In this document: positions 1 through 41,788 of the stretch, piece by piece | Layout: each line of letters starts with the position of its first letter | How positions within the stretch are numbered: position 1 is the first letter of the stretch | Virus record (IMG/VR): IMGVR_UViG_3300031616_000203 | Location: 1 to 41,788 of that record | DNA: 41,788 nucleotides | Origin: a virus | Direction: 5' to 3' (one strand) | The notes under the pieces: model-generated | Told to the model about the DNA's origin: nothing | Seen by the model: only the letters and a program-made list of their open reading frames with translations | The model's database searches: none | Position numbers and translations under genes: made by a program

Positions 1-558
1 TCACACTGCGACTGAAAATCCGGCGAACGGGTGGTTGGTCACGGATTCAGGGGTTCGGTAGACGAGCCAGCGTTGAATGGCCGTCTCTCTCAAGTAAGAC
101 CGGAACGGATTGGTATCCGTGTACGCTGGTACCGCGGCAGCTGGTTCAGTGCTAATTGTCAGAGCCGCGAAGACATCGCTGTCGAAAAAGCCACCATATT
201 CAGTGATGCGGACAGCCCAGATAGCCAATGCCGCTGTCGTTAGGAAGGCAACCACAGCCCCAATGCGAAGGAACAACGCGCAGCTTCCTGATGACGGGAC
301 GGCAAGCCCCGCCGCGCTGACAACCGCACTTGCTACGCTAGCAAGCCCGATGAGGCTCTGAGCCTTGCCGTCCAAGATGTCTGCACGCTGTTTTTCCCAC
401 TGGCATAGGTTCCACCAGACATCTGCGAAATGCTTGAGCGTGTCATCTGACTGTACGAGATCAAGTCGCGGGTAGGCGACCGCCTTTATGAACTCGAGTT
501 CATCTCCGTCCAAACCCCGGACGGGTTCCTCACCAAGTTTGGATGATGGTTCTGACAT
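1..558 (-). CDS. Two-helix membrane protein of unknown function, left of the phage end
   Basis: I do not recognise a named family. From the ATG at 558 the product is 185 aa: a charged N-terminal part, a helix with W-W-N-L-C-Q-W-E-K at about 48-56, two hydrophobic segments at about 67-87 and 94-115, and a C-terminal soluble tail. This helix, two-membrane-helix, helix layout occurs in many small membrane proteins, including effectors of nucleotide-signalling defence systems, but no catalytic motif is visible. The frame stays open to an ATG at 939; the extra 127 residues are rich in Arg and Ser and look less gene-like, and neither start has a clear ribosome site. It lies outside the repeat array that probably marks the phage end, so it may be a host gene or a gene carried at the edge of the phage. 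Confidence 0.5.
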   Translation of the reverse strand: MSEPSSKLGEEPVRGLDGDELEFIKAVAYPRLDLVQSDDTLKHFADVWWNLCQWEKQRADILDGKAQSLIGLASVASAVVSAAGLAVPSSGSCALFLRIGAVVAFLTTAALAIWAVRITEYGGFFDSDVFAALTISTEPAAAVPAYTDTNPFRSYLRETAIQRWLVYRTPESVTNHPFAGFSVAV

Positions 559-1131
559 TCGCGTTAACGTGCAGACACCGACGAATGTGCAGTAGTCACT
601 GCGGTTTTCCATCATCCGCATGGGTGAAGACAAGCGTGGCTGTGTCTGCTTGGCCGCCCGTCGTTTGGCTGCGAGCAGGCCCGCTTGCAGCCGATCCTTT
701 GTAGCAATCGAGATGACCAGTTTGAACCTGCTGTCATAAACGCTGCGAAGGTCGTTCGAGATCATGACGTGGAAGTCAAGGCGACCTCGCAGATCAAGCG
801 GAACATTCACTCGGAAGCCGAGTACGTCCCAACGATGCGATGAAGGTGAGAGGCGAGGCCACGTCGATTCACGCTGCACCTGGTGTGAGGCGACAGAGAG
901 GGGCGGACCTGCGGGAAGAGGCGGGATATAGCGGGGCATGCGGGGAAAAGGTCCGGCCGATCAGGCACTTAGGTGGCTTCTGAGGCTGTTGGGCAGTTTG
1001 AGCCGGCGACGCGCTCAAATCGGGCTGGCGACGAGCCACGGCGCCGGCTGGTGCCCTTGCCGGCAGGCTGCCCGCCGGCCCGTTCTTACCTCGGTGGAAG
1101 GCCTTTGTGGCCACTCGATCGGTCCGGCGGG
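559..1131. other. Non-coding stretch probably containing the host/phage junction
   Basis: No convincing gene is seen between the membrane protein and the repeat array. Short open frames here are on both strands, lack ribosome sites and have shadow-like composition. Mu-type phages end in 5'-TG close to the outermost transposase-binding site, so the left terminus should lie shortly before 1132. A TGTGGCC at 1106-1112 is a candidate, but the exact end cannot be fixed without the right end or an empty site. Confidence 0.4.
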
Positions 1132-1260
1132 CACTTTCCTTTTGCGGGCGAGAAAAGAAAGCTGGCTTTCCTTTCTCCCGGGAACTTTCCTTTCGTGCTG
1201 TTCTACCTATGACGCGAGCACCTGCCAGGCGAGCAAATCGGCCGGCGAGAAAGGAAAGTG
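1132..1260. repeat. CTTTCCTTT repeat array, candidate transposase-binding phage end
   Basis: The 9-mer CTTTCCTTT occurs four times: direct at 1134-1142, 1166-1174 and 1185-1193, and inverted at 1250-1258. A degenerate inverted copy (agctttcttttctcg on the minus strand) lies at about 1149-1163. Three copies extend into similar flanks such as CTTTCCTTTCTC. Multiple short transposase sites in mixed orientation within about 150 bp of a terminus are what Mu-family ends look like. The position outside the last early gene fits an attL-type end. That MuA-like protein binds here is inference. Confidence 0.6.
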
Positions 1261-1270
1261 AATCGGCCAC

Positions 1271-1293
1271 AAAAAAGCCCCCAGAAGGGGGCT
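1271..1293 (-). terminator. Rho-independent terminator of the early operon
   Basis: On the minus strand AGCCCCC, a 4-base loop TTCT and GGGGGCT are followed by a run of six T. The perfect 7-bp GC-rich stem lies 23 bp beyond the stop of the Mor gene and should end the leftward early transcript before it crosses the phage end. Confidence 0.85.
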
Positions 1294-1315
1294 AAAAATC
1301 AGGCAGAACACCTGA

Positions 1316-1750
1316 TCAAGGGAGATTTACAGGCCGTTTAAGCACCCGCCAGACCTGGCCTTCGGTCATGCCGTATTTGCGGGCCAGGGCGGGCGGTTTG
1401 AGGCCTGCGGCGTGGTCTTTGATGAGGGCGCGATCGCGTACCAGCTGCATGGCCTTCTTGGCGAGCGGCACCTGGACTTCGATGTTTCCCCACCTGGTGG
1501 CGAAGGCCTGGGCAGCGGTCGGCCCGACGATCTCTTCGAGGTACTGGTAGCGGCTGCTTGCGCGTTTGAGCGGCCAGCCCGGCACGGTGAGGCGCAGGCC
1601 GCCCATCTCGGAGATCAGCGCCATCGTGGCGGCTTCGCCCATGATGGCGACCATCTCGCGGGCGATCGGGGGCAGCACATCACTCGCCTGCACGACGGCG
1701 CGGCCCGCGGGCGTGTTGGCTGGGTCGAAGAGGCTGAGCTGCTCACTCAT
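1316..1750 (-). CDS. mor: Mor-family transcription activator
   Basis: A 144-aa protein of the Mor/C family, which in phage Mu binds a dyad upstream of middle or late promoters and recruits RNA polymerase. The central part (M-V-A-I-M-G-E-A-A-T-M-A-L-I, then G-G-L-R-L-T-V-P) is the family's dimerisation region. The C-terminal part, A-R-K-Y-G-M-T-E-G-Q-V-W-R-V-L, is a helix-turn-helix. The ATG at 1750 overlaps the upstream stop as ATGA. It is the last gene of the early operon, as expected for an activator that switches on late genes. No separate C gene is seen, so it probably serves the late promoters at 13136 and 25677. Confidence 0.9.
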   Translation of the reverse strand: MSEQLSLFDPANTPAGRAVVQASDVLPPIAREMVAIMGEAATMALISEMGGLRLTVPGWPLKRASSRYQYLEEIVGPTAAQAFATRWGNIEVQVPLAKKAMQLVRDRALIKDHAAGLKPPALARKYGMTEGQVWRVLKRPVNLP

Positions 1751-2004
1751 CTGCGTATTCCATGCGCAGAACTGGGTGGCTTTCGCGCAGGCCTGAAGTC
1801 GGGGCCTTTGGGACAAGCGATCAGGCCGCGCCTGTCGAGCCAGTCGTCAACCATCTGCTGACCGATCTCTGAAGCTGTGACCTTGACGACATGAGGGATG
1901 TGGAAGGGCGCGGCCAAGAGCACGACCAGCATGCCGACGACGGTGCCGGCGATCACGCCGATGACCACGGCCAGCAGGACGGGGAAGAAGACGGCGTCGG
2001 TCAT
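1747..2004 (-). CDS. Small single-pass membrane protein
   Basis: 85 aa; hydrophobic segment at about 5-34 (V-F-F-P-V-L-L-A-V-V-I-G-V-I-A-G), then a soluble tail with D-D-W-L-D-R-R. Start overlaps the GemA stop (ATGA) and its own stop overlaps the Mor start, so it is part of the coupled early operon. Function unknown; no family recognised. Confidence 0.7.
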   Translation of the reverse strand: MTDAVFFPVLLAVVIGVIAGTVVGMLVVLLAAPFHIPHVVKVTASEIGQQMVDDWLDRRGLIACPKGPDFRPARKPPSSAHGIRR

Positions 2005-2507
2005 GGCTTGCGCGGCTTGAAGGTGATGCCGTGGCGTGCCTGCTCGGCACCGAGCGCGGCGATGACGGCGTGCAGCTGCTCGGGCGTGCACCACTCATAG
2101 AACTGCACCTTGAACATCTGTTGTGCGATGCCGTCGGCGTAGGTGTCGGGCTTGCGGCCCAGGCTGATCAGCTGCGCGCGCACCTTGCGGCACATCGGCG
2201 CCACGGCCTCGCTGGGCGTCGGCCGGCGTGGCTTCTGGGCAGGTTTGCGATTTGGTGCAAGTTGCGGTGCGGCGGCGCTGGCCGCGTGCTTGGGCTCGGG
2301 CTTGCTGCCCGACCAACCGCAGCGGATGAAGTGCTCGATCAGGCGCTTGCGGCCGGTGAAGTCGAGGTCGGCGCTGGAGCGCACGCGCGCCACCGCGAAC
2401 ATCACGTCTCGGTACTCTTCATCGGTGTAGCCGAGGGCCTTCTTGGCGATGTGGATGCGCGCCAGGTCGGCCTTGCGGGCGCCATCGTTGTCGACGACCG
2501 ATTTCAC
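2001..2507 (-). CDS. gemA: GemA family protein (DUF1018)
   Basis: 168 aa. In Mu, GemA modulates host gene expression and DNA supercoiling during lytic growth. The N-terminal block R-K-A-D-L-A-R-I-H-I-A-K-K-A-L-G with Y-T-D-E-E-Y-R-D, then G-R-K-R-L-I-E-H-F, is the family signature. The C-terminal block (K-V-R-A-Q-L-I-S-L-G to F-Y-E-W-C-T-P-E-Q-L) is also typical, and a Lys/Pro-rich linker separates the two. The start is a GTG that forms a GTGA overlap with the upstream stop; no ATG fits the family N-terminus. In Mu-like phages it lies just before mor, as here. Confidence 0.9.
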   Translation of the reverse strand: MKSVVDNDGARKADLARIHIAKKALGYTDEEYRDVMFAVARVRSSADLDFTGRKRLIEHFIRCGWSGSKPEPKHAASAAAPQLAPNRKPAQKPRRPTPSEAVAPMCRKVRAQLISLGRKPDTYADGIAQQMFKVQFYEWCTPEQLHAVIAALGAEQARHGITFKPRKP

Positions 2508-2803
2508 TTGGAGACCTCCAGCCCGGTGAACAGACCACGCTGCGGTGATTGGTGGGTGTGCTCGGCGTGGTGCTTGGGGCAGAAGTGGCGGTTGCGGCCG
2601 ACCTGGTGGGCGTGGTTCTCGCACAGCGGCGCGTCACACGTCGATTCGCCGACCTTCCAGTCGCACAGGTACGAACTGATGTCGCAGCAACAGACCATCG
2701 TGCCAGTGCTCTCCTGCACCTTGGCCACGCAGGGTGCTGGCGGCTTGCGCCGACCACCGAACTTGATGTGCATCACCATGCCGTTGACTCTGTAGAACGG
2801 CAT
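2504..2803 (-). CDS. Cys/His-rich small protein, probable zinc binder
   Basis: 99 aa with many potential metal ligands: Cys at 25, 38, 39, 40, 47, 56, 61 and 75 and a His cluster (64, 66, 78, 79, 82, 84). Pairs such as C-x4-C-E-N-H and F-C-P-K-H-H suggest at least one zinc site. The ATG at 2803 overlaps the upstream stop and the stop overlaps the GemA GTG. The function is unknown. It is one of several small zinc-finger-like proteins in this part of the operon. Confidence 0.75.
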   Translation of the reverse strand: MPFYRVNGMVMHIKFGGRRKPPAPCVAKVQESTGTMVCCCDISSYLCDWKVGESTCDAPLCENHAHQVGRNRHFCPKHHAEHTHQSPQRGLFTGLEVSK

Positions 2804-2988
2804 CACGGCCACCTCTTGGAATGGCCGACGTGAAAGCCACTGCAGAACTTGCAGCGGTACACGTCCATGCGGCCCTGGTAGCCCCGGGTTCGGTTGAGCT
2901 GGTCGATGTGGGCCTTGCCGGCCGTGTCCGACGGATGACGGACCTTGCCGGTGCAGCTCTTGCGGCGGAGGCGGCGCTTCGAGGCCAT
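2803..2988 (-). CDS. 61-aa zinc-finger-like basic protein
   Basis: Very basic N-terminus (M-A-S-K-R-R-L-R-R-K) and a C-terminal C46-x2-C49-x3-H53-x2-H56 motif that could hold zinc. Another Cys/His pair (C12, H18) is present. Such small proteins in phage early regions are usually nucleic-acid binders, but no specific role can be assigned. ATGA overlaps at both ends. Confidence 0.75.
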   Translation of the reverse strand: MASKRRLRRKSCTGKVRHPSDTAGKAHIDQLNRTRGYQGRMDVYRCKFCSGFHVGHSKRWP

Positions 2989-3329
2989 CAGAAGGGCAAC
3001 TCCAGCGTGTGCTCGCAGCGTGGTGCCGGTGCCGGGCCCGGCTCATCGGCCGGAGCAAAGGCCGTGCAGCGCGGTTGGCCGTCGATGCCGATCCGCCACT
3101 CTTTGGCCTCGCCGCGGAACGACGCGGCGATGATGTCGCAGCGTTCATCGTCGTCGCAGTCGTCGACGTCCACGCCCTCGCGCATGCTGCGATCGCGGGC
3201 GCACTCGCCACACCAGCTCTCCAGGAAGATGTAGCCTTCGGTGCCGTTGCTGGGCTTGTACTGCTGGCCGCACGCCTTGTCTTCAACGTAGATGCGGGCC
3301 AGCGACTCGGGGAAGATTCCGTGTGGCAT
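2988..3329 (-). CDS. Hypothetical early protein with paired cysteines
   Basis: 113 aa from ATG 3329 (M-P-H-G-I-F-P-E-S). A GTG two codons upstream at 3335 overlaps the previous stop as GTGA and is an equally possible start. An AGGTG just before the ATG could act as ribosome site. The protein has W-C-G-E-C-A, an acidic stretch D-V-D-D-C-D-D-D-E-R-C and a later Cys pair (C in P-R-C and C-E-H). Metal binding is plausible. No function recognised. Confidence 0.7.
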   Translation of the reverse strand: MPHGIFPESLARIYVEDKACGQQYKPSNGTEGYIFLESWCGECARDRSMREGVDVDDCDDDERCDIIAASFRGEAKEWRIGIDGQPRCTAFAPADEPGPAPAPRCEHTLELPF

Positions 3330-3331
3330 GT

Positions 3332-3601
3332 TCACCTTTCAATCAGCAAAGGGCCGCGCGGTGCCGCTGGCGGGGCGTCGGTGGGGCGGGCACGCAGCTG
3401 CGATGCTTTGATGCTCTGGTATTCCACCGACACTTCATCGCCAACGATGTAGGCGTTGCTGCGGCCCTGGTAGTCGTACTCGACGCGAACGGCGCCTTGC
3501 ACCAGCTCGACAAGCTTCAAGCCCTTGGTGGAGGGCATCAGGTAGCTTTCGAAGCCGATCTTCACGACGCACATGGGCACTTGCTTTGGTTTGCTCACCA
3601 T
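3332..3601 (-). CDS. Hypothetical early protein, 89 aa
   Basis: Starts M-V-S-K-P-K-Q-V-P-M. It has a compact beta-rich middle (V-Y-D-Y-Q-G-R-S-N-A-Y type strands) and a Pro/Ala-rich tail. The ATG at 3601 lies 7 bases inside the preceding gene (ATGGTGA), so it is translated in the same coupled chain. No family recognised. Confidence 0.65.
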   Translation of the reverse strand: MVSKPKQVPMCVVKIGFESYLMPSTKGLKLVELVQGAVRVEYDYQGRSNAYIVGDEVSVEYQSIKASQLRARPTDAPPAAPRGPLLIER

Positions 3602-3951
3602 GTCACCTCCACCAACAGGCCCAGGTATTGGAGAGAAGCGTTTGGCTGAATGGCGGTGACCATCTCGTGAGCCATGAGACGCCACAGGCCGAGCTGCAAG
3701 GCGATGTGGTACGCAAGCTGCGCACCGCGCGACTTCTGCCAGCCGGGCAGCAGCGCGATGCCGTCGCACTTCACCAGTTCGGCAATGTCGCGGCGCATGC
3801 ACGGCACCCAGCCGTCTTCGGCATTGGCGTTGATCTCAGCCGGGCTCACCACCTCGTAGCCCAGCTGGCGCAAGCGCGCGGCCTCGGCCTGGAACAGCGG
3901 GTAGTTCAGCTGTGGGATGCCAGTCATCGGGCCGGCGAGGTAGAGCTTCAT
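3595..3951 (-). CDS. DUF4406 protein, nucleoside deoxyribosyltransferase-like fold
   Basis: 118 aa. The N-terminal M-K-L-Y-L-A-G-P-M-T-G strand-loop, the M-R-R-D-I-A-E-L-V-K-C-D-G-I helix-strand and the L-P-G-W-Q-K-S-R-G-A block are the DUF4406 pattern, related to nucleoside 2-deoxyribosyltransferases. In that superfamily a Glu a few residues after G-A acts as nucleophile. Here the sequence is G-A-Q-L-A-Y-H, with Ala where Glu is usual, so a catalytic role is doubtful. It may bind nucleotides or be a degenerate enzyme. ATGA overlap with the gene before it. Confidence 0.75.
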   Translation of the reverse strand: MKLYLAGPMTGIPQLNYPLFQAEAARLRQLGYEVVSPAEINANAEDGWVPCMRRDIAELVKCDGIALLPGWQKSRGAQLAYHIALQLGLWRLMAHEMVTAIQPNASLQYLGLLVEVTW

Positions 3952-4196
3952 AGCGCGCTCCCGCCTTTCCAGTCTTTCCAGCCCTTGTCCGAGGTCCAAT
4001 GCATGAGCGGGCCGGATTCGCCACCAGCGATCGCGATGCGCAGGCTCGGCTTGCTCTCGCCGTGGGAGGCTTGAGCGATCGTTACAGCGGCGGCTAAAAG
4101 ATCGGGCACGTCGACAGCATCGATGTCGAAGGTCGTGATCGTTTTCCACGAACCGCGGGCGTTGATCGCCAGGGTGCAGAGGCGCGGGACGGCCAT
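3948..4196 (-). CDS. Hypothetical early protein, 82 aa
   Basis: A small soluble protein beginning M-A-V-P-R-L-C-T-L-A, ending K-D-W-K-G-G-S-A-L. Its ATG is one base after the DUF3164 stop and its stop overlaps the DUF4406 start. No recognised domain or motif. The tight packing in the operon is the main evidence that it is expressed. Confidence 0.65.
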   Translation of the reverse strand: MAVPRLCTLAINARGSWKTITTFDIDAVDVPDLLAAAVTIAQASHGESKPSLRIAIAGGESGPLMHWTSDKGWKDWKGGSAL

Positions 4197-4197
4197 C

Positions 4198-4821
4198 TCA
4201 CACCGCCGCGATGTCGAGCGAAATACCGACGTACTGGTCGGTGTCGCCCACCCGCTCGTAGAAGCGGATGTACTGCTTGCTGCCGACCACCTGCACCGAT
4301 TCGCCGATGGCCTTCATCGCGCTTTGCCAGCGCGTGTCGGTGATCTCCAGGCGGCGCAGGCCGAGGATGCGGCCGGTGTTGAGGTTGCCTTCCTTGTCGG
4401 TCTGGAAGGCCTGCTGCACCAGCACCTTGATCTCGGGGCTGCTGCCCTGGCTCCAGTCTTCGATGCATGCATCGATCAACGCCTTGGCGGCCTGCAGGCG
4501 TTCGTCGAAGACGATGTTGTCGGCGGTGGCCAGCTGGATCTTGTAGGCGCCGTCGAAGCTGTACAGCGTGATGTTGCCCTTCTTGCCGCCCAGCTTGGCG
4601 TCGTATTGCTCGGCCGACAGATTGGCGAAAGCGGCCACGTCGCCGAACACGCGGCTCTTGAAGGCCTTGAGCAGCTCGTTGGTGGCGCGGGCATGCTTCA
4701 TCAGCTCCTGCACCAGGTCATCGCGTGCGCGGTCGATGGGCTTGACCATCTCGGTAGGCACCAGGTGGCCCTGCGCGTTGCGCAGGTAGCCGGGTGGAAG
4801 GGCGGTGGTCGGTTCAGTCAC
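4198..4821 (-). CDS. DUF3164 family protein
   Basis: 207 aa, GTG start overlapping the upstream stop (GTGA). The N-terminal L-P-P-G-Y-L-R-N-A-Q-G-H-L-V-P block and the long helical region that follows are typical of DUF3164 proteins of Mu-like phages. So are G-K-K-G-N-I-T-L-Y-S-F-D-G and the C-terminal R-L-E-I-T-D-x-R-W block. They are encoded between the transposition genes and gemA/mor. The molecular role is not established; a helical DNA- or protein-binding role in early replication is possible. Confidence 0.85.
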   Translation of the reverse strand: MTEPTTALPPGYLRNAQGHLVPTEMVKPIDRARDDLVQELMKHARATNELLKAFKSRVFGDVAAFANLSAEQYDAKLGGKKGNITLYSFDGAYKIQLATADNIVFDERLQAAKALIDACIEDWSQGSSPEIKVLVQQAFQTDKEGNLNTGRILGLRRLEITDTRWQSAMKAIGESVQVVGSKQYIRFYERVGDTDQYVGISLDIAAV

Positions 4822-5096
4822 GGTGTCGGCTCCTGTGGGGTGGTGGTGATCTGTGATTCGGCGGACAGCACGGCGGCCTCGCGCGCCTGGCGGTAGGCCA
4901 GCACGGTGCTCATGCCACCCGGCTTGCGCGCGGCGCGCGTCATGGCCCGATACGACCGGTAGACGGCCTGCTGCTGGTCTTTGGGCACCAGGTGCCAATG
5001 GCGCACGCACATCAGCTTGCCGCGGTTGACTGGCTTGGCGCAGACGGCGCACGGGTGCTTGTCGTCGGGCTTGATCGGTGGTTTGGTGTCGGTCAT
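4818..5096 (-). CDS. Small C3H zinc-finger-like protein
   Basis: 92 aa. C16-x2-C19-x10-C30-x2-H33 near the N-terminus looks like a treble-clef or ribbon zinc site, and the rest is helical and basic. Starts 4 bases after the previous stop and overlaps the DUF3164 GTG start. Probably nucleic-acid or protein binding; specific role unknown. Confidence 0.7.
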   Translation of the reverse strand: MTDTKPPIKPDDKHPCAVCAKPVNRGKLMCVRHWHLVPKDQQQAVYRSYRAMTRAARKPGGMSTVLAYRQAREAAVLSAESQITTTPQEPTP

Positions 5097-5100
5097 CGCA

Positions 5101-5418
5101 TCAGGCCTGGTTGAGCTTCAACTGCCCGAGCAGGTCGGGCAGGCTGATCTTCTCCATGCGGCTGGCGAGCAGCAGGCTGCGCATCGCGCGGTCGTGCAGG
5201 AACTTGCAGCACTCCTGCAGCTCTTCGGGTGTTACCGCGAGGTAGTAGCCGGTCTCGGGCGTGGCGCAAATAGCGATGCCCTGCTCGCGCAGCTCGCCGA
5301 CCAGGCTGCGCAGGTCGCGCTCGGTGATCTCGGCGATGCACGCGAGGTGTCGGGCCGTCACGCCGCGGTCGCGGCCCTGGTGGTGGCTCAGCAGGTTGAG
5401 CAGCGCGGCGGCGTTCAC
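5101..5418 (-). CDS. Winged-helix-like early protein
   Basis: 105 aa, GTG start in a GTGA overlap with the upstream stop. The part V-T-A-R-H-L-A-C-I-A-E-I-T-E-R-D-L-R-S-L-V-G-E-L-R-E-Q-G followed by a short beta hairpin (I-A-I-C-A-T-P-E-T-G-Y-Y-L-A) is a winged-helix DNA-binding pattern. The C-terminal helices may dimerise. Probably a regulator or replication accessory of the early operon. Confidence 0.7.
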   Translation of the reverse strand: MNAAALLNLLSHHQGRDRGVTARHLACIAEITERDLRSLVGELREQGIAICATPETGYYLAVTPEELQECCKFLHDRAMRSLLLASRMEKISLPDLLGQLKLNQA

Positions 5419-5633
5419 GGCTGGGCCTCGGGTTGCGTGACGTGGATGCCATAGCTGTCGATGTCGCCCACCAGCGCGTGCTGCAGCTGGCCCTGCGCCA
5501 CCAGCTGGTCGCAGATGGGCTTGATCTTGTGCATCGGCGTCAGCGTGCGGCCGGCCAGCCAGTTCAGCGACACCCACTGCCCGTCGTGCGCGTCGACGTG
5601 GATCAGGATGAGGGCGATCAGCGCGTGGCTCAT
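5415..5633 (-). CDS. 72-aa hypothetical early protein
   Basis: Begins M-S-H-A-L-I-A-L-I-L-I-H-V-D. The pattern W-V-S-L-N-W-L-A-G-R-T-L-T-P then K-P-I-C-D-Q-L-V-A-Q-G-Q-L resembles half of a winged helix, so DNA binding is possible. Stop/start overlaps at both ends (ATGA before, GTGA after). No named family. Confidence 0.65.
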   Translation of the reverse strand: MSHALIALILIHVDAHDGQWVSLNWLAGRTLTPMHKIKPICDQLVAQGQLQHALVGDIDSYGIHVTQPEAQP

Positions 5634-6382
5634 GACAGCGCCTCCGTCAGTTTGACCGTGTCGGTGCCGCGGATCAGGTCGAGGTACTTGAAGAGCTTCT
5701 TGGCGTGCTCGATCGGCAGATTCACCTCGGTGTAGCCGCTCATGATGTACAGCTCGCCATCGCTGTTCAGCGAGGCCAGGAAGGTGTCGTTCGGCGGCAG
5801 GGCCGAGACCTGATAGGCCGGCAGGTCCGGGGCTTCACCGGGTGTCGGGTCTGCAGTCCCTGTGATCGCCTGGCTGAACGGCAGCCCCCAGCCGAGTGCA
5901 GGTGTGGCGCCCGAGTTGACCTGGTTGAACTGCTTGGCGGCTGCACCAGCTGCAGCGCCGCGGGCACGCTGTTCGCTGCTGCTCTTCTTGAGCTTCGTCG
6001 GTTCCTTGGGCTTGCCGGCGCTCGCCTTCGCCAGGCTGAAAACCGAGTTGACGGCACCGGGCGCAATCGGGCCGGCGGTCGTCGCCGCGGCCCTGTCTTC
6101 ATCGTCCATCGGTTCGCTCAGCCACAGCGGCGGCATCTCGCCTTTGGGCACCTTGCACATCGACGTGATCGCGTAGTGCCCCCAGCGGTTGGCGCCCCGG
6201 AATTCGATGTAGTCGTTTTTGCGCAGCGAGCTCAGCGCCGATTCGATGGCGCTCTCTGCAATCACGCCGGTGAAGCGCTCGTAGATCGCACGAGTGACCA
6301 TGCCGCGGTGACCGGCAGCTGCCACGGCGTGCCACACCTTCGACGAGTGCTCTGACAGCGTGCGTTGAAGACCGGCAGCCAT
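5630..6382 (-). CDS. Winged-helix early protein with long linker
   Basis: 250 aa. The N-terminal ~75 residues (S-K-V-W-H-A-V-A-A-A-G to S-L-R-K-N-D-Y-I-E-F) form a clear winged helix. A low-complexity Ala/Lys/Ser linker follows, and the C-terminal ~60 residues (D-T-F-L-A-S-L-N-S-D-G-E-L) form a second small domain. Likely a DNA-binding protein of the early operon. ATGA overlap with the membrane-protein gene upstream and the 72-aa gene downstream. Confidence 0.75.
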   Translation of the reverse strand: MAAGLQRTLSEHSSKVWHAVAAAGHRGMVTRAIYERFTGVIAESAIESALSSLRKNDYIEFRGANRWGHYAITSMCKVPKGEMPPLWLSEPMDDEDRAAATTAGPIAPGAVNSVFSLAKASAGKPKEPTKLKKSSSEQRARGAAAGAAAKQFNQVNSGATPALGWGLPFSQAITGTADPTPGEAPDLPAYQVSALPPNDTFLASLNSDGELYIMSGYTEVNLPIEHAKKLFKYLDLIRGTDTVKLTEALS

Positions 6383-6699
6383 CACAAGCCCCCCCGCATC
6401 GCCAAGCACACCTGCGCGAGCTGCAAGCCCTCGGGCTGGCTGTTGATCGCGGCCACGGCATCGGCCATGCCAGCCTCGTACGCCCGCACCAGCTCGGGCG
6501 TGCCCTTGAGTCGCTGGCGCTCCAGCTTGGCGGCCTGCAGCACGCGCGCGTCGGATTTCTCATCGACGCGGCCGGCGTACACCAGCACGCCCACCACGCA
6601 GAGCGTGCCCGCCACGCCCCAGGCCCAGTCGCCCAAGCGGCTGCGGCGGGTGCGGATCACGTGTTGCGACTGATGACGGATAAAAAGTCTGCTCAGCAT
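6382..6699 (-). CDS. Small single-pass membrane protein
   Basis: 105 aa. Basic N-terminus with many Arg, one membrane segment at about 29-44 (W-G-V-A-G-T-L-C-V-V-G-V-L-V-Y-A), then a helical soluble tail. By the positive-inside rule the N-terminus faces the cytoplasm. The role is unknown; superinfection or host interaction is possible. Starts inside the end of the preceding HTH gene. Confidence 0.65.
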   Translation of the reverse strand: MLSRLFIRHQSQHVIRTRRSRLGDWAWGVAGTLCVVGVLVYAGRVDEKSDARVLQAAKLERQRLKGTPELVRAYEAGMADAVAAINSQPEGLQLAQVCLAMRGGL

Positions 6700-7070
6700 T
6701 TGTTCGCTCCTGTGCTGTCTTTGCGGTTGGGGCAGGTCTTGCAGGCGCGGTGCAGCCGCACCCGCAAGGGGTTCGTGAAAACGACCTTGCGGCGCTGTTC
6801 GTCCAGGCAGTCCTTGGTACTCAGCTCGCCGAGCACCGGGCATTGCACAGTCACGTTCATCAGCACGCCGCGGATGCGCTGTTCCAGCGTGTCGATGTCG
6901 CCGCGGTACTTGCCCTTGAGCGCCTGGTTGATGAGCGAGGCGCTCACCCCCAGCGCTTCGGCCACGGCGACCTGGGTGCCGAGGTGGCTGATGGCGCGCT
7001 GCAGCGCGTCGAGCGACTCGGGCGACAGCGCGCGCGGCTGCCGCAGGTGGATGGGGCTGGCCGTGCTCAT
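6693..7070 (-). CDS. HTH protein resembling the N-terminal domain of MuB
   Basis: 125 aa. Residues about 20-70 form a helix-turn-helix: G-T-Q-V-A-V-A-E-A-L-G-V-S-A-S-L-I-N-Q-A-L, then G-K-Y-R-G-D. MuB of phage Mu has the same kind of HTH with K-Y-N-G-D at its N-terminus, and the ATPase of this phage lacks it. The C-terminal half carries Cys at 77, 88, 110 and 113 in a P-V-L-G-E and R-A-C-K-T-C-P context, a likely metal site. Probably a DNA-binding partner in transposition or early control. ATGA overlap upstream. Confidence 0.75.
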   Translation of the reverse strand: MSTASPIHLRQPRALSPESLDALQRAISHLGTQVAVAEALGVSASLINQALKGKYRGDIDTLEQRIRGVLMNVTVQCPVLGELSTKDCLDEQRRKVVFTNPLRVRLHRACKTCPNRKDSTGANKC

Positions 7071-7255
7071 AAGTCAGCGATCTCTCTCGTCGTGCGGAAG
7101 TCGGCCACCAGGGCGCGCTTGAGTTCAGCGAGCCAGCGCACGACCACCATCACCAGCTCGATCGCGAGGTAGAGCACCCGCAGCGGCAGCAAGATGTTCA
7201 GCCAGTAGGCGACCAGCACCAGCCAGATCACGCAGATTTCAAGCGTCGAGCGCAT
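7067..7255 (-). CDS. 62-aa membrane peptide
   Basis: Mostly hydrophobic from residue 5 to about 40 (I-C-V-I-W-L-V-L-V-A-Y-W-L-N-I-L-L-P-L-R-V split by one Arg), probably one or two membrane helices, then a basic tail. Overlaps the preceding gene by 17 bases and the following by 4. Unknown role. Confidence 0.6.
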   Translation of the reverse strand: MRSTLEICVIWLVLVAYWLNILLPLRVLYLAIELVMVVVRWLAELKRALVADFRTTREIADL

Positions 7256-7859
7256 CGCACACCTCCTGCGCGGTTTGAATGGGCGTCATCTCGCCGGTGT
7301 TGCGGTCGAAGACCACTTGCGTGCGCGTGATGGCCGGCGGCAGCGGCCCGGTGTCTTTGGCCAGGCGGAACACAGTGAGCCCGCCGCCGTTGTGGGCCTT
7401 CTTGTGCACGGCCAGGTAGCCGGCGGCACACAGGCGCTTCAAATAGGTCTTGGCGGTGCCCAGCTCGCAGTTCACGCCGCCGTGGCTGGCGTCGGCGGCG
7501 ATCTGCCGCGCGTCGAACACCTTGCGCACCTTCATCGCACGCCACATGGCCAGCACGCCCACGTTGGGCAGCGCACCCTTGCCGAAGGTCGGCGTGATGG
7601 CCGCCATCTTCAGCACCTTGTAGCGGGCCGCCGCGAACTTGTGGCTACCCTCCCGCTGGCCGTTGGCCTGCAGCTGCTTCACGAAGCCGGCCTCGACCAG
7701 GCAGCCGATGTACTCGCACACCGACGTGCGCGTGATCGGGTGGGCGCGGTCTTCGATCTCGGTCGCGTTGAACTCGACCAGCGTCTTCATCGCCGACCAC
7801 ATGCGCTCGCGCGGCGTGCGCAGGCCGGCGAGTTCCAGTTCAATGGGTTTGCGTGCCAT
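7239..7859 (-). CDS. Double winged-helix DNA-binding protein
   Basis: 206 aa beginning M-A-R-K-P-I-E-L-E-L. Two helix-turn-helix-like halves are visible. The first is at about 20-65 (M-K-T-L-V-E-F-N to L-V-E-A-G-F-V). The second is at about 105-165 (M-W-R-A-M-K-V-R-K-V-F-D-A-R-Q-I-A to Y-L-K-R-L-C-A-A-G-Y-L). Similar proteins lie after the MuB-like ATPase in BcepMu-type phages. Its start lies 20 bases inside the preceding gene. Function beyond DNA binding is not known. Confidence 0.75.
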   Translation of the reverse strand: MARKPIELELAGLRTPRERMWSAMKTLVEFNATEIEDRAHPITRTSVCEYIGCLVEAGFVKQLQANGQREGSHKFAAARYKVLKMAAITPTFGKGALPNVGVLAMWRAMKVRKVFDARQIAADASHGGVNCELGTAKTYLKRLCAAGYLAVHKKAHNGGGLTVFRLAKDTGPLPPAITRTQVVFDRNTGEMTPIQTAQEVCDALDA

Positions 7860-8112
7860 GAGCAGCTCCAGGGGGGTGGTTGCCGATGAGGTGGGCGCCC
7901 AGCTCCTGCACCAGGCTGGCGAGCGGCAGCGCCATGTAGCAGCCGCAGGGCGCGACCAGCGTGAGCTGCAGCGTCTTGCAGTCGAGCACCAGGTGGGCAT
8001 CGGCGACGCCGAGCGACGGGCAGTCGACCTGGCCGAGCAAGTAGACGTTGTCTCGGTGCTTCAGGCCGGGCTGCATGGTCACCAGCGCGGCGTGGGTGAT
8101 GGGTGTGTCCAT
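7840..8112 (-). CDS. 90-aa hypothetical early protein
   Basis: Starts M-D-T-P-I-T-H-A-A-L and overlaps the ATPase stop as ATGA. Beta-rich middle with C-P-S-L-G-V-A-D-A-H-L-V-L-D-C and A-P-C-G-C-Y, so several Cys are present but no standard zinc pattern. No known family recognised. Confidence 0.6.
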   Translation of the reverse strand: MDTPITHAALVTMQPGLKHRDNVYLLGQVDCPSLGVADAHLVLDCKTLQLTLVAPCGCYMALPLASLVQELGAHLIGNHPPGAAHGTQTH

Positions 8113-8846
8113 CAGCGCACCCCTTTCAGCGTGGCCTGCACCTCGGCCAGGCCGAGCTTGCCTTCGGAGCCGCTGCGCAGCGCCGCCTCGCGCAGCGCGT
8201 TGAGGGCGGTGACGATGCGGCGCGCCACGCCGCTGGTGGCCTGCAGCAGGTGCTTCTTGGCGTCGGCCTCGAAGGCCAGTGCCGGGGCGTAGTGCTTGAT
8301 CAGCTTGTCGAGGTCGCTGCCGTCGGCCGGCATGGCCTTGCCCCACACCAGCACGCGGTCGTGGAAGCGCTCGTGGTGGTTCAGCAGCTTCTGCTTCAAG
8401 TGCTCTTCACCGATCAGAAACAGCGGCGTGCGGGCGATGTCGTGGATGTCGCGCAGGAAGTTGATTGCCGTCTTTTCGCTGATGTAGTCGACCTCATCGA
8501 CCACCAGCGGGCGCTCGCCGTTGATCAGCGCCTCGCAGATGTGGTCGAAGGCCGTGCTCACCGGCCAGTGCGTCTTTGCCGCGACGCCGAGTTCCTTCAG
8601 CAGCATCAGCGCGAGGCTCTTGGTCGTTTCGAACGACCTGCAGCTCACGTAGACGGCGTTGTAAGTGGCCGGGTGGCACAGGAAGACGGCCGCGCTGGTC
8701 TTGCCCAGGCCCGGCGCGCCGCTGAGCGCCGCAATCGCCGGCATGCCCTCGGTGCTGTTGATCACCGTCTCCATTGCGTTCGCCGCGACGGAGACGGTTT
8801 GCGTGGCCGCTTGGCCCCGTTCAGGGGCTGGTGTTGTCTTGCTCAT
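8112..8846 (-). CDS. MuB-like AAA+ ATPase, transposition target selector
   Basis: 244 aa. MuB-type ATPases bind target DNA cooperatively, deliver it to the transposase and give target immunity. Walker A G-A-P-G-L-G-K-T is at 43-50 and Walker B P-L-V-V-D-E-V-D at 113-120, followed by a sensor-type L-F-L-I-G-E block. The C-terminal helical part is present, but the N-terminal HTH of MuB (312 aa) is missing; a similar HTH is encoded separately at 6693-7070. The ATG at 8846 follows the transposase stop by 23 bases with an AAAGG ribosome site, the only non-overlapping junction in this part of the operon. Confidence 0.9.
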   Translation of the reverse strand: MSKTTPAPERGQAATQTVSVAANAMETVINSTEGMPAIAALSGAPGLGKTSAAVFLCHPATYNAVYVSCRSFETTKSLALMLLKELGVAAKTHWPVSTAFDHICEALINGERPLVVDEVDYISEKTAINFLRDIHDIARTPLFLIGEEHLKQKLLNHHERFHDRVLVWGKAMPADGSDLDKLIKHYAPALAFEADAKKHLLQATSGVARRIVTALNALREAALRSGSEGKLGLAEVQATLKGVR

Positions 8847-8869
8847 CTGGAACCTTTCTGTGTGGGGAG

Positions 8870-11062
8870 CTAGCCGCCTGCCTCTGCGGCCAATGGATCT
8901 ACGCCTTGGTGCACTCGGGTGAGTGCCTTGAATTCGTTCGTGGCCAGGTAGCCGTCGAGCCACTTCAGATCGCGCGGGTCGATGGCTTCGCCCGCGGCCA
9001 TGCGCGCCTGCAGGCGAATGCAGTGGCTGTAGCGGTGGGCCGGCTTGTTGGTGAGGTCGAGCACCTCGGCCACGGCCGGGCGCGGCTCGTTGGCCTCCAG
9101 TCGCTTGAGCACCGCGGCGGCCTGGGCGCTGATGCCGGTGTCGGCCTCGGCGGCTTGGCGCACGCTGTCGATGGCCGCGCTGGTGTGCTCGGCAGTCGGC
9201 CGCAGGCGGGTGACGTTCGGGCTTGCGTCGACGGCGGCATCGGCCTTGCGCTGCAGCGCGCGCATCACCAGCTCCTGCGGCTTCACGGCGCGTGTGGCGG
9301 CTTTCAGCTCAGCCTTCTGCCGCGCCAGCACCTTCTTCTGGTGCTCACGCCGCTCGGCCGCAACCTCGGCTGCGCTGACGCCCTTGCGGGCATGGTCAAT
9401 CGCGGTGCCCACGTAGTGGCCGGCCAGGTCGAACACGTAGCACACGCCCAGGTCGCTCTCGGTCTGCTTCACCTGCACCTGCTGGCCCTCGAGCCCGCCG
9501 ATCTCCGCGCAGTTGAACCAGCCGTGCGCCAGCTTGATGCCCTTCTTGCCGACCGTGCGCAGGCCGCTCTCGCTCGCCGGCTCCAGGAAGATGTCGAGCG
9601 CGCGCTCATCGGCCACGTGCACCGTGCCGGCCCACTCGGCCAGCATCTGGTTCGGCGACTTGCCCGCCAGGCCGCCGTGCTCGCGCTCGTGGTACTCGTC
9701 GAGCCACACGTTGATGATCGTCTGCAGCTGCTCCGGCGTGAGGCGCAGCTCCACCGGGCCGCCCTCGCCGGTGCCCTTCATCAGCCGGTCGGCGAACGAC
9801 CGGCGGGCTTCGATGTCGCTGCGCTCCGCCACGTTGTGGCCCAGGTAGCCGGGCAGCAGCTCGAAGAGGTCGTGCAGCATCGTGCCGATGGCCCGCTCGA
9901 TGTGCGGCTTCTGCTGCGGTTGGAAGGCGTCGCACAGCGTGTGCTGGATAGCCAGCTGCATCAGCGCCAGCTGGTACTGCTGGGCCGTGTAGTCCGAGCC
10001 GTTGTCGTTCTTGATCTCGCTGGGGATGCCCCATTCAGAGATGGCTTCGCGCGTCAGCGCCATGACCACGGCGGCGCGCGGCGAGTCGCTCAGCCGCACC
10101 ATCAGCCGGCGGGTGTACACGTCGATGTTGCCGGTGAGCGTCCAGCGCTTGCCGTCGGCCAGCATCACCTCGCCCTTGGTGCCGTCCTGCTCCCACAGCT
10201 CGTTCACGCCAGTCACGGCCTCGCTGCGCGAGCCGGCGGCGCTCATGTAGTGGCTGCGCCACTTGTCGGGGTTGGTGACCAGGCTGTAGACCTGGGCGTT
10301 CTCCGTCTTCCAGTGGCGGATGGCGCGCTGGAACGCACGCACGCTCGGCAGCTCGGCCGCCAGCGGCGTGCCGGCGAGCGACTTGACAGCCAGGCGGTGG
10401 ATTTGCTGGCCACCCAGGTGCGGGTAGTCGTGCACCAGCGCGAGCACTGTTTGGCCCAGCTCGCCTTCGAGCACCGCGTAGTGGCCGGCTGTCGGGCCTG
10501 GCGGGCGCGTGAGGCCTGCGCCGCCGTTCTTGTCCAAGGCCTGGTGCCACTCCAGCACCGTGCGCCAGCGCTTGAAGGCGGGGAAGCGTGCGCGTGTCGA
10601 TGCGGGGGCCTCGATCTCGCCGGCATTCCACTTTTGGCAGAAGGCCTGGATGGCGAACCACAGCGATGAACCGAGCGACGCCCGAAAGCGCTCCAGGCAC
10701 ACCAGCACGCGCAGCTTGTCATCGCGTTCCGCTGCGCGCGGGCCGGTGATGTTGGCTGCAGCCGCCGTGCCGGCCGCGCGGTTCACCGTGCGGCGCGCGG
10801 CGCGGGTTTTGTCGCCGGTGGCGGCTGCATGGGCCAGCAGCAGGGCGGGCGTCGCGCGGGCCTCGCTGGCCGAGGCGCTCTGCGCCGCGATGGCCAGGCG
10901 TGTCTCGGCGGGCAGGCAATCGACCGGGTGCTCCTGGCCCTTGCCGACGTCGCGGTCGCGCGCCGGCCATTGCTCCACCTTGGCGCGGTGCCGCACGCCT
11001 TGGATCGTGCGGGGCATGCCGGGCATGCCCACCAGGTCGGCGGTGGTGACCCACTGCGTCAT
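8870..11062 (-). CDS. MuA-like DDE transposase
   Basis: 730 aa. It cuts and joins the phage ends during integration and replicative transposition. The N-terminal ~60 residues (W-V-T-T-A-D-L-V-G-M to R-A-K-V-E-Q-W) are the Mu-type winged-helix end-binding domain. The RNase H-like core has D293 (W-E-Q-D-G-T), D353 (K-N-D-N-G-S-D) and E389 (H-I-E-R) with the usual D-35-E spacing. A Mu-C-type beta domain and a basic helical C-terminus follow. The open frame continues upstream, but that part is the shadow of the next gene. ATG 11062 makes an ATGA overlap and gives the correct family N-terminus. Confidence 0.95.
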   Translation of the reverse strand: MTQWVTTADLVGMPGMPRTIQGVRHRAKVEQWPARDRDVGKGQEHPVDCLPAETRLAIAAQSASASEARATPALLLAHAAATGDKTRAARRTVNRAAGTAAAANITGPRAAERDDKLRVLVCLERFRASLGSSLWFAIQAFCQKWNAGEIEAPASTRARFPAFKRWRTVLEWHQALDKNGGAGLTRPPGPTAGHYAVLEGELGQTVLALVHDYPHLGGQQIHRLAVKSLAGTPLAAELPSVRAFQRAIRHWKTENAQVYSLVTNPDKWRSHYMSAAGSRSEAVTGVNELWEQDGTKGEVMLADGKRWTLTGNIDVYTRRLMVRLSDSPRAAVVMALTREAISEWGIPSEIKNDNGSDYTAQQYQLALMQLAIQHTLCDAFQPQQKPHIERAIGTMLHDLFELLPGYLGHNVAERSDIEARRSFADRLMKGTGEGGPVELRLTPEQLQTIINVWLDEYHEREHGGLAGKSPNQMLAEWAGTVHVADERALDIFLEPASESGLRTVGKKGIKLAHGWFNCAEIGGLEGQQVQVKQTESDLGVCYVFDLAGHYVGTAIDHARKGVSAAEVAAERREHQKKVLARQKAELKAATRAVKPQELVMRALQRKADAAVDASPNVTRLRPTAEHTSAAIDSVRQAAEADTGISAQAAAVLKRLEANEPRPAVAEVLDLTNKPAHRYSHCIRLQARMAAGEAIDPRDLKWLDGYLATNEFKALTRVHQGVDPLAAEAGG

Positions 11063-11370
11063 GCGGGCACCTGCTTGGTGACGACGCCAGCCTTGAGGCC
11101 GCGTAGCACGGCGATGTTGTGGCTCTTGCCGCACGAGCCTTTTGCTCGACCTTCGAGGACCGCATAGACCAGCGAAACCTTGAAGCCGTGATGCCGCGCC
11201 CAATGGGTGACCGCGATGCCTTGTCGAGACAGGTCCGCCCGAGCAGCCTCCGGCGTGTGGAACCGGACCGTTGGCTCCACCACCACCGGTGCCGGCATGT
11301 CGAGGGTGGGCATCGACACCTTGGCGAGCTGCGCGCGCAGTGACTCGGCGTTGTGAAACCGCGCGTTCAT
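11059..11370 (-). CDS. BcepMu gp16-family DNA-binding protein
   Basis: 103 aa. The C-terminal half (W-A-R-H-H-G-F-K-V-S-L-V-Y-A-V-L-E-G-R then S-H-N-I-A-V-L-R-G-L-K) is a helix-turn-helix of the kind seen in the gp16 family of BcepMu-like phages. The position between the Ner-type regulator and the transposase is as in that group. ATGA overlaps at both ends. Probably a regulator or accessory of transposition; family assignment is from memory of the motif. Confidence 0.8.
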   Translation of the reverse strand: MNARFHNAESLRAQLAKVSMPTLDMPAPVVVEPTVRFHTPEAARADLSRQGIAVTHWARHHGFKVSLVYAVLEGRAKGSCGKSHNIAVLRGLKAGVVTKQVPA

Positions 11371-11672
11371 GCGGCCACCTTCTTGGACGCATGCCGCTTG
11401 GCTGCTTTGAGCGCCTCGGCATTGCGCGTCATGCCCTGGCCCCGATCGCGCGGGGTGACGTAGCGGGTCGGCCAGATCTCGCTGGCCGGCAGGCCGATCG
11501 CCTTGGCCACGATCTGCTCGGCGGCCCACCACTGGCTGACGAGCACGCGCTGAATGTGGCTGTAGCCGTACTCCGATGCCAACCTACGAAGGCTTACACC
11601 TCTCTTTTCGAGTGCGGCCTTGACGTCGGCCGGGTGCCAATCTGTCATCGGCGTACTGTTTTGTGTGTCCAT
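11367..11672 (-). CDS. ner: Ner-like regulator (Nlp/SfsB family HTH)
   Basis: 101 aa. D-W-H-P-A-D-V-K-A-A-L-E-K-R-G-V-S-L-R-R-L-A followed by I-G-L-P-A-S-E-I-W-P-T-R-Y matches the Ner/Nlp family, which represses early and repressor promoters in Mu. It is the first gene of the early operon. The ATG at 11672 is about 10 bases after the candidate -10, so the mRNA may be almost leaderless. A GTG at 11690 and an ATG at 11648 are alternative starts. Confidence 0.88.
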   Translation of the reverse strand: MDTQNSTPMTDWHPADVKAALEKRGVSLRRLASEYGYSHIQRVLVSQWWAAEQIVAKAIGLPASEIWPTRYVTPRDRGQGMTRNAEALKAAKRHASKKVAA

Positions 11673-11680
11673 GCCCGTGA

Positions 11681-11707
11681 TTGTTAACACTAAAAAAGGT
11701 ATGTCAA
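11681..11707 (-). promoter_or_regulatory. Candidate early promoter
   Basis: On the minus strand TTGACA (11707-11702) is followed after 15 bases by TAACAA (11686-11681), with transcription expected near 11674. The perfect -35 box and the position just before the first early gene support it. The -10 match is modest. The spacer is filled by the operator-like repeat at 11686-11700, so a bound regulator would block polymerase. Confidence 0.55.
11686..11700 (+). promoter_or_regulatory. Operator-like repeat, copy 1
   Basis: AACACTAAAAAAGGT; matches copy 2 (11835-11849) at 14 of 15 positions, same orientation, 149 bp apart. It lies between the -35 and -10 of the candidate early promoter. Likely bound by the repressor or the Ner protein. 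Confidence 0.55.
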
Positions 11708-11720
11708 GCGCAGATAGATC

Positions 11721-11734
11721 ACTCCTATAGGTGT
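11721..11734. promoter_or_regulatory. Palindrome in the control region
   Basis: ACTCCTATAGGTGT, a perfect CCTATAGG core extended to AC-N-CCTATAGG-N-GT. It sits between the divergent early and repressor genes and could be a second regulator site. No partner copy was found. Confidence 0.35.
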
Positions 11735-11831
11735 TTCGCGTACTCCGTCATGTAATTTGATGATGAGAGAAACCCTCTTGACAGTGCAAAAGTTCCTTGC
11801 TCCCGAAGTTGATGCAGCGAAAATAGGGTCT

Positions 11832-12665
11832 ATGAACACTAGAAAAGGTTCGGAGATAGAGGTCGAGGCTTCCGAGCCAGCGCCGAGGTGGGATGTGTCA
11901 CACCCGAATTCGCTGGAATCGAACGTCGATGACTTGCTGCGCAAGAGTTCGAACAACGCGCAGATGCTTGCGGCGATCCGCGAAGCCTTGGCTGTCAGGC
12001 TGGGTCAGCGGATCCGTGAAGCGCGCGGCATGACATCGCGCGGCTTGATGGCCGGCAACCTCGGTGTGCATGAAAACACCGTGGGCAAGATGGAGCGGGG
12101 GGAGACACTGCCCGACGCGGTGCAGCTGCAGCACATCGCCGCCATGACCGGGCGCTCTGTCGCATGGCTGCTTGGCATCGAGATGCCGGGCCTGGGTGGT
12201 GTGCCTCGCCAGCGAACGACTGAGGCCACGGAAGTCGGAGACCAGGTCTTCGTGCCGCTGTTCGACCTGCAGGTGTCGGCCGGCAACGGCTCTTTCAACG
12301 ACGAAGAAAGCGTGATCGACATGCGCGCATTCGCCGCCGACTACATCCGGCGCGACCTGCGCATCAGTCACGAACAGCTGGCGCTGGTGAACGTGGTGGG
12401 CAACAGCATGGAGCCCGAGATCCACTCCGGTGACGTCGTGTTGATCGATCGGCGCGACAAGGACATCAGCGTCGAGGGGCCGCACCTGGTGCGCATCGAC
12501 GGCTCGCTGCTCGTGAAGCTGGTGCAGCGCCGGCCGGGCGGTGTGCTGCGCGTCGCAAGCAAGAACGAGAGTTACACGCCGTTTGACATAAACGTCAATG
12601 CGGAACAACTGCAAGACTTCGAGGTGCTCGGCCGTGTGCGTTGGGCGGGAGTGACGTTCAGATGA
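11832..12665 (+). CDS. CI/LexA-type phage repressor with S24 peptidase domain
   Basis: 277 aa from ATG 11832. It keeps the lysogen by repressing the early promoter. Residues about 56-113 are an XRE helix-turn-helix (G-N-L-G-V-H-E-N-T-V-G-K-M-E-R-G-E). The C-terminal S24 peptidase domain has S192 (G-N-S-M-E-P) and K229 (L-L-V-K-L), with an Ala-Gly at 150-151 in the right place for RecA-stimulated self-cleavage, so SOS induction is likely. This differs from Mu, whose repressor is not of this type. In-frame TTG/ATG/ATG starts at 11757-11765 are possible. The stop overlaps the next start (ATGA). Confidence 0.92.
   Translation: MNTRKGSEIEVEASEPAPRWDVSHPNSLESNVDDLLRKSSNNAQMLAAIREALAVRLGQRIREARGMTSRGLMAGNLGVHENTVGKMERGETLPDAVQLQHIAAMTGRSVAWLLGIEMPGLGGVPRQRTTEATEVGDQVFVPLFDLQVSAGNGSFNDEESVIDMRAFAADYIRRDLRISHEQLALVNVVGNSMEPEIHSGDVVLIDRRDKDISVEGPHLVRIDGSLLVKLVQRRPGGVLRVASKNESYTPFDINVNAEQLQDFEVLGRVRWAGVTFR
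11835..11849 (+). promoter_or_regulatory. Operator-like repeat, copy 2
   Basis: AACACTAGAAAAGGT, immediately after the ATG at 11832, so it also encodes residues 2-6 of the longest sensible repressor. A regulator bound here would act as a roadblock to repressor transcription, i.e. autoregulation. Confidence 0.5.
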
Positions 12666-13117
12666 AAGCCTTCAAGAATCTCGCGCTACTCGCCTTGGTT
12701 GGCGGCCTCAGCGTTTCCGCGATCGCAGCGCCGGACTACCAGGCTGCGCGCAAGTTCACGCAGCAGCTGATCGCTGTCGTCGACGACGGGCCGATGTCGA
12801 CGGATCGGATAGCAAAGCGTGGTCAGGAGATCAACTCCCTGATCGCGCAGGCCGCCACCATCTTCGGGTCGAAGCCGGCCGAACCCTGGGTGCGGTGCGT
12901 CGATGCAGCGCACTCCGCGCAGGCCTACTGGCAAAGTAAGCGGGCTCTTAGCCCGAGTTCCGGAGCAGACTCAATCGAGCTGAACGCTGCGCTTCGCGCC
13001 GGCTTCAAGTTCGGCGACGAATACCGCGCCTGCAGGTCGGCCGTTGACGCCATCGATTCGGCGCCAGCGGCAGGGCCTGGCAAGCTGTTCGACCTGACCC
13101 AAGGCGCCAAGCGCTGA
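12662..13117 (+). CDS. Exported small protein coupled to the repressor
   Basis: 151 aa. It begins with a signal peptide (M-K-A-F-K-N, hydrophobic core A-L-L-A-L-V-G-G-L, cleavage after A-I-A-A about residue 23). The mature part is helical with two Cys (W-V-R-C and Y-R-A-C) that could form one disulfide in the periplasm. The ATG overlaps the repressor stop, so it should be made in the lysogen. That suggests a lysogenic-conversion or superinfection-exclusion role, by inference only. No family recognised. Confidence 0.75.
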   Translation: MKAFKNLALLALVGGLSVSAIAAPDYQAARKFTQQLIAVVDDGPMSTDRIAKRGQEINSLIAQAATIFGSKPAEPWVRCVDAAHSAQAYWQSKRALSPSSGADSIELNAALRAGFKFGDEYRACRSAVDAIDSAPAAGPGKLFDLTQGAKR

Positions 13118-13135
13118 GGAAAAACCACCTTCCAA

Positions 13136-13191
13136 GGGTAGCGCCCGCCACCCTCCCTAGGTAATCCCATGCAGCGAACACTCGCTGCATG
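13136..13191 (+). promoter_or_regulatory. Late-promoter element, copy A (before the endolysin)
   Basis: GGGTAGC-N4-GCCACCC (one mismatch) plus TCCCT, then 10 unrelated bases, then ATGCAGCG-N6-CGCTGCAT whose right arm contains the endolysin ATG (13189). The same parts at identical offsets (0, 33, 42, 51) occur before the protease gene at 25677. The first dyad is centred about 43-44 bp before the ATG, the spacing known for Mor in Mu, and the conserved ACACT lies where a -10 box would be for a start at the ATG. No Shine-Dalgarno is present. Confidence 0.7.
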
Positions 13192-13761
13192 GCACCGCCA
13201 CCTTTCCCGACCAACCTCAAGCGCCCGATAGACCTGATCGTGGTGCACTGCTCGGCCACGCCGAGCGGCAAGGCGCTGGGCACGCCGGCTCGTTCCGCCG
13301 TCGGCGTCATCGACGACTGGCACCGTGAGCGCGGCTTCAAGCGCGAAGAGGCTGCACGCAACGCCTTCAACTGGCGGCTGCAGAGCGTGGGCTACCACTA
13401 CGTGATCGACCTGGGCGGCTACGTCTGGACGGGCCGCCACCTAAATGAGGTCGGCGCGCACGTCGCTGTCTTCAACGCCAAGAGCATCGGCATCTGCCTG
13501 GTCGGCGGTGCTGAGCTGGTCGGCCGCTTCACGCCGCCACAGTGGGATTCGCTTCGCCAGCTGGTGCGCCAGCTGCAGGCGGGCCTGTTTCGCCCATCGC
13601 TGCGCGTGGTGGGCCACCGCGACCTCTCGCCCGACACCGACGGCGACGGCCAGGTCGAACAGCGCGAGTGGCTCAAGACCTGTCCCGGCTTCGACGTGAG
13701 CGCCTGGCTCAAGCTCGACATGAAGCCGCTGCCCGTGAACGTGATCGAGGGAGCTCCGTGA
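13189..13761 (+). CDS. Endolysin, N-acetylmuramoyl-L-alanine amidase (Amidase_2)
   Basis: 190 aa. It cleaves the amide bond between MurNAc and the stem peptide at lysis. Zinc ligands of the T7-lysozyme family are visible: H20 (V-V-H-C-S-A-T-P), H143 (V-G-H-R-D-L-S-P) and C165 (K-T-C-P-G-F). There is no signal peptide, so it needs the holin. Between the last two ligands D149-T-D-G-D-G-Q-V-E-Q-R-E160 is a complete EF-hand calcium loop. First gene of the late operon, directly behind late-promoter copy A, whose right arm holds its start codon. Confidence 0.95.
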   Translation: MAPPPFPTNLKRPIDLIVVHCSATPSGKALGTPARSAVGVIDDWHRERGFKREEAARNAFNWRLQSVGYHYVIDLGGYVWTGRHLNEVGAHVAVFNAKSIGICLVGGAELVGRFTPPQWDSLRQLVRQLQAGLFRPSLRVVGHRDLSPDTDGDGQVEQREWLKTCPGFDVSAWLKLDMKPLPVNVIEGAP

Positions 13762-13982
13762 GCGACGTCACCACCGACTGCAAGCCGTGGTGGCAGAGCA
13801 AGACCATGTGGTTCAACGCCATGTGCCTGGCCGCCGCTGCGGCCGAGTCGCAGCTCAGCGTGCTCAAAGACGTGCTGCCCGGCGGCTTGTACACCTGGCT
13901 GGCCTTTGTGATGCCAGTGGGCAATGCGGCGCTGCGCTTCATCAGTGCGAGTGGCATCTCGGTGACGGGGGCCAAGTCGTGA
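13758..13982 (+). CDS. Holin candidate
   Basis: 74 aa with a GTG start that overlaps the endolysin stop (GTGA). Two hydrophobic segments, about 18-32 (W-F-N-A-M-C-L-A-A-A-A-A) and 44-62 (Y-T-W-L-A-F-V-M-P-V-G-N-A-A-L). Size, membrane helices and position between endolysin and spanins fit a holin that releases the endolysin. The family is not recognised from motif alone. Confidence 0.7.
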   Translation: MSDVTTDCKPWWQSKTMWFNAMCLAAAAAESQLSVLKDVLPGGLYTWLAFVMPVGNAALRFISASGISVTGAKS

Positions 13983-14539
13983 TGTGGCTCAAGAACCTCT
14001 GGTCGGCCGCCATCGGCTGGTCGACGGGCGCGCTCGGCTGGCTGGCGCTGGGCGTCGGCCTGATGGCCATCGGCGCCTACGCCGGCTATGACATCGCGGA
14101 CAACGCCTGCAAGGCCAGGCGCTTGAGCGCCATAGAGCAGCAGCACAAGGAATTCGTGCAAGCCGTGATCGATGGCGGCCTCGACGCGAAGGCGCTGCGC
14201 GATGAACTGGTCGCCGCCGAAAGCACCAACGCCCAGCTCAAAGAAAGGCTCAAGCATGTACCGACCATCGCCAGCGTGGCGCCCACGCCGGGTTGCCCTG
14301 TCTGTGACGCTCGCTTCACTGTGGGCGCTGTCGGCCTGTGGAACGACGCCCTCACTGGCGTGCCCACCAGTGCCTGCGGATCTGCTGGTGCCGCCGAAGA
14401 AGCCTGTGCTGCTGCCAGCACCGCCAGCGCCGACGACGCAGCAGCCAACCACGCCCAGAACGCAGCCGACTGTCGGGAAGACCGCACCCGCTACCAGCGG
14501 CTGATCGACCACATCACCAAGCGCGAGTCGCAGCGCTGA
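13982..14539 (+). CDS. Inner-membrane spanin (Rz-like)
   Basis: 185 aa. N-terminal membrane helix at about 10-38, then a periplasmic helical region (E-Q-Q-H-K-E-F-V-Q-A, A-L-R-D-E-L-V-A-A-E-S-T-N-A-Q-L-K-E-R-L) and a Cys- and Ala-rich C-terminus. With the nested Rz1-like lipoprotein it would span the periplasm and fuse inner and outer membranes in the last step of lysis. Starts one base before the end of the holin candidate gene. Confidence 0.85.
   Translation: MWLKNLWSAAIGWSTGALGWLALGVGLMAIGAYAGYDIADNACKARRLSAIEQQHKEFVQAVIDGGLDAKALRDELVAAESTNAQLKERLKHVPTIASVAPTPGCPVCDARFTVGAVGLWNDALTGVPTSACGSAGAAEEACAAASTASADDAAANHAQNAADCREDRTRYQRLIDHITKRESQR
14256..14504 (+). CDS. Outer-membrane spanin lipoprotein (Rz1-like), nested in Rz
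   Basis: 82 aa read in another frame entirely inside the Rz-like gene. An n-region with several Arg, a hydrophobic core and a lipobox L-S-A-C with Cys at 28 are followed by a proline-rich mature part (P-P-V-P-A-D-L-L-V-P-P-K-K-P), the Rz1 hallmark. GAAAGG lies 7 bases before the ATG at 14256. Anchors to the outer membrane and pairs with the inner-membrane spanin. Confidence 0.9.
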   Translation: MYRPSPAWRPRRVALSVTLASLWALSACGTTPSLACPPVPADLLVPPKKPVLLPAPPAPTTQQPTTPRTQPTVGKTAPATSG

Positions 14540-14564
14540 CCCACTTTTCAACGGAGAGATAACG

Positions 14565-15056
14565 ATGTTCCAAAGCAAGTTGAAGCGCCTGTCCACGAAT
14601 CTGCTGCTCGCCACAGTGCTCTGTTTCTCGGGCCTCGCCGCGCAAGCCGCGTCGATGACCGACTACCTCGAAACGGCGCTGATCAACCACGTCTTCCGAG
14701 GCACGGCCTACACCGCACCGAGCAACCTCTACATCTCGCTGCACACCGCGGCCTGCAGCGACTCGTCGACCGGCACCGAGGTCACCGGCGGCAGCTATGC
14801 ACGCGTGGCGGTGGCGGCCGGTACCGGCACCTGGGCGGCCACCAGCTCGGGCAACGGAACCACCAGCAACGTGAGCGTGATCACCTTCACCACGCCCACG
14901 GCCGGGTGGCTCACGGTCACGCACTTCGGCATCTTCGACGCGTCGACCAGCGGCAACCAGCTGGTGTGCGCCGCCCTGACCACGAGCAAGACCATCAACA
15001 GCGGCGACACGGTCACCTTCCCGGCCAGCTCGCTGACCTTCCAGATCGACAACTGA
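14565..15056 (+). CDS. Tail-fibre-type structural domain with a signal peptide
   Basis: 163 aa. The part from residue 31 (M-T-D-Y-L-E-T-A-L-I-N-H-V-F-R-G-T-A-Y) with L-Y-I-S-L-H-T-A and a Gly/Thr-rich beta-sandwich resembles a domain found in phage tail or virion proteins. Those usually start at the M-T-D-Y. Here 30 residues precede it with a basic n-region, hydrophobic core and A-Q-A-A-S cleavage site, a classical Sec signal. GGAGAG before the ATG at 14565 supports the long form; no ribosome site lies before the internal ATG at 14655. Export would be unusual for a virion part. Confidence 0.7.
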   Translation: MFQSKLKRLSTNLLLATVLCFSGLAAQAASMTDYLETALINHVFRGTAYTAPSNLYISLHTAACSDSSTGTEVTGGSYARVAVAAGTGTWAATSSGNGTTSNVSVITFTTPTAGWLTVTHFGIFDASTSGNQLVCAALTTSKTINSGDTVTFPASSLTFQIDN

Positions 15057-15059
15057 ACC

Positions 15060-15734
15060 ATGCGCAAGCTCTTCACCCTGGCGCTTGCATGCGCCGCTTC
15101 GCTTTTCTGCCACGCGGCATTGGCCGCCTGGCCGTGCATGACGGCCTCGCTCGGCAACGGCACCGGCAGCAAGGCCGTGTTCGTCTCCACCGACAAGGCC
15201 GTCGCCTTCGGCTGGGTGTGCCTGGTCGACAACGCGCCCACGGCATCGCACTGGATCCTGCTCGACAGCTACCGGCCCAAGCTCGGCGATTGCACGCCCT
15301 CCACCTCTGAAATGATGCGGGCGATCGAGGCCAGCCCCGACAGCCTGGCCGCGGCGAACGACGTGCTCTCCCGCTGCAGCTGGGTGCCGGCGGCCGGCAC
15401 CGCCGATGCCGCCGCATGGACCGAGGTGCGCGACAAGGTGCAGACGCTTGCGTTGTCGCAGTGGGCGATCGACCACCCGACGGCGGCCACCTCGCCGGCG
15501 CCGTCCTATGTCGTCAAGCCCAACGCTTCGTCGACCAAGGCGCTGCCCGACCGGCCGGCCTACAGCCTGGCCAACGGCGTGCGCGGCAGCAAGGAACTCG
15601 GCCGCGCCCTGGTGGGCCAGCCCTGCACCACGGCGCTGCCCACGCTCGCCAGCACCGGCACCGACCTGTGGGCCAGCTTCGGGCCCGCACCCACCGCGGG
15701 CGTCGTGGCGCTCTGCAACAAGAAGGAAAACTGA
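15060..15734 (+). CDS. Exported cysteine-rich protein of unknown function
   Basis: 224 aa. Signal peptide M-R-K-L-F-T-L-A-L-A-C-A-A-S-L-F-C-H-A-A-L-A with cleavage near residue 22. The mature part has six Cys (W-P-C, W-V-C, G-D-C, S-R-C, Q-P-C, L-C-N), suggesting three disulfides in the periplasm or outside the cell. It starts 3 bases after the preceding stop and overlaps the next gene by one base (TGATG), so the three genes form a unit. No family recognised. Confidence 0.65.
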   Translation: MRKLFTLALACAASLFCHAALAAWPCMTASLGNGTGSKAVFVSTDKAVAFGWVCLVDNAPTASHWILLDSYRPKLGDCTPSTSEMMRAIEASPDSLAAANDVLSRCSWVPAAGTADAAAWTEVRDKVQTLALSQWAIDHPTAATSPAPSYVVKPNASSTKALPDRPAYSLANGVRGSKELGRALVGQPCTTALPTLASTGTDLWASFGPAPTAGVVALCNKKEN

Positions 15735-16300
15735 TGTACCCGAACCCTTCCAGCTTCGTCCCCCTGGTCATCGGCTCCACCGATGGCCCGGCGCTCACCG
15801 CCGCCGCGGCGGCCAGCTGCCTCCCGGTGCCCAACCGGCTCGTGCTGCCGAACAACTACTGGTCGGTGGGCAAGCAGTGGCGGGTGATGCTGCGCGGCCG
15901 CATCTCCTGCGCGGTCACCACGCCGGGCACCGCGCGCTTCGATCTGCGCCTCGGGCCTTCGGGCACCATCGTCGCGTTCGACACCGGCGCGCTCAATCTC
16001 AACATCGTGGCCAAGACCAACGTGCCGTTCGAGCTTGAGGTCAACCTGGTCTGCCGCGCCATCGGCAACGCCACCCAGTCGAATCTCATGGGCATCGGCC
16101 GCTTCCAGAGCGAGGCCGTGATCGCATCGCCGCTCAACACCGTCGGCGGCAATGGCTCGCTGCTGGTCCCGGTGGGTGCGCCTGCCGTCGGCACCGGCTT
16201 CGACAACACGGCCGCCAACGCGGTCGACATGTTCTTCACGCAGACCGTGGCCACCGGCTCGATGACGGTGCACCAGTACGAGATCTGGGAAAGCATCTGA
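15734..16300 (+). CDS. Probable virion or fibre-associated protein, unknown
   Basis: 188 aa, M-Y-P-N-P-S-S-F-V-P-L start. Beta-rich throughout, with W-R-V-M-L-R-G-R-I-S-C and T-P-G-T-A-R-F-D-L-R-L-G strands, and a C-terminal M-T-V-H-Q-Y-E-I-W-E-S-I. The pattern suggests a jelly-roll-like structural protein, perhaps binding the surface of the virion. No specific family is recognised. Located between two exported proteins and the SGNH protein. Confidence 0.6.
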   Translation: MYPNPSSFVPLVIGSTDGPALTAAAAASCLPVPNRLVLPNNYWSVGKQWRVMLRGRISCAVTTPGTARFDLRLGPSGTIVAFDTGALNLNIVAKTNVPFELEVNLVCRAIGNATQSNLMGIGRFQSEAVIASPLNTVGGNGSLLVPVGAPAVGTGFDNTAANAVDMFFTQTVATGSMTVHQYEIWESI

Positions 16301-16301
16301 C

Positions 16302-18020
16302 ATGTCTTTCAGCCCCACGAGGCTCCGGCCCTTCGCGCAGTCCGGCTGGGGTGGCCGCGCGCAGTTCCGCAGCGCGGTCGCCGTCGGCTGGCCAGGTGCC
16401 GAGCTGCCGAGCGTCGACCCGCAGATCCTCGGCACCTCGCGCTGGGGCCAGCTCGGCACGGTGGTCTACCGCGCCGGTGTGGGGCTCAGCAGCTCGCTGG
16501 TCGGTGTCACGCGCGACAGCAATGGCGTTGCCGTCGGCAGCGTGCGCGTCGAGCTGTTCCTCACGGCCGGTGACCTGCCGCTGATGACGGCGGTGTCCGA
16601 CACAACGGGCAATTTCAACTTCAACAACCCCGGCACCGGGCCGTTCTACATCGTGGCCTACAAGGCCGGCAGCCCCGACCTGGCCGGCACCACCGTGAAC
16701 ACGCTGCGCGCCGGCGCCGCGGCCGACACGCCAACGCAGCCGCTGCGCTTCGCCAGCCCCACCAACTTCGTGCCGCAGGGCTTCAACACCTCGGATGCGG
16801 TGAAGCGCCACGTCATCTCGCGGCAGATCCACTACATCGGCTCGGGCGACATGTCCGAGCTGCGGCTCCTGCTGCTCGGCTGGGCCAATGGCGGCAGCGC
16901 GATCAGCACGCCCGGAAACGCCGTCACCTACGCGAACAGCTACATCTGCAAGGAGCTGGCAGCTTCGGGCATCAACGTGAAATTCGGCGGCTCTAACAGC
17001 GTCACCGTCTACGACGGCCAGCTGGCCGTCATCTCCGATCCGATCCTGCCGTCGCAATTCGGGCTGTCGAAGTTCACCCGCGGCGAGCGCTACGACGTCA
17101 CCATCGACTTGCCGTTCGCGGCCGGCGGCATCGCTTTCCCGCAGTACGACAACATGAACGGCGCTGGCAGCGGCCAGAGCTACGACTCCGGCTTCTTCGG
17201 CCTGATCTGCGACCCCGGCACCACCACTTACGACAACATCAACTCCTTCGGGTCCATCAATTGGACAGGCCCCGACGTGGGCGTGCTGGGCGGCCAGGTC
17301 GCCTGCATCCTGCTGGGCAAGTTCGTGAGCGGCGACCCCGGCACCTACCTCGGCATCGGCGACAGCATCGTCGCCGGCGTGGGCGCCACATCGGCGGCCG
17401 GCGAAGGCAAGGGCAGTTTCTTCACCCGCTCGCTGTTCCCTACCGAGGGCAGCCCGAGCCTCAACCCGGTGGCCGGCTGCAATGCCGGTTTCTCAGGCGG
17501 CATCTCGCAGGTGTGGCTCAACACCAGCAACGCGTCGCAGATGAACCTGGCTTCGCTCGCCAAATACGCCAACCGGGTGATCGAAGAGTACGGCATCAAC
17601 AGCATCGGCAGCGCCGGGGGGTCGGGTGCGGCCGCGGGCATCGTGGCCGACTGCGAGGCCATCTACAAGCTCGTACGCACCGCGGCGCCGGTCGCCAACG
17701 GCAGCGCCCTCAAGATCATGCGCACCTCGCTGCTGTGCAAGACCAACTTCCCCAGCACGACACCGAGCGCCGGCTGCGGCGTGGCCGACACCCTCGACTA
17801 TTTCAACCAGCAGATGCTGGCCGCAGCCGGTGCGGCGCCGGGGCCCGACTCGTTCGTCAGCGCGCGCGATGTGATCGTCTCCAGCACAACGCCCGCAACG
17901 ACTGCCAACTACCTCTGGGCCAGCGGCATGACCGACGACGGCGTGCACCCCAGCGAGGCCGGCCACGCCGCGCTGGCTGCTGCCGGCGGCGTGCGCGCCT
18001 GGGTCCTGGCCAACCTGTAG
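16302..18020 (+). CDS. Large virion-type protein with SGNH/GDSL hydrolase domain
   Basis: 572 aa. Residues about 64-140 look like a carboxypeptidase-regulatory-type beta sandwich (D-S-N-G-V-A-V-G-S-V-R-V-E-L-F, D-T-T-G-N-F-N-F). The C-terminal part has G-I-G-D-S355-I (block I Ser) and D546-G-V-H549-P-S-E-A-G-H-A (block V Asp-His), the catalytic layout of SGNH esterases. Such domains on phage fibres remove acetyl groups from surface polysaccharide. The Gly and Asn blocks are less clear. It probably acts on the host surface; the alternative is an inactive binding domain. Confidence 0.75.
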   Translation: MSFSPTRLRPFAQSGWGGRAQFRSAVAVGWPGAELPSVDPQILGTSRWGQLGTVVYRAGVGLSSSLVGVTRDSNGVAVGSVRVELFLTAGDLPLMTAVSDTTGNFNFNNPGTGPFYIVAYKAGSPDLAGTTVNTLRAGAAADTPTQPLRFASPTNFVPQGFNTSDAVKRHVISRQIHYIGSGDMSELRLLLLGWANGGSAISTPGNAVTYANSYICKELAASGINVKFGGSNSVTVYDGQLAVISDPILPSQFGLSKFTRGERYDVTIDLPFAAGGIAFPQYDNMNGAGSGQSYDSGFFGLICDPGTTTYDNINSFGSINWTGPDVGVLGGQVACILLGKFVSGDPGTYLGIGDSIVAGVGATSAAGEGKGSFFTRSLFPTEGSPSLNPVAGCNAGFSGGISQVWLNTSNASQMNLASLAKYANRVIEEYGINSIGSAGGSGAAAGIVADCEAIYKLVRTAAPVANGSALKIMRTSLLCKTNFPSTTPSAGCGVADTLDYFNQQMLAAAGAAPGPDSFVSARDVIVSSTTPATTANYLWASGMTDDGVHPSEAGHAALAAAGGVRAWVLANL

Positions 18021-18025
18021 CGCAC

Positions 18026-18979
18026 ATGTCGACCGACATCTACATGTACAGCACCATCGTGCCCGCCGGCAACGACGTGTGGCTGCGCGACCCGACCGTG
18101 CTCGCCTCGGCCGGCAGCCTGGCCGGTGCGGCCACGGCAACGGCCCAGGCCACAGGCAACGTGTCGCTCGGCCTGGTGTTCGCAGGTGCCGCACAAGGCA
18201 CCGCCACCGCCACCGGCGAGCTGCTCAAGGGTGTCAGCCTGGCGGCCGCTGCCGTCGGCGTGGCCTCTGCCAGTGCCGGGCTGGCCAAGTCGGTCGCCCT
18301 GCAGGGCACGGCGACGGGCGTGGTCTCGTCGACGGGCGGGCTTGCACTGAGCATCGTGCTGAGCGGCCAGGCCGTTGCCGATGCGGTTGCGTCCGGCGCG
18401 CTGTCGACCAGCGGCAGTGCAGACCTTGCCGGCACCGCGCAGGCGCAGGCCTCGGCGGCCGGCGGGCTCGCGGTCGGCAAGCCACTGGCCGGTGCCGGCC
18501 AGGGCCAGGCGACGGCAACGGTCTCGCTGAGCCTGGCCGTCAACCTCTCGGCCGCCGCGCTGGCTCAAGCCGCCGCCGCCGGCGCGCTCGACGTGCAGGC
18601 CGGCGGCTCCGGCGTCAGCCTGGTCGGCGCGGCCGTGGGGCAGGCTGCGGCCGGCGCCACACTGCTGCTCGCCGTGCCGCTTGGCGCTGCTGCCTTGGCC
18701 CAGGCCCAGGCCGGCGGTGCGCTCACGCTCAACGTGCCCCTGTCGGGCGCTGCCATTGCCCAGGCCGCGGCCACTGCCGGCCTGTCGGTCGTGCGGGCGC
18801 TGGCAGGCACGGCGCAAGGGCAGGCCGACGCCAGCGGTGCGCTGCAGCTCTCGGTGCGCATGGCGGGCGCAGCCGGCGGGTCTGCCTTTGCCGGCGGCGC
18901 GCTGCGCGTCGAGCCCTTGATCACGAGCAAAGGCGCGGCGGTGCCGAGCCTGCGGCGCAAGTTCGAGGTGCGCGCATGA
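18026..18979 (+). CDS. Ala/Gly-rich protein built of thirteen ~20-residue repeats
   Basis: 317 aa. After about 31 unique residues, thirteen tandem units run from 32 to 297. Nine or ten are exactly 20 residues, with consensus L-x-G-A-A-x-A-x-A-x-A-x-G-x-L-x-L-x-V, and two are longer (22 and 25). A 20-residue tail ends V-P-S-L-R-R-K-F-E-V-R-A. The period and small residues fit a beta-solenoid or fibrous rod. The stop overlaps the next start (ATGA). No family recognised; a virion fibre or spacer is the best guess. Confidence 0.7.
   Translation: MSTDIYMYSTIVPAGNDVWLRDPTVLASAGSLAGAATATAQATGNVSLGLVFAGAAQGTATATGELLKGVSLAAAAVGVASASAGLAKSVALQGTATGVVSSTGGLALSIVLSGQAVADAVASGALSTSGSADLAGTAQAQASAAGGLAVGKPLAGAGQGQATATVSLSLAVNLSAAALAQAAAAGALDVQAGGSGVSLVGAAVGQAAAGATLLLAVPLGAAALAQAQAGGALTLNVPLSGAAIAQAAATAGLSVVRALAGTAQGQADASGALQLSVRMAGAAGGSAFAGGALRVEPLITSKGAAVPSLRRKFEVRA
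18119..18916 (+). repeat. Degenerate 60-bp tandem repeats in coding sequence
   Basis: Thirteen units of about 60 bp encoding the 20-residue motif. They are diverged at the DNA level, but the motif (ctg-N-ggc-gcN-gcN start of each unit) keeps the frame. Two units carry short in-frame insertions (6 and 15 bp). Confidence 0.75.
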
Positions 18980-19281
18980 CCAAGCTGCCGCCCAAAGACC
19001 CGGCCGAACGCAAGCTTGCCCGCTTCATCTTCACCGCCGACTTGTCGTCGGGCGAGACCGTGGTCTCGGCGGCCGTGGCGATCGAGCTGCTCGACGGCAC
19101 CGATGCCGTGCCCGGCCTGGTGCTTGACGGCGCGCCGCTCGTCGACAGCGCGACGAATGACGTGCTGCAGTGGCTCACCGGCGGCGTGCGCGATGCCGAC
19201 TACGGCCTGCGCTGCCTGGCCACCGCCAGCGGCGGCGCCGTGCACCTGGCCAGCGCGAGGTTGCCTGTGAGGCGCATGTGA
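18976..19281 (+). CDS. Small protein closing the structural cassette
   Basis: 101 aa. K-L-A-R-F-I-F-T-A-D-L-S-S-G-E-T-V, then A-V-A-I-E-L-L-D-G-T-D-A and D-Y-G-L-R-C-L-A-T-A-S-G-G: a single beta-sandwich of the kind seen in small phage structural proteins. Overlaps the repeat protein by 4 bases (ATGA), so the two are probably made together. Function unknown. Confidence 0.65.
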   Translation: MTKLPPKDPAERKLARFIFTADLSSGETVVSAAVAIELLDGTDAVPGLVLDGAPLVDSATNDVLQWLTGGVRDADYGLRCLATASGGAVHLASARLPVRRM

Positions 19282-19503
19282 ATGGACGTTTTTGACCGAG
19301 CGCAAGAAGCGGAGCTGTCGGCCTGGCGGCGCTTGAACGAAGCGCCGACGGTGCAGGTGGAAAGAAGGGGCCGGCCGCCGAGCCGGTGCGAATGCGGCGG
19401 CGAGATCGAGCCGGCCAGGCGCAAGGCGTTGCCGGGTGTGCGCACCTGCATCGAGTGCGCGCTGGCATTGGAGCGTGGGAATCGAACCTTGAAGAGGAAG
19501 TAA
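19282..19503 (+). CDS. TraR/DksA-like zinc-finger protein
   Basis: 73 aa. C36-x-C38-G-G-E-I and T-C56-I-E-C59 form a DksA/TraR-type C4 finger after a short helix. Full DksA binds the RNA polymerase secondary channel with a long coiled coil; this version is very short, as in many Mu- and P2-like phages. It may tune host transcription for late expression. Stands just before the terminase block and its TAA directly precedes the next ATG. Confidence 0.85.
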   Translation: MDVFDRAQEAELSAWRRLNEAPTVQVERRGRPPSRCECGGEIEPARRKALPGVRTCIECALALERGNRTLKRK

Positions 19504-19851
19504 ATGCAGATTCAGCTGGAGTTGTGGCACCTGATATCGCTGGCCGTCACGGTCATCGGCGCCTATGCGGCGATCGCCAAGATGCTCATGTCGCAGGTGA
19601 CCAAGGGCATCGACGACAAGTTCGGCCTGGTCACCAAGCTCATCGAGAGCCTGTCGCAGCAGGGCGAGAAATACGGAGCCGATGTGCTGCGACTGGAGCG
19701 CGAGCTGGCGGCGCTGCGCCTGGAGATGATGCGCGACTTCACGCGCCGCGAAGACCACAACCAGGCAATCGCCAGCATCCGCGTCGGGCTCGACAACATG
19801 AGCCTGCGCATCGAGAAAGCACTGAGCATCGGAGGGCGCATCAATGGATGA
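19504..19851 (+). CDS. DUF2730-type membrane/coiled-coil protein (Mu gp25-like)
   Basis: 115 aa. One N-terminal membrane helix (about 7-25, L-W-H-L-I-S-L-A-V-T-V-I-G-A-Y) and a coiled-coil region with R-L-E-R-E-L-A-A-L-R. Mu-like phages have such a protein before the small terminase. Role not established. Overlaps the next gene by 8 bases. Confidence 0.75.
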   Translation: MQIQLELWHLISLAVTVIGAYAAIAKMLMSQVTKGIDDKFGLVTKLIESLSQQGEKYGADVLRLERELAALRLEMMRDFTRREDHNQAIASIRVGLDNMSLRIEKALSIGGRING

Positions 19852-20167
19852 CATCAATTTCGAGGTGGCCAAGAAAGAGCGCCGTGAGCGCATTCGGTGG
19901 TTCATCCTGCGCGCACTCGATGTGTCGCGCCCCGACGGCAGCCACCTGCCCACCGTCGTCGACGTGATCCGCACCGTGTACCGCGATGCCACCGACCTGG
20001 AAGTGAAGCGCGAGCTGGACTACCTGGCCGAGCGCGACCTGTTGGAGCTTAAGGTCGACTCGATCGGCGGCTGGTACGCCAAGCTCGAGCGCTACGGCGT
20101 CGACGTGGTGGAGTACGCGGTCGATTGCGAGCCGGGCATTGCGCGGCCAAAGTTCGGGCACAACTGA
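19844..20167 (+). CDS. Mu gp26-like winged-helix protein
   Basis: 107 aa. R-W-F-I-L-R-A-L-D-V-S-R-P, then V-V-D-V-I-R-T-V-Y and L-D-Y-L-A-E-R-D-L-L-E-L resemble a winged helix, like the short proteins of the VpaChn25_0724 type encoded between gp25 and the small terminase. It could help DNA packaging. One base separates its stop from the next start. Confidence 0.75.
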   Translation: MDDINFEVAKKERRERIRWFILRALDVSRPDGSHLPTVVDVIRTVYRDATDLEVKRELDYLAERDLLELKVDSIGGWYAKLERYGVDVVEYAVDCEPGIARPKFGHN

Positions 20168-20168
20168 C

Positions 20169-20702
20169 ATGCCGCCGCGCAGCAAGGTCGAAACCCTGCC
20201 CAAGGCAGCGAAGGAATGGCTCGACCACGCGCTGGTCGAGGGCAACTTCGCGGGGTACGAGCTGCTCGCCGCCGAGCTGGCCAAGCGCGGGTGCACGGTC
20301 AGCAAGAGCGCGCTGCACCGCTACGGCAGCAAGTTCGAAGAGCGCATCAGCCAGCTGCGCATGGCCACCGAACAAGCCAAGGCCGTGGTGGCCGCGAGCC
20401 CCGACGACGCCGGCGACATGACCGAGGCGCTCATGCGCCTGGTGCAGCAGAAGGTGTTCAACGTGCTGGTGGAGTGCGAGATCGACCCGGAGAAGGTCGA
20501 CCTCGGCAAGCTCACCATGCAGGTGGCGCGCCTGGCGCGGGCCACGGTGCCGCTGAAGAAGTACGCGGCCGAGGCGCGCGACAAGCTGCGGCGCGTGCTC
20601 GATGAAGTGCAGAGCGTTGCAGAAGGCGACAAGGAAGCATCGGCGCTCGCGTTGATCAAGCAGATCCGCGAGAAAGGCTATGGCATCTTCGATGACGCAT
20701 GA
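20169..20702 (+). CDS. Small terminase-like protein, DUF3486 (Mu gp27)
   Basis: 177 aa. P-R-S-K-V-E-T-L-P-K-A-A-K-E-W-L at the N-terminus and the HTH K-R-G-C-T-V-S-K-S-A-L-H-R-Y-G are the DUF3486 signature. It is the DNA-recognition subunit expected to select phage ends for headful packaging of Mu-type DNA. The helical C-terminus would form the ring. Overlaps the large subunit. Confidence 0.9.
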   Translation: MPPRSKVETLPKAAKEWLDHALVEGNFAGYELLAAELAKRGCTVSKSALHRYGSKFEERISQLRMATEQAKAVVAASPDDAGDMTEALMRLVQQKVFNVLVECEIDPEKVDLGKLTMQVARLARATVPLKKYAAEARDKLRRVLDEVQSVAEGDKEASALALIKQIREKGYGIFDDA

Positions 20703-22017
20703 GCCGGCCATCAACCTCCTGCAGACGCAGAAGGACTACCTGAAGGATGACAGCCGCTTTAAGGCGGGCATGTTCACACGGCAGGGCGGCAAGACCTTCG
20801 TCGGCACGCTGGAGGTGGTCGACCAGACCTTCGAGGCCGAGGCACGCTCGCGGCGTTCGCCGTGGGTCATCCTGAGCCGCAGCCAGCGGCAATCCGAGAT
20901 CGCGATGCGCGAGGGCGTGCACCGGCACCTCGCGGCGTATGGCGTGGCGCTGAAGACGCTGGGTCAGGAAGAGGTCGAGTTCTACGACGAAGACAAGATC
21001 AAGCGCAAGGCGTTCGAGCTGATCTTCCCCGGCGGCAACTTCATCGCTGCGGTGCCTGCCAGCCCCGACACCGTGCGGGGCTACTCGGCCAACATGCTGT
21101 TCGATGAGTTCGCCATTCAAAAGGCCGCGCGAGAGATCTGGAAGGCCGCTTACCCCATCATCACCCGTGGCTTCAAGGCGCGCGTGATCTCTTCGCCCAA
21201 GGGCATCGGCAACAAGTTCCACGAGATCATGACGGACACGAGCGGCACCTGGTCGCGCCACGTCATGGACATCTACCAGGCGATCGCGCAGGGCGCTCCG
21301 CTCAACGCAGCTGAGCTGAAAGCCGGCTTGAATGACGAAGACGCTTGGGCTCAGGAGTACGAGCTGCAATGGCTCGACGAAGCGAGCGCCTGGCTGAGCT
21401 ACGACCTGATCAACAGCGTGGAGAACGACCACGCCGGCATCCCCGGCAACTACCAGGGTGGGCCATGCTACGTAGGCGTCGACATCGCCCGGCGCAGTGA
21501 CAACTTCGTGATCTGGGTCGATGAGCTGATCGGCGACGTGGCCTGGACGCGCGAGGTCATCGTGAAGAAGCGCATCAGCTTCGCCGAGCAAGACGCCCTG
21601 CAGGACGACGTGGAGCAGCGCTACAAGGTGATGCGCTACTGCATGGACCAGACCGGCATGGGTGAGAAGCCGGTCGAAGACGCCAAGCGCCGCTATGGCC
21701 AGCACCGGGTGGAAGGCGTGCTCTTCACCGGCCCGAACAAGCTGCAGCTGGCAACGCTCATCAAGCAAAGCTTCGAAGACCGCAAGAGCCGCATTCCGTT
21801 CGGTGACGCCAAGCTGCGCTCCGACATGCATGCGGTGAAGAAGATCGACAGCCCGACCGGCGCACCACGCTTCGATGCCGACAGCGACTCCAACGGCCAC
21901 GCCGACCGCTTCTGGGGCAAAGCCCTGGCCTGCCTGGCCGCGCACGGCGCCAGCGGCCCCGTGCACGTGGCCAGCGCCGGCACGCGCCAGGCCCAATCCA
22001 TCACCGAGGGCTACTGA
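20680..22017 (+). CDS. Large terminase (Mu gp28-like)
   Basis: 445 aa. The packaging motor: Walker A R34-Q-G-G-K-T39, Walker B M-L-F-D142-E143, a coupling-type S-S-P-K-G after it, and an RNase H-like nuclease with D268 (G-V-D-I-A) and D409 (G-H-A-D-R-F) at the usual ends. The ATG at 20680 has GAGAAAGG close upstream; an ATG at 20692 is also possible. It starts inside the small-terminase gene, so the two subunits are co-translated. Confidence 0.93.
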   Translation: MASSMTHEPAINLLQTQKDYLKDDSRFKAGMFTRQGGKTFVGTLEVVDQTFEAEARSRRSPWVILSRSQRQSEIAMREGVHRHLAAYGVALKTLGQEEVEFYDEDKIKRKAFELIFPGGNFIAAVPASPDTVRGYSANMLFDEFAIQKAAREIWKAAYPIITRGFKARVISSPKGIGNKFHEIMTDTSGTWSRHVMDIYQAIAQGAPLNAAELKAGLNDEDAWAQEYELQWLDEASAWLSYDLINSVENDHAGIPGNYQGGPCYVGVDIARRSDNFVIWVDELIGDVAWTREVIVKKRISFAEQDALQDDVEQRYKVMRYCMDQTGMGEKPVEDAKRRYGQHRVEGVLFTGPNKLQLATLIKQSFEDRKSRIPFGDAKLRSDMHAVKKIDSPTGAPRFDADSDSNGHADRFWGKALACLAAHGASGPVHVASAGTRQAQSITEGY

Positions 22018-22019
22018 CA

Positions 22020-23540
22020 ATGAACCGCGGCATCTGGCTCAACGACAACCAGTTCCACCACTTCGCCGAAGACCAGCCGCGCGACATGACGACGCACATC
22101 GCCTCGCGCGCCAGGTCGGGCGACTTCAGCAGCATCTTCGGTCTGTTGCCCAACCCGGACACAGTGCTGCGCAAGATGGGCAAGCAGATCGACGTGTACC
22201 GCGAGCTGGCCAGCGATGCGCACGTGAAGGGTTGCCTGCGCCGCCGGCGTGGCGCGGTGAAGGCGATGGAGCGCGGCTTCGAGCGCGGCCAGGCCAAAGG
22301 CCGCGTGGCGAAGAACCTCGAGGCGATCTTTGCCGACCTGCCGATGCAGCAGATCATCGAGGCGGCCTGCTCCGGCGCCGACTACGGCTATCAGCCGTTC
22401 GAAGTGCTATGGAGCACAGGCCCCGGCCTGAAGGCGCCGACCGAGATCGTGGCCAAGCCGCCCGAGTGGTTCGGCTTCGACAACGACAACAAGCTGCGCT
22501 TCAAGAGCCGCGGCAACCAGATCTCGGGCGAAGAGCTGCCGCCGATGCGCTTCATCCTGGCGCGCAACAACGCGAGCTACATCAACCCCTACGGCGAGGC
22601 CGATCTCGCGAGCGTGTTCTGGCCCACCACCTTCAAGCGCGGCGGCCTGAAGTTCTGGGTCACCTTCACCGAAAAGTACGGCATGCCCTGGGCCGTGGGC
22701 AAGCAGCCGCGCACCGCCACCAAGGCCGAAGCCGAGTCACTCGCAGTCGACCTCGACCGGATGGTGCGCGACGCGGTGGCCGTGATCCCCGACGACAGCT
22801 CGGTGGAGCTGCTCACCGTGGCCACGAGCGCCAACGCCGAGATGTTCGAGAAGCTGCTGCACTTCTGCCGCAGCGAGACGAGCATCGCGCTGCTGGGCAA
22901 CAACCAGAGCATCGAGGCCACCGCCAACCTGGCCAGCAGCCAGGCCGCCCAAGCGGTGGAGGCGGATCTGCGCGACGCGATGTCGGAAATGGTCTGCGAG
23001 GCCATCAACCAGCTGGTGAGCTGGGTGGTGCACGTGAACTGGGGCGAAGGCACGGTGGCACCGCGCTACGAGCTGTGGGAGCAGGAAGAGGTCGACGACA
23101 AGCTGGCCAAGCGTGACGAGACGCTCACCAAGGCCGGTGCCAAGTTCACCAACCAGTACTTCACCGACGCCTATGGGCTGAACGAAGGCGACCTGGCCGA
23201 ACAGCAGCCCGAGCCCGCGCCGGGCGCCGCGCTGCCCGCTGCGAAGCCTGGCAAGCCCGGCCAGCCGGTGGAGTTTGCCGAGGGCGACCTCCCTGCCGAC
23301 CAGGCTGGGCTGGATGCCGCCATCGAGCAGCTGCCGGCCGAGGCGCTCAACCAGGCCATGCTCACGCTGCTGCAGCCGGCGCTCGACGCGATCGCCTCGG
23401 CCGAGACGGCCGAGGGTGTGCGCCAGGCGCTGCTCGACGCCTACCCGAAGATGGATTCAAGCCGGCTTGAAGCGCTGATGCACCAGGCGTTTTTCGTGGC
23501 CGACGTGTGGGGGTCCGGAAATGCCGCCGCCGAAAGTTAG
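22020..23540 (+). CDS. Portal protein, DUF935 (Mu gp29)
   Basis: 506 aa. Typical portal blocks: K-Q-I-D-V-Y-R-E-L-A-S-D-A-H-V-K-G-C-L-R-R-R, the A-D-Y-G-Y-Q-P-F-E-V-L-W region, P-P-M-R-F-I-L-A-R-N-N, and the long helical part with S-I-A-L-L-G-N-N-Q-S. It forms the dodecamer through which DNA enters. The C-terminus is Ala/Pro-rich, then a short helical domain. Starts two bases after the terminase stop. Confidence 0.93.
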   Translation: MNRGIWLNDNQFHHFAEDQPRDMTTHIASRARSGDFSSIFGLLPNPDTVLRKMGKQIDVYRELASDAHVKGCLRRRRGAVKAMERGFERGQAKGRVAKNLEAIFADLPMQQIIEAACSGADYGYQPFEVLWSTGPGLKAPTEIVAKPPEWFGFDNDNKLRFKSRGNQISGEELPPMRFILARNNASYINPYGEADLASVFWPTTFKRGGLKFWVTFTEKYGMPWAVGKQPRTATKAEAESLAVDLDRMVRDAVAVIPDDSSVELLTVATSANAEMFEKLLHFCRSETSIALLGNNQSIEATANLASSQAAQAVEADLRDAMSEMVCEAINQLVSWVVHVNWGEGTVAPRYELWEQEEVDDKLAKRDETLTKAGAKFTNQYFTDAYGLNEGDLAEQQPEPAPGAALPAAKPGKPGQPVEFAEGDLPADQAGLDAAIEQLPAEALNQAMLTLLQPALDAIASAETAEGVRQALLDAYPKMDSSRLEALMHQAFFVADVWGSGNAAAES

Positions 23541-23660
23541 TGAGCGCTTCAGGAAAACAGGGGTTTTGAGCCGTTGGGGCAATTTCGGCTACTACCCCCG
23601 CGGGCACCTGACGATCGCGTTTTTTAAATGGGGCATTAATTTGATCTGGAGGCATTCCCG
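23541..23660 (+). other. Non-coding spacer before a small gene
   Basis: Unlike its tightly packed neighbours this stretch has no coding potential. It contains the hairpin AAAAC-AGGG-GTTTT (about 23554-23567), a GGGGC/CTACTACCCCC pair and an AT-rich patch (GTTTTTTAAATGGGGCATTAATTTG). An internal promoter or processing site is possible, but no clear -35/-10 pair is seen. Confidence 0.35.
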
Positions 23661-23771
23661 ATGCCCAGGCTCCCCCCTTTTTGCCGAATCCCCGCAAAAG
23701 GAGCAAATGGCGTGCCGAACCGGCCCCGACTCCGGGTCGCGGCCGAACAGGTGCACCTGGTTGGGGGTTGA
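23661..23771 (+). CDS. 36-aa small protein with a strong ribosome site
   Basis: M-P-R-L-P-P-F-C-R-I-P-A-K-G-A-N-G then V-P-N-R-P-R-L-R-V-A-A-E-Q-V-H-L-V-G-G. CTGGAGG stands 8 bases before the ATG, one of the best Shine-Dalgarno sites in the late region, and the stop lies 6 bases before the gp30 start, so it may couple to it. The stretch also has open frames in both other phases and a C6T5 run followed by a TTTTGC/GCAAAA stem. Basic, Pro/Arg-rich, no known family. Confidence 0.55.
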   Translation: MPRLPPFCRIPAKGANGVPNRPRLRVAAEQVHLVGG

Positions 23772-23777
23772 GCCCAC

Positions 23778-25100
23778 ATGAACGGCACCGACCTGGCCTT
23801 CGCCATCGGCCTGCCTCCAGAAAAGGCCATCGAGCACCTGGCCGCCAAGGGGCTGAAGGTCAGCGGCGGCTGGCGCACCGTTGACGAAGCGACGCACGCG
23901 CGGGCCTTCACGGTGGCCAACGTGACGAAGCTCGACGTGCTGGCCGACATCCAGGCCGAGCTGGCGCGTGCGCAGAAGGACGGGCTGACGATGCAGCAGT
24001 TCCGCGCCAACATCATTCCGGCGCTCACCCGCAAAGGGTGGTTCGCCCCGTCGGGTGCCCCCGTTCATGTGCCCGATGGCACGCCACCCGACCCCAAGAC
24101 CGGCGAGCTGGCCACGCAGAAGCGGCTGACCGCCCGCCGGCTCAAGACCATCTTCCAGACCAACATGCAGAGCAGCATGATGGCCGGCCGCTACCGCGAG
24201 CTGATGGCCAATGCCGACAAGCGGCCGTTCTTTCAATATGTGGCGGTGCTCGATGGCCGCACGCGGCCGGCGCACCGCGCGCTCAACGGGCGGGTGTTTC
24301 GTGCCGACGATGCGGCGTGGGGCAGCATCTGGCCGCCGAACGGCTGGGGCTGCCGCTGCCGCGTGCGCGCGCTGGATGCCGCCGACATGGCCGACAAGGG
24401 CCTGAAGGTTGAGAGCAGCCAGGGCCACCTGAAGACCAGCAGCGTGCCGCTGCCCGACGGCAGCACGAGCACCATCACGCGCTACACGCCGGTGGGCGGC
24501 ACGACCTTCAGCACCGACCCGGGCTTCAACGGCAACCCGGCGCAAGTGCAGGCCGCCGACCGGCTGGCAGTGCTGCGCGCGCCGCAGGTGCTGCCGGCCC
24601 CCGCGGCCGACCAGGCGCTGCGCCAGCTGTTCACCAACCCGACCCGCACGGCCGAGCTGCAGACCTTTGCGCAGACGGCGCGCGAAGTCGCCAAGCCGAC
24701 CGGCGCGCGCCTGGGTGTCGGCGAGCTGGACGAAGCGGCCGTGCTGCACCTGGTGGACGAGGGCGTGAGCTTCGACCCGACGCAGCCGATCACGTTGGGT
24801 GGCGATTTGGTGCGTGAGTCGCCCGACATCACGCCTGAGCAGTGGGCCGCGGTGCCGGAAGTGCTTGCCTACGGAACCATCGGCTGGGACAAGCGCATCA
24901 GCGCGTTGTATTACGTACGCACACCCGATGCCCTGTGGCGCGAGGGCGACATGCGCGTGGTCGTGAAGGCCACCAACGAAGGCAACCGAGTGGACTCGGT
25001 AGAGGTCGTGGGTGGTCCGGCCGTTGTGCCGGCGTTCGAGCGCGTGCGTGGGCCGGGCCGCAGCCCGACTGACAGATTGAATCGGGCCAGTCGCAGATGA
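23778..25100 (+). CDS. Minor head protein, F/SPP1 gp7 family (Mu gp30)
   Basis: 440 aa. The N-terminal two thirds carry the head-morphogenesis domain: R-L-K-T-I-F-Q-T-N-M-Q-S, the D-G-R-T-R-P-A-H-R-A-L-N-G block and W-P-P-N-G-W-G-C-R-C-R. The last ~130 residues form an extra domain (W-D-K-R-I-S-A-L-Y-Y-V, V-V-V-K-A-T-N-E-G-N-R-V-D-S-V). It recalls the RelE/barnase-like nuclease tails found on some gp7 proteins. Binds the portal and enters the capsid with DNA. Overlaps the next gene by 4 bases. Confidence 0.88.
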   Translation: MNGTDLAFAIGLPPEKAIEHLAAKGLKVSGGWRTVDEATHARAFTVANVTKLDVLADIQAELARAQKDGLTMQQFRANIIPALTRKGWFAPSGAPVHVPDGTPPDPKTGELATQKRLTARRLKTIFQTNMQSSMMAGRYRELMANADKRPFFQYVAVLDGRTRPAHRALNGRVFRADDAAWGSIWPPNGWGCRCRVRALDAADMADKGLKVESSQGHLKTSSVPLPDGSTSTITRYTPVGGTTFSTDPGFNGNPAQVQAADRLAVLRAPQVLPAPAADQALRQLFTNPTRTAELQTFAQTAREVAKPTGARLGVGELDEAAVLHLVDEGVSFDPTQPITLGGDLVRESPDITPEQWAAVPEVLAYGTIGWDKRISALYYVRTPDALWREGDMRVVVKATNEGNRVDSVEVVGGPAVVPAFERVRGPGRSPTDRLNRASRR

Positions 25101-25663
25101 CCGACAAGCTCATCAACGTCGACATCAACACCGCCGAGATCTCGGCGGTGTTCGGCCAGATCCAGCGGCGCATGGGTGGCAAGCCTGCGCTGATGCGCGA
25201 GGTGGCCGGCATCATGTTCGATGAAGTCGAAGAGAACTTCGCGGCGCAGGGCCGGCCGCGCTGGCTCGACATCAAGAGCGTGAACCTGGCGCGTGCCGGC
25301 TACACGCGAGACAAGAAGGGCCGCTGGGCTTACCGCAAGCGCAACAGCCGGCCGAGCTATCAGATCCTGCAAGACTCCGGGCGCCTGGCCAGCTCCATCA
25401 CGCAGAGCTTCGACGCCAGCCATGCCAGCGTCGGCACGAACGTGGTGTACGCCGCGATCCACCAGTTCGGCGGCCGCACCAAGGCGCATGTGATCCGCGC
25501 GAAGAACGCGAGGGCGCTGGCCACGCCCTATGGTCCGCGCAAGAGCGTGAACCACCCAGGCAGCGTGATCCCGGCGCGGCCGTTCCTCACCATCAGCCCC
25601 TCGGGCGAGGGCAAGATCCTGCGCGCCGGCGAGACGTTCCTGCGCGGCGTGATCGGCGCGTAA
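25097..25663 (+). CDS. Virion morphogenesis protein gpG-like (phage tail completion S family)
   Basis: 188 aa. V-A-G-I-M-F-D-E-V-E-E-N-F-A-A-Q-G-R-P-R-W, L-Q-D-S-G-R-L-A-S-S-I and I-H-Q-F-G-G followed by P-A-R-P-F-L are the signature of Mu gpG and P2 gpS, which complete the head-tail joint. ATGA overlap with gp30. It is the last gene before late-promoter copy B. Confidence 0.92.
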   Translation: MTDKLINVDINTAEISAVFGQIQRRMGGKPALMREVAGIMFDEVEENFAAQGRPRWLDIKSVNLARAGYTRDKKGRWAYRKRNSRPSYQILQDSGRLASSITQSFDASHASVGTNVVYAAIHQFGGRTKAHVIRAKNARALATPYGPRKSVNHPGSVIPARPFLTISPSGEGKILRAGETFLRGVIGA

Positions 25664-25676
25664 AACCGCGCTGTTT

Positions 25677-25732
25677 GGGTAGCGCCGGCTACCCTCCCTC
25701 GCGCTGGTGATGCTGCCGACACTGGCAGCATG
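25677..25732 (+). promoter_or_regulatory. Late-promoter element, copy B (before the protease)
   Basis: GGGTAGC-GCCG-GCTACCC is a perfect 7-bp dyad, followed by TCCCT. After 10 unrelated bases comes ATGCTGCC-N6-GGCAGCAT, a perfect 8-bp dyad with the protease ATG (25730) in the right arm. All parts have the same offsets as copy A at 13136. The arms of the second dyad differ between copies yet remain complementary, while the loop ACACT is constant. Corresponds in position to Mu promoter PI. Confidence 0.7.
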
Positions 25733-26863
25733 CCGAAGCAGACCCTCCACATCTTTCGCGCCGGTCGCCAAACGACTGCGGCGGGCGATGAGATCGAGTT
25801 CAGTGCCGCCGACCTGGAGGCCTGTGCCAAAGCCTACGACCCGGCGCTGCACACCGCACCGATCTGCGTGGGCCACCCGAAGACAAACGCGCCGGCCTAC
25901 GGCGTGATCAAGGGCCTGCAGGTATCCAAGGGCGACCTGGTTGCGGAGCACGATCATGTAGAACCTCAATTCGCCGAGCTGGTGCGGCAGAAGCGCTTCA
26001 TCAGCGTGTCGGCCGCGTTCTATCCGCCGAACGCCAAGGCCAACCCGGTGCCGGGCGTGTACTACCTGCGCCACGTGGGCTTCCTCGGCGCCGAGCCGCC
26101 TGCCTTGAAAGGCCTGCGCCCGCCCGAGTTCGCAGAAGCCGAAGAAGACGACTTCATCGCCTTCGCCGAGATCGAGTTCAGCGACCCGGCCTTCGGCTAC
26201 CTGGCGCGCATGTTCCGCGGGCTGCGCGACCACTTCATCGAGACGCTCGGCCTGGAGAAGGCCGACCAGGTGCTGCCCGACTGGAACATCGCGTCGATCG
26301 AAGAGCTGGGCCGCGAGCGCGACAACCCCGCCATCACCGATTCACTCGGCACCGCATTCCGCGAAGCCAACCCCACCCACAAGCAGGAGCCTGCCGACAT
26401 GGAACCCACCCCCCGCGAGAAAGAGCTGCAGGCGCAGCTCGACACCGCCAACGCCACGATCACGGCCGACAAGAAGGCCAAGGCCAAGGCCGCCAGCGAC
26501 CAGCGCGTCGCCGAGGCCACCGAGTTCGCCGAAAGCCTGATCACCGCCAACCAGCTGCTGCCTCGAGACAAGGCCCTCGTGGTCAGCGTGCTCGATGCGC
26601 TCGGCGGCGACGCGCCGGTGGAGTTCGGCGAAGGCGACGACAAGAAGCCCGCGGCCACCGCGCTGCGCGAGCTGCTGCAGAAGCTGCCGAAGCACGCGCT
26701 GAACGGCAAGCACCTGGCCGTCAAGGGCGCCACCGGCACCGACCTCACCGACCCGCATGCCATCGCGGCCGCGGCCGTCGAGTTCCAGGAAGCGCAGTCC
26801 GCCAAGGGCATCACCGTCTCGACCGCTGAAGCGGTGGCGACGGTCTCGGCCTCGCAAGGCTGA
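25730..26863 (+). CDS. Prohead protease/scaffold (Mu gpI-like)
   Basis: 377 aa. The N-terminal ~220 residues hold the protease (H-I-F-R-A-G-R-Q, C-A-K-A-Y-D-P, A-P-I-C-V-G-H-P, and F-I-S-V-S-A-A-F-Y-P with a serine-protease-like S-V-S-A). H in G-H-P and S in S-V-S are the likely catalytic pair. The rest is the Ala/Lys/Glu-rich scaffold. It cuts head proteins during maturation. No Shine-Dalgarno precedes the ATG, which lies in the late-promoter dyad. Confidence 0.9.
   Translation: MPKQTLHIFRAGRQTTAAGDEIEFSAADLEACAKAYDPALHTAPICVGHPKTNAPAYGVIKGLQVSKGDLVAEHDHVEPQFAELVRQKRFISVSAAFYPPNAKANPVPGVYYLRHVGFLGAEPPALKGLRPPEFAEAEEDDFIAFAEIEFSDPAFGYLARMFRGLRDHFIETLGLEKADQVLPDWNIASIEELGRERDNPAITDSLGTAFREANPTHKQEPADMEPTPREKELQAQLDTANATITADKKAKAKAASDQRVAEATEFAESLITANQLLPRDKALVVSVLDALGGDAPVEFGEGDDKKPAATALRELLQKLPKHALNGKHLAVKGATGTDLTDPHAIAAAAVEFQEAQSAKGITVSTAEAVATVSASQG
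26399..26863 (+). CDS. Internal-start scaffold protein (Mu gpZ-like)
   Basis: 154 aa, same frame as the protease, starting at its residue 224 (M-E-P-T-P-R-E-K-E-L-Q). AGGAG lies 8 bases before this ATG, a good internal ribosome site, and the start is exactly at the junction between protease and coiled-coil scaffold. In Mu, gene Z makes free scaffold in this way inside I. Confidence 0.75.
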   Translation: MEPTPREKELQAQLDTANATITADKKAKAKAASDQRVAEATEFAESLITANQLLPRDKALVVSVLDALGGDAPVEFGEGDDKKPAATALRELLQKLPKHALNGKHLAVKGATGTDLTDPHAIAAAAVEFQEAQSAKGITVSTAEAVATVSASQG

Positions 26864-26902
26864 TCGTCCAACCGCCAACCACCCACATCGACCGGAGTCA
26901 CC

Positions 26903-27280
26903 ATGTCCAACCTTCTCTTGGCGAAGAACTTCACCGCCACCGGCGCCATCACGCAGCGCCGTCTCGTCAAGCTCGGCGCCAATGACGGCGAAGTGCAGCA
27001 GGCCGCCGCTGCGGCCGATTTCGTCATTGGCGTGTCGGGCGAGTTGCCTGCCGCGATCGGTGAGCGTTGCGACGTGTCGCAGATCGGCATCGAATGGGTC
27101 GAGGCGGGTGCAGCGATCACTCGTGGTGCGCTGCTGATGTCCGATGCCAACGGCCGGGCCATCACTGCCGCTGCCGGTGCCGGCGCCAACGTTCGCACGG
27201 CCGGCATCGCCCAGGAAAGCGCCACGGCGCTGGGCGATCTGATTCGCGTCCTGATCATCCCCGGCTCGTTCCAGGGCTGA
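26903..27280 (+). CDS. Capsid decoration (cement) protein, DUF2190-like
   Basis: 125 aa. A beta-rich small protein: N-F-T-A-T-G-A-I-T-Q-R-R-L-V-K-L-G, F-V-I-G-V-S-G, and G-D-L-I-R-V-L-I at the end. These are typical of head decoration proteins located between scaffold and major capsid. CGGAG lies 7 bases before the ATG. Confidence 0.85.
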   Translation: MSNLLLAKNFTATGAITQRRLVKLGANDGEVQQAAAAADFVIGVSGELPAAIGERCDVSQIGIEWVEAGAAITRGALLMSDANGRAITAAAGAGANVRTAGIAQESATALGDLIRVLIIPGSFQG

Positions 27281-27321
27281 TCGGCCTGAGCTGACACCCC
27301 ACCCCTTTCACGGAGACCTTC

Positions 27322-28272
27322 ATGTCCACCACCAACTTTCCGGTGAACCCGCAGCTCACGGCGATCGCGATCGCCTACCGCAACCCGGCCACCTCGTACA
27401 TCGCCGACCTGGTGCTGCCGCGGCGCCCCACCGCGAAGAAGTTCGCCTACACGAGGTACAGCGTCGAACAGGCGTTCACCATCCCCGACACCCGGGTGGG
27501 CCGCAAGTCCGAACCGACCCAGGTGGACTTCGGTGGCGTGCAGGTCAACGACGAAGTGATCGACTTCGGCCTTGACGACTCGATTCCCAATGACGAGGTG
27601 GAAGCCTTTGCCTCGGCCCCCAAGGCGCCTGGCGCATCGGGCCCGGTCGAGGTGTCGACCATGATGCTGACCGCGCTGATCCAGCTCGACCGCGAACGTC
27701 GCGTGGCGAACCTGATCTTCAACGCGGCCACCTACGCCGCCGGCATGAGCGAGGCGCTCGCCGGCGTGACGCAATGGAGCGACACCGTCAACAGCGACCC
27801 GGTGGCCAAGATCGGCGACAGCATCGACAAGCCGCTGGTGCGCCCGAACACGCTGGTGCTGGGCCGTGCCGTGTGGACCGCGCTGCGCCGCCACCCGAAG
27901 ATCGTGCAGGCCGTGAACAACACCAACCAAGGTGCCGGCATGGTGTCGCGCCAGGCCGTGGCCGACCTGTTCGAGCTGCAGCAGGTTCTGGTGGGCGAGA
28001 GCTTCGTGAACGGCGCGCGCAAGGGTCAGGCGGCCAGCATGGGGCGCGTGTGGGGCAAGAGCGCCGCATTGCTGTACGTCGACCCCAACGCCGCCACCAT
28101 CGACCAGCCCACCTTCGGCTTCACCGCCAACTGGGGCGGGCGCATCGCCGGTTCGATCAACGACCCGAAGAAGGGTCTGCGTGGCTCGGAGACCCTGCGC
28201 GTCGGCGAGTCGGTCAAGGAAGTGATCGCCGCCAACGACCTCGGCTACTTCATCGGCACCGCGATCGCCTGA
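27322..28272 (+). CDS. Major capsid protein
   Basis: 316 aa. Position after protease, scaffold and decoration, and size, fit the major head protein. N-terminal F-P-V-N-P-Q-L-T-A-I-A-I-A-Y-R-N-P, the Y-I-A-D-L-V-L-P-R-R-P block and C-terminal V-I-A-A-N-D-L-G-Y-F-I are as in capsid proteins of BcepMu-type phages; the fold is expected to be HK97. A CGGAG ribosome site lies just before the ATG. Confidence 0.9.
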   Translation: MSTTNFPVNPQLTAIAIAYRNPATSYIADLVLPRRPTAKKFAYTRYSVEQAFTIPDTRVGRKSEPTQVDFGGVQVNDEVIDFGLDDSIPNDEVEAFASAPKAPGASGPVEVSTMMLTALIQLDRERRVANLIFNAATYAAGMSEALAGVTQWSDTVNSDPVAKIGDSIDKPLVRPNTLVLGRAVWTALRRHPKIVQAVNNTNQGAGMVSRQAVADLFELQQVLVGESFVNGARKGQAASMGRVWGKSAALLYVDPNAATIDQPTFGFTANWGGRIAGSINDPKKGLRGSETLRVGESVKEVIAANDLGYFIGTAIA

Positions 28273-28307
28273 TCGCTCGGCCGACACCCACCACTCTGGA
28301 GAAAGAC

Positions 28308-28478
28308 ATGTCCAAGTTCAAAGCGGTCATCGCGATCAGCGGGCCGAACCGGAAGCAGACCGTGCTGCCGGGCGAAGAGTTCGAGATGGAGCCGGAAGAC
28401 GCAGCCCAGCTCGTGGCCGAAGGCTACGCCAAGCCGGTGATCGAGCCGGTGGCGGACAACAAGGTGCCGAAGAAGTGA
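28308..28478 (+). CDS. Small protein after the major capsid gene
   Basis: 56 aa. G-P-N-R-K-Q-T-V-L-P-G-E-E-F-E then A-Q-L-V-A-E-G-Y-A-K: a compact domain like small head- or tail-joining proteins with a 'position after capsid' habit. GGAGAAAG ribosome site. Overlaps the next gene (GTGA). Confidence 0.7.
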   Translation: MSKFKAVIAISGPNRKQTVLPGEEFEMEPEDAAQLVAEGYAKPVIEPVADNKVPKK

Positions 28479-28699
28479 CCCTGCAGGCCTACCTGGCCGA
28501 CGCAGCGAAGCGCGGGGTCATCGACCACGCGCTTCGCGCTCAGGTGCGGGCGGACGGCAAGGTGGAGTTCTACATCCACCCGTCGAACACCGATGGCATC
28601 ACCAGCGACTTCGTGACCTACGGCGTCGCCGTGATCCCGCGTCACGAGCCGACGCCGCTGGCCGCGGCCGCACAGCAACCCGCCGCCAAGGCCGCTTGA
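28475..28699 (+). CDS. 74-aa hypothetical head protein
   Basis: GTG start overlapping the preceding stop (GTGA). A-D-A-A-K-R-G-V-I-D-H-A-L-R and V-E-F-Y-I-H-P-S-N, then an Ala-rich tail. No named family; conserved position between capsid and gp36-type genes suggests a structural or assembly role. Confidence 0.65.
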   Translation: MTLQAYLADAAKRGVIDHALRAQVRADGKVEFYIHPSNTDGITSDFVTYGVAVIPRHEPTPLAAAAQQPAAKAA

Positions 28700-28702
28700 A
28701 CC

Positions 28703-29161
28703 ATGCCTTACGCCACCGCCGCCCAGATGGTCGCGCGCTTCACCGAGCGCGAGGTCATTGCCATCACCGACCGTGATGGCGCGGGCGTGGTCGACACGGT
28801 TCAGCTGGGCAAGGCGCTCGACGACGCGAGCGGCGAGATCGACTCGAACCTGGGCCGGCGCTACGCGCTGCCGCTGGCTCGCGCCGGCGTGGTGCTGACC
28901 GACACGCCGCGCCTGCTGGTGGGCTTGTGCTGCGACATCGCACGCTACCGCCTCACCGGCACCGAGGTGCAGGAGACCGAGGCCATCCGCAACCGGTACC
29001 GCGACGCGCTCAAGACGCTGAAGATGCTGGCCGACGGCGACATGGTGTTCGCCGAGAGCCCCGACCTGGTCACCGCCACCAGCCCGAACTCGCCAGGCGC
29101 TTCGGTGAAGACGAACGCACGCTGCCGCGAGTTCGACAGCGGCACGCTCGGGACGTACTGA
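28703..29161 (+). CDS. Head-tail connector, DUF1320 (Mu gp36)
   Basis: 152 aa. Y-A-T-A-A-Q-M-V-A-R-F-T-E-R-E-V, then A-L-D-D-A-S-G-E-I-D-S-N-L-G-R-R-Y-A-L-P-L and C-C-D-I-A-R-Y-R-L are the DUF1320 blocks. The family is an adaptor that sits under the portal. Confidence 0.92.
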   Translation: MPYATAAQMVARFTEREVIAITDRDGAGVVDTVQLGKALDDASGEIDSNLGRRYALPLARAGVVLTDTPRLLVGLCCDIARYRLTGTEVQETEAIRNRYRDALKTLKMLADGDMVFAESPDLVTATSPNSPGASVKTNARCREFDSGTLGTY

Positions 29162-29162
29162 C

Positions 29163-29741
29163 ATGGAGATGGTCAGCCGCATCGAGAACGCGATGGTCGA
29201 GGCCTTGCAGGCAGCGGCCACGTCCTTCCGTGTCGACTCGATCGAGAGCTACGGCGGCCAGCTCGACGACGAAGCGCTGGAGTGGATCCGCCGGCTGCCG
29301 GCGATCTGGGTGGTGTTTGCCGGGGCTGACAAGCCGAAGGCGGAGAACACCGCGCGCACCAAGTGGCGCTATACGGCCACGTTCACCAGCTTCCACGCGC
29401 AACGCAACCTGGGCGGCAACAAGGCCATGCGCCAGGGCGATGCGCGCAACCCCGGCGTCTACGCGCTGATGCAGCTGGCCAACGTGGCCTTCTTGCGCAA
29501 AGACCTAGGCCTGCCGATTCAAGAGTTCGCGCCTGGCGCGGTGCGCACCGTCTTCAGCACCGTGGTCAACCGAGACGCGGTGATGGTCTACGCAATGAAC
29601 TGGCACACCGAGTGGATCGAGACCACCACCGAGCCGGAGCTGCTGCCCAGCGGCGAGCTGCAGCACATCGGCCTGCAGTACTTCCTCAAACCCGGTGACA
29701 ACACGGCCGACGCGGCCGACCTGGTCACCACCACCTCCTGA
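29163..29741 (+). CDS. DUF1834 protein (Mu gp37)
   Basis: 192 aa. I-E-N-A-M-V-E-A-L at the start, L-P-A-I-W-V-V-F-A-G, N-P-G-V-Y-A-L-M-Q-L-A and the W-H-T-E-W-I-E region fit DUF1834, a tail terminator-like protein encoded between gp36 and the sheath in Mu-like phages. Confidence 0.88.
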   Translation: MEMVSRIENAMVEALQAAATSFRVDSIESYGGQLDDEALEWIRRLPAIWVVFAGADKPKAENTARTKWRYTATFTSFHAQRNLGGNKAMRQGDARNPGVYALMQLANVAFLRKDLGLPIQEFAPGAVRTVFSTVVNRDAVMVYAMNWHTEWIETTTEPELLPSGELQHIGLQYFLKPGDNTADAADLVTTTS

Positions 29742-29751
29742 GCACAACGCC

Positions 29752-29952
29752 ATGAAAGTCAAAGCAGCGCCTGGGCTCCGGGTACCGATGGAAGAGAACC
29801 CGCGCAACCACATCACCGATGCGGCCGAAGGCGTCGAGATCCAGCACACGCACTACTACGTGCGCCGCCTGGCCGATGGCGACCTGGTGGAAGTGCCCGA
29901 CGAGCCGGCCGCCGAGGCCGCCGCCTCCGCGCCCGCGAAGAAAAGAAGCTGA
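29752..29952 (+). CDS. DUF2635 protein (Mu gp38)
   Basis: 66 aa. M-K-V-K-A-A-P-G-L-R-V-P-M-E with a Y-Y-V-R-R-L-A-D-G-D-L core and Ala/Glu tail. This is the standard small gene directly before the sheath; its precise role is unknown. Confidence 0.85.
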   Translation: MKVKAAPGLRVPMEENPRNHITDAAEGVEIQHTHYYVRRLADGDLVEVPDEPAAEAAASAPAKKRS

Positions 29953-29981
29953 ACCCCATTCACTGACCCGGAGCCCACCAC

Positions 29982-31403
29982 ATGGCCAGCCCCAACATCG
30001 CCTTCGACAACCTGCCGAGCAGCATCCGCAAGCCGGGCAAGTACGTCGAGTTCAACTCGAAGCTGGCGGTGCGCACGCTGCCGAGCAACCTGCAGCGCGT
30101 GCTGATCGTGGCGCAGATGATGGCCAGCGGCCTGGCCGTGGCCAGCACGCCGGTGGCGGTGTTCGATGCCGCCACGGCCGCCACGCTCTTCGGCCGCGGC
30201 TCGCAGGCGCACCTGATGGTGGCGGCGAGCATCGCCGCCAACCGCTACGCGCAGGTCACCGTGCTGCCGCTGGCCGACTCGGGCACCGGCGTGGCCGCCA
30301 CCTGCACGGTGACCGTGGGCGGCACCGCCACGGCCGCCGGCAGCCTGACCGTGACGATGGCCGGCCGCGCGCTGACCATCGGCGTGGCCAGCGGCGCCAC
30401 TGCTGCGGTGGTGGCCGCAGCCATGCAGGTGGAGCTGCTCAAGCAAGTGGACTGGCCTTTCACCAGCGCGGTGGCCGGCGCGGTGATCACCTTCACCGCC
30501 AAGAACAAGGGCACCGTGGCCAACGGCGTGTTGCTCGCGTCGACCACCGATGCGGCTGGCCTCACGGCCGTGGCCACGCAGCCCACGGGCGGCCTGAACG
30601 ACCCGGACCAGGCTGCCGCACTGGCGCTGGTCTTCAGCGCAAGCTACGAGGTGATCAGCTGGCCCTACAACAACCAGACGGCGCTGACCATTCTGCGCAC
30701 GCACCTGCGAGACCGCGGCGCCGCGATCGAGATGCGCGGCGCCGTGGGCGTGTATGCCTTCACCGGCAGCCTGGCCAACGCCACCACGCTGGCCGGCCAG
30801 GTGAACCACGAGCGCGTCACCGGCTGCCTGCTGCCCGGTACCGCTACGCCGGCGTATGAGCTGGCCGCAATCTATGCGGCCGTGATCGCGAGTGAAGAAG
30901 ACCCGGCCCGGCCGCTCAACACGCTGGCACTGACCGGCGTGGTCGCACCGGGCCTGAGCGTGCGCCTGAGCCGCACCGAGCAAGAGAGCTGCCTGGCCAA
31001 CGGCGTGACGCCGCTCGAAGTCGGGCCCGGCGAGGTGGTCCAGATCGTGCGCGCCATCACCACCTACACGCTCGACCCGCAGGCCGTGCTCGACATCGCC
31101 TGGCTCGACCTCACGACCATCCGCACGATGGACTATGTGCGCGTGGCCGTACGCACGCGCCTGGCGCTGCGCTTCCCACGCGAGAAGCTCTCGGCCCGCA
31201 CGCCCGACCGCGTGCGCAGCGAGATCCTCGACGTGCTGTTCAAGCTCGAGGAGCTGGAGATCGTGGAACAGGTGGAGGCCAACAAGCCCGGCCTGATCGT
31301 CGAGCGCGACAGCCAGGACCCGAACCGCCTCAACGCAAAGATTCCGACCGACGTGGTGAACGGCCTGCACGTGCTCGCTGTGCGCCTCGATCTGCTGCTC
31401 TAG
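29982..31403 (+). CDS. Contractile tail sheath (Mu gpL)
   Basis: 473 aa. I-A-F-D-N-L-P-S-S-I-R-K-P-G-K-Y-V-E-F opening, V-L-I-V-A-Q segment, a variable inserted Thr/Gly/Ala-rich domain (about 100-200), and the conserved C-terminus with Y-T-L-D-P, D-Y-V-R-V-A-V-R-T-R and L-H-V-L-A-V-R-L-D-L. It forms the contractile outer tube of a myovirus tail. Confidence 0.95.
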   Translation: MASPNIAFDNLPSSIRKPGKYVEFNSKLAVRTLPSNLQRVLIVAQMMASGLAVASTPVAVFDAATAATLFGRGSQAHLMVAASIAANRYAQVTVLPLADSGTGVAATCTVTVGGTATAAGSLTVTMAGRALTIGVASGATAAVVAAAMQVELLKQVDWPFTSAVAGAVITFTAKNKGTVANGVLLASTTDAAGLTAVATQPTGGLNDPDQAAALALVFSASYEVISWPYNNQTALTILRTHLRDRGAAIEMRGAVGVYAFTGSLANATTLAGQVNHERVTGCLLPGTATPAYELAAIYAAVIASEEDPARPLNTLALTGVVAPGLSVRLSRTEQESCLANGVTPLEVGPGEVVQIVRAITTYTLDPQAVLDIAWLDLTTIRTMDYVRVAVRTRLALRFPREKLSARTPDRVRSEILDVLFKLEELEIVEQVEANKPGLIVERDSQDPNRLNAKIPTDVVNGLHVLAVRLDLLL

Positions 31404-31429
31404 ACACCACCCCCGAGAGCGATGTCTAA

Positions 31430-31454
31430 CCCCGGGGCCGTGAGCGCCCCGGGG
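31430..31454 (+). other. Strong GC hairpin between sheath and tube genes
   Basis: CCCCGGGGC, 7-base loop and GCCCCGGGG: a perfect 9-bp GC stem without a following T run. It may protect the 3' end of the sheath message or slow polymerase, setting sheath against tube levels. Confidence 0.5.
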
Positions 31455-31485
31455 GGCGGACAACAGGCAAACATGGAGAACTGAA

Positions 31486-31860
31486 ATGGCATTGCAAGAA
31501 TTCGTTGGCGCGGTGGTGATGGAGCTGGACGGCCGCGAGGTCGAGATCGTTTCGATCAACCCCAGCGTCAACACCGGCCGCCGCCTGGTCAAGACCATGA
31601 ACAAGACCGGCCGCCCTTCGGGCTTCAGCCAGGGCGTGGCCGAGATCGGGCTGAGCCTGGCGGCCGTGATCCCCACGACCGGCGAGCCGATCGACTGGGA
31701 GAACATCGAGGGCGCCAAGATCACCATCACCCCGGTGGCCGGCGGCAAGCGCCAGAGCTACCTCGACTGCTTCAGCGTGAGCGTCGGCCGCCAGTACAGC
31801 GTCGACAACGAAGCGCGCATCGACATTCAGATGCAGGCCCTGCGCAAGGTTGAAGAGTGA
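31486..31860 (+). CDS. Tail tube protein (Mu gpM)
   Basis: 124 aa. E-F-V-G-A-V-V-M-E-L-D-G-R-E-V, N-T-G-R-R-L-V-K-T-M-N and the S-Y-L-D-C-F-S-V-S-V-G-R-Q-Y strand pattern fit gpM, the inner tube through which DNA passes. TGGAGAAC lies before the ATG. The stop is one base into the next start. Confidence 0.92.
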   Translation: MALQEFVGAVVMELDGREVEIVSINPSVNTGRRLVKTMNKTGRPSGFSQGVAEIGLSLAAVIPTTGEPIDWENIEGAKITITPVAGGKRQSYLDCFSVSVGRQYSVDNEARIDIQMQALRKVEE

Positions 31861-32276
31861 TGGAGCAGATCACCGAATCGGGCAGCCTGGTGCTTGGCGT
31901 GCTGGTCGACGGGGTGCGGCACCGCGACTTCGTGCTGCGGGCGCCGACCGTGCAGGACAACATCGACGCCACGCAAGAGATCGGCACCTCGAACGCTGTG
32001 CACCTGAGCGCGGCGATCTTTGCGCTGCAGCTGGTGTCGCTCGGCACGCTGAAACGCGAGCCCAAGCAGCCACCCAAGCTGGCCGCGGGCGAGGTGATGC
32101 CGACCTACATCAACACCGCGCTGGTGTGCCGCATGCACCCGGCGGATTTCAACGCATTGGAGGCGGCGTCAATGCGCCTCGAAAAAAAGTTGCTGAGCGA
32201 AGCCAACGCACTCACTGGTGGACCCTCTGCCGCGTTGCCCTCGCCAAGCACGGCATCCCCTTCGACCACGTCTTAG
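31860..32276 (+). CDS. Tail assembly chaperone, zero-frame product (Mu gp41-like)
   Basis: 138 aa. Helical protein (G-V-L-V-D-G-V-R-H-R-D-F-V-L-R-A-P-T) in the gp41/lambda gpG position, between tube and tape measure. A AAA AAG lies in frame near its end (32182-32188). The last part after the slip is Pro/Ser/Ala-rich without conserved blocks. A GTG at 31857 is an alternative start that makes a GTGA overlap. Confidence 0.85.
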   Translation: MEQITESGSLVLGVLVDGVRHRDFVLRAPTVQDNIDATQEIGTSNAVHLSAAIFALQLVSLGTLKREPKQPPKLAAGEVMPTYINTALVCRMHPADFNALEAASMRLEKKLLSEANALTGGPSAALPSPSTASPSTTS

Positions 32277-32392
32277 GGCTGCACCCGGCGGAACTGCGCG
32301 AGCTGCTCGAAGTGCTCGCGCCCAAGCGAGGCGGGCCGTCTGGGAGTGACGGCTCAGTCACCTACGTGTCACAGCGGAGAAAGAAGACATGA
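31860..32392 (+). CDS. Tail assembly chaperone, -1 frameshift product (gp41/42-like)
   Basis: A -1 slip on A-AAA-AAG at 32182-32188 gives about 177 aa. The new frame reads K-V-A-E-R-S-Q-R-T-H-W-W-T-L-C-R and A-L-A-K-H-G-I-P-F-D-H-V-L-G-L-H-P-A-E-L-R-E-L-L, a clear extra domain with no start of its own. Chaperones of long-tailed phages are typically made in two lengths this way to load the tape measure. Confidence 0.85.
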
Positions 32393-32670
32393 GCGAAGCA
32401 ACACCCATCACCGGCTATCGGCAGCTCAGCGAGGCTGAGATCGACCTGATGAACAAGGTGAAGGCGCACGCGGAAGCCACCCATGCGCTCATCAAGGAAG
32501 TGCACTCGCTGAACTCTCTTCGCTTCGGCGGCATTGCCGACCACCCCCCGACGGTCGCCGACGCTGAGAAGACCGGCGAGTCGAGCCGCTGGTGTGCCCT
32601 TGCGAAGTCACAACTTCAGCAAGGCTACATGGCGCTCAACCGCGCGATCGCTTTGCCGACCACGTTCTAA
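32389..32670 (+). CDS. acb2: Acb2-like anti-CBASS cyclic-nucleotide sponge
   Basis: 93 aa. Acb2/Tad1 hairpin proteins bind cyclic di- and trinucleotides and so block CBASS effectors. The N-terminal G-Y-R-Q-L-S-E-A-E-I-D-L-M-N-K-V-K helix and the C-terminal R-W-C-A-L-A-K-S-Q-L-Q-Q-G-Y-M-A-L-N-R-A-I-A-L-P match the family, with a turn region (about 42-65) between. ATGA overlap with the frameshift product. Found between tail chaperone and tape measure, so made with late genes. Ligand specificity cannot be read from the sequence. Confidence 0.85.
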   Translation: MSEATPITGYRQLSEAEIDLMNKVKAHAEATHALIKEVHSLNSLRFGGIADHPPTVADAEKTGESSRWCALAKSQLQQGYMALNRAIALPTTF

Positions 32671-32701
32671 CCGCACCTCTTTTCAGACGGAGAAAGCAGA
32701 C

Positions 32702-32944
32702 ATGACAAAGCTCGTTCGCGTTGAGAACGCCGACAACTCTTCATACAAGGTTGTCGTGGAAGTTTGGGACAAGGGCTACCCGGAGGGCCAGCCCGACAAG
32801 TTGGCCTTCACGAAGGAACTCAACAACCCATGCGACATGACTGGCCATGACGTGTACCTCACGAGCACGCGCTACCTGGTCGTGAAAGAGGCCGCGGCAC
32901 CGGCGCTCGGCCAGTCGGGCCACGGCGGCTCGGTGTCAGTGTGA
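32702..32944 (+). CDS. Small protein next to the Acb2-like gene
   Basis: 80 aa. M-T-K-L-V-R-V-E-N-A-D-N-S-S-Y-K-V-V-V-E-V-W-D-K-G, then a Ser/Gly tail (Q-S-G-H-G-G-S-V-S-V). A single beta-sandwich is likely. CGGAGA 7-8 bases before the ATG. I do not recognise it; its place beside an anti-defence gene makes a defence-related role worth testing, but a structural role is equally possible. Confidence 0.7.
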   Translation: MTKLVRVENADNSSYKVVVEVWDKGYPEGQPDKLAFTKELNNPCDMTGHDVYLTSTRYLVVKEAAAPALGQSGHGGSVSV

Positions 32945-32961
32945 GCTGACGGTCCACGCTC

Positions 32962-34887
32962 GTGACCCAGCCCCTCAACCTCGCCCTCACGCTCAGCCTC
33001 AACGACAGGCTGGTGGCGCCGCTTCAGCGCGCGCTGGGCGAGGCCACCAAGCAACTCACCGCCGTGAGCCGCGAGCTGGGCGAGATCGGCAAGACGGGTG
33101 CGAGCGCCGCTGCCGGACTCGGCCAGGTGGCCAAGCAGTCGGAGGGGCTCAAGCAGACCACGGCCGAGATTCGCAAGCTGGGCCAGGAGACGCGGGACGC
33201 CGAGCGCAGCGCCTCGCGCCTGGCCAGCGTGTGGGGCCAGCTGCGCAACGTGACGCGCGGCATCGGCGGGGTGACGGCCGGCGCCGCGGCCTTCAGTGCC
33301 GTGGTGGCCGCACCGGTGCGCCGCGCGGCCGACTACGACACGCAGTTGCGCGGACTGGCCAACACGGCGTATGCGGGGCAGAGCCTTGCGGCTCGGCGGG
33401 CTGCGCTGGGCGGGCTGGATGCGTCGATCACCGGCGCCGTGCGCTTTGGTGGTGGCACGCGTGAAGGTGCGATGGAGGCGCTCAACGAGCTGGTTGCCAG
33501 CGGCGCCTTCAGCGACCCGGCCGTGGCTGCGAAGCTGCTGCCTCTGCTGCAGCGCGGCGCCACGGCATCAGGTGCGAGCCCGACCGACCTGGCACGCATC
33601 GCAATCCGTGGCCAGCAGACCTTCGGCATCCCGGCCGCGCAGATGGGCAACGTGCTCGACCAGGCGATGGCGGCGGGCCAGGCCGGCGGCTTCGAGCTAA
33701 AGGACATGGCCAAGTGGTTGCCGCAGCAGATGGCTGCCGCACGCCAGCTGGGCCTGAGTGGCCCCGAAGGGCTGGTGAAACTGCTCGCCGCCAACCAGGC
33801 CAGTGTGATCACCGCCGGCACGAAGGATGAAGCGGGCAACAACCTGGTCAACCTGCTGGCCAAGGTGAACAGCCAGGACACCGGCAAAGATTTCCAGAAG
33901 CTCGGCATCGACCTGCCGGGCAGCCTGTCGGCCGCACGCGGCAAAGGCGTGGACGGGCTCACCGCCTTCGTCAACATGGTCGACCAGATCGTCGCCAAGG
34001 ACGCACGCTTCCAGGCCGCGCGCCAGGGAGTGAATGCGAATGGCAGCCCGTTCAAGGATCAAGCCGAGCGACGCGCGGCGTACGAGTCGCAAGGCGACAT
34101 CCTGCAAGGGTCGGCGATCGGCAAGGTCATCCAGGACCGCCAGGCGCTGATGGCGCTGGTGGCGCTAATGAACAACCGCGGCTACATGGCCGATGTGGAA
34201 AAGAAGATTCGCGGCGGTGCGGGGTCGACTGACGACGCTTTCGCTCTGTTTGCCGAAGGTTCGGGTTTCAAGTTCGACCAGCGCAACTTCGAGATGCAGA
34301 AGGCGCAGACCGATGTGCTGATGACGGCCAATGGTGCACTCGGTCAGCTGGCCGAGCACACCACCGAGCTGTACCGGCAGTTCCCAGGCCTGGCGCAAGC
34401 CGTTGAAGGCAGCAAGCTGGCCCTGCTGGGCTTTACCGCTGCGCTGACGGCCTCGGGGCTGGTGAGCCTCTTGACGCGTGGCGCGCCGGCCGCTGCTGCA
34501 GCGGCTGGTGCCGCTGGTGCAGGCGCTGGAGCAGGCACGACGGCGGCCGCTGCCGCCGGTGGTCTGTCGCTCGCATCGCTGTTCGGTGGCATCGCGACCA
34601 TCGGCGCGGGCTTGAGCCTCGGCGCCAACCGCGTCGTGTCGAACAACCTCGACATGGCGCAGTACTTCGCCGACGACACCGGCCTGGCGGCCGCCATCCT
34701 CGGCGCCGGTGGCGGCGACGACAGCGCCGCACAGGCCGCCGCTGCGCAGAAGCAGCTCGAGGCCGCTGCGACGATGAACCGTGCGGCCGACAAGCTCAGC
34801 GAGCTGAAGATCGGCATCACCAGTGACAGCACGATGTTCACCGGCGAGATCATCGAAAACGTGGCCCGCCAGGCCAGCCGGCAATGA
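32962..34887 (+). CDS. Tape measure protein
   Basis: 641 aa, GTG start. N-terminal coiled coil (A-L-G-E-A-T-K-Q-L-T-A-V-S-R-E-L), the TP901-type core (A-A-D-Y-D-T-Q-L-R-G-L-A-N-T), and a hydrophobic stretch about 480-560 rich in Ala, Gly and Leu. It sets tail length and passes through the membrane during injection. At 641 aa it predicts a tail of about 90-100 nm by the usual 0.15 nm per residue rule. Confidence 0.93.
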   Translation: MTQPLNLALTLSLNDRLVAPLQRALGEATKQLTAVSRELGEIGKTGASAAAGLGQVAKQSEGLKQTTAEIRKLGQETRDAERSASRLASVWGQLRNVTRGIGGVTAGAAAFSAVVAAPVRRAADYDTQLRGLANTAYAGQSLAARRAALGGLDASITGAVRFGGGTREGAMEALNELVASGAFSDPAVAAKLLPLLQRGATASGASPTDLARIAIRGQQTFGIPAAQMGNVLDQAMAAGQAGGFELKDMAKWLPQQMAAARQLGLSGPEGLVKLLAANQASVITAGTKDEAGNNLVNLLAKVNSQDTGKDFQKLGIDLPGSLSAARGKGVDGLTAFVNMVDQIVAKDARFQAARQGVNANGSPFKDQAERRAAYESQGDILQGSAIGKVIQDRQALMALVALMNNRGYMADVEKKIRGGAGSTDDAFALFAEGSGFKFDQRNFEMQKAQTDVLMTANGALGQLAEHTTELYRQFPGLAQAVEGSKLALLGFTAALTASGLVSLLTRGAPAAAAAAGAAGAGAGAGTTAAAAAGGLSLASLFGGIATIGAGLSLGANRVVSNNLDMAQYFADDTGLAAAILGAGGGDDSAAQAAAAQKQLEAAATMNRAADKLSELKIGITSDSTMFTGEIIENVARQASRQ

Positions 34888-34901
34888 GCGGGCAGTAGCA
34901 C

Positions 34902-36122
34902 ATGGCCTGGTCGCAAACCCTGCTTCAAGCCTCGTTCAAAGGCATCACCTTCGACGTCGAATCGGTGAGCGACGCCACCACGCGCAGCGTGGCGATGAAC
35001 GAGTACCCCTACACCGACGGCGCCGACGCCGAGGATCTGGGCACGCAGGCCAAGCGCATGCGCTTCACGGCCATCGTGTGGGGCAGTGACTACGAGGCCC
35101 GCCTGCAGGTGCTGCTGGCGGCCTTGAAGGCGGCCGACGCCGGCGAGCTGGTGCACCCGATGTTCGGCAGCATCAAGCGTGCGCTGTGCGTCGAGTGGAG
35201 CGTGGAGCACGCCGCCGATCTGCGCGACGGCTGCAAACTCACGCTCGGTTTTGTTGAAGCGGCCGCGAGCAAGCGCATCTTCGAGACGCCGAGCCCGGTG
35301 CTCGCCGCCGAGCGCATCACGCAGCTCGGCAACGGCGCGCGCAGTGCGGCCGACCGCGAGCTGGTGGAGCGCGTGGAAGAAGTGGCCGACGGGCCGGTGC
35401 CGACCTTCCTTGCGCTCAAGGTGGCGATGAACCAGGCGCTCAGCCTGGCCCGCAAACTGAGCGACACCACGGCCGAGCCGGTGCTGGTGAGCGGGCTCGA
35501 CCCGGGCCTGTACCCAAGCGCCTACACCGCCGACATGCGGGCCGTGCTCGACGGCGGGCTGCAGGGCCTGCCCTTCGGTGGGCGCAACACCTCGTTCGAA
35601 GGCAACGCGGTGGCCGGCACCGGCCTCGGCGACTTCGACCGTGCCGCGGTGTTGCTGAGCCCGGCCGCGGTGACGCTCAGTTCGCCCGATGCCAATGGCC
35701 TGCTGGTGCAGGCGCACGCGCGCTTGCATGCGGCCTGCTGCCTGGCCGAGGCCGTCGCCATCGTGCTGGCCGGCGAGCTGGAGCTGCTGCTGCTCGACCG
35801 CGCCGAGCTGGAGCGCCTGGCCGGCCTGGCGCGAGCGGCGCTGCAGGCCGCGCTTGAGGCCATGCGCGCGGCCAGGCCGGGCACCGACACCGGCGCCTCG
35901 CTGCGCGCGCTGGCCTACCAGGTGCAGGCGGCCGCCAAGGCCGTGATCGAGCAACGCCCGCCGGTCGTGCGCAAGGCCTCGCCGGTGACCGGGCCGCTGC
36001 GCCTGGTGGCGCACGCGCTGTATGGCGACCACACCCGCGCGCCCGAGCTGGTGCGGCTGAACCGATTCGGCCGCGACCTTGTCGTGGTGGCCGGGCAGGA
36101 GCTGAGCCTCTATGCGCGCTGA
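34902..36122 (+). CDS. Tail/DNA circulation protein (Mu gp43, DNA_circ_N)
   Basis: 406 aa. Starts M-A-W-S-Q-T-L-L-Q-A-S-F-K-G-I-T-F-D-V-E, with R-S-V-A-M-N-E-Y-P-Y-T-D-G and Q-A-K-R-M-R-F-T-A-I-V-W-G, the DNA_circ_N block. Part of the baseplate assembly set. Overlaps the hub gene by 11 bases. Confidence 0.92.
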   Translation: MAWSQTLLQASFKGITFDVESVSDATTRSVAMNEYPYTDGADAEDLGTQAKRMRFTAIVWGSDYEARLQVLLAALKAADAGELVHPMFGSIKRALCVEWSVEHAADLRDGCKLTLGFVEAAASKRIFETPSPVLAAERITQLGNGARSAADRELVERVEEVADGPVPTFLALKVAMNQALSLARKLSDTTAEPVLVSGLDPGLYPSAYTADMRAVLDGGLQGLPFGGRNTSFEGNAVAGTGLGDFDRAAVLLSPAAVTLSSPDANGLLVQAHARLHAACCLAEAVAIVLAGELELLLLDRAELERLAGLARAALQAALEAMRAARPGTDTGASLRALAYQVQAAAKAVIEQRPPVVRKASPVTGPLRLVAHALYGDHTRAPELVRLNRFGRDLVVVAGQELSLYAR

Positions 36123-37221
36123 TGCCGCCCGAGACGACGTGACGCTGCACATCGGCGGCAAGGCCCACGCGGGCTGGCAGAGCTACGACGTCGAGTCGTC
36201 GCTGATGATCGCGGCCGATGCCTGGAAGGTGAGTCTGGCCACCGCCGACCTCGAGGTGCCGGCGGCCGTGCAGCCTGGCGCGGACGTGCAGCTGAAGGTG
36301 GGTGCCGACACGGTGCTGCGCGGCGCGCTCGACTCGTGGGAACACGAGGTCAGCAAGGCCGGCCACCGGCTGAGCCTGACGGGCCGCGACGGCGCCGGCG
36401 TGCTGATCGATTGCAGTGCGCCGATCTTCACGACCCAGCACCTCACGCTCGACCAGGTGTTGACGAAGATCGTGCGGCCGCTGGGCATCACGCGGATCCG
36501 CGTTGACGCCGACACGAAGCTGCTGCGCGATCGCATCAACACCGAGCCCGGCGACACCGCGTGGGACATGCTGCGCCGCGCCGCCGAGGCCAATGGCCTG
36601 TGGCCGTGGTTCGAGCCCGACGGCACGCTGGTGATCGGCGGGCCCGACTACAGCACGGCACCGGTGGCCTCGCTCACCGTGCGCCGCGACGGCAGCAACG
36701 TGCTCAGCCTGGCCGAGTCGCGCAGCATCGTGCCGCGCTTCAGCGAGGTGACGGTGTACGGCCAGTCGCACGCGGTCGGCGAGTTGACCGGCCGCAACAA
36801 CATCCGCGCCACCGTGAAGGACACGGGCGTGACGGTCTACCGGCCCAAGATCGTCTGCGACCAGGAAGCCACCAACACCGCAATCGCCAAGGCGCGGGCC
36901 AACAAGTTGATCAGCGACGCACGCGTCAACGGCTACGAGCTGCGCGCCGAGCTTGTGGGCCACCGCACCGAAGGCGGCGCGCTGTGGGCCGCTGGCCAGC
37001 GCGTCAACGTGGAGAGCGAACCGCACGGCTTGAACGGCGTGTACTTCGTGATGTCGCGCCGCTTCACCAGCAACAAGCAGCGCGGCCAGATCACGCAGCT
37101 GAGCCTGCGCGAAGACGGTGTGTGGGCGCTCTATGCGCACCCGTCAAAGCACAAGCACCGCAAGGGCAAGAACAGCCTGCCCGGTGCCATCGTCGACGCC
37201 AGCAAGGGGCCGACGCAGTGA
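36112..37221 (+). CDS. Baseplate hub protein (Mu gpP, gp44)
   Basis: 369 aa. D-V-T-L-H-I-G-G-K-A-H-A-G-W opening, then L-S-L-T-G-R-D-G-A-G-V-L-I-D-C, I-N-T-E-P-G-D-T-A-W-D-M-L and the C-terminal G-Q-R-V-N-V-E-S-E-P-H-G region match gpP/gpD-type hubs that hold the spike. Confidence 0.92.
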   Translation: MRADAARDDVTLHIGGKAHAGWQSYDVESSLMIAADAWKVSLATADLEVPAAVQPGADVQLKVGADTVLRGALDSWEHEVSKAGHRLSLTGRDGAGVLIDCSAPIFTTQHLTLDQVLTKIVRPLGITRIRVDADTKLLRDRINTEPGDTAWDMLRRAAEANGLWPWFEPDGTLVIGGPDYSTAPVASLTVRRDGSNVLSLAESRSIVPRFSEVTVYGQSHAVGELTGRNNIRATVKDTGVTVYRPKIVCDQEATNTAIAKARANKLISDARVNGYELRAELVGHRTEGGALWAAGQRVNVESEPHGLNGVYFVMSRRFTSNKQRGQITQLSLREDGVWALYAHPSKHKHRKGKNSLPGAIVDASKGPTQ

Positions 37222-37223
37222 AC

Positions 37224-37934
37224 ATGAGCGACGTCATCCGCCGCGAGATCGGCCGCGCGCTGGCGAGCGTGCGCAGCGCGCTGCGCGGTGTGCTGGCCAG
37301 CGTCAACAAGACGGCCAAGGTGCAGCTGGTCGACCTGGAGGCGATGAGCGGCGAGCAGCTGAAGGCGATGGAGCTGTTCCAGCACTTCGGCTTCACCAGC
37401 GCGCCGCCGGCGGGCGCGCAGATCATCGTGCTGCCGCTGGGCGGGCGCACCAGCGCGGCCGTGGTGGTGGCGAGCGAGCACGGCACCTTCCGCTTTCAGC
37501 TCGGGGCCGATGGCGAGGCCTGCGTCTACAACCAGTGGGGCGACCGCATCCACCTGCGGCAAGACCGGACGATCCATGTCGTGTCGCAGGCCAAGGTGCT
37601 GATCGAGACGGCGCAGCTGGAGATCCACGCGACCACCAGCGTGGCCATTACCACGCCGCAGATGACGGTCACCGCGTCGACCGGCGTGACGATGACGACG
37701 CCACTGGTCAGCGCCAGCACGGCGGTCAGCGCCGGCACCACGGTGGCGGCTGGCACGGCGATCACCGCGGGCACGAGCATCGACGCCGGCACGAACATCA
37801 CCGCGGCCGGCCAGGTTGCCGACAGCGGCGGTGACAAGACGATGAGCGGCATGCGCGCCACCTTCAACACGCACACCCACCCCGAGAACAACTCGCCCAC
37901 GAACGTGACGGGTGCCACCACCACGCAGATGTGA
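37224..37934 (+). CDS. Baseplate spike (Mu gp45/gpV)
   Basis: 236 aa. OB-fold part (V-Q-L-V-D-L-E-A-M-S-G-E-Q, H-F-G-F-T-S-A-P-P-A-G), beta-helix repeats rich in T-A-G and the tip motif H217-T-H219-P-E. In P2 gpV and Mu gp45 an H-x-H from each chain of the trimer binds iron at the apex. Punctures the outer membrane. A GTG at 37218 could be an alternative start. Confidence 0.93.
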   Translation: MSDVIRREIGRALASVRSALRGVLASVNKTAKVQLVDLEAMSGEQLKAMELFQHFGFTSAPPAGAQIIVLPLGGRTSAAVVVASEHGTFRFQLGADGEACVYNQWGDRIHLRQDRTIHVVSQAKVLIETAQLEIHATTSVAITTPQMTVTASTGVTMTTPLVSASTAVSAGTTVAAGTAITAGTSIDAGTNITAAGQVADSGGDKTMSGMRATFNTHTHPENNSPTNVTGATTTQM

Positions 37935-38314
37935 CCGACATGGATGCATGGATCAACCCCGTAACCGGCAGCTACGAGCAAGTGGCCGACGGCAGCACGC
38001 TCGTCCGCGACCCGGCAGACGGCCTGGCCAATGCGGTGTACCTGCGCATTACCACGCCGCTCGGCAGCTATTGGGCCAACCCGACGATGGGCAGCCGCCT
38101 GCACGAGCTGCAGCGCGAAAAGGACACGCTGCGTGTGCAGACGCTCGCGCAGCAGTACTGCGAGCAGGCGCTGCAGCCGCTGGTGGACGATGGTCGCGTC
38201 AGCAAACTCACCGTGACGACCGAGAGGCAGTCTGGTCGCCTGGCGGTGCTGGTCGAGCTGCTCGATGCCGCGTTGAACGCACGCACCTTTGAACTGCATG
38301 TGAAGGTGGGTTGA
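37931..38314 (+). CDS. Baseplate wedge protein (Mu gp46, gpW/gp25-like)
   Basis: 127 aa, GTG start in a GTGA overlap with the spike gene; the ATG at 37940 is an alternative. L-R-I-T-T-P-L-G-S-Y-W-A-N-P-T-M-G-S-R-L-H and the V-T-T-E-R region fit the gp25-like family. Confidence 0.9.
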   Translation: MTDMDAWINPVTGSYEQVADGSTLVRDPADGLANAVYLRITTPLGSYWANPTMGSRLHELQREKDTLRVQTLAQQYCEQALQPLVDDGRVSKLTVTTERQSGRLAVLVELLDAALNARTFELHVKVG

Positions 38315-38315
38315 G

Positions 38316-39371
38316 ATGGCATTCCCGATCCCCGATTTCGAAGAGCTTCGCCAGCGCTACCTGCAGGAGGTGCTCAACCAGGCACCCGAAGCCGCGACCG
38401 GTGACGACAGCGACCACTTCGTGCGGGCCAGCGGCATTGCCGCGGCCGTGGAGAGCCTGCATCAGCACGTGAGCTGGTTGTCTCGCCAGGTGTTCGCGAG
38501 CACGGCCGATGTCGAATACCTGGAGCAGCTCGCCGGCGAGCGCGGCCTGCCGCGCAAGCCTGCCGCACTGGCCACCGGCAGCATCACCATCAGTGGAACC
38601 GCGACCACGCCAGTCAGTGCCGGCATGCAGTGGCAGGCGCCGAACGGTGCTCTCTATCAGCTCACCGCAAACGCGACCATCGGCGGCGGCGGCACTGTCG
38701 TTGTGGCGGCTCAGGCCCTGGTGGCCGGGGTTGGCGGCAACCTCGCTGCTGCGACCGTGCTCACGCAGGCCGCACCGATTGCCGGTGTCACCGGTGCCGT
38801 CATCGTGAGCATGGCCGATGGTGAAGCCGCCGAGACCGATGACTCGCTGCGTGAACGCCTGCTGGAGCGCATGCGCAACGCACCCGCAGGCGGCAACGCC
38901 GCCGACTACAAGCGCTGGGCGCTCGAAGTGGCCGGCGTCGACCGTGCGTATGTGTTCGGTGCGCGCCGAGGCCTTGGCACGGTCGACGTGGCCATCATGG
39001 CGCCGACGGGCCTGCCCGGTGCGGGGCTGATCGCGACCGCGTCCGACTACATTCAAGCGCGCCGCCCGGTCGCCACCGACGTGCTGGTGCTCCAGCCCGA
39101 CCTGGTTAACGTGACCGTGCTCGCCACCGTCACGCTGTCGGGTGTGACGCTGGCCGTGGCGCAAGCACAGGCGGCGGCGTCTGTGGCCTCGTACCTGGCC
39201 GGCCTCGTGCCTGGCCAGACGGTCTTCCGCAGCAGCTTGATTGCAGCCATCCAGAACGTGACCGGCGTGCAGAGCGTCGTGCTCACGACGCCGACGGTCG
39301 ACGTGACCACGACGGTCAGCAGCCTGCTGCTGCAGCTCGCCAACCTCACCACGGTGACGCTGACGGTATGA
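38316..39371 (+). CDS. Baseplate protein J (Mu gp47)
   Basis: 351 aa. D-F-E-E-L-R-Q-R-Y opening, Y-L-E-Q-L-A-G-E-R-G-L-P, G-T-A-T-T-P-V-S-A-G-M-Q and D-D-S-L-R-E-R-L-L-E-R-M are typical of baseplate J proteins. Near its end are strands T-V-T-L-S-G-V. Overlaps the next gene by 4 bases. Confidence 0.94.
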   Translation: MAFPIPDFEELRQRYLQEVLNQAPEAATGDDSDHFVRASGIAAAVESLHQHVSWLSRQVFASTADVEYLEQLAGERGLPRKPAALATGSITISGTATTPVSAGMQWQAPNGALYQLTANATIGGGGTVVVAAQALVAGVGGNLAAATVLTQAAPIAGVTGAVIVSMADGEAAETDDSLRERLLERMRNAPAGGNAADYKRWALEVAGVDRAYVFGARRGLGTVDVAIMAPTGLPGAGLIATASDYIQARRPVATDVLVLQPDLVNVTVLATVTLSGVTLAVAQAQAAASVASYLAGLVPGQTVFRSSLIAAIQNVTGVQSVVLTTPTVDVTTTVSSLLLQLANLTTVTLTV

Positions 39372-39949
39372 GCACGGCGAACCACCTCGACACGCTCAAG
39401 AGGTTGCTGCCTCCGCAGGCCTATGACGTGTCGGCTCCGCCGCTGCAGGCGGAGCTGAGTTCGGCGGCGGTGGTGCTCGACGATGCGTTCGATGCCTCCT
39501 TGCTTCTGCTGCGCGAGATCGACCCGAGCTTCACGTACAACCTGCTGGAGCTGTTCGAATTTAACTATGGAGTACCGGACTACTGCTCGGACCTTGCGCT
39601 GACCGTCGCTGATCGGCGATTCGCGGTGCTGCAAAAACTGGTCGAGCTTGGGGGGCAGACGCCTGCCTATTTCGAGTCAATCGCCCGAGCGCTGGGCTAT
39701 GACGATGCGCGCGTCGTCGAGTACGCACCTTGGACCTGCATCAGTCCGTGCAACGAAGCAATCGCCGATGACCAGTGGCGCTTTGTCTGGGCTATACAGA
39801 CTTCTTTCAGCGAGCGAGTCACTCACTTCACCTGCACATCGCCGTGCAACGAGCCACTCGCCAACTGGTCGCTCATTGAGCCGCTCAGCTGCGTCATCAA
39901 CAAGCTCAAGCCAGCACACACCACCTGCTTTATCGATCTGGGAATCTGA
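39368..39949 (+). CDS. DUF2313/YmfQ-like tail protein (Mu gp48)
   Basis: 193 aa. L-K-R-L-L-P-P-Q-A-Y-D, D-P-S-F-T-Y-N-L-L-E-L-F-E and R-R-F-A-V-L-Q-K-L-V-E-L-G-G-Q-T are the family blocks. It joins fibre to baseplate. The Cys pairs S-P-C-N-E occur twice (C-I-S-P-C-N-E, C-T-S-P-C-N-E), an internal duplication. ATGA overlap with gp47. The C-terminal half already has lower GC, like the following fibre gene. Confidence 0.9.
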   Translation: MSTANHLDTLKRLLPPQAYDVSAPPLQAELSSAAVVLDDAFDASLLLLREIDPSFTYNLLELFEFNYGVPDYCSDLALTVADRRFAVLQKLVELGGQTPAYFESIARALGYDDARVVEYAPWTCISPCNEAIADDQWRFVWAIQTSFSERVTHFTCTSPCNEPLANWSLIEPLSCVINKLKPAHTTCFIDLGI

Positions 39950-39952
39950 GAA

Positions 39953-41788
39953 ATGCGCCGTATCAACACTCTCAACAAAGCTACAAACCTATTTGGGCTC
40001 GGCCGTCACGGATGGAAGGATGGCATTCCGGGCACTGCTGACCGACCGACCGAGGGCGAGGGCGCTTGGTTTAACGCTGTGCAGGAGGAGATGCTGTCGG
40101 TCGTCGAAGATGCTGGTCTTTCGGCCGACATCGCTAGCAACACGCAGATGCGCGATGCAGTTCGCATTCTGCTGGCTCGCTACCCTTTAGTCATCCTGGC
40201 GGGAGACGCGCGCTATGGTGTCGCAGACCCAACCGGCGTAGCACTCAGCACCGCGGCTCTCCAGGCCGCGCTTGACGCATATGTCACTGCTTCGGTGATG
40301 TATTCGCATGCGGTCCCGAGCATCCAATTAGCTGCGCACCAGGCTTTCCGTCTACCGAAGGGGATCTGGCGCTCCGGCGACTTGTCCATCAACACAGCCA
40401 CTGTACGCATTGATTCTCCTGACGGCGGCATAGTCCGCTTCATTGATGGATCCAGTGGCCTGACTCTCAACGGGTGCGGATATGCCGCCATCAAGGACGT
40501 GCAGTTCGTTGGAGGTGCGAACCAACTGACGATCGTCAACAACAATCTAGATGGATCTGTGTTCAAACTGAGCGGCCTCCAGTTTCATGGGGCGACCGAT
40601 TGGCCGGTCGTACTCAAGCCGCTTTCACCGGCTGGTGACTATTCGGTCAACCACCTATCTGCCCTGGCCGTGATCGAGGGTTGTCGTTGGTACAACACTA
40701 ATGGCTGCCTCAAGAGCTATGCGGACAAAACGGAAGTTAAGTCGTCGTATGCGACCCTCTTTAGTTCGTTCCATTCCGGCGGTCTGTGGCAGGCCGGTCG
40801 GGCAGCATTCGAATGTCGGAGCCTCGGCGACGGCATTGAGCTCAGCAATTTCTTCGGTGCACCAATCGCCCTGAATGGCTCGCACGGCAACGTCTGGATT
40901 GACAACTTCTCTGGCGATGCAGGAGCAGTCATCGCACCCGCTCCTACGCCAGACCCTGCCTATATCGGCGGCACTGCCGTGGTGAGCTTCGGCGGCGGCG
41001 TGTTTGCACATGGTTGTAGGTTCGGCGGGGAGGAAGGCGGTGTTCCCATTGTTCGAAACTGGGCTCACGGAATTGGTGGGGCCGCAGATCTTGGCCGTGT
41101 TCATATCCGCCTTGAGAACAATCCCTCAATGGCTTGCGGCAACGGCGGTTCTGGAACAGCTGTCGTCATCCTGAAAAAGGGTGTGCCGAATTCCATCAGC
41201 ATCAAAGGTGGAACTGGGCCGGTTGGCGCCTCTCTGATCGACGCCTCACAGATGCTCGACCTTGCCAATGCAGCCTCGTCGCTCGCCTATTGGCTTGATC
41301 CTGCTCGCAATGGGACCAACCGCATCAGCGTCAACATCGAGGGTCGTAATTGGGCGCTTGGCGCCGGCACGCTCATCCCAACCGAGTTGATTCCGTTTGC
41401 TGTCTACGATCTAACTGATACTGATCCTCGAACGATCGCCTTGCCGAAGGTGGTTGTGAACAGGGCGCTCGCGCAAAAACGGATCATCGTTCCGTACACC
41501 AGTTCAATGACGATCAACGCTGCCGACGGAAATCTCTTCCAGATTTCTCCAACCAACAACGTTGCATTCGCACTCAACGTCCCCACCAACCCAACTGAGG
41601 GCCAGGAAATCTTCATAACCATTAAGAACAGCACAGCCGGAGCTCTCGGCGCTGTGACCTGGAGCGGCATATTCAAGATGACCGCTTGGACACAGCCTGC
41701 TGCTGGTTTCCGTCGCACTCTGCACGCCAGCTACAACAACGGTGAATGGCAGCAGGTTGGTCGACACGATCTCGACATTCCGAACTGA
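39953..41788 (+). CDS. Tail fibre, host-range protein
   Basis: 611 aa, complete to the stop at the last base. The N-terminal ~75 residues (R-R-I-N-T-L-N-K-A-T-N-L-F-G, G-A-W-F-N-A-V-Q-E-E-M) are a baseplate-attachment domain common in Mu-like fibres. The rest is beta-rich with Gly/Asn turns and D-N-F-S-G-D-A-G type coils, probably a pectate-lyase-like beta-helix, with a separate C-terminal domain (about 510-611). The base composition is visibly lower in GC than the upstream genes, suggesting exchange of the fibre by recombination. Confidence 0.9.
   Translation: MRRINTLNKATNLFGLGRHGWKDGIPGTADRPTEGEGAWFNAVQEEMLSVVEDAGLSADIASNTQMRDAVRILLARYPLVILAGDARYGVADPTGVALSTAALQAALDAYVTASVMYSHAVPSIQLAAHQAFRLPKGIWRSGDLSINTATVRIDSPDGGIVRFIDGSSGLTLNGCGYAAIKDVQFVGGANQLTIVNNNLDGSVFKLSGLQFHGATDWPVVLKPLSPAGDYSVNHLSALAVIEGCRWYNTNGCLKSYADKTEVKSSYATLFSSFHSGGLWQAGRAAFECRSLGDGIELSNFFGAPIALNGSHGNVWIDNFSGDAGAVIAPAPTPDPAYIGGTAVVSFGGGVFAHGCRFGGEEGGVPIVRNWAHGIGGAADLGRVHIRLENNPSMACGNGGSGTAVVILKKGVPNSISIKGGTGPVGASLIDASQMLDLANAASSLAYWLDPARNGTNRISVNIEGRNWALGAGTLIPTELIPFAVYDLTDTDPRTIALPKVVVNRALAQKRIIVPYTSSMTINAADGNLFQISPTNNVAFALNVPTNPTEGQEIFITIKNSTAGALGAVTWSGIFKMTAWTQPAAGFRRTLHASYNNGEWQQVGRHDLDIPN

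Follow-up and report, generated by a model that had tools for sequence, protein, structure and literature searches.

We observed that the endolysin gene (lys) and the head maturation protease gene (gene I) of a Mu-like phage are each preceded by the same two-dyad element, in which the second dyad flanks a predicted -10 hexamer and reaches the start codon. We favour, with moderate confidence, the reading that both elements are late promoters lying within an RNA hairpin: translation of RNA reading through from upstream would be blocked, while the activated transcript, starting inside the hairpin, would be translatable. The window (the whole stretch of DNA analysed, 41,788 nt) encodes a Mu-type transposase and gp36, gp37, sheath and gpP-like proteins, and megablast found no close phage for it. 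Between the lysis gene and the terminase, at window 16302-18020, lies the gene of a 572-aa protein with a GDSL-lipase domain.

The two copies of the element have identical offsets. As described in an earlier note on this DNA, which placed them at 13136 and 25677, the arms of their second dyads are unlike but paired, and no Shine-Dalgarno sequence is seen before lys or gene I, both of which start with ATG. The 23-bp block GGGTAGCGCCNGCNACCCTCCCT has exactly 2 occurrences in the window; in shuffled sequence 0.01 would be expected with up to 3 mismatches, and none of 100 shuffles gave two. A looser scan of the window for GGGTAG-N6-CTACCC (up to 3 mismatches) gave nothing above chance and no extra copy, for example before the tail genes. 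When viral contigs were searched for the exact DNA pattern, the window element did not turn up again, because dyad 1 differs between phages.

The centre of dyad 1 lies 44.5 bp before the A of the ATG in both copies. The -10 hexamers (AACACT and GACACT) are weak, but A2 and T6 are present; a scan for sigma-70 two-hexamer promoters found none at either element, and there is no -35. At lys the stem of dyad 2 extends to 11 bp (CCATGCAGCGA/TCGCTGCATGG). Only 0.065% (lys) and 0.26% (gene I) of random 13-mers from the window pair equally well with the start regions, and at both elements the left arm is wholly upstream of the predicted +1. In the predicted fold of the read-through RNA, the lys start codon has an unpaired probability of about 0.001, and that of gene I 0.03-0.63 depending on the base. 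The coordinates are given in the table.

Features of the window and, in the last three rows, of related phages (locus:position)
Feature	Position	Strand	Remarks
Endolysin (amidase), lys	13189..13761	+	phrog_822, E 1.3e-45; predicted leaderless
Head maturation protease, gene I	25730..26863	+	phrog_976, E 5e-106; predicted leaderless
Mor-family transcription activator with HTH	1319..1816	-	PF08765, E 1.5e-10; PF13384
S24/HTH repressor gene	11757..12665	+	PF00717, PF01381
Dyad 1 of Plys	13136..13153	+	GGGTAG-CGCCCG-CCACCC, one A/C mismatch; candidate Mor-family activator site
Dyad 1 of PI	25677..25694	+	GGGTAG-CGCCGG-CTACCC, perfect
Dyad 2 at lys	13169-13190	+	ATGCAGCG-AACACT-CGCTGCAT
Left arm of lys dyad 2, CCATGCAGCGA	13167..13177 (core 13169-13176)	+	upstream of predicted +1
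Predicted -10 of Plys, AACACT, in loop	13177..13182	+	dyad 1 spacing, A2 and T6, 7 nt before ATG
Right arm of lys dyad 2, TCGCTGCATGG	13182..13192	+	includes start codon; predicted +1 = 13189
Dyad 2 at gene I	25710-25731	+	ATGCTGCC-GACACT-GGCAGCAT
Left arm of gene I dyad 2, ATGCTGCC	25710..25717	+	upstream of predicted +1
Predicted -10 of PI, GACACT = dyad 2 loop	25718..25723	+	comparison with promoters of relatives
Right arm of gene I dyad 2, GGCAGCAT	25724..25731	+	holds first two bases of start codon; predicted +1 = 25730
B3 and KS10 protease starts	L060:8962-8992; L068:8899-8956		GenBank start versus ATG at predicted +1
Pseudomonas lysis-side stems	L101:2356, L114:2477, L126:2371, L132:2344, L134:2306 and others		
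CGCGCG tract records	L010, L063, L073, L079, L094, L142, L163, L176, L177, L178, L263, L265, L273		

Protease relatives were collected from viral contigs, genomes and phage records, giving a comparison set without BcepMu and phiE255. After removal of near-duplicates this comprised 146 upstream regions, and a promoter could be called in 138 of them. Each call combined a dyad with the best -10 some 37 bp downstream of the dyad centre, and was blind to the start codon; the nearest in-frame start was then taken as the start codon. The earlier note had read the elements as promoters with a dyad at about -44, (A/G)ACACT as -10 and +1 at the ATG, yielding leaderless mRNA, and the diverged gene I promoters support this reading: the predicted +1 fell at 0 or -1 of the start codon in 63 of the 138, against 2.9 of 116 shuffled regions and 34 of 1247 random ATGs at the same loci (2.5-2.7%). 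Dyads were also in excess at the place of dyad 1 across the relatives.

This leaderless class could be compared with a leadered class of 52 regions, in which the predicted +1 lies 15-38 nt upstream. A Shine-Dalgarno sequence was found in 4/63 of the former and 23/52 of the latter, and an ATG start in 58/63 and 39/52, respectively. Rare Shine-Dalgarno sequences and a near-constant ATG are independent features, and both fit leaderless messages. The prediction of leaderless late mRNA from gene I promoters of this type is thus well supported by sequence. For B3 and KS10, GenBank places the protease start 30 and 57 nt, respectively, upstream of the ATG that coincides with the predicted +1; these annotations are probably too early.

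The sequence of dyad 1 is specific to each phage, yet it is repeated at other late genes of the same phage, as is expected for the site of a phage-specific activator. A Mor-family gene was present in 30 of the 35 records searched; the five records lacking one were three virus fragments of 9-17 kb and two draft genomes. The single Mor-family protein found in the window is the putative activator of both promoters. In RcapMu and Rhizobium RR1-B, the palindromes ahead of gene I had been considered as terminators, but were dropped as such since they are exact repeats of sequences at other late genes, that is, dyad 1. A rule that gene I is preceded by either a terminator or a hairpin was given up along with them. 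The terminator-like palindromes at L063:471 (RcapMu) and at L069:1435 and 15976 (RR1-B) are better read as activator sites.

For the second dyad, the earlier note had proposed a search of relatives for the pattern together with a test of arm covariation; both were carried out on gene I. Arms of the leaderless class lie on either side of the -10 and adjoin or take in the start codon; they are diverse yet paired (GCCGCC/GGCGGC, GCCGTTC/GAACGGC, GGCCGC/GCGGCC, TGCCGGCC/GGCCGGCA and ATACCGCC/GGCGGTAT). The pairing energy of a left arm with its own right arm averaged -11.6 kcal/mol, against -8.7 for swapped arms (z -9.3, although kinship makes z overstate independence). In the leadered class, the partner of the Shine-Dalgarno or start region lies in bases around the -10 and discriminator (z -7.4, likewise from related sequences, so that independence is overstated). 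When the starts of other ORFs in these phages were put through the same own-versus-swapped test, z was about 0. On this comparison the second dyad is a real pairing, although it is weak or absent at some leaderless promoters, including most of the tail ones.

The earlier note had taken the perfect pairing of unlike arms to argue for selection on the dyad itself. The pairing holds, but pairing alone would also be compatible with a homodimeric protein site. A dyad around a -10 often serves as an operator, and dyad 2 could play this role for a homodimeric repressor that covers the -10 and silences lys and I in the lysogen; the symmetric arms of such a site would change jointly, and each phage might have its own repressor. 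A homodimeric site is disfavoured, however, because dyad 2 differs between lys and gene I within one phage while dyad 1 is common to both. In the leadered class, moreover, the loops are long and variable, and the arms are bound to the start region. We regard the operator as the least probable of the explanations considered here.

The position of the arms in the leadered class also bears on the level at which the dyad acts. There, no more than about 4 nt separate the end of the right arm from the start codon, which the arm follows (sd 4.0) more closely than it follows +1 (sd 5.5). The left arm spans the -10 and discriminator, with loops of up to about 20 nt. In the leaderless class the stems tend to continue through the ATG, with a T opposite the A in 17/40 against a background of 19%. 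Among 78 distinct arm pairs under unbiased scoring, 23 G-T and 10 A-C mismatches were counted (random pairing gives 14% and 13%), and this excess of G-T favours action in the sense RNA. With loosely defined stems, an earlier count had shown no clear preference for either strand; stricter counting gave 26 to 12 with close relatives included, but no more than 15 to 11 for the distinct set.

These features can be set against the possibility that the promoters are simply leaderless and Mor-dependent, with dyad 2 acting in the DNA, either as an extruded hairpin that presents the -10 in its loop or as a symmetric clamp that affects melting. In the leaderless class the loop is indeed the -10 hexamer, Pseudomonas lysis-side promoters (Plys) keep a 9-bp stem around GATCAT mostly without a gene start, and sense and antisense duplex energies showed no separation. 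A cruciform, however, would need neither the long leadered loops with the left arm over the -10 and discriminator nor a right arm that tracks the start, and the G-T excess and the stems running through the ATG also point away from DNA. We therefore consider action in DNA unlikely. Quite improbable, in our view, is a form of it in which the activator drives extrusion of the hairpin at the late promoter and any RNA effect is secondary, which would make these elements a host-polymerase counterpart of hairpin promoters. Action at the RNA level is favoured by the G-T excess and the context of the stems.

The Pseudomonas Plys promoters deserve a separate description. Their perfect 9-bp stems around the -10 are CACGCCGCC/GGCGGCGTG or CACACCGCC/GGCGGTGTG, a compensatory change, and mostly no gene starts at +1. 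In one of them, L101, the stem surrounds GATGAT and is followed by the terminator-like tail TGTTTTTT. This tail suits the idea that the hairpins mainly stop or pause incoming transcription, as promoter-embedded terminators, and do not act on translation. We find this very improbable as a general explanation, as the window elements and nearly all others lack a T-run after the stem (neither window copy qualifies as an intrinsic terminator) and the stems align with the start codon or Shine-Dalgarno sequence. A terminator T-run of the L101 type would serve the same insulating end as the translation-blocking hairpin that we favour. Of 51 late promoters other than PI, 15 have a CGCGCG tract in the 24 bp upstream of the -10, against a background of 1.2% and 10/138 at PI; in a few promoters it could act as a left arm.

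We propose that a Mor/C-family activator would bind dyad 1 (centre at about -44) and recruit the host RNA polymerase to the -10 hexamer without a -35. Transcription would then start at the A of the ATG, giving, as the comparative sequences suggest, a leaderless mRNA. As dyad 2 flanks the -10, its left arm would lie upstream of +1, mostly so in the leadered class, and the full hairpin would form only in RNA entering from upstream. Such read-through RNA, for example the repressor message running into lys, would carry both arms and fold so that the start is untranslatable, whereas the activated late transcript would lack the left arm and be translatable. The earlier note had offered the leaderless promoter and the start-hiding RNA hairpin as alternatives; the wider comparison suggests that they act jointly.

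Transcription of the repressor gene and of one more ORF runs toward lys. The analysis detected no plus-strand terminator between the repressor gene and lys, nor one before gene I, so that a lysogen may well make read-through RNA into lys. Without a Shine-Dalgarno sequence, translation of this RNA might be low even in the absence of a hairpin. In D3112 an anti-CRISPR gene lies between G and the protease gene (L230:9928-10575), and its transcription could run into gene I. Cutting the RNA at the predicted start raised the predicted exposure of the start codon from 0.44 to 0.73, a gain only modestly larger than that of control ordinary starts cut at the ATG (from 0.51 to 0.73). In the leadered class, a wider search interval placed 79% of left-arm pairs upstream of +1, against 72% in swapped controls, a difference that is weak alone. 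A result that left arms end at +1 had been partly imposed by the interval chosen.

We also evaluated Mu itself. The earlier note had called the elements candidate Mor-dependent late promoters on the model of Mu; the dyad at about -43.5 stands, but the Mu late promoters respond to C, and it is Pm that Mor activates (PMC4287176). At Pm the Mor dyad lies at -43.5, with a -10 and no -35 (PMC4287176). Published Mu promoter oligonucleotides were built to end 20 nt past the mapped starts (PMC4461284), which places the +1 of Plys just after TAGACT-GCCATC. Bases from about -9 to +2 of Mu Plys pair with the lys start region, and at PI ACTGCTC pairs with GAGCAG before the start of I. Random Mu 11-mers pair as well in 0.44% of cases for Plys (with a pairing window one base off the mapped start) and in 0.64% for PI, and nearly all of the left arm is upstream of the mapped +1. 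These pairings, which were spotted by inspection and then scored, and hence not blind, are suggestive of hairpins like those of the window. In the papers searched we found no description of the Mu discriminator pairing with the lys and I start regions. The hairpin has apparently been overlooked in Mu, where it can be tested directly thanks to mapped starts and genetics.

Taken together, these comparisons suggest one rule for the start of late transcription in a very large and common group of phages, with leaderless messages predicted for about half of gene I promoters. They also suggest how a prophage could let transcripts enter its endolysin gene without making endolysin. In the literature searched, which covered few subscription papers, neither leaderless late mRNA nor hairpins embedded in promoters turned up for Mu-like phages.

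Among known systems, the Mu promoters Pm (activated by Mor) and Plys, PI, PP and Pmom (activated by C) share with the present elements a dyad at about -43.5, a -10 without a -35 and an encoded Mor/C-family protein, and Mu has late promoters at the same two genes, lys and I. The Mu messages carry leaders, however, whereas the predicted +1 in the window is on the ATG. Leaderless bacterial mRNAs (PMC4633059) have the 5' end at the AUG and no Shine-Dalgarno sequence, as predicted for the window, although here such messages are predicted for activator-dependent phage late genes. Translation of a late mRNA in the Mu family is also controlled at the RNA level in com/mom (PMC6483171), where the Com protein activates the mom mRNA; our model needs no protein. 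A close likeness to the proposed hairpin is found in the unrelated phage T4, in which genes e, soc, 49 and I-TevI have translation-initiation hairpins that the late RNA escapes, and lysozyme synthesis from the longer RNA is 100-fold lower (PMC3014915). Gene e also encodes a lysis enzyme, its start region is folded in the longer RNA, and its late promoter lies within the 5' arm so that late RNA escapes, the last two of which are predicted for the window. T4 uses its own late sigma, whereas the window would have host-type promoters with a Mor/C activator, and the present elements differ further from T4 in that their messages would mostly be leaderless, with the -10 in the loop.
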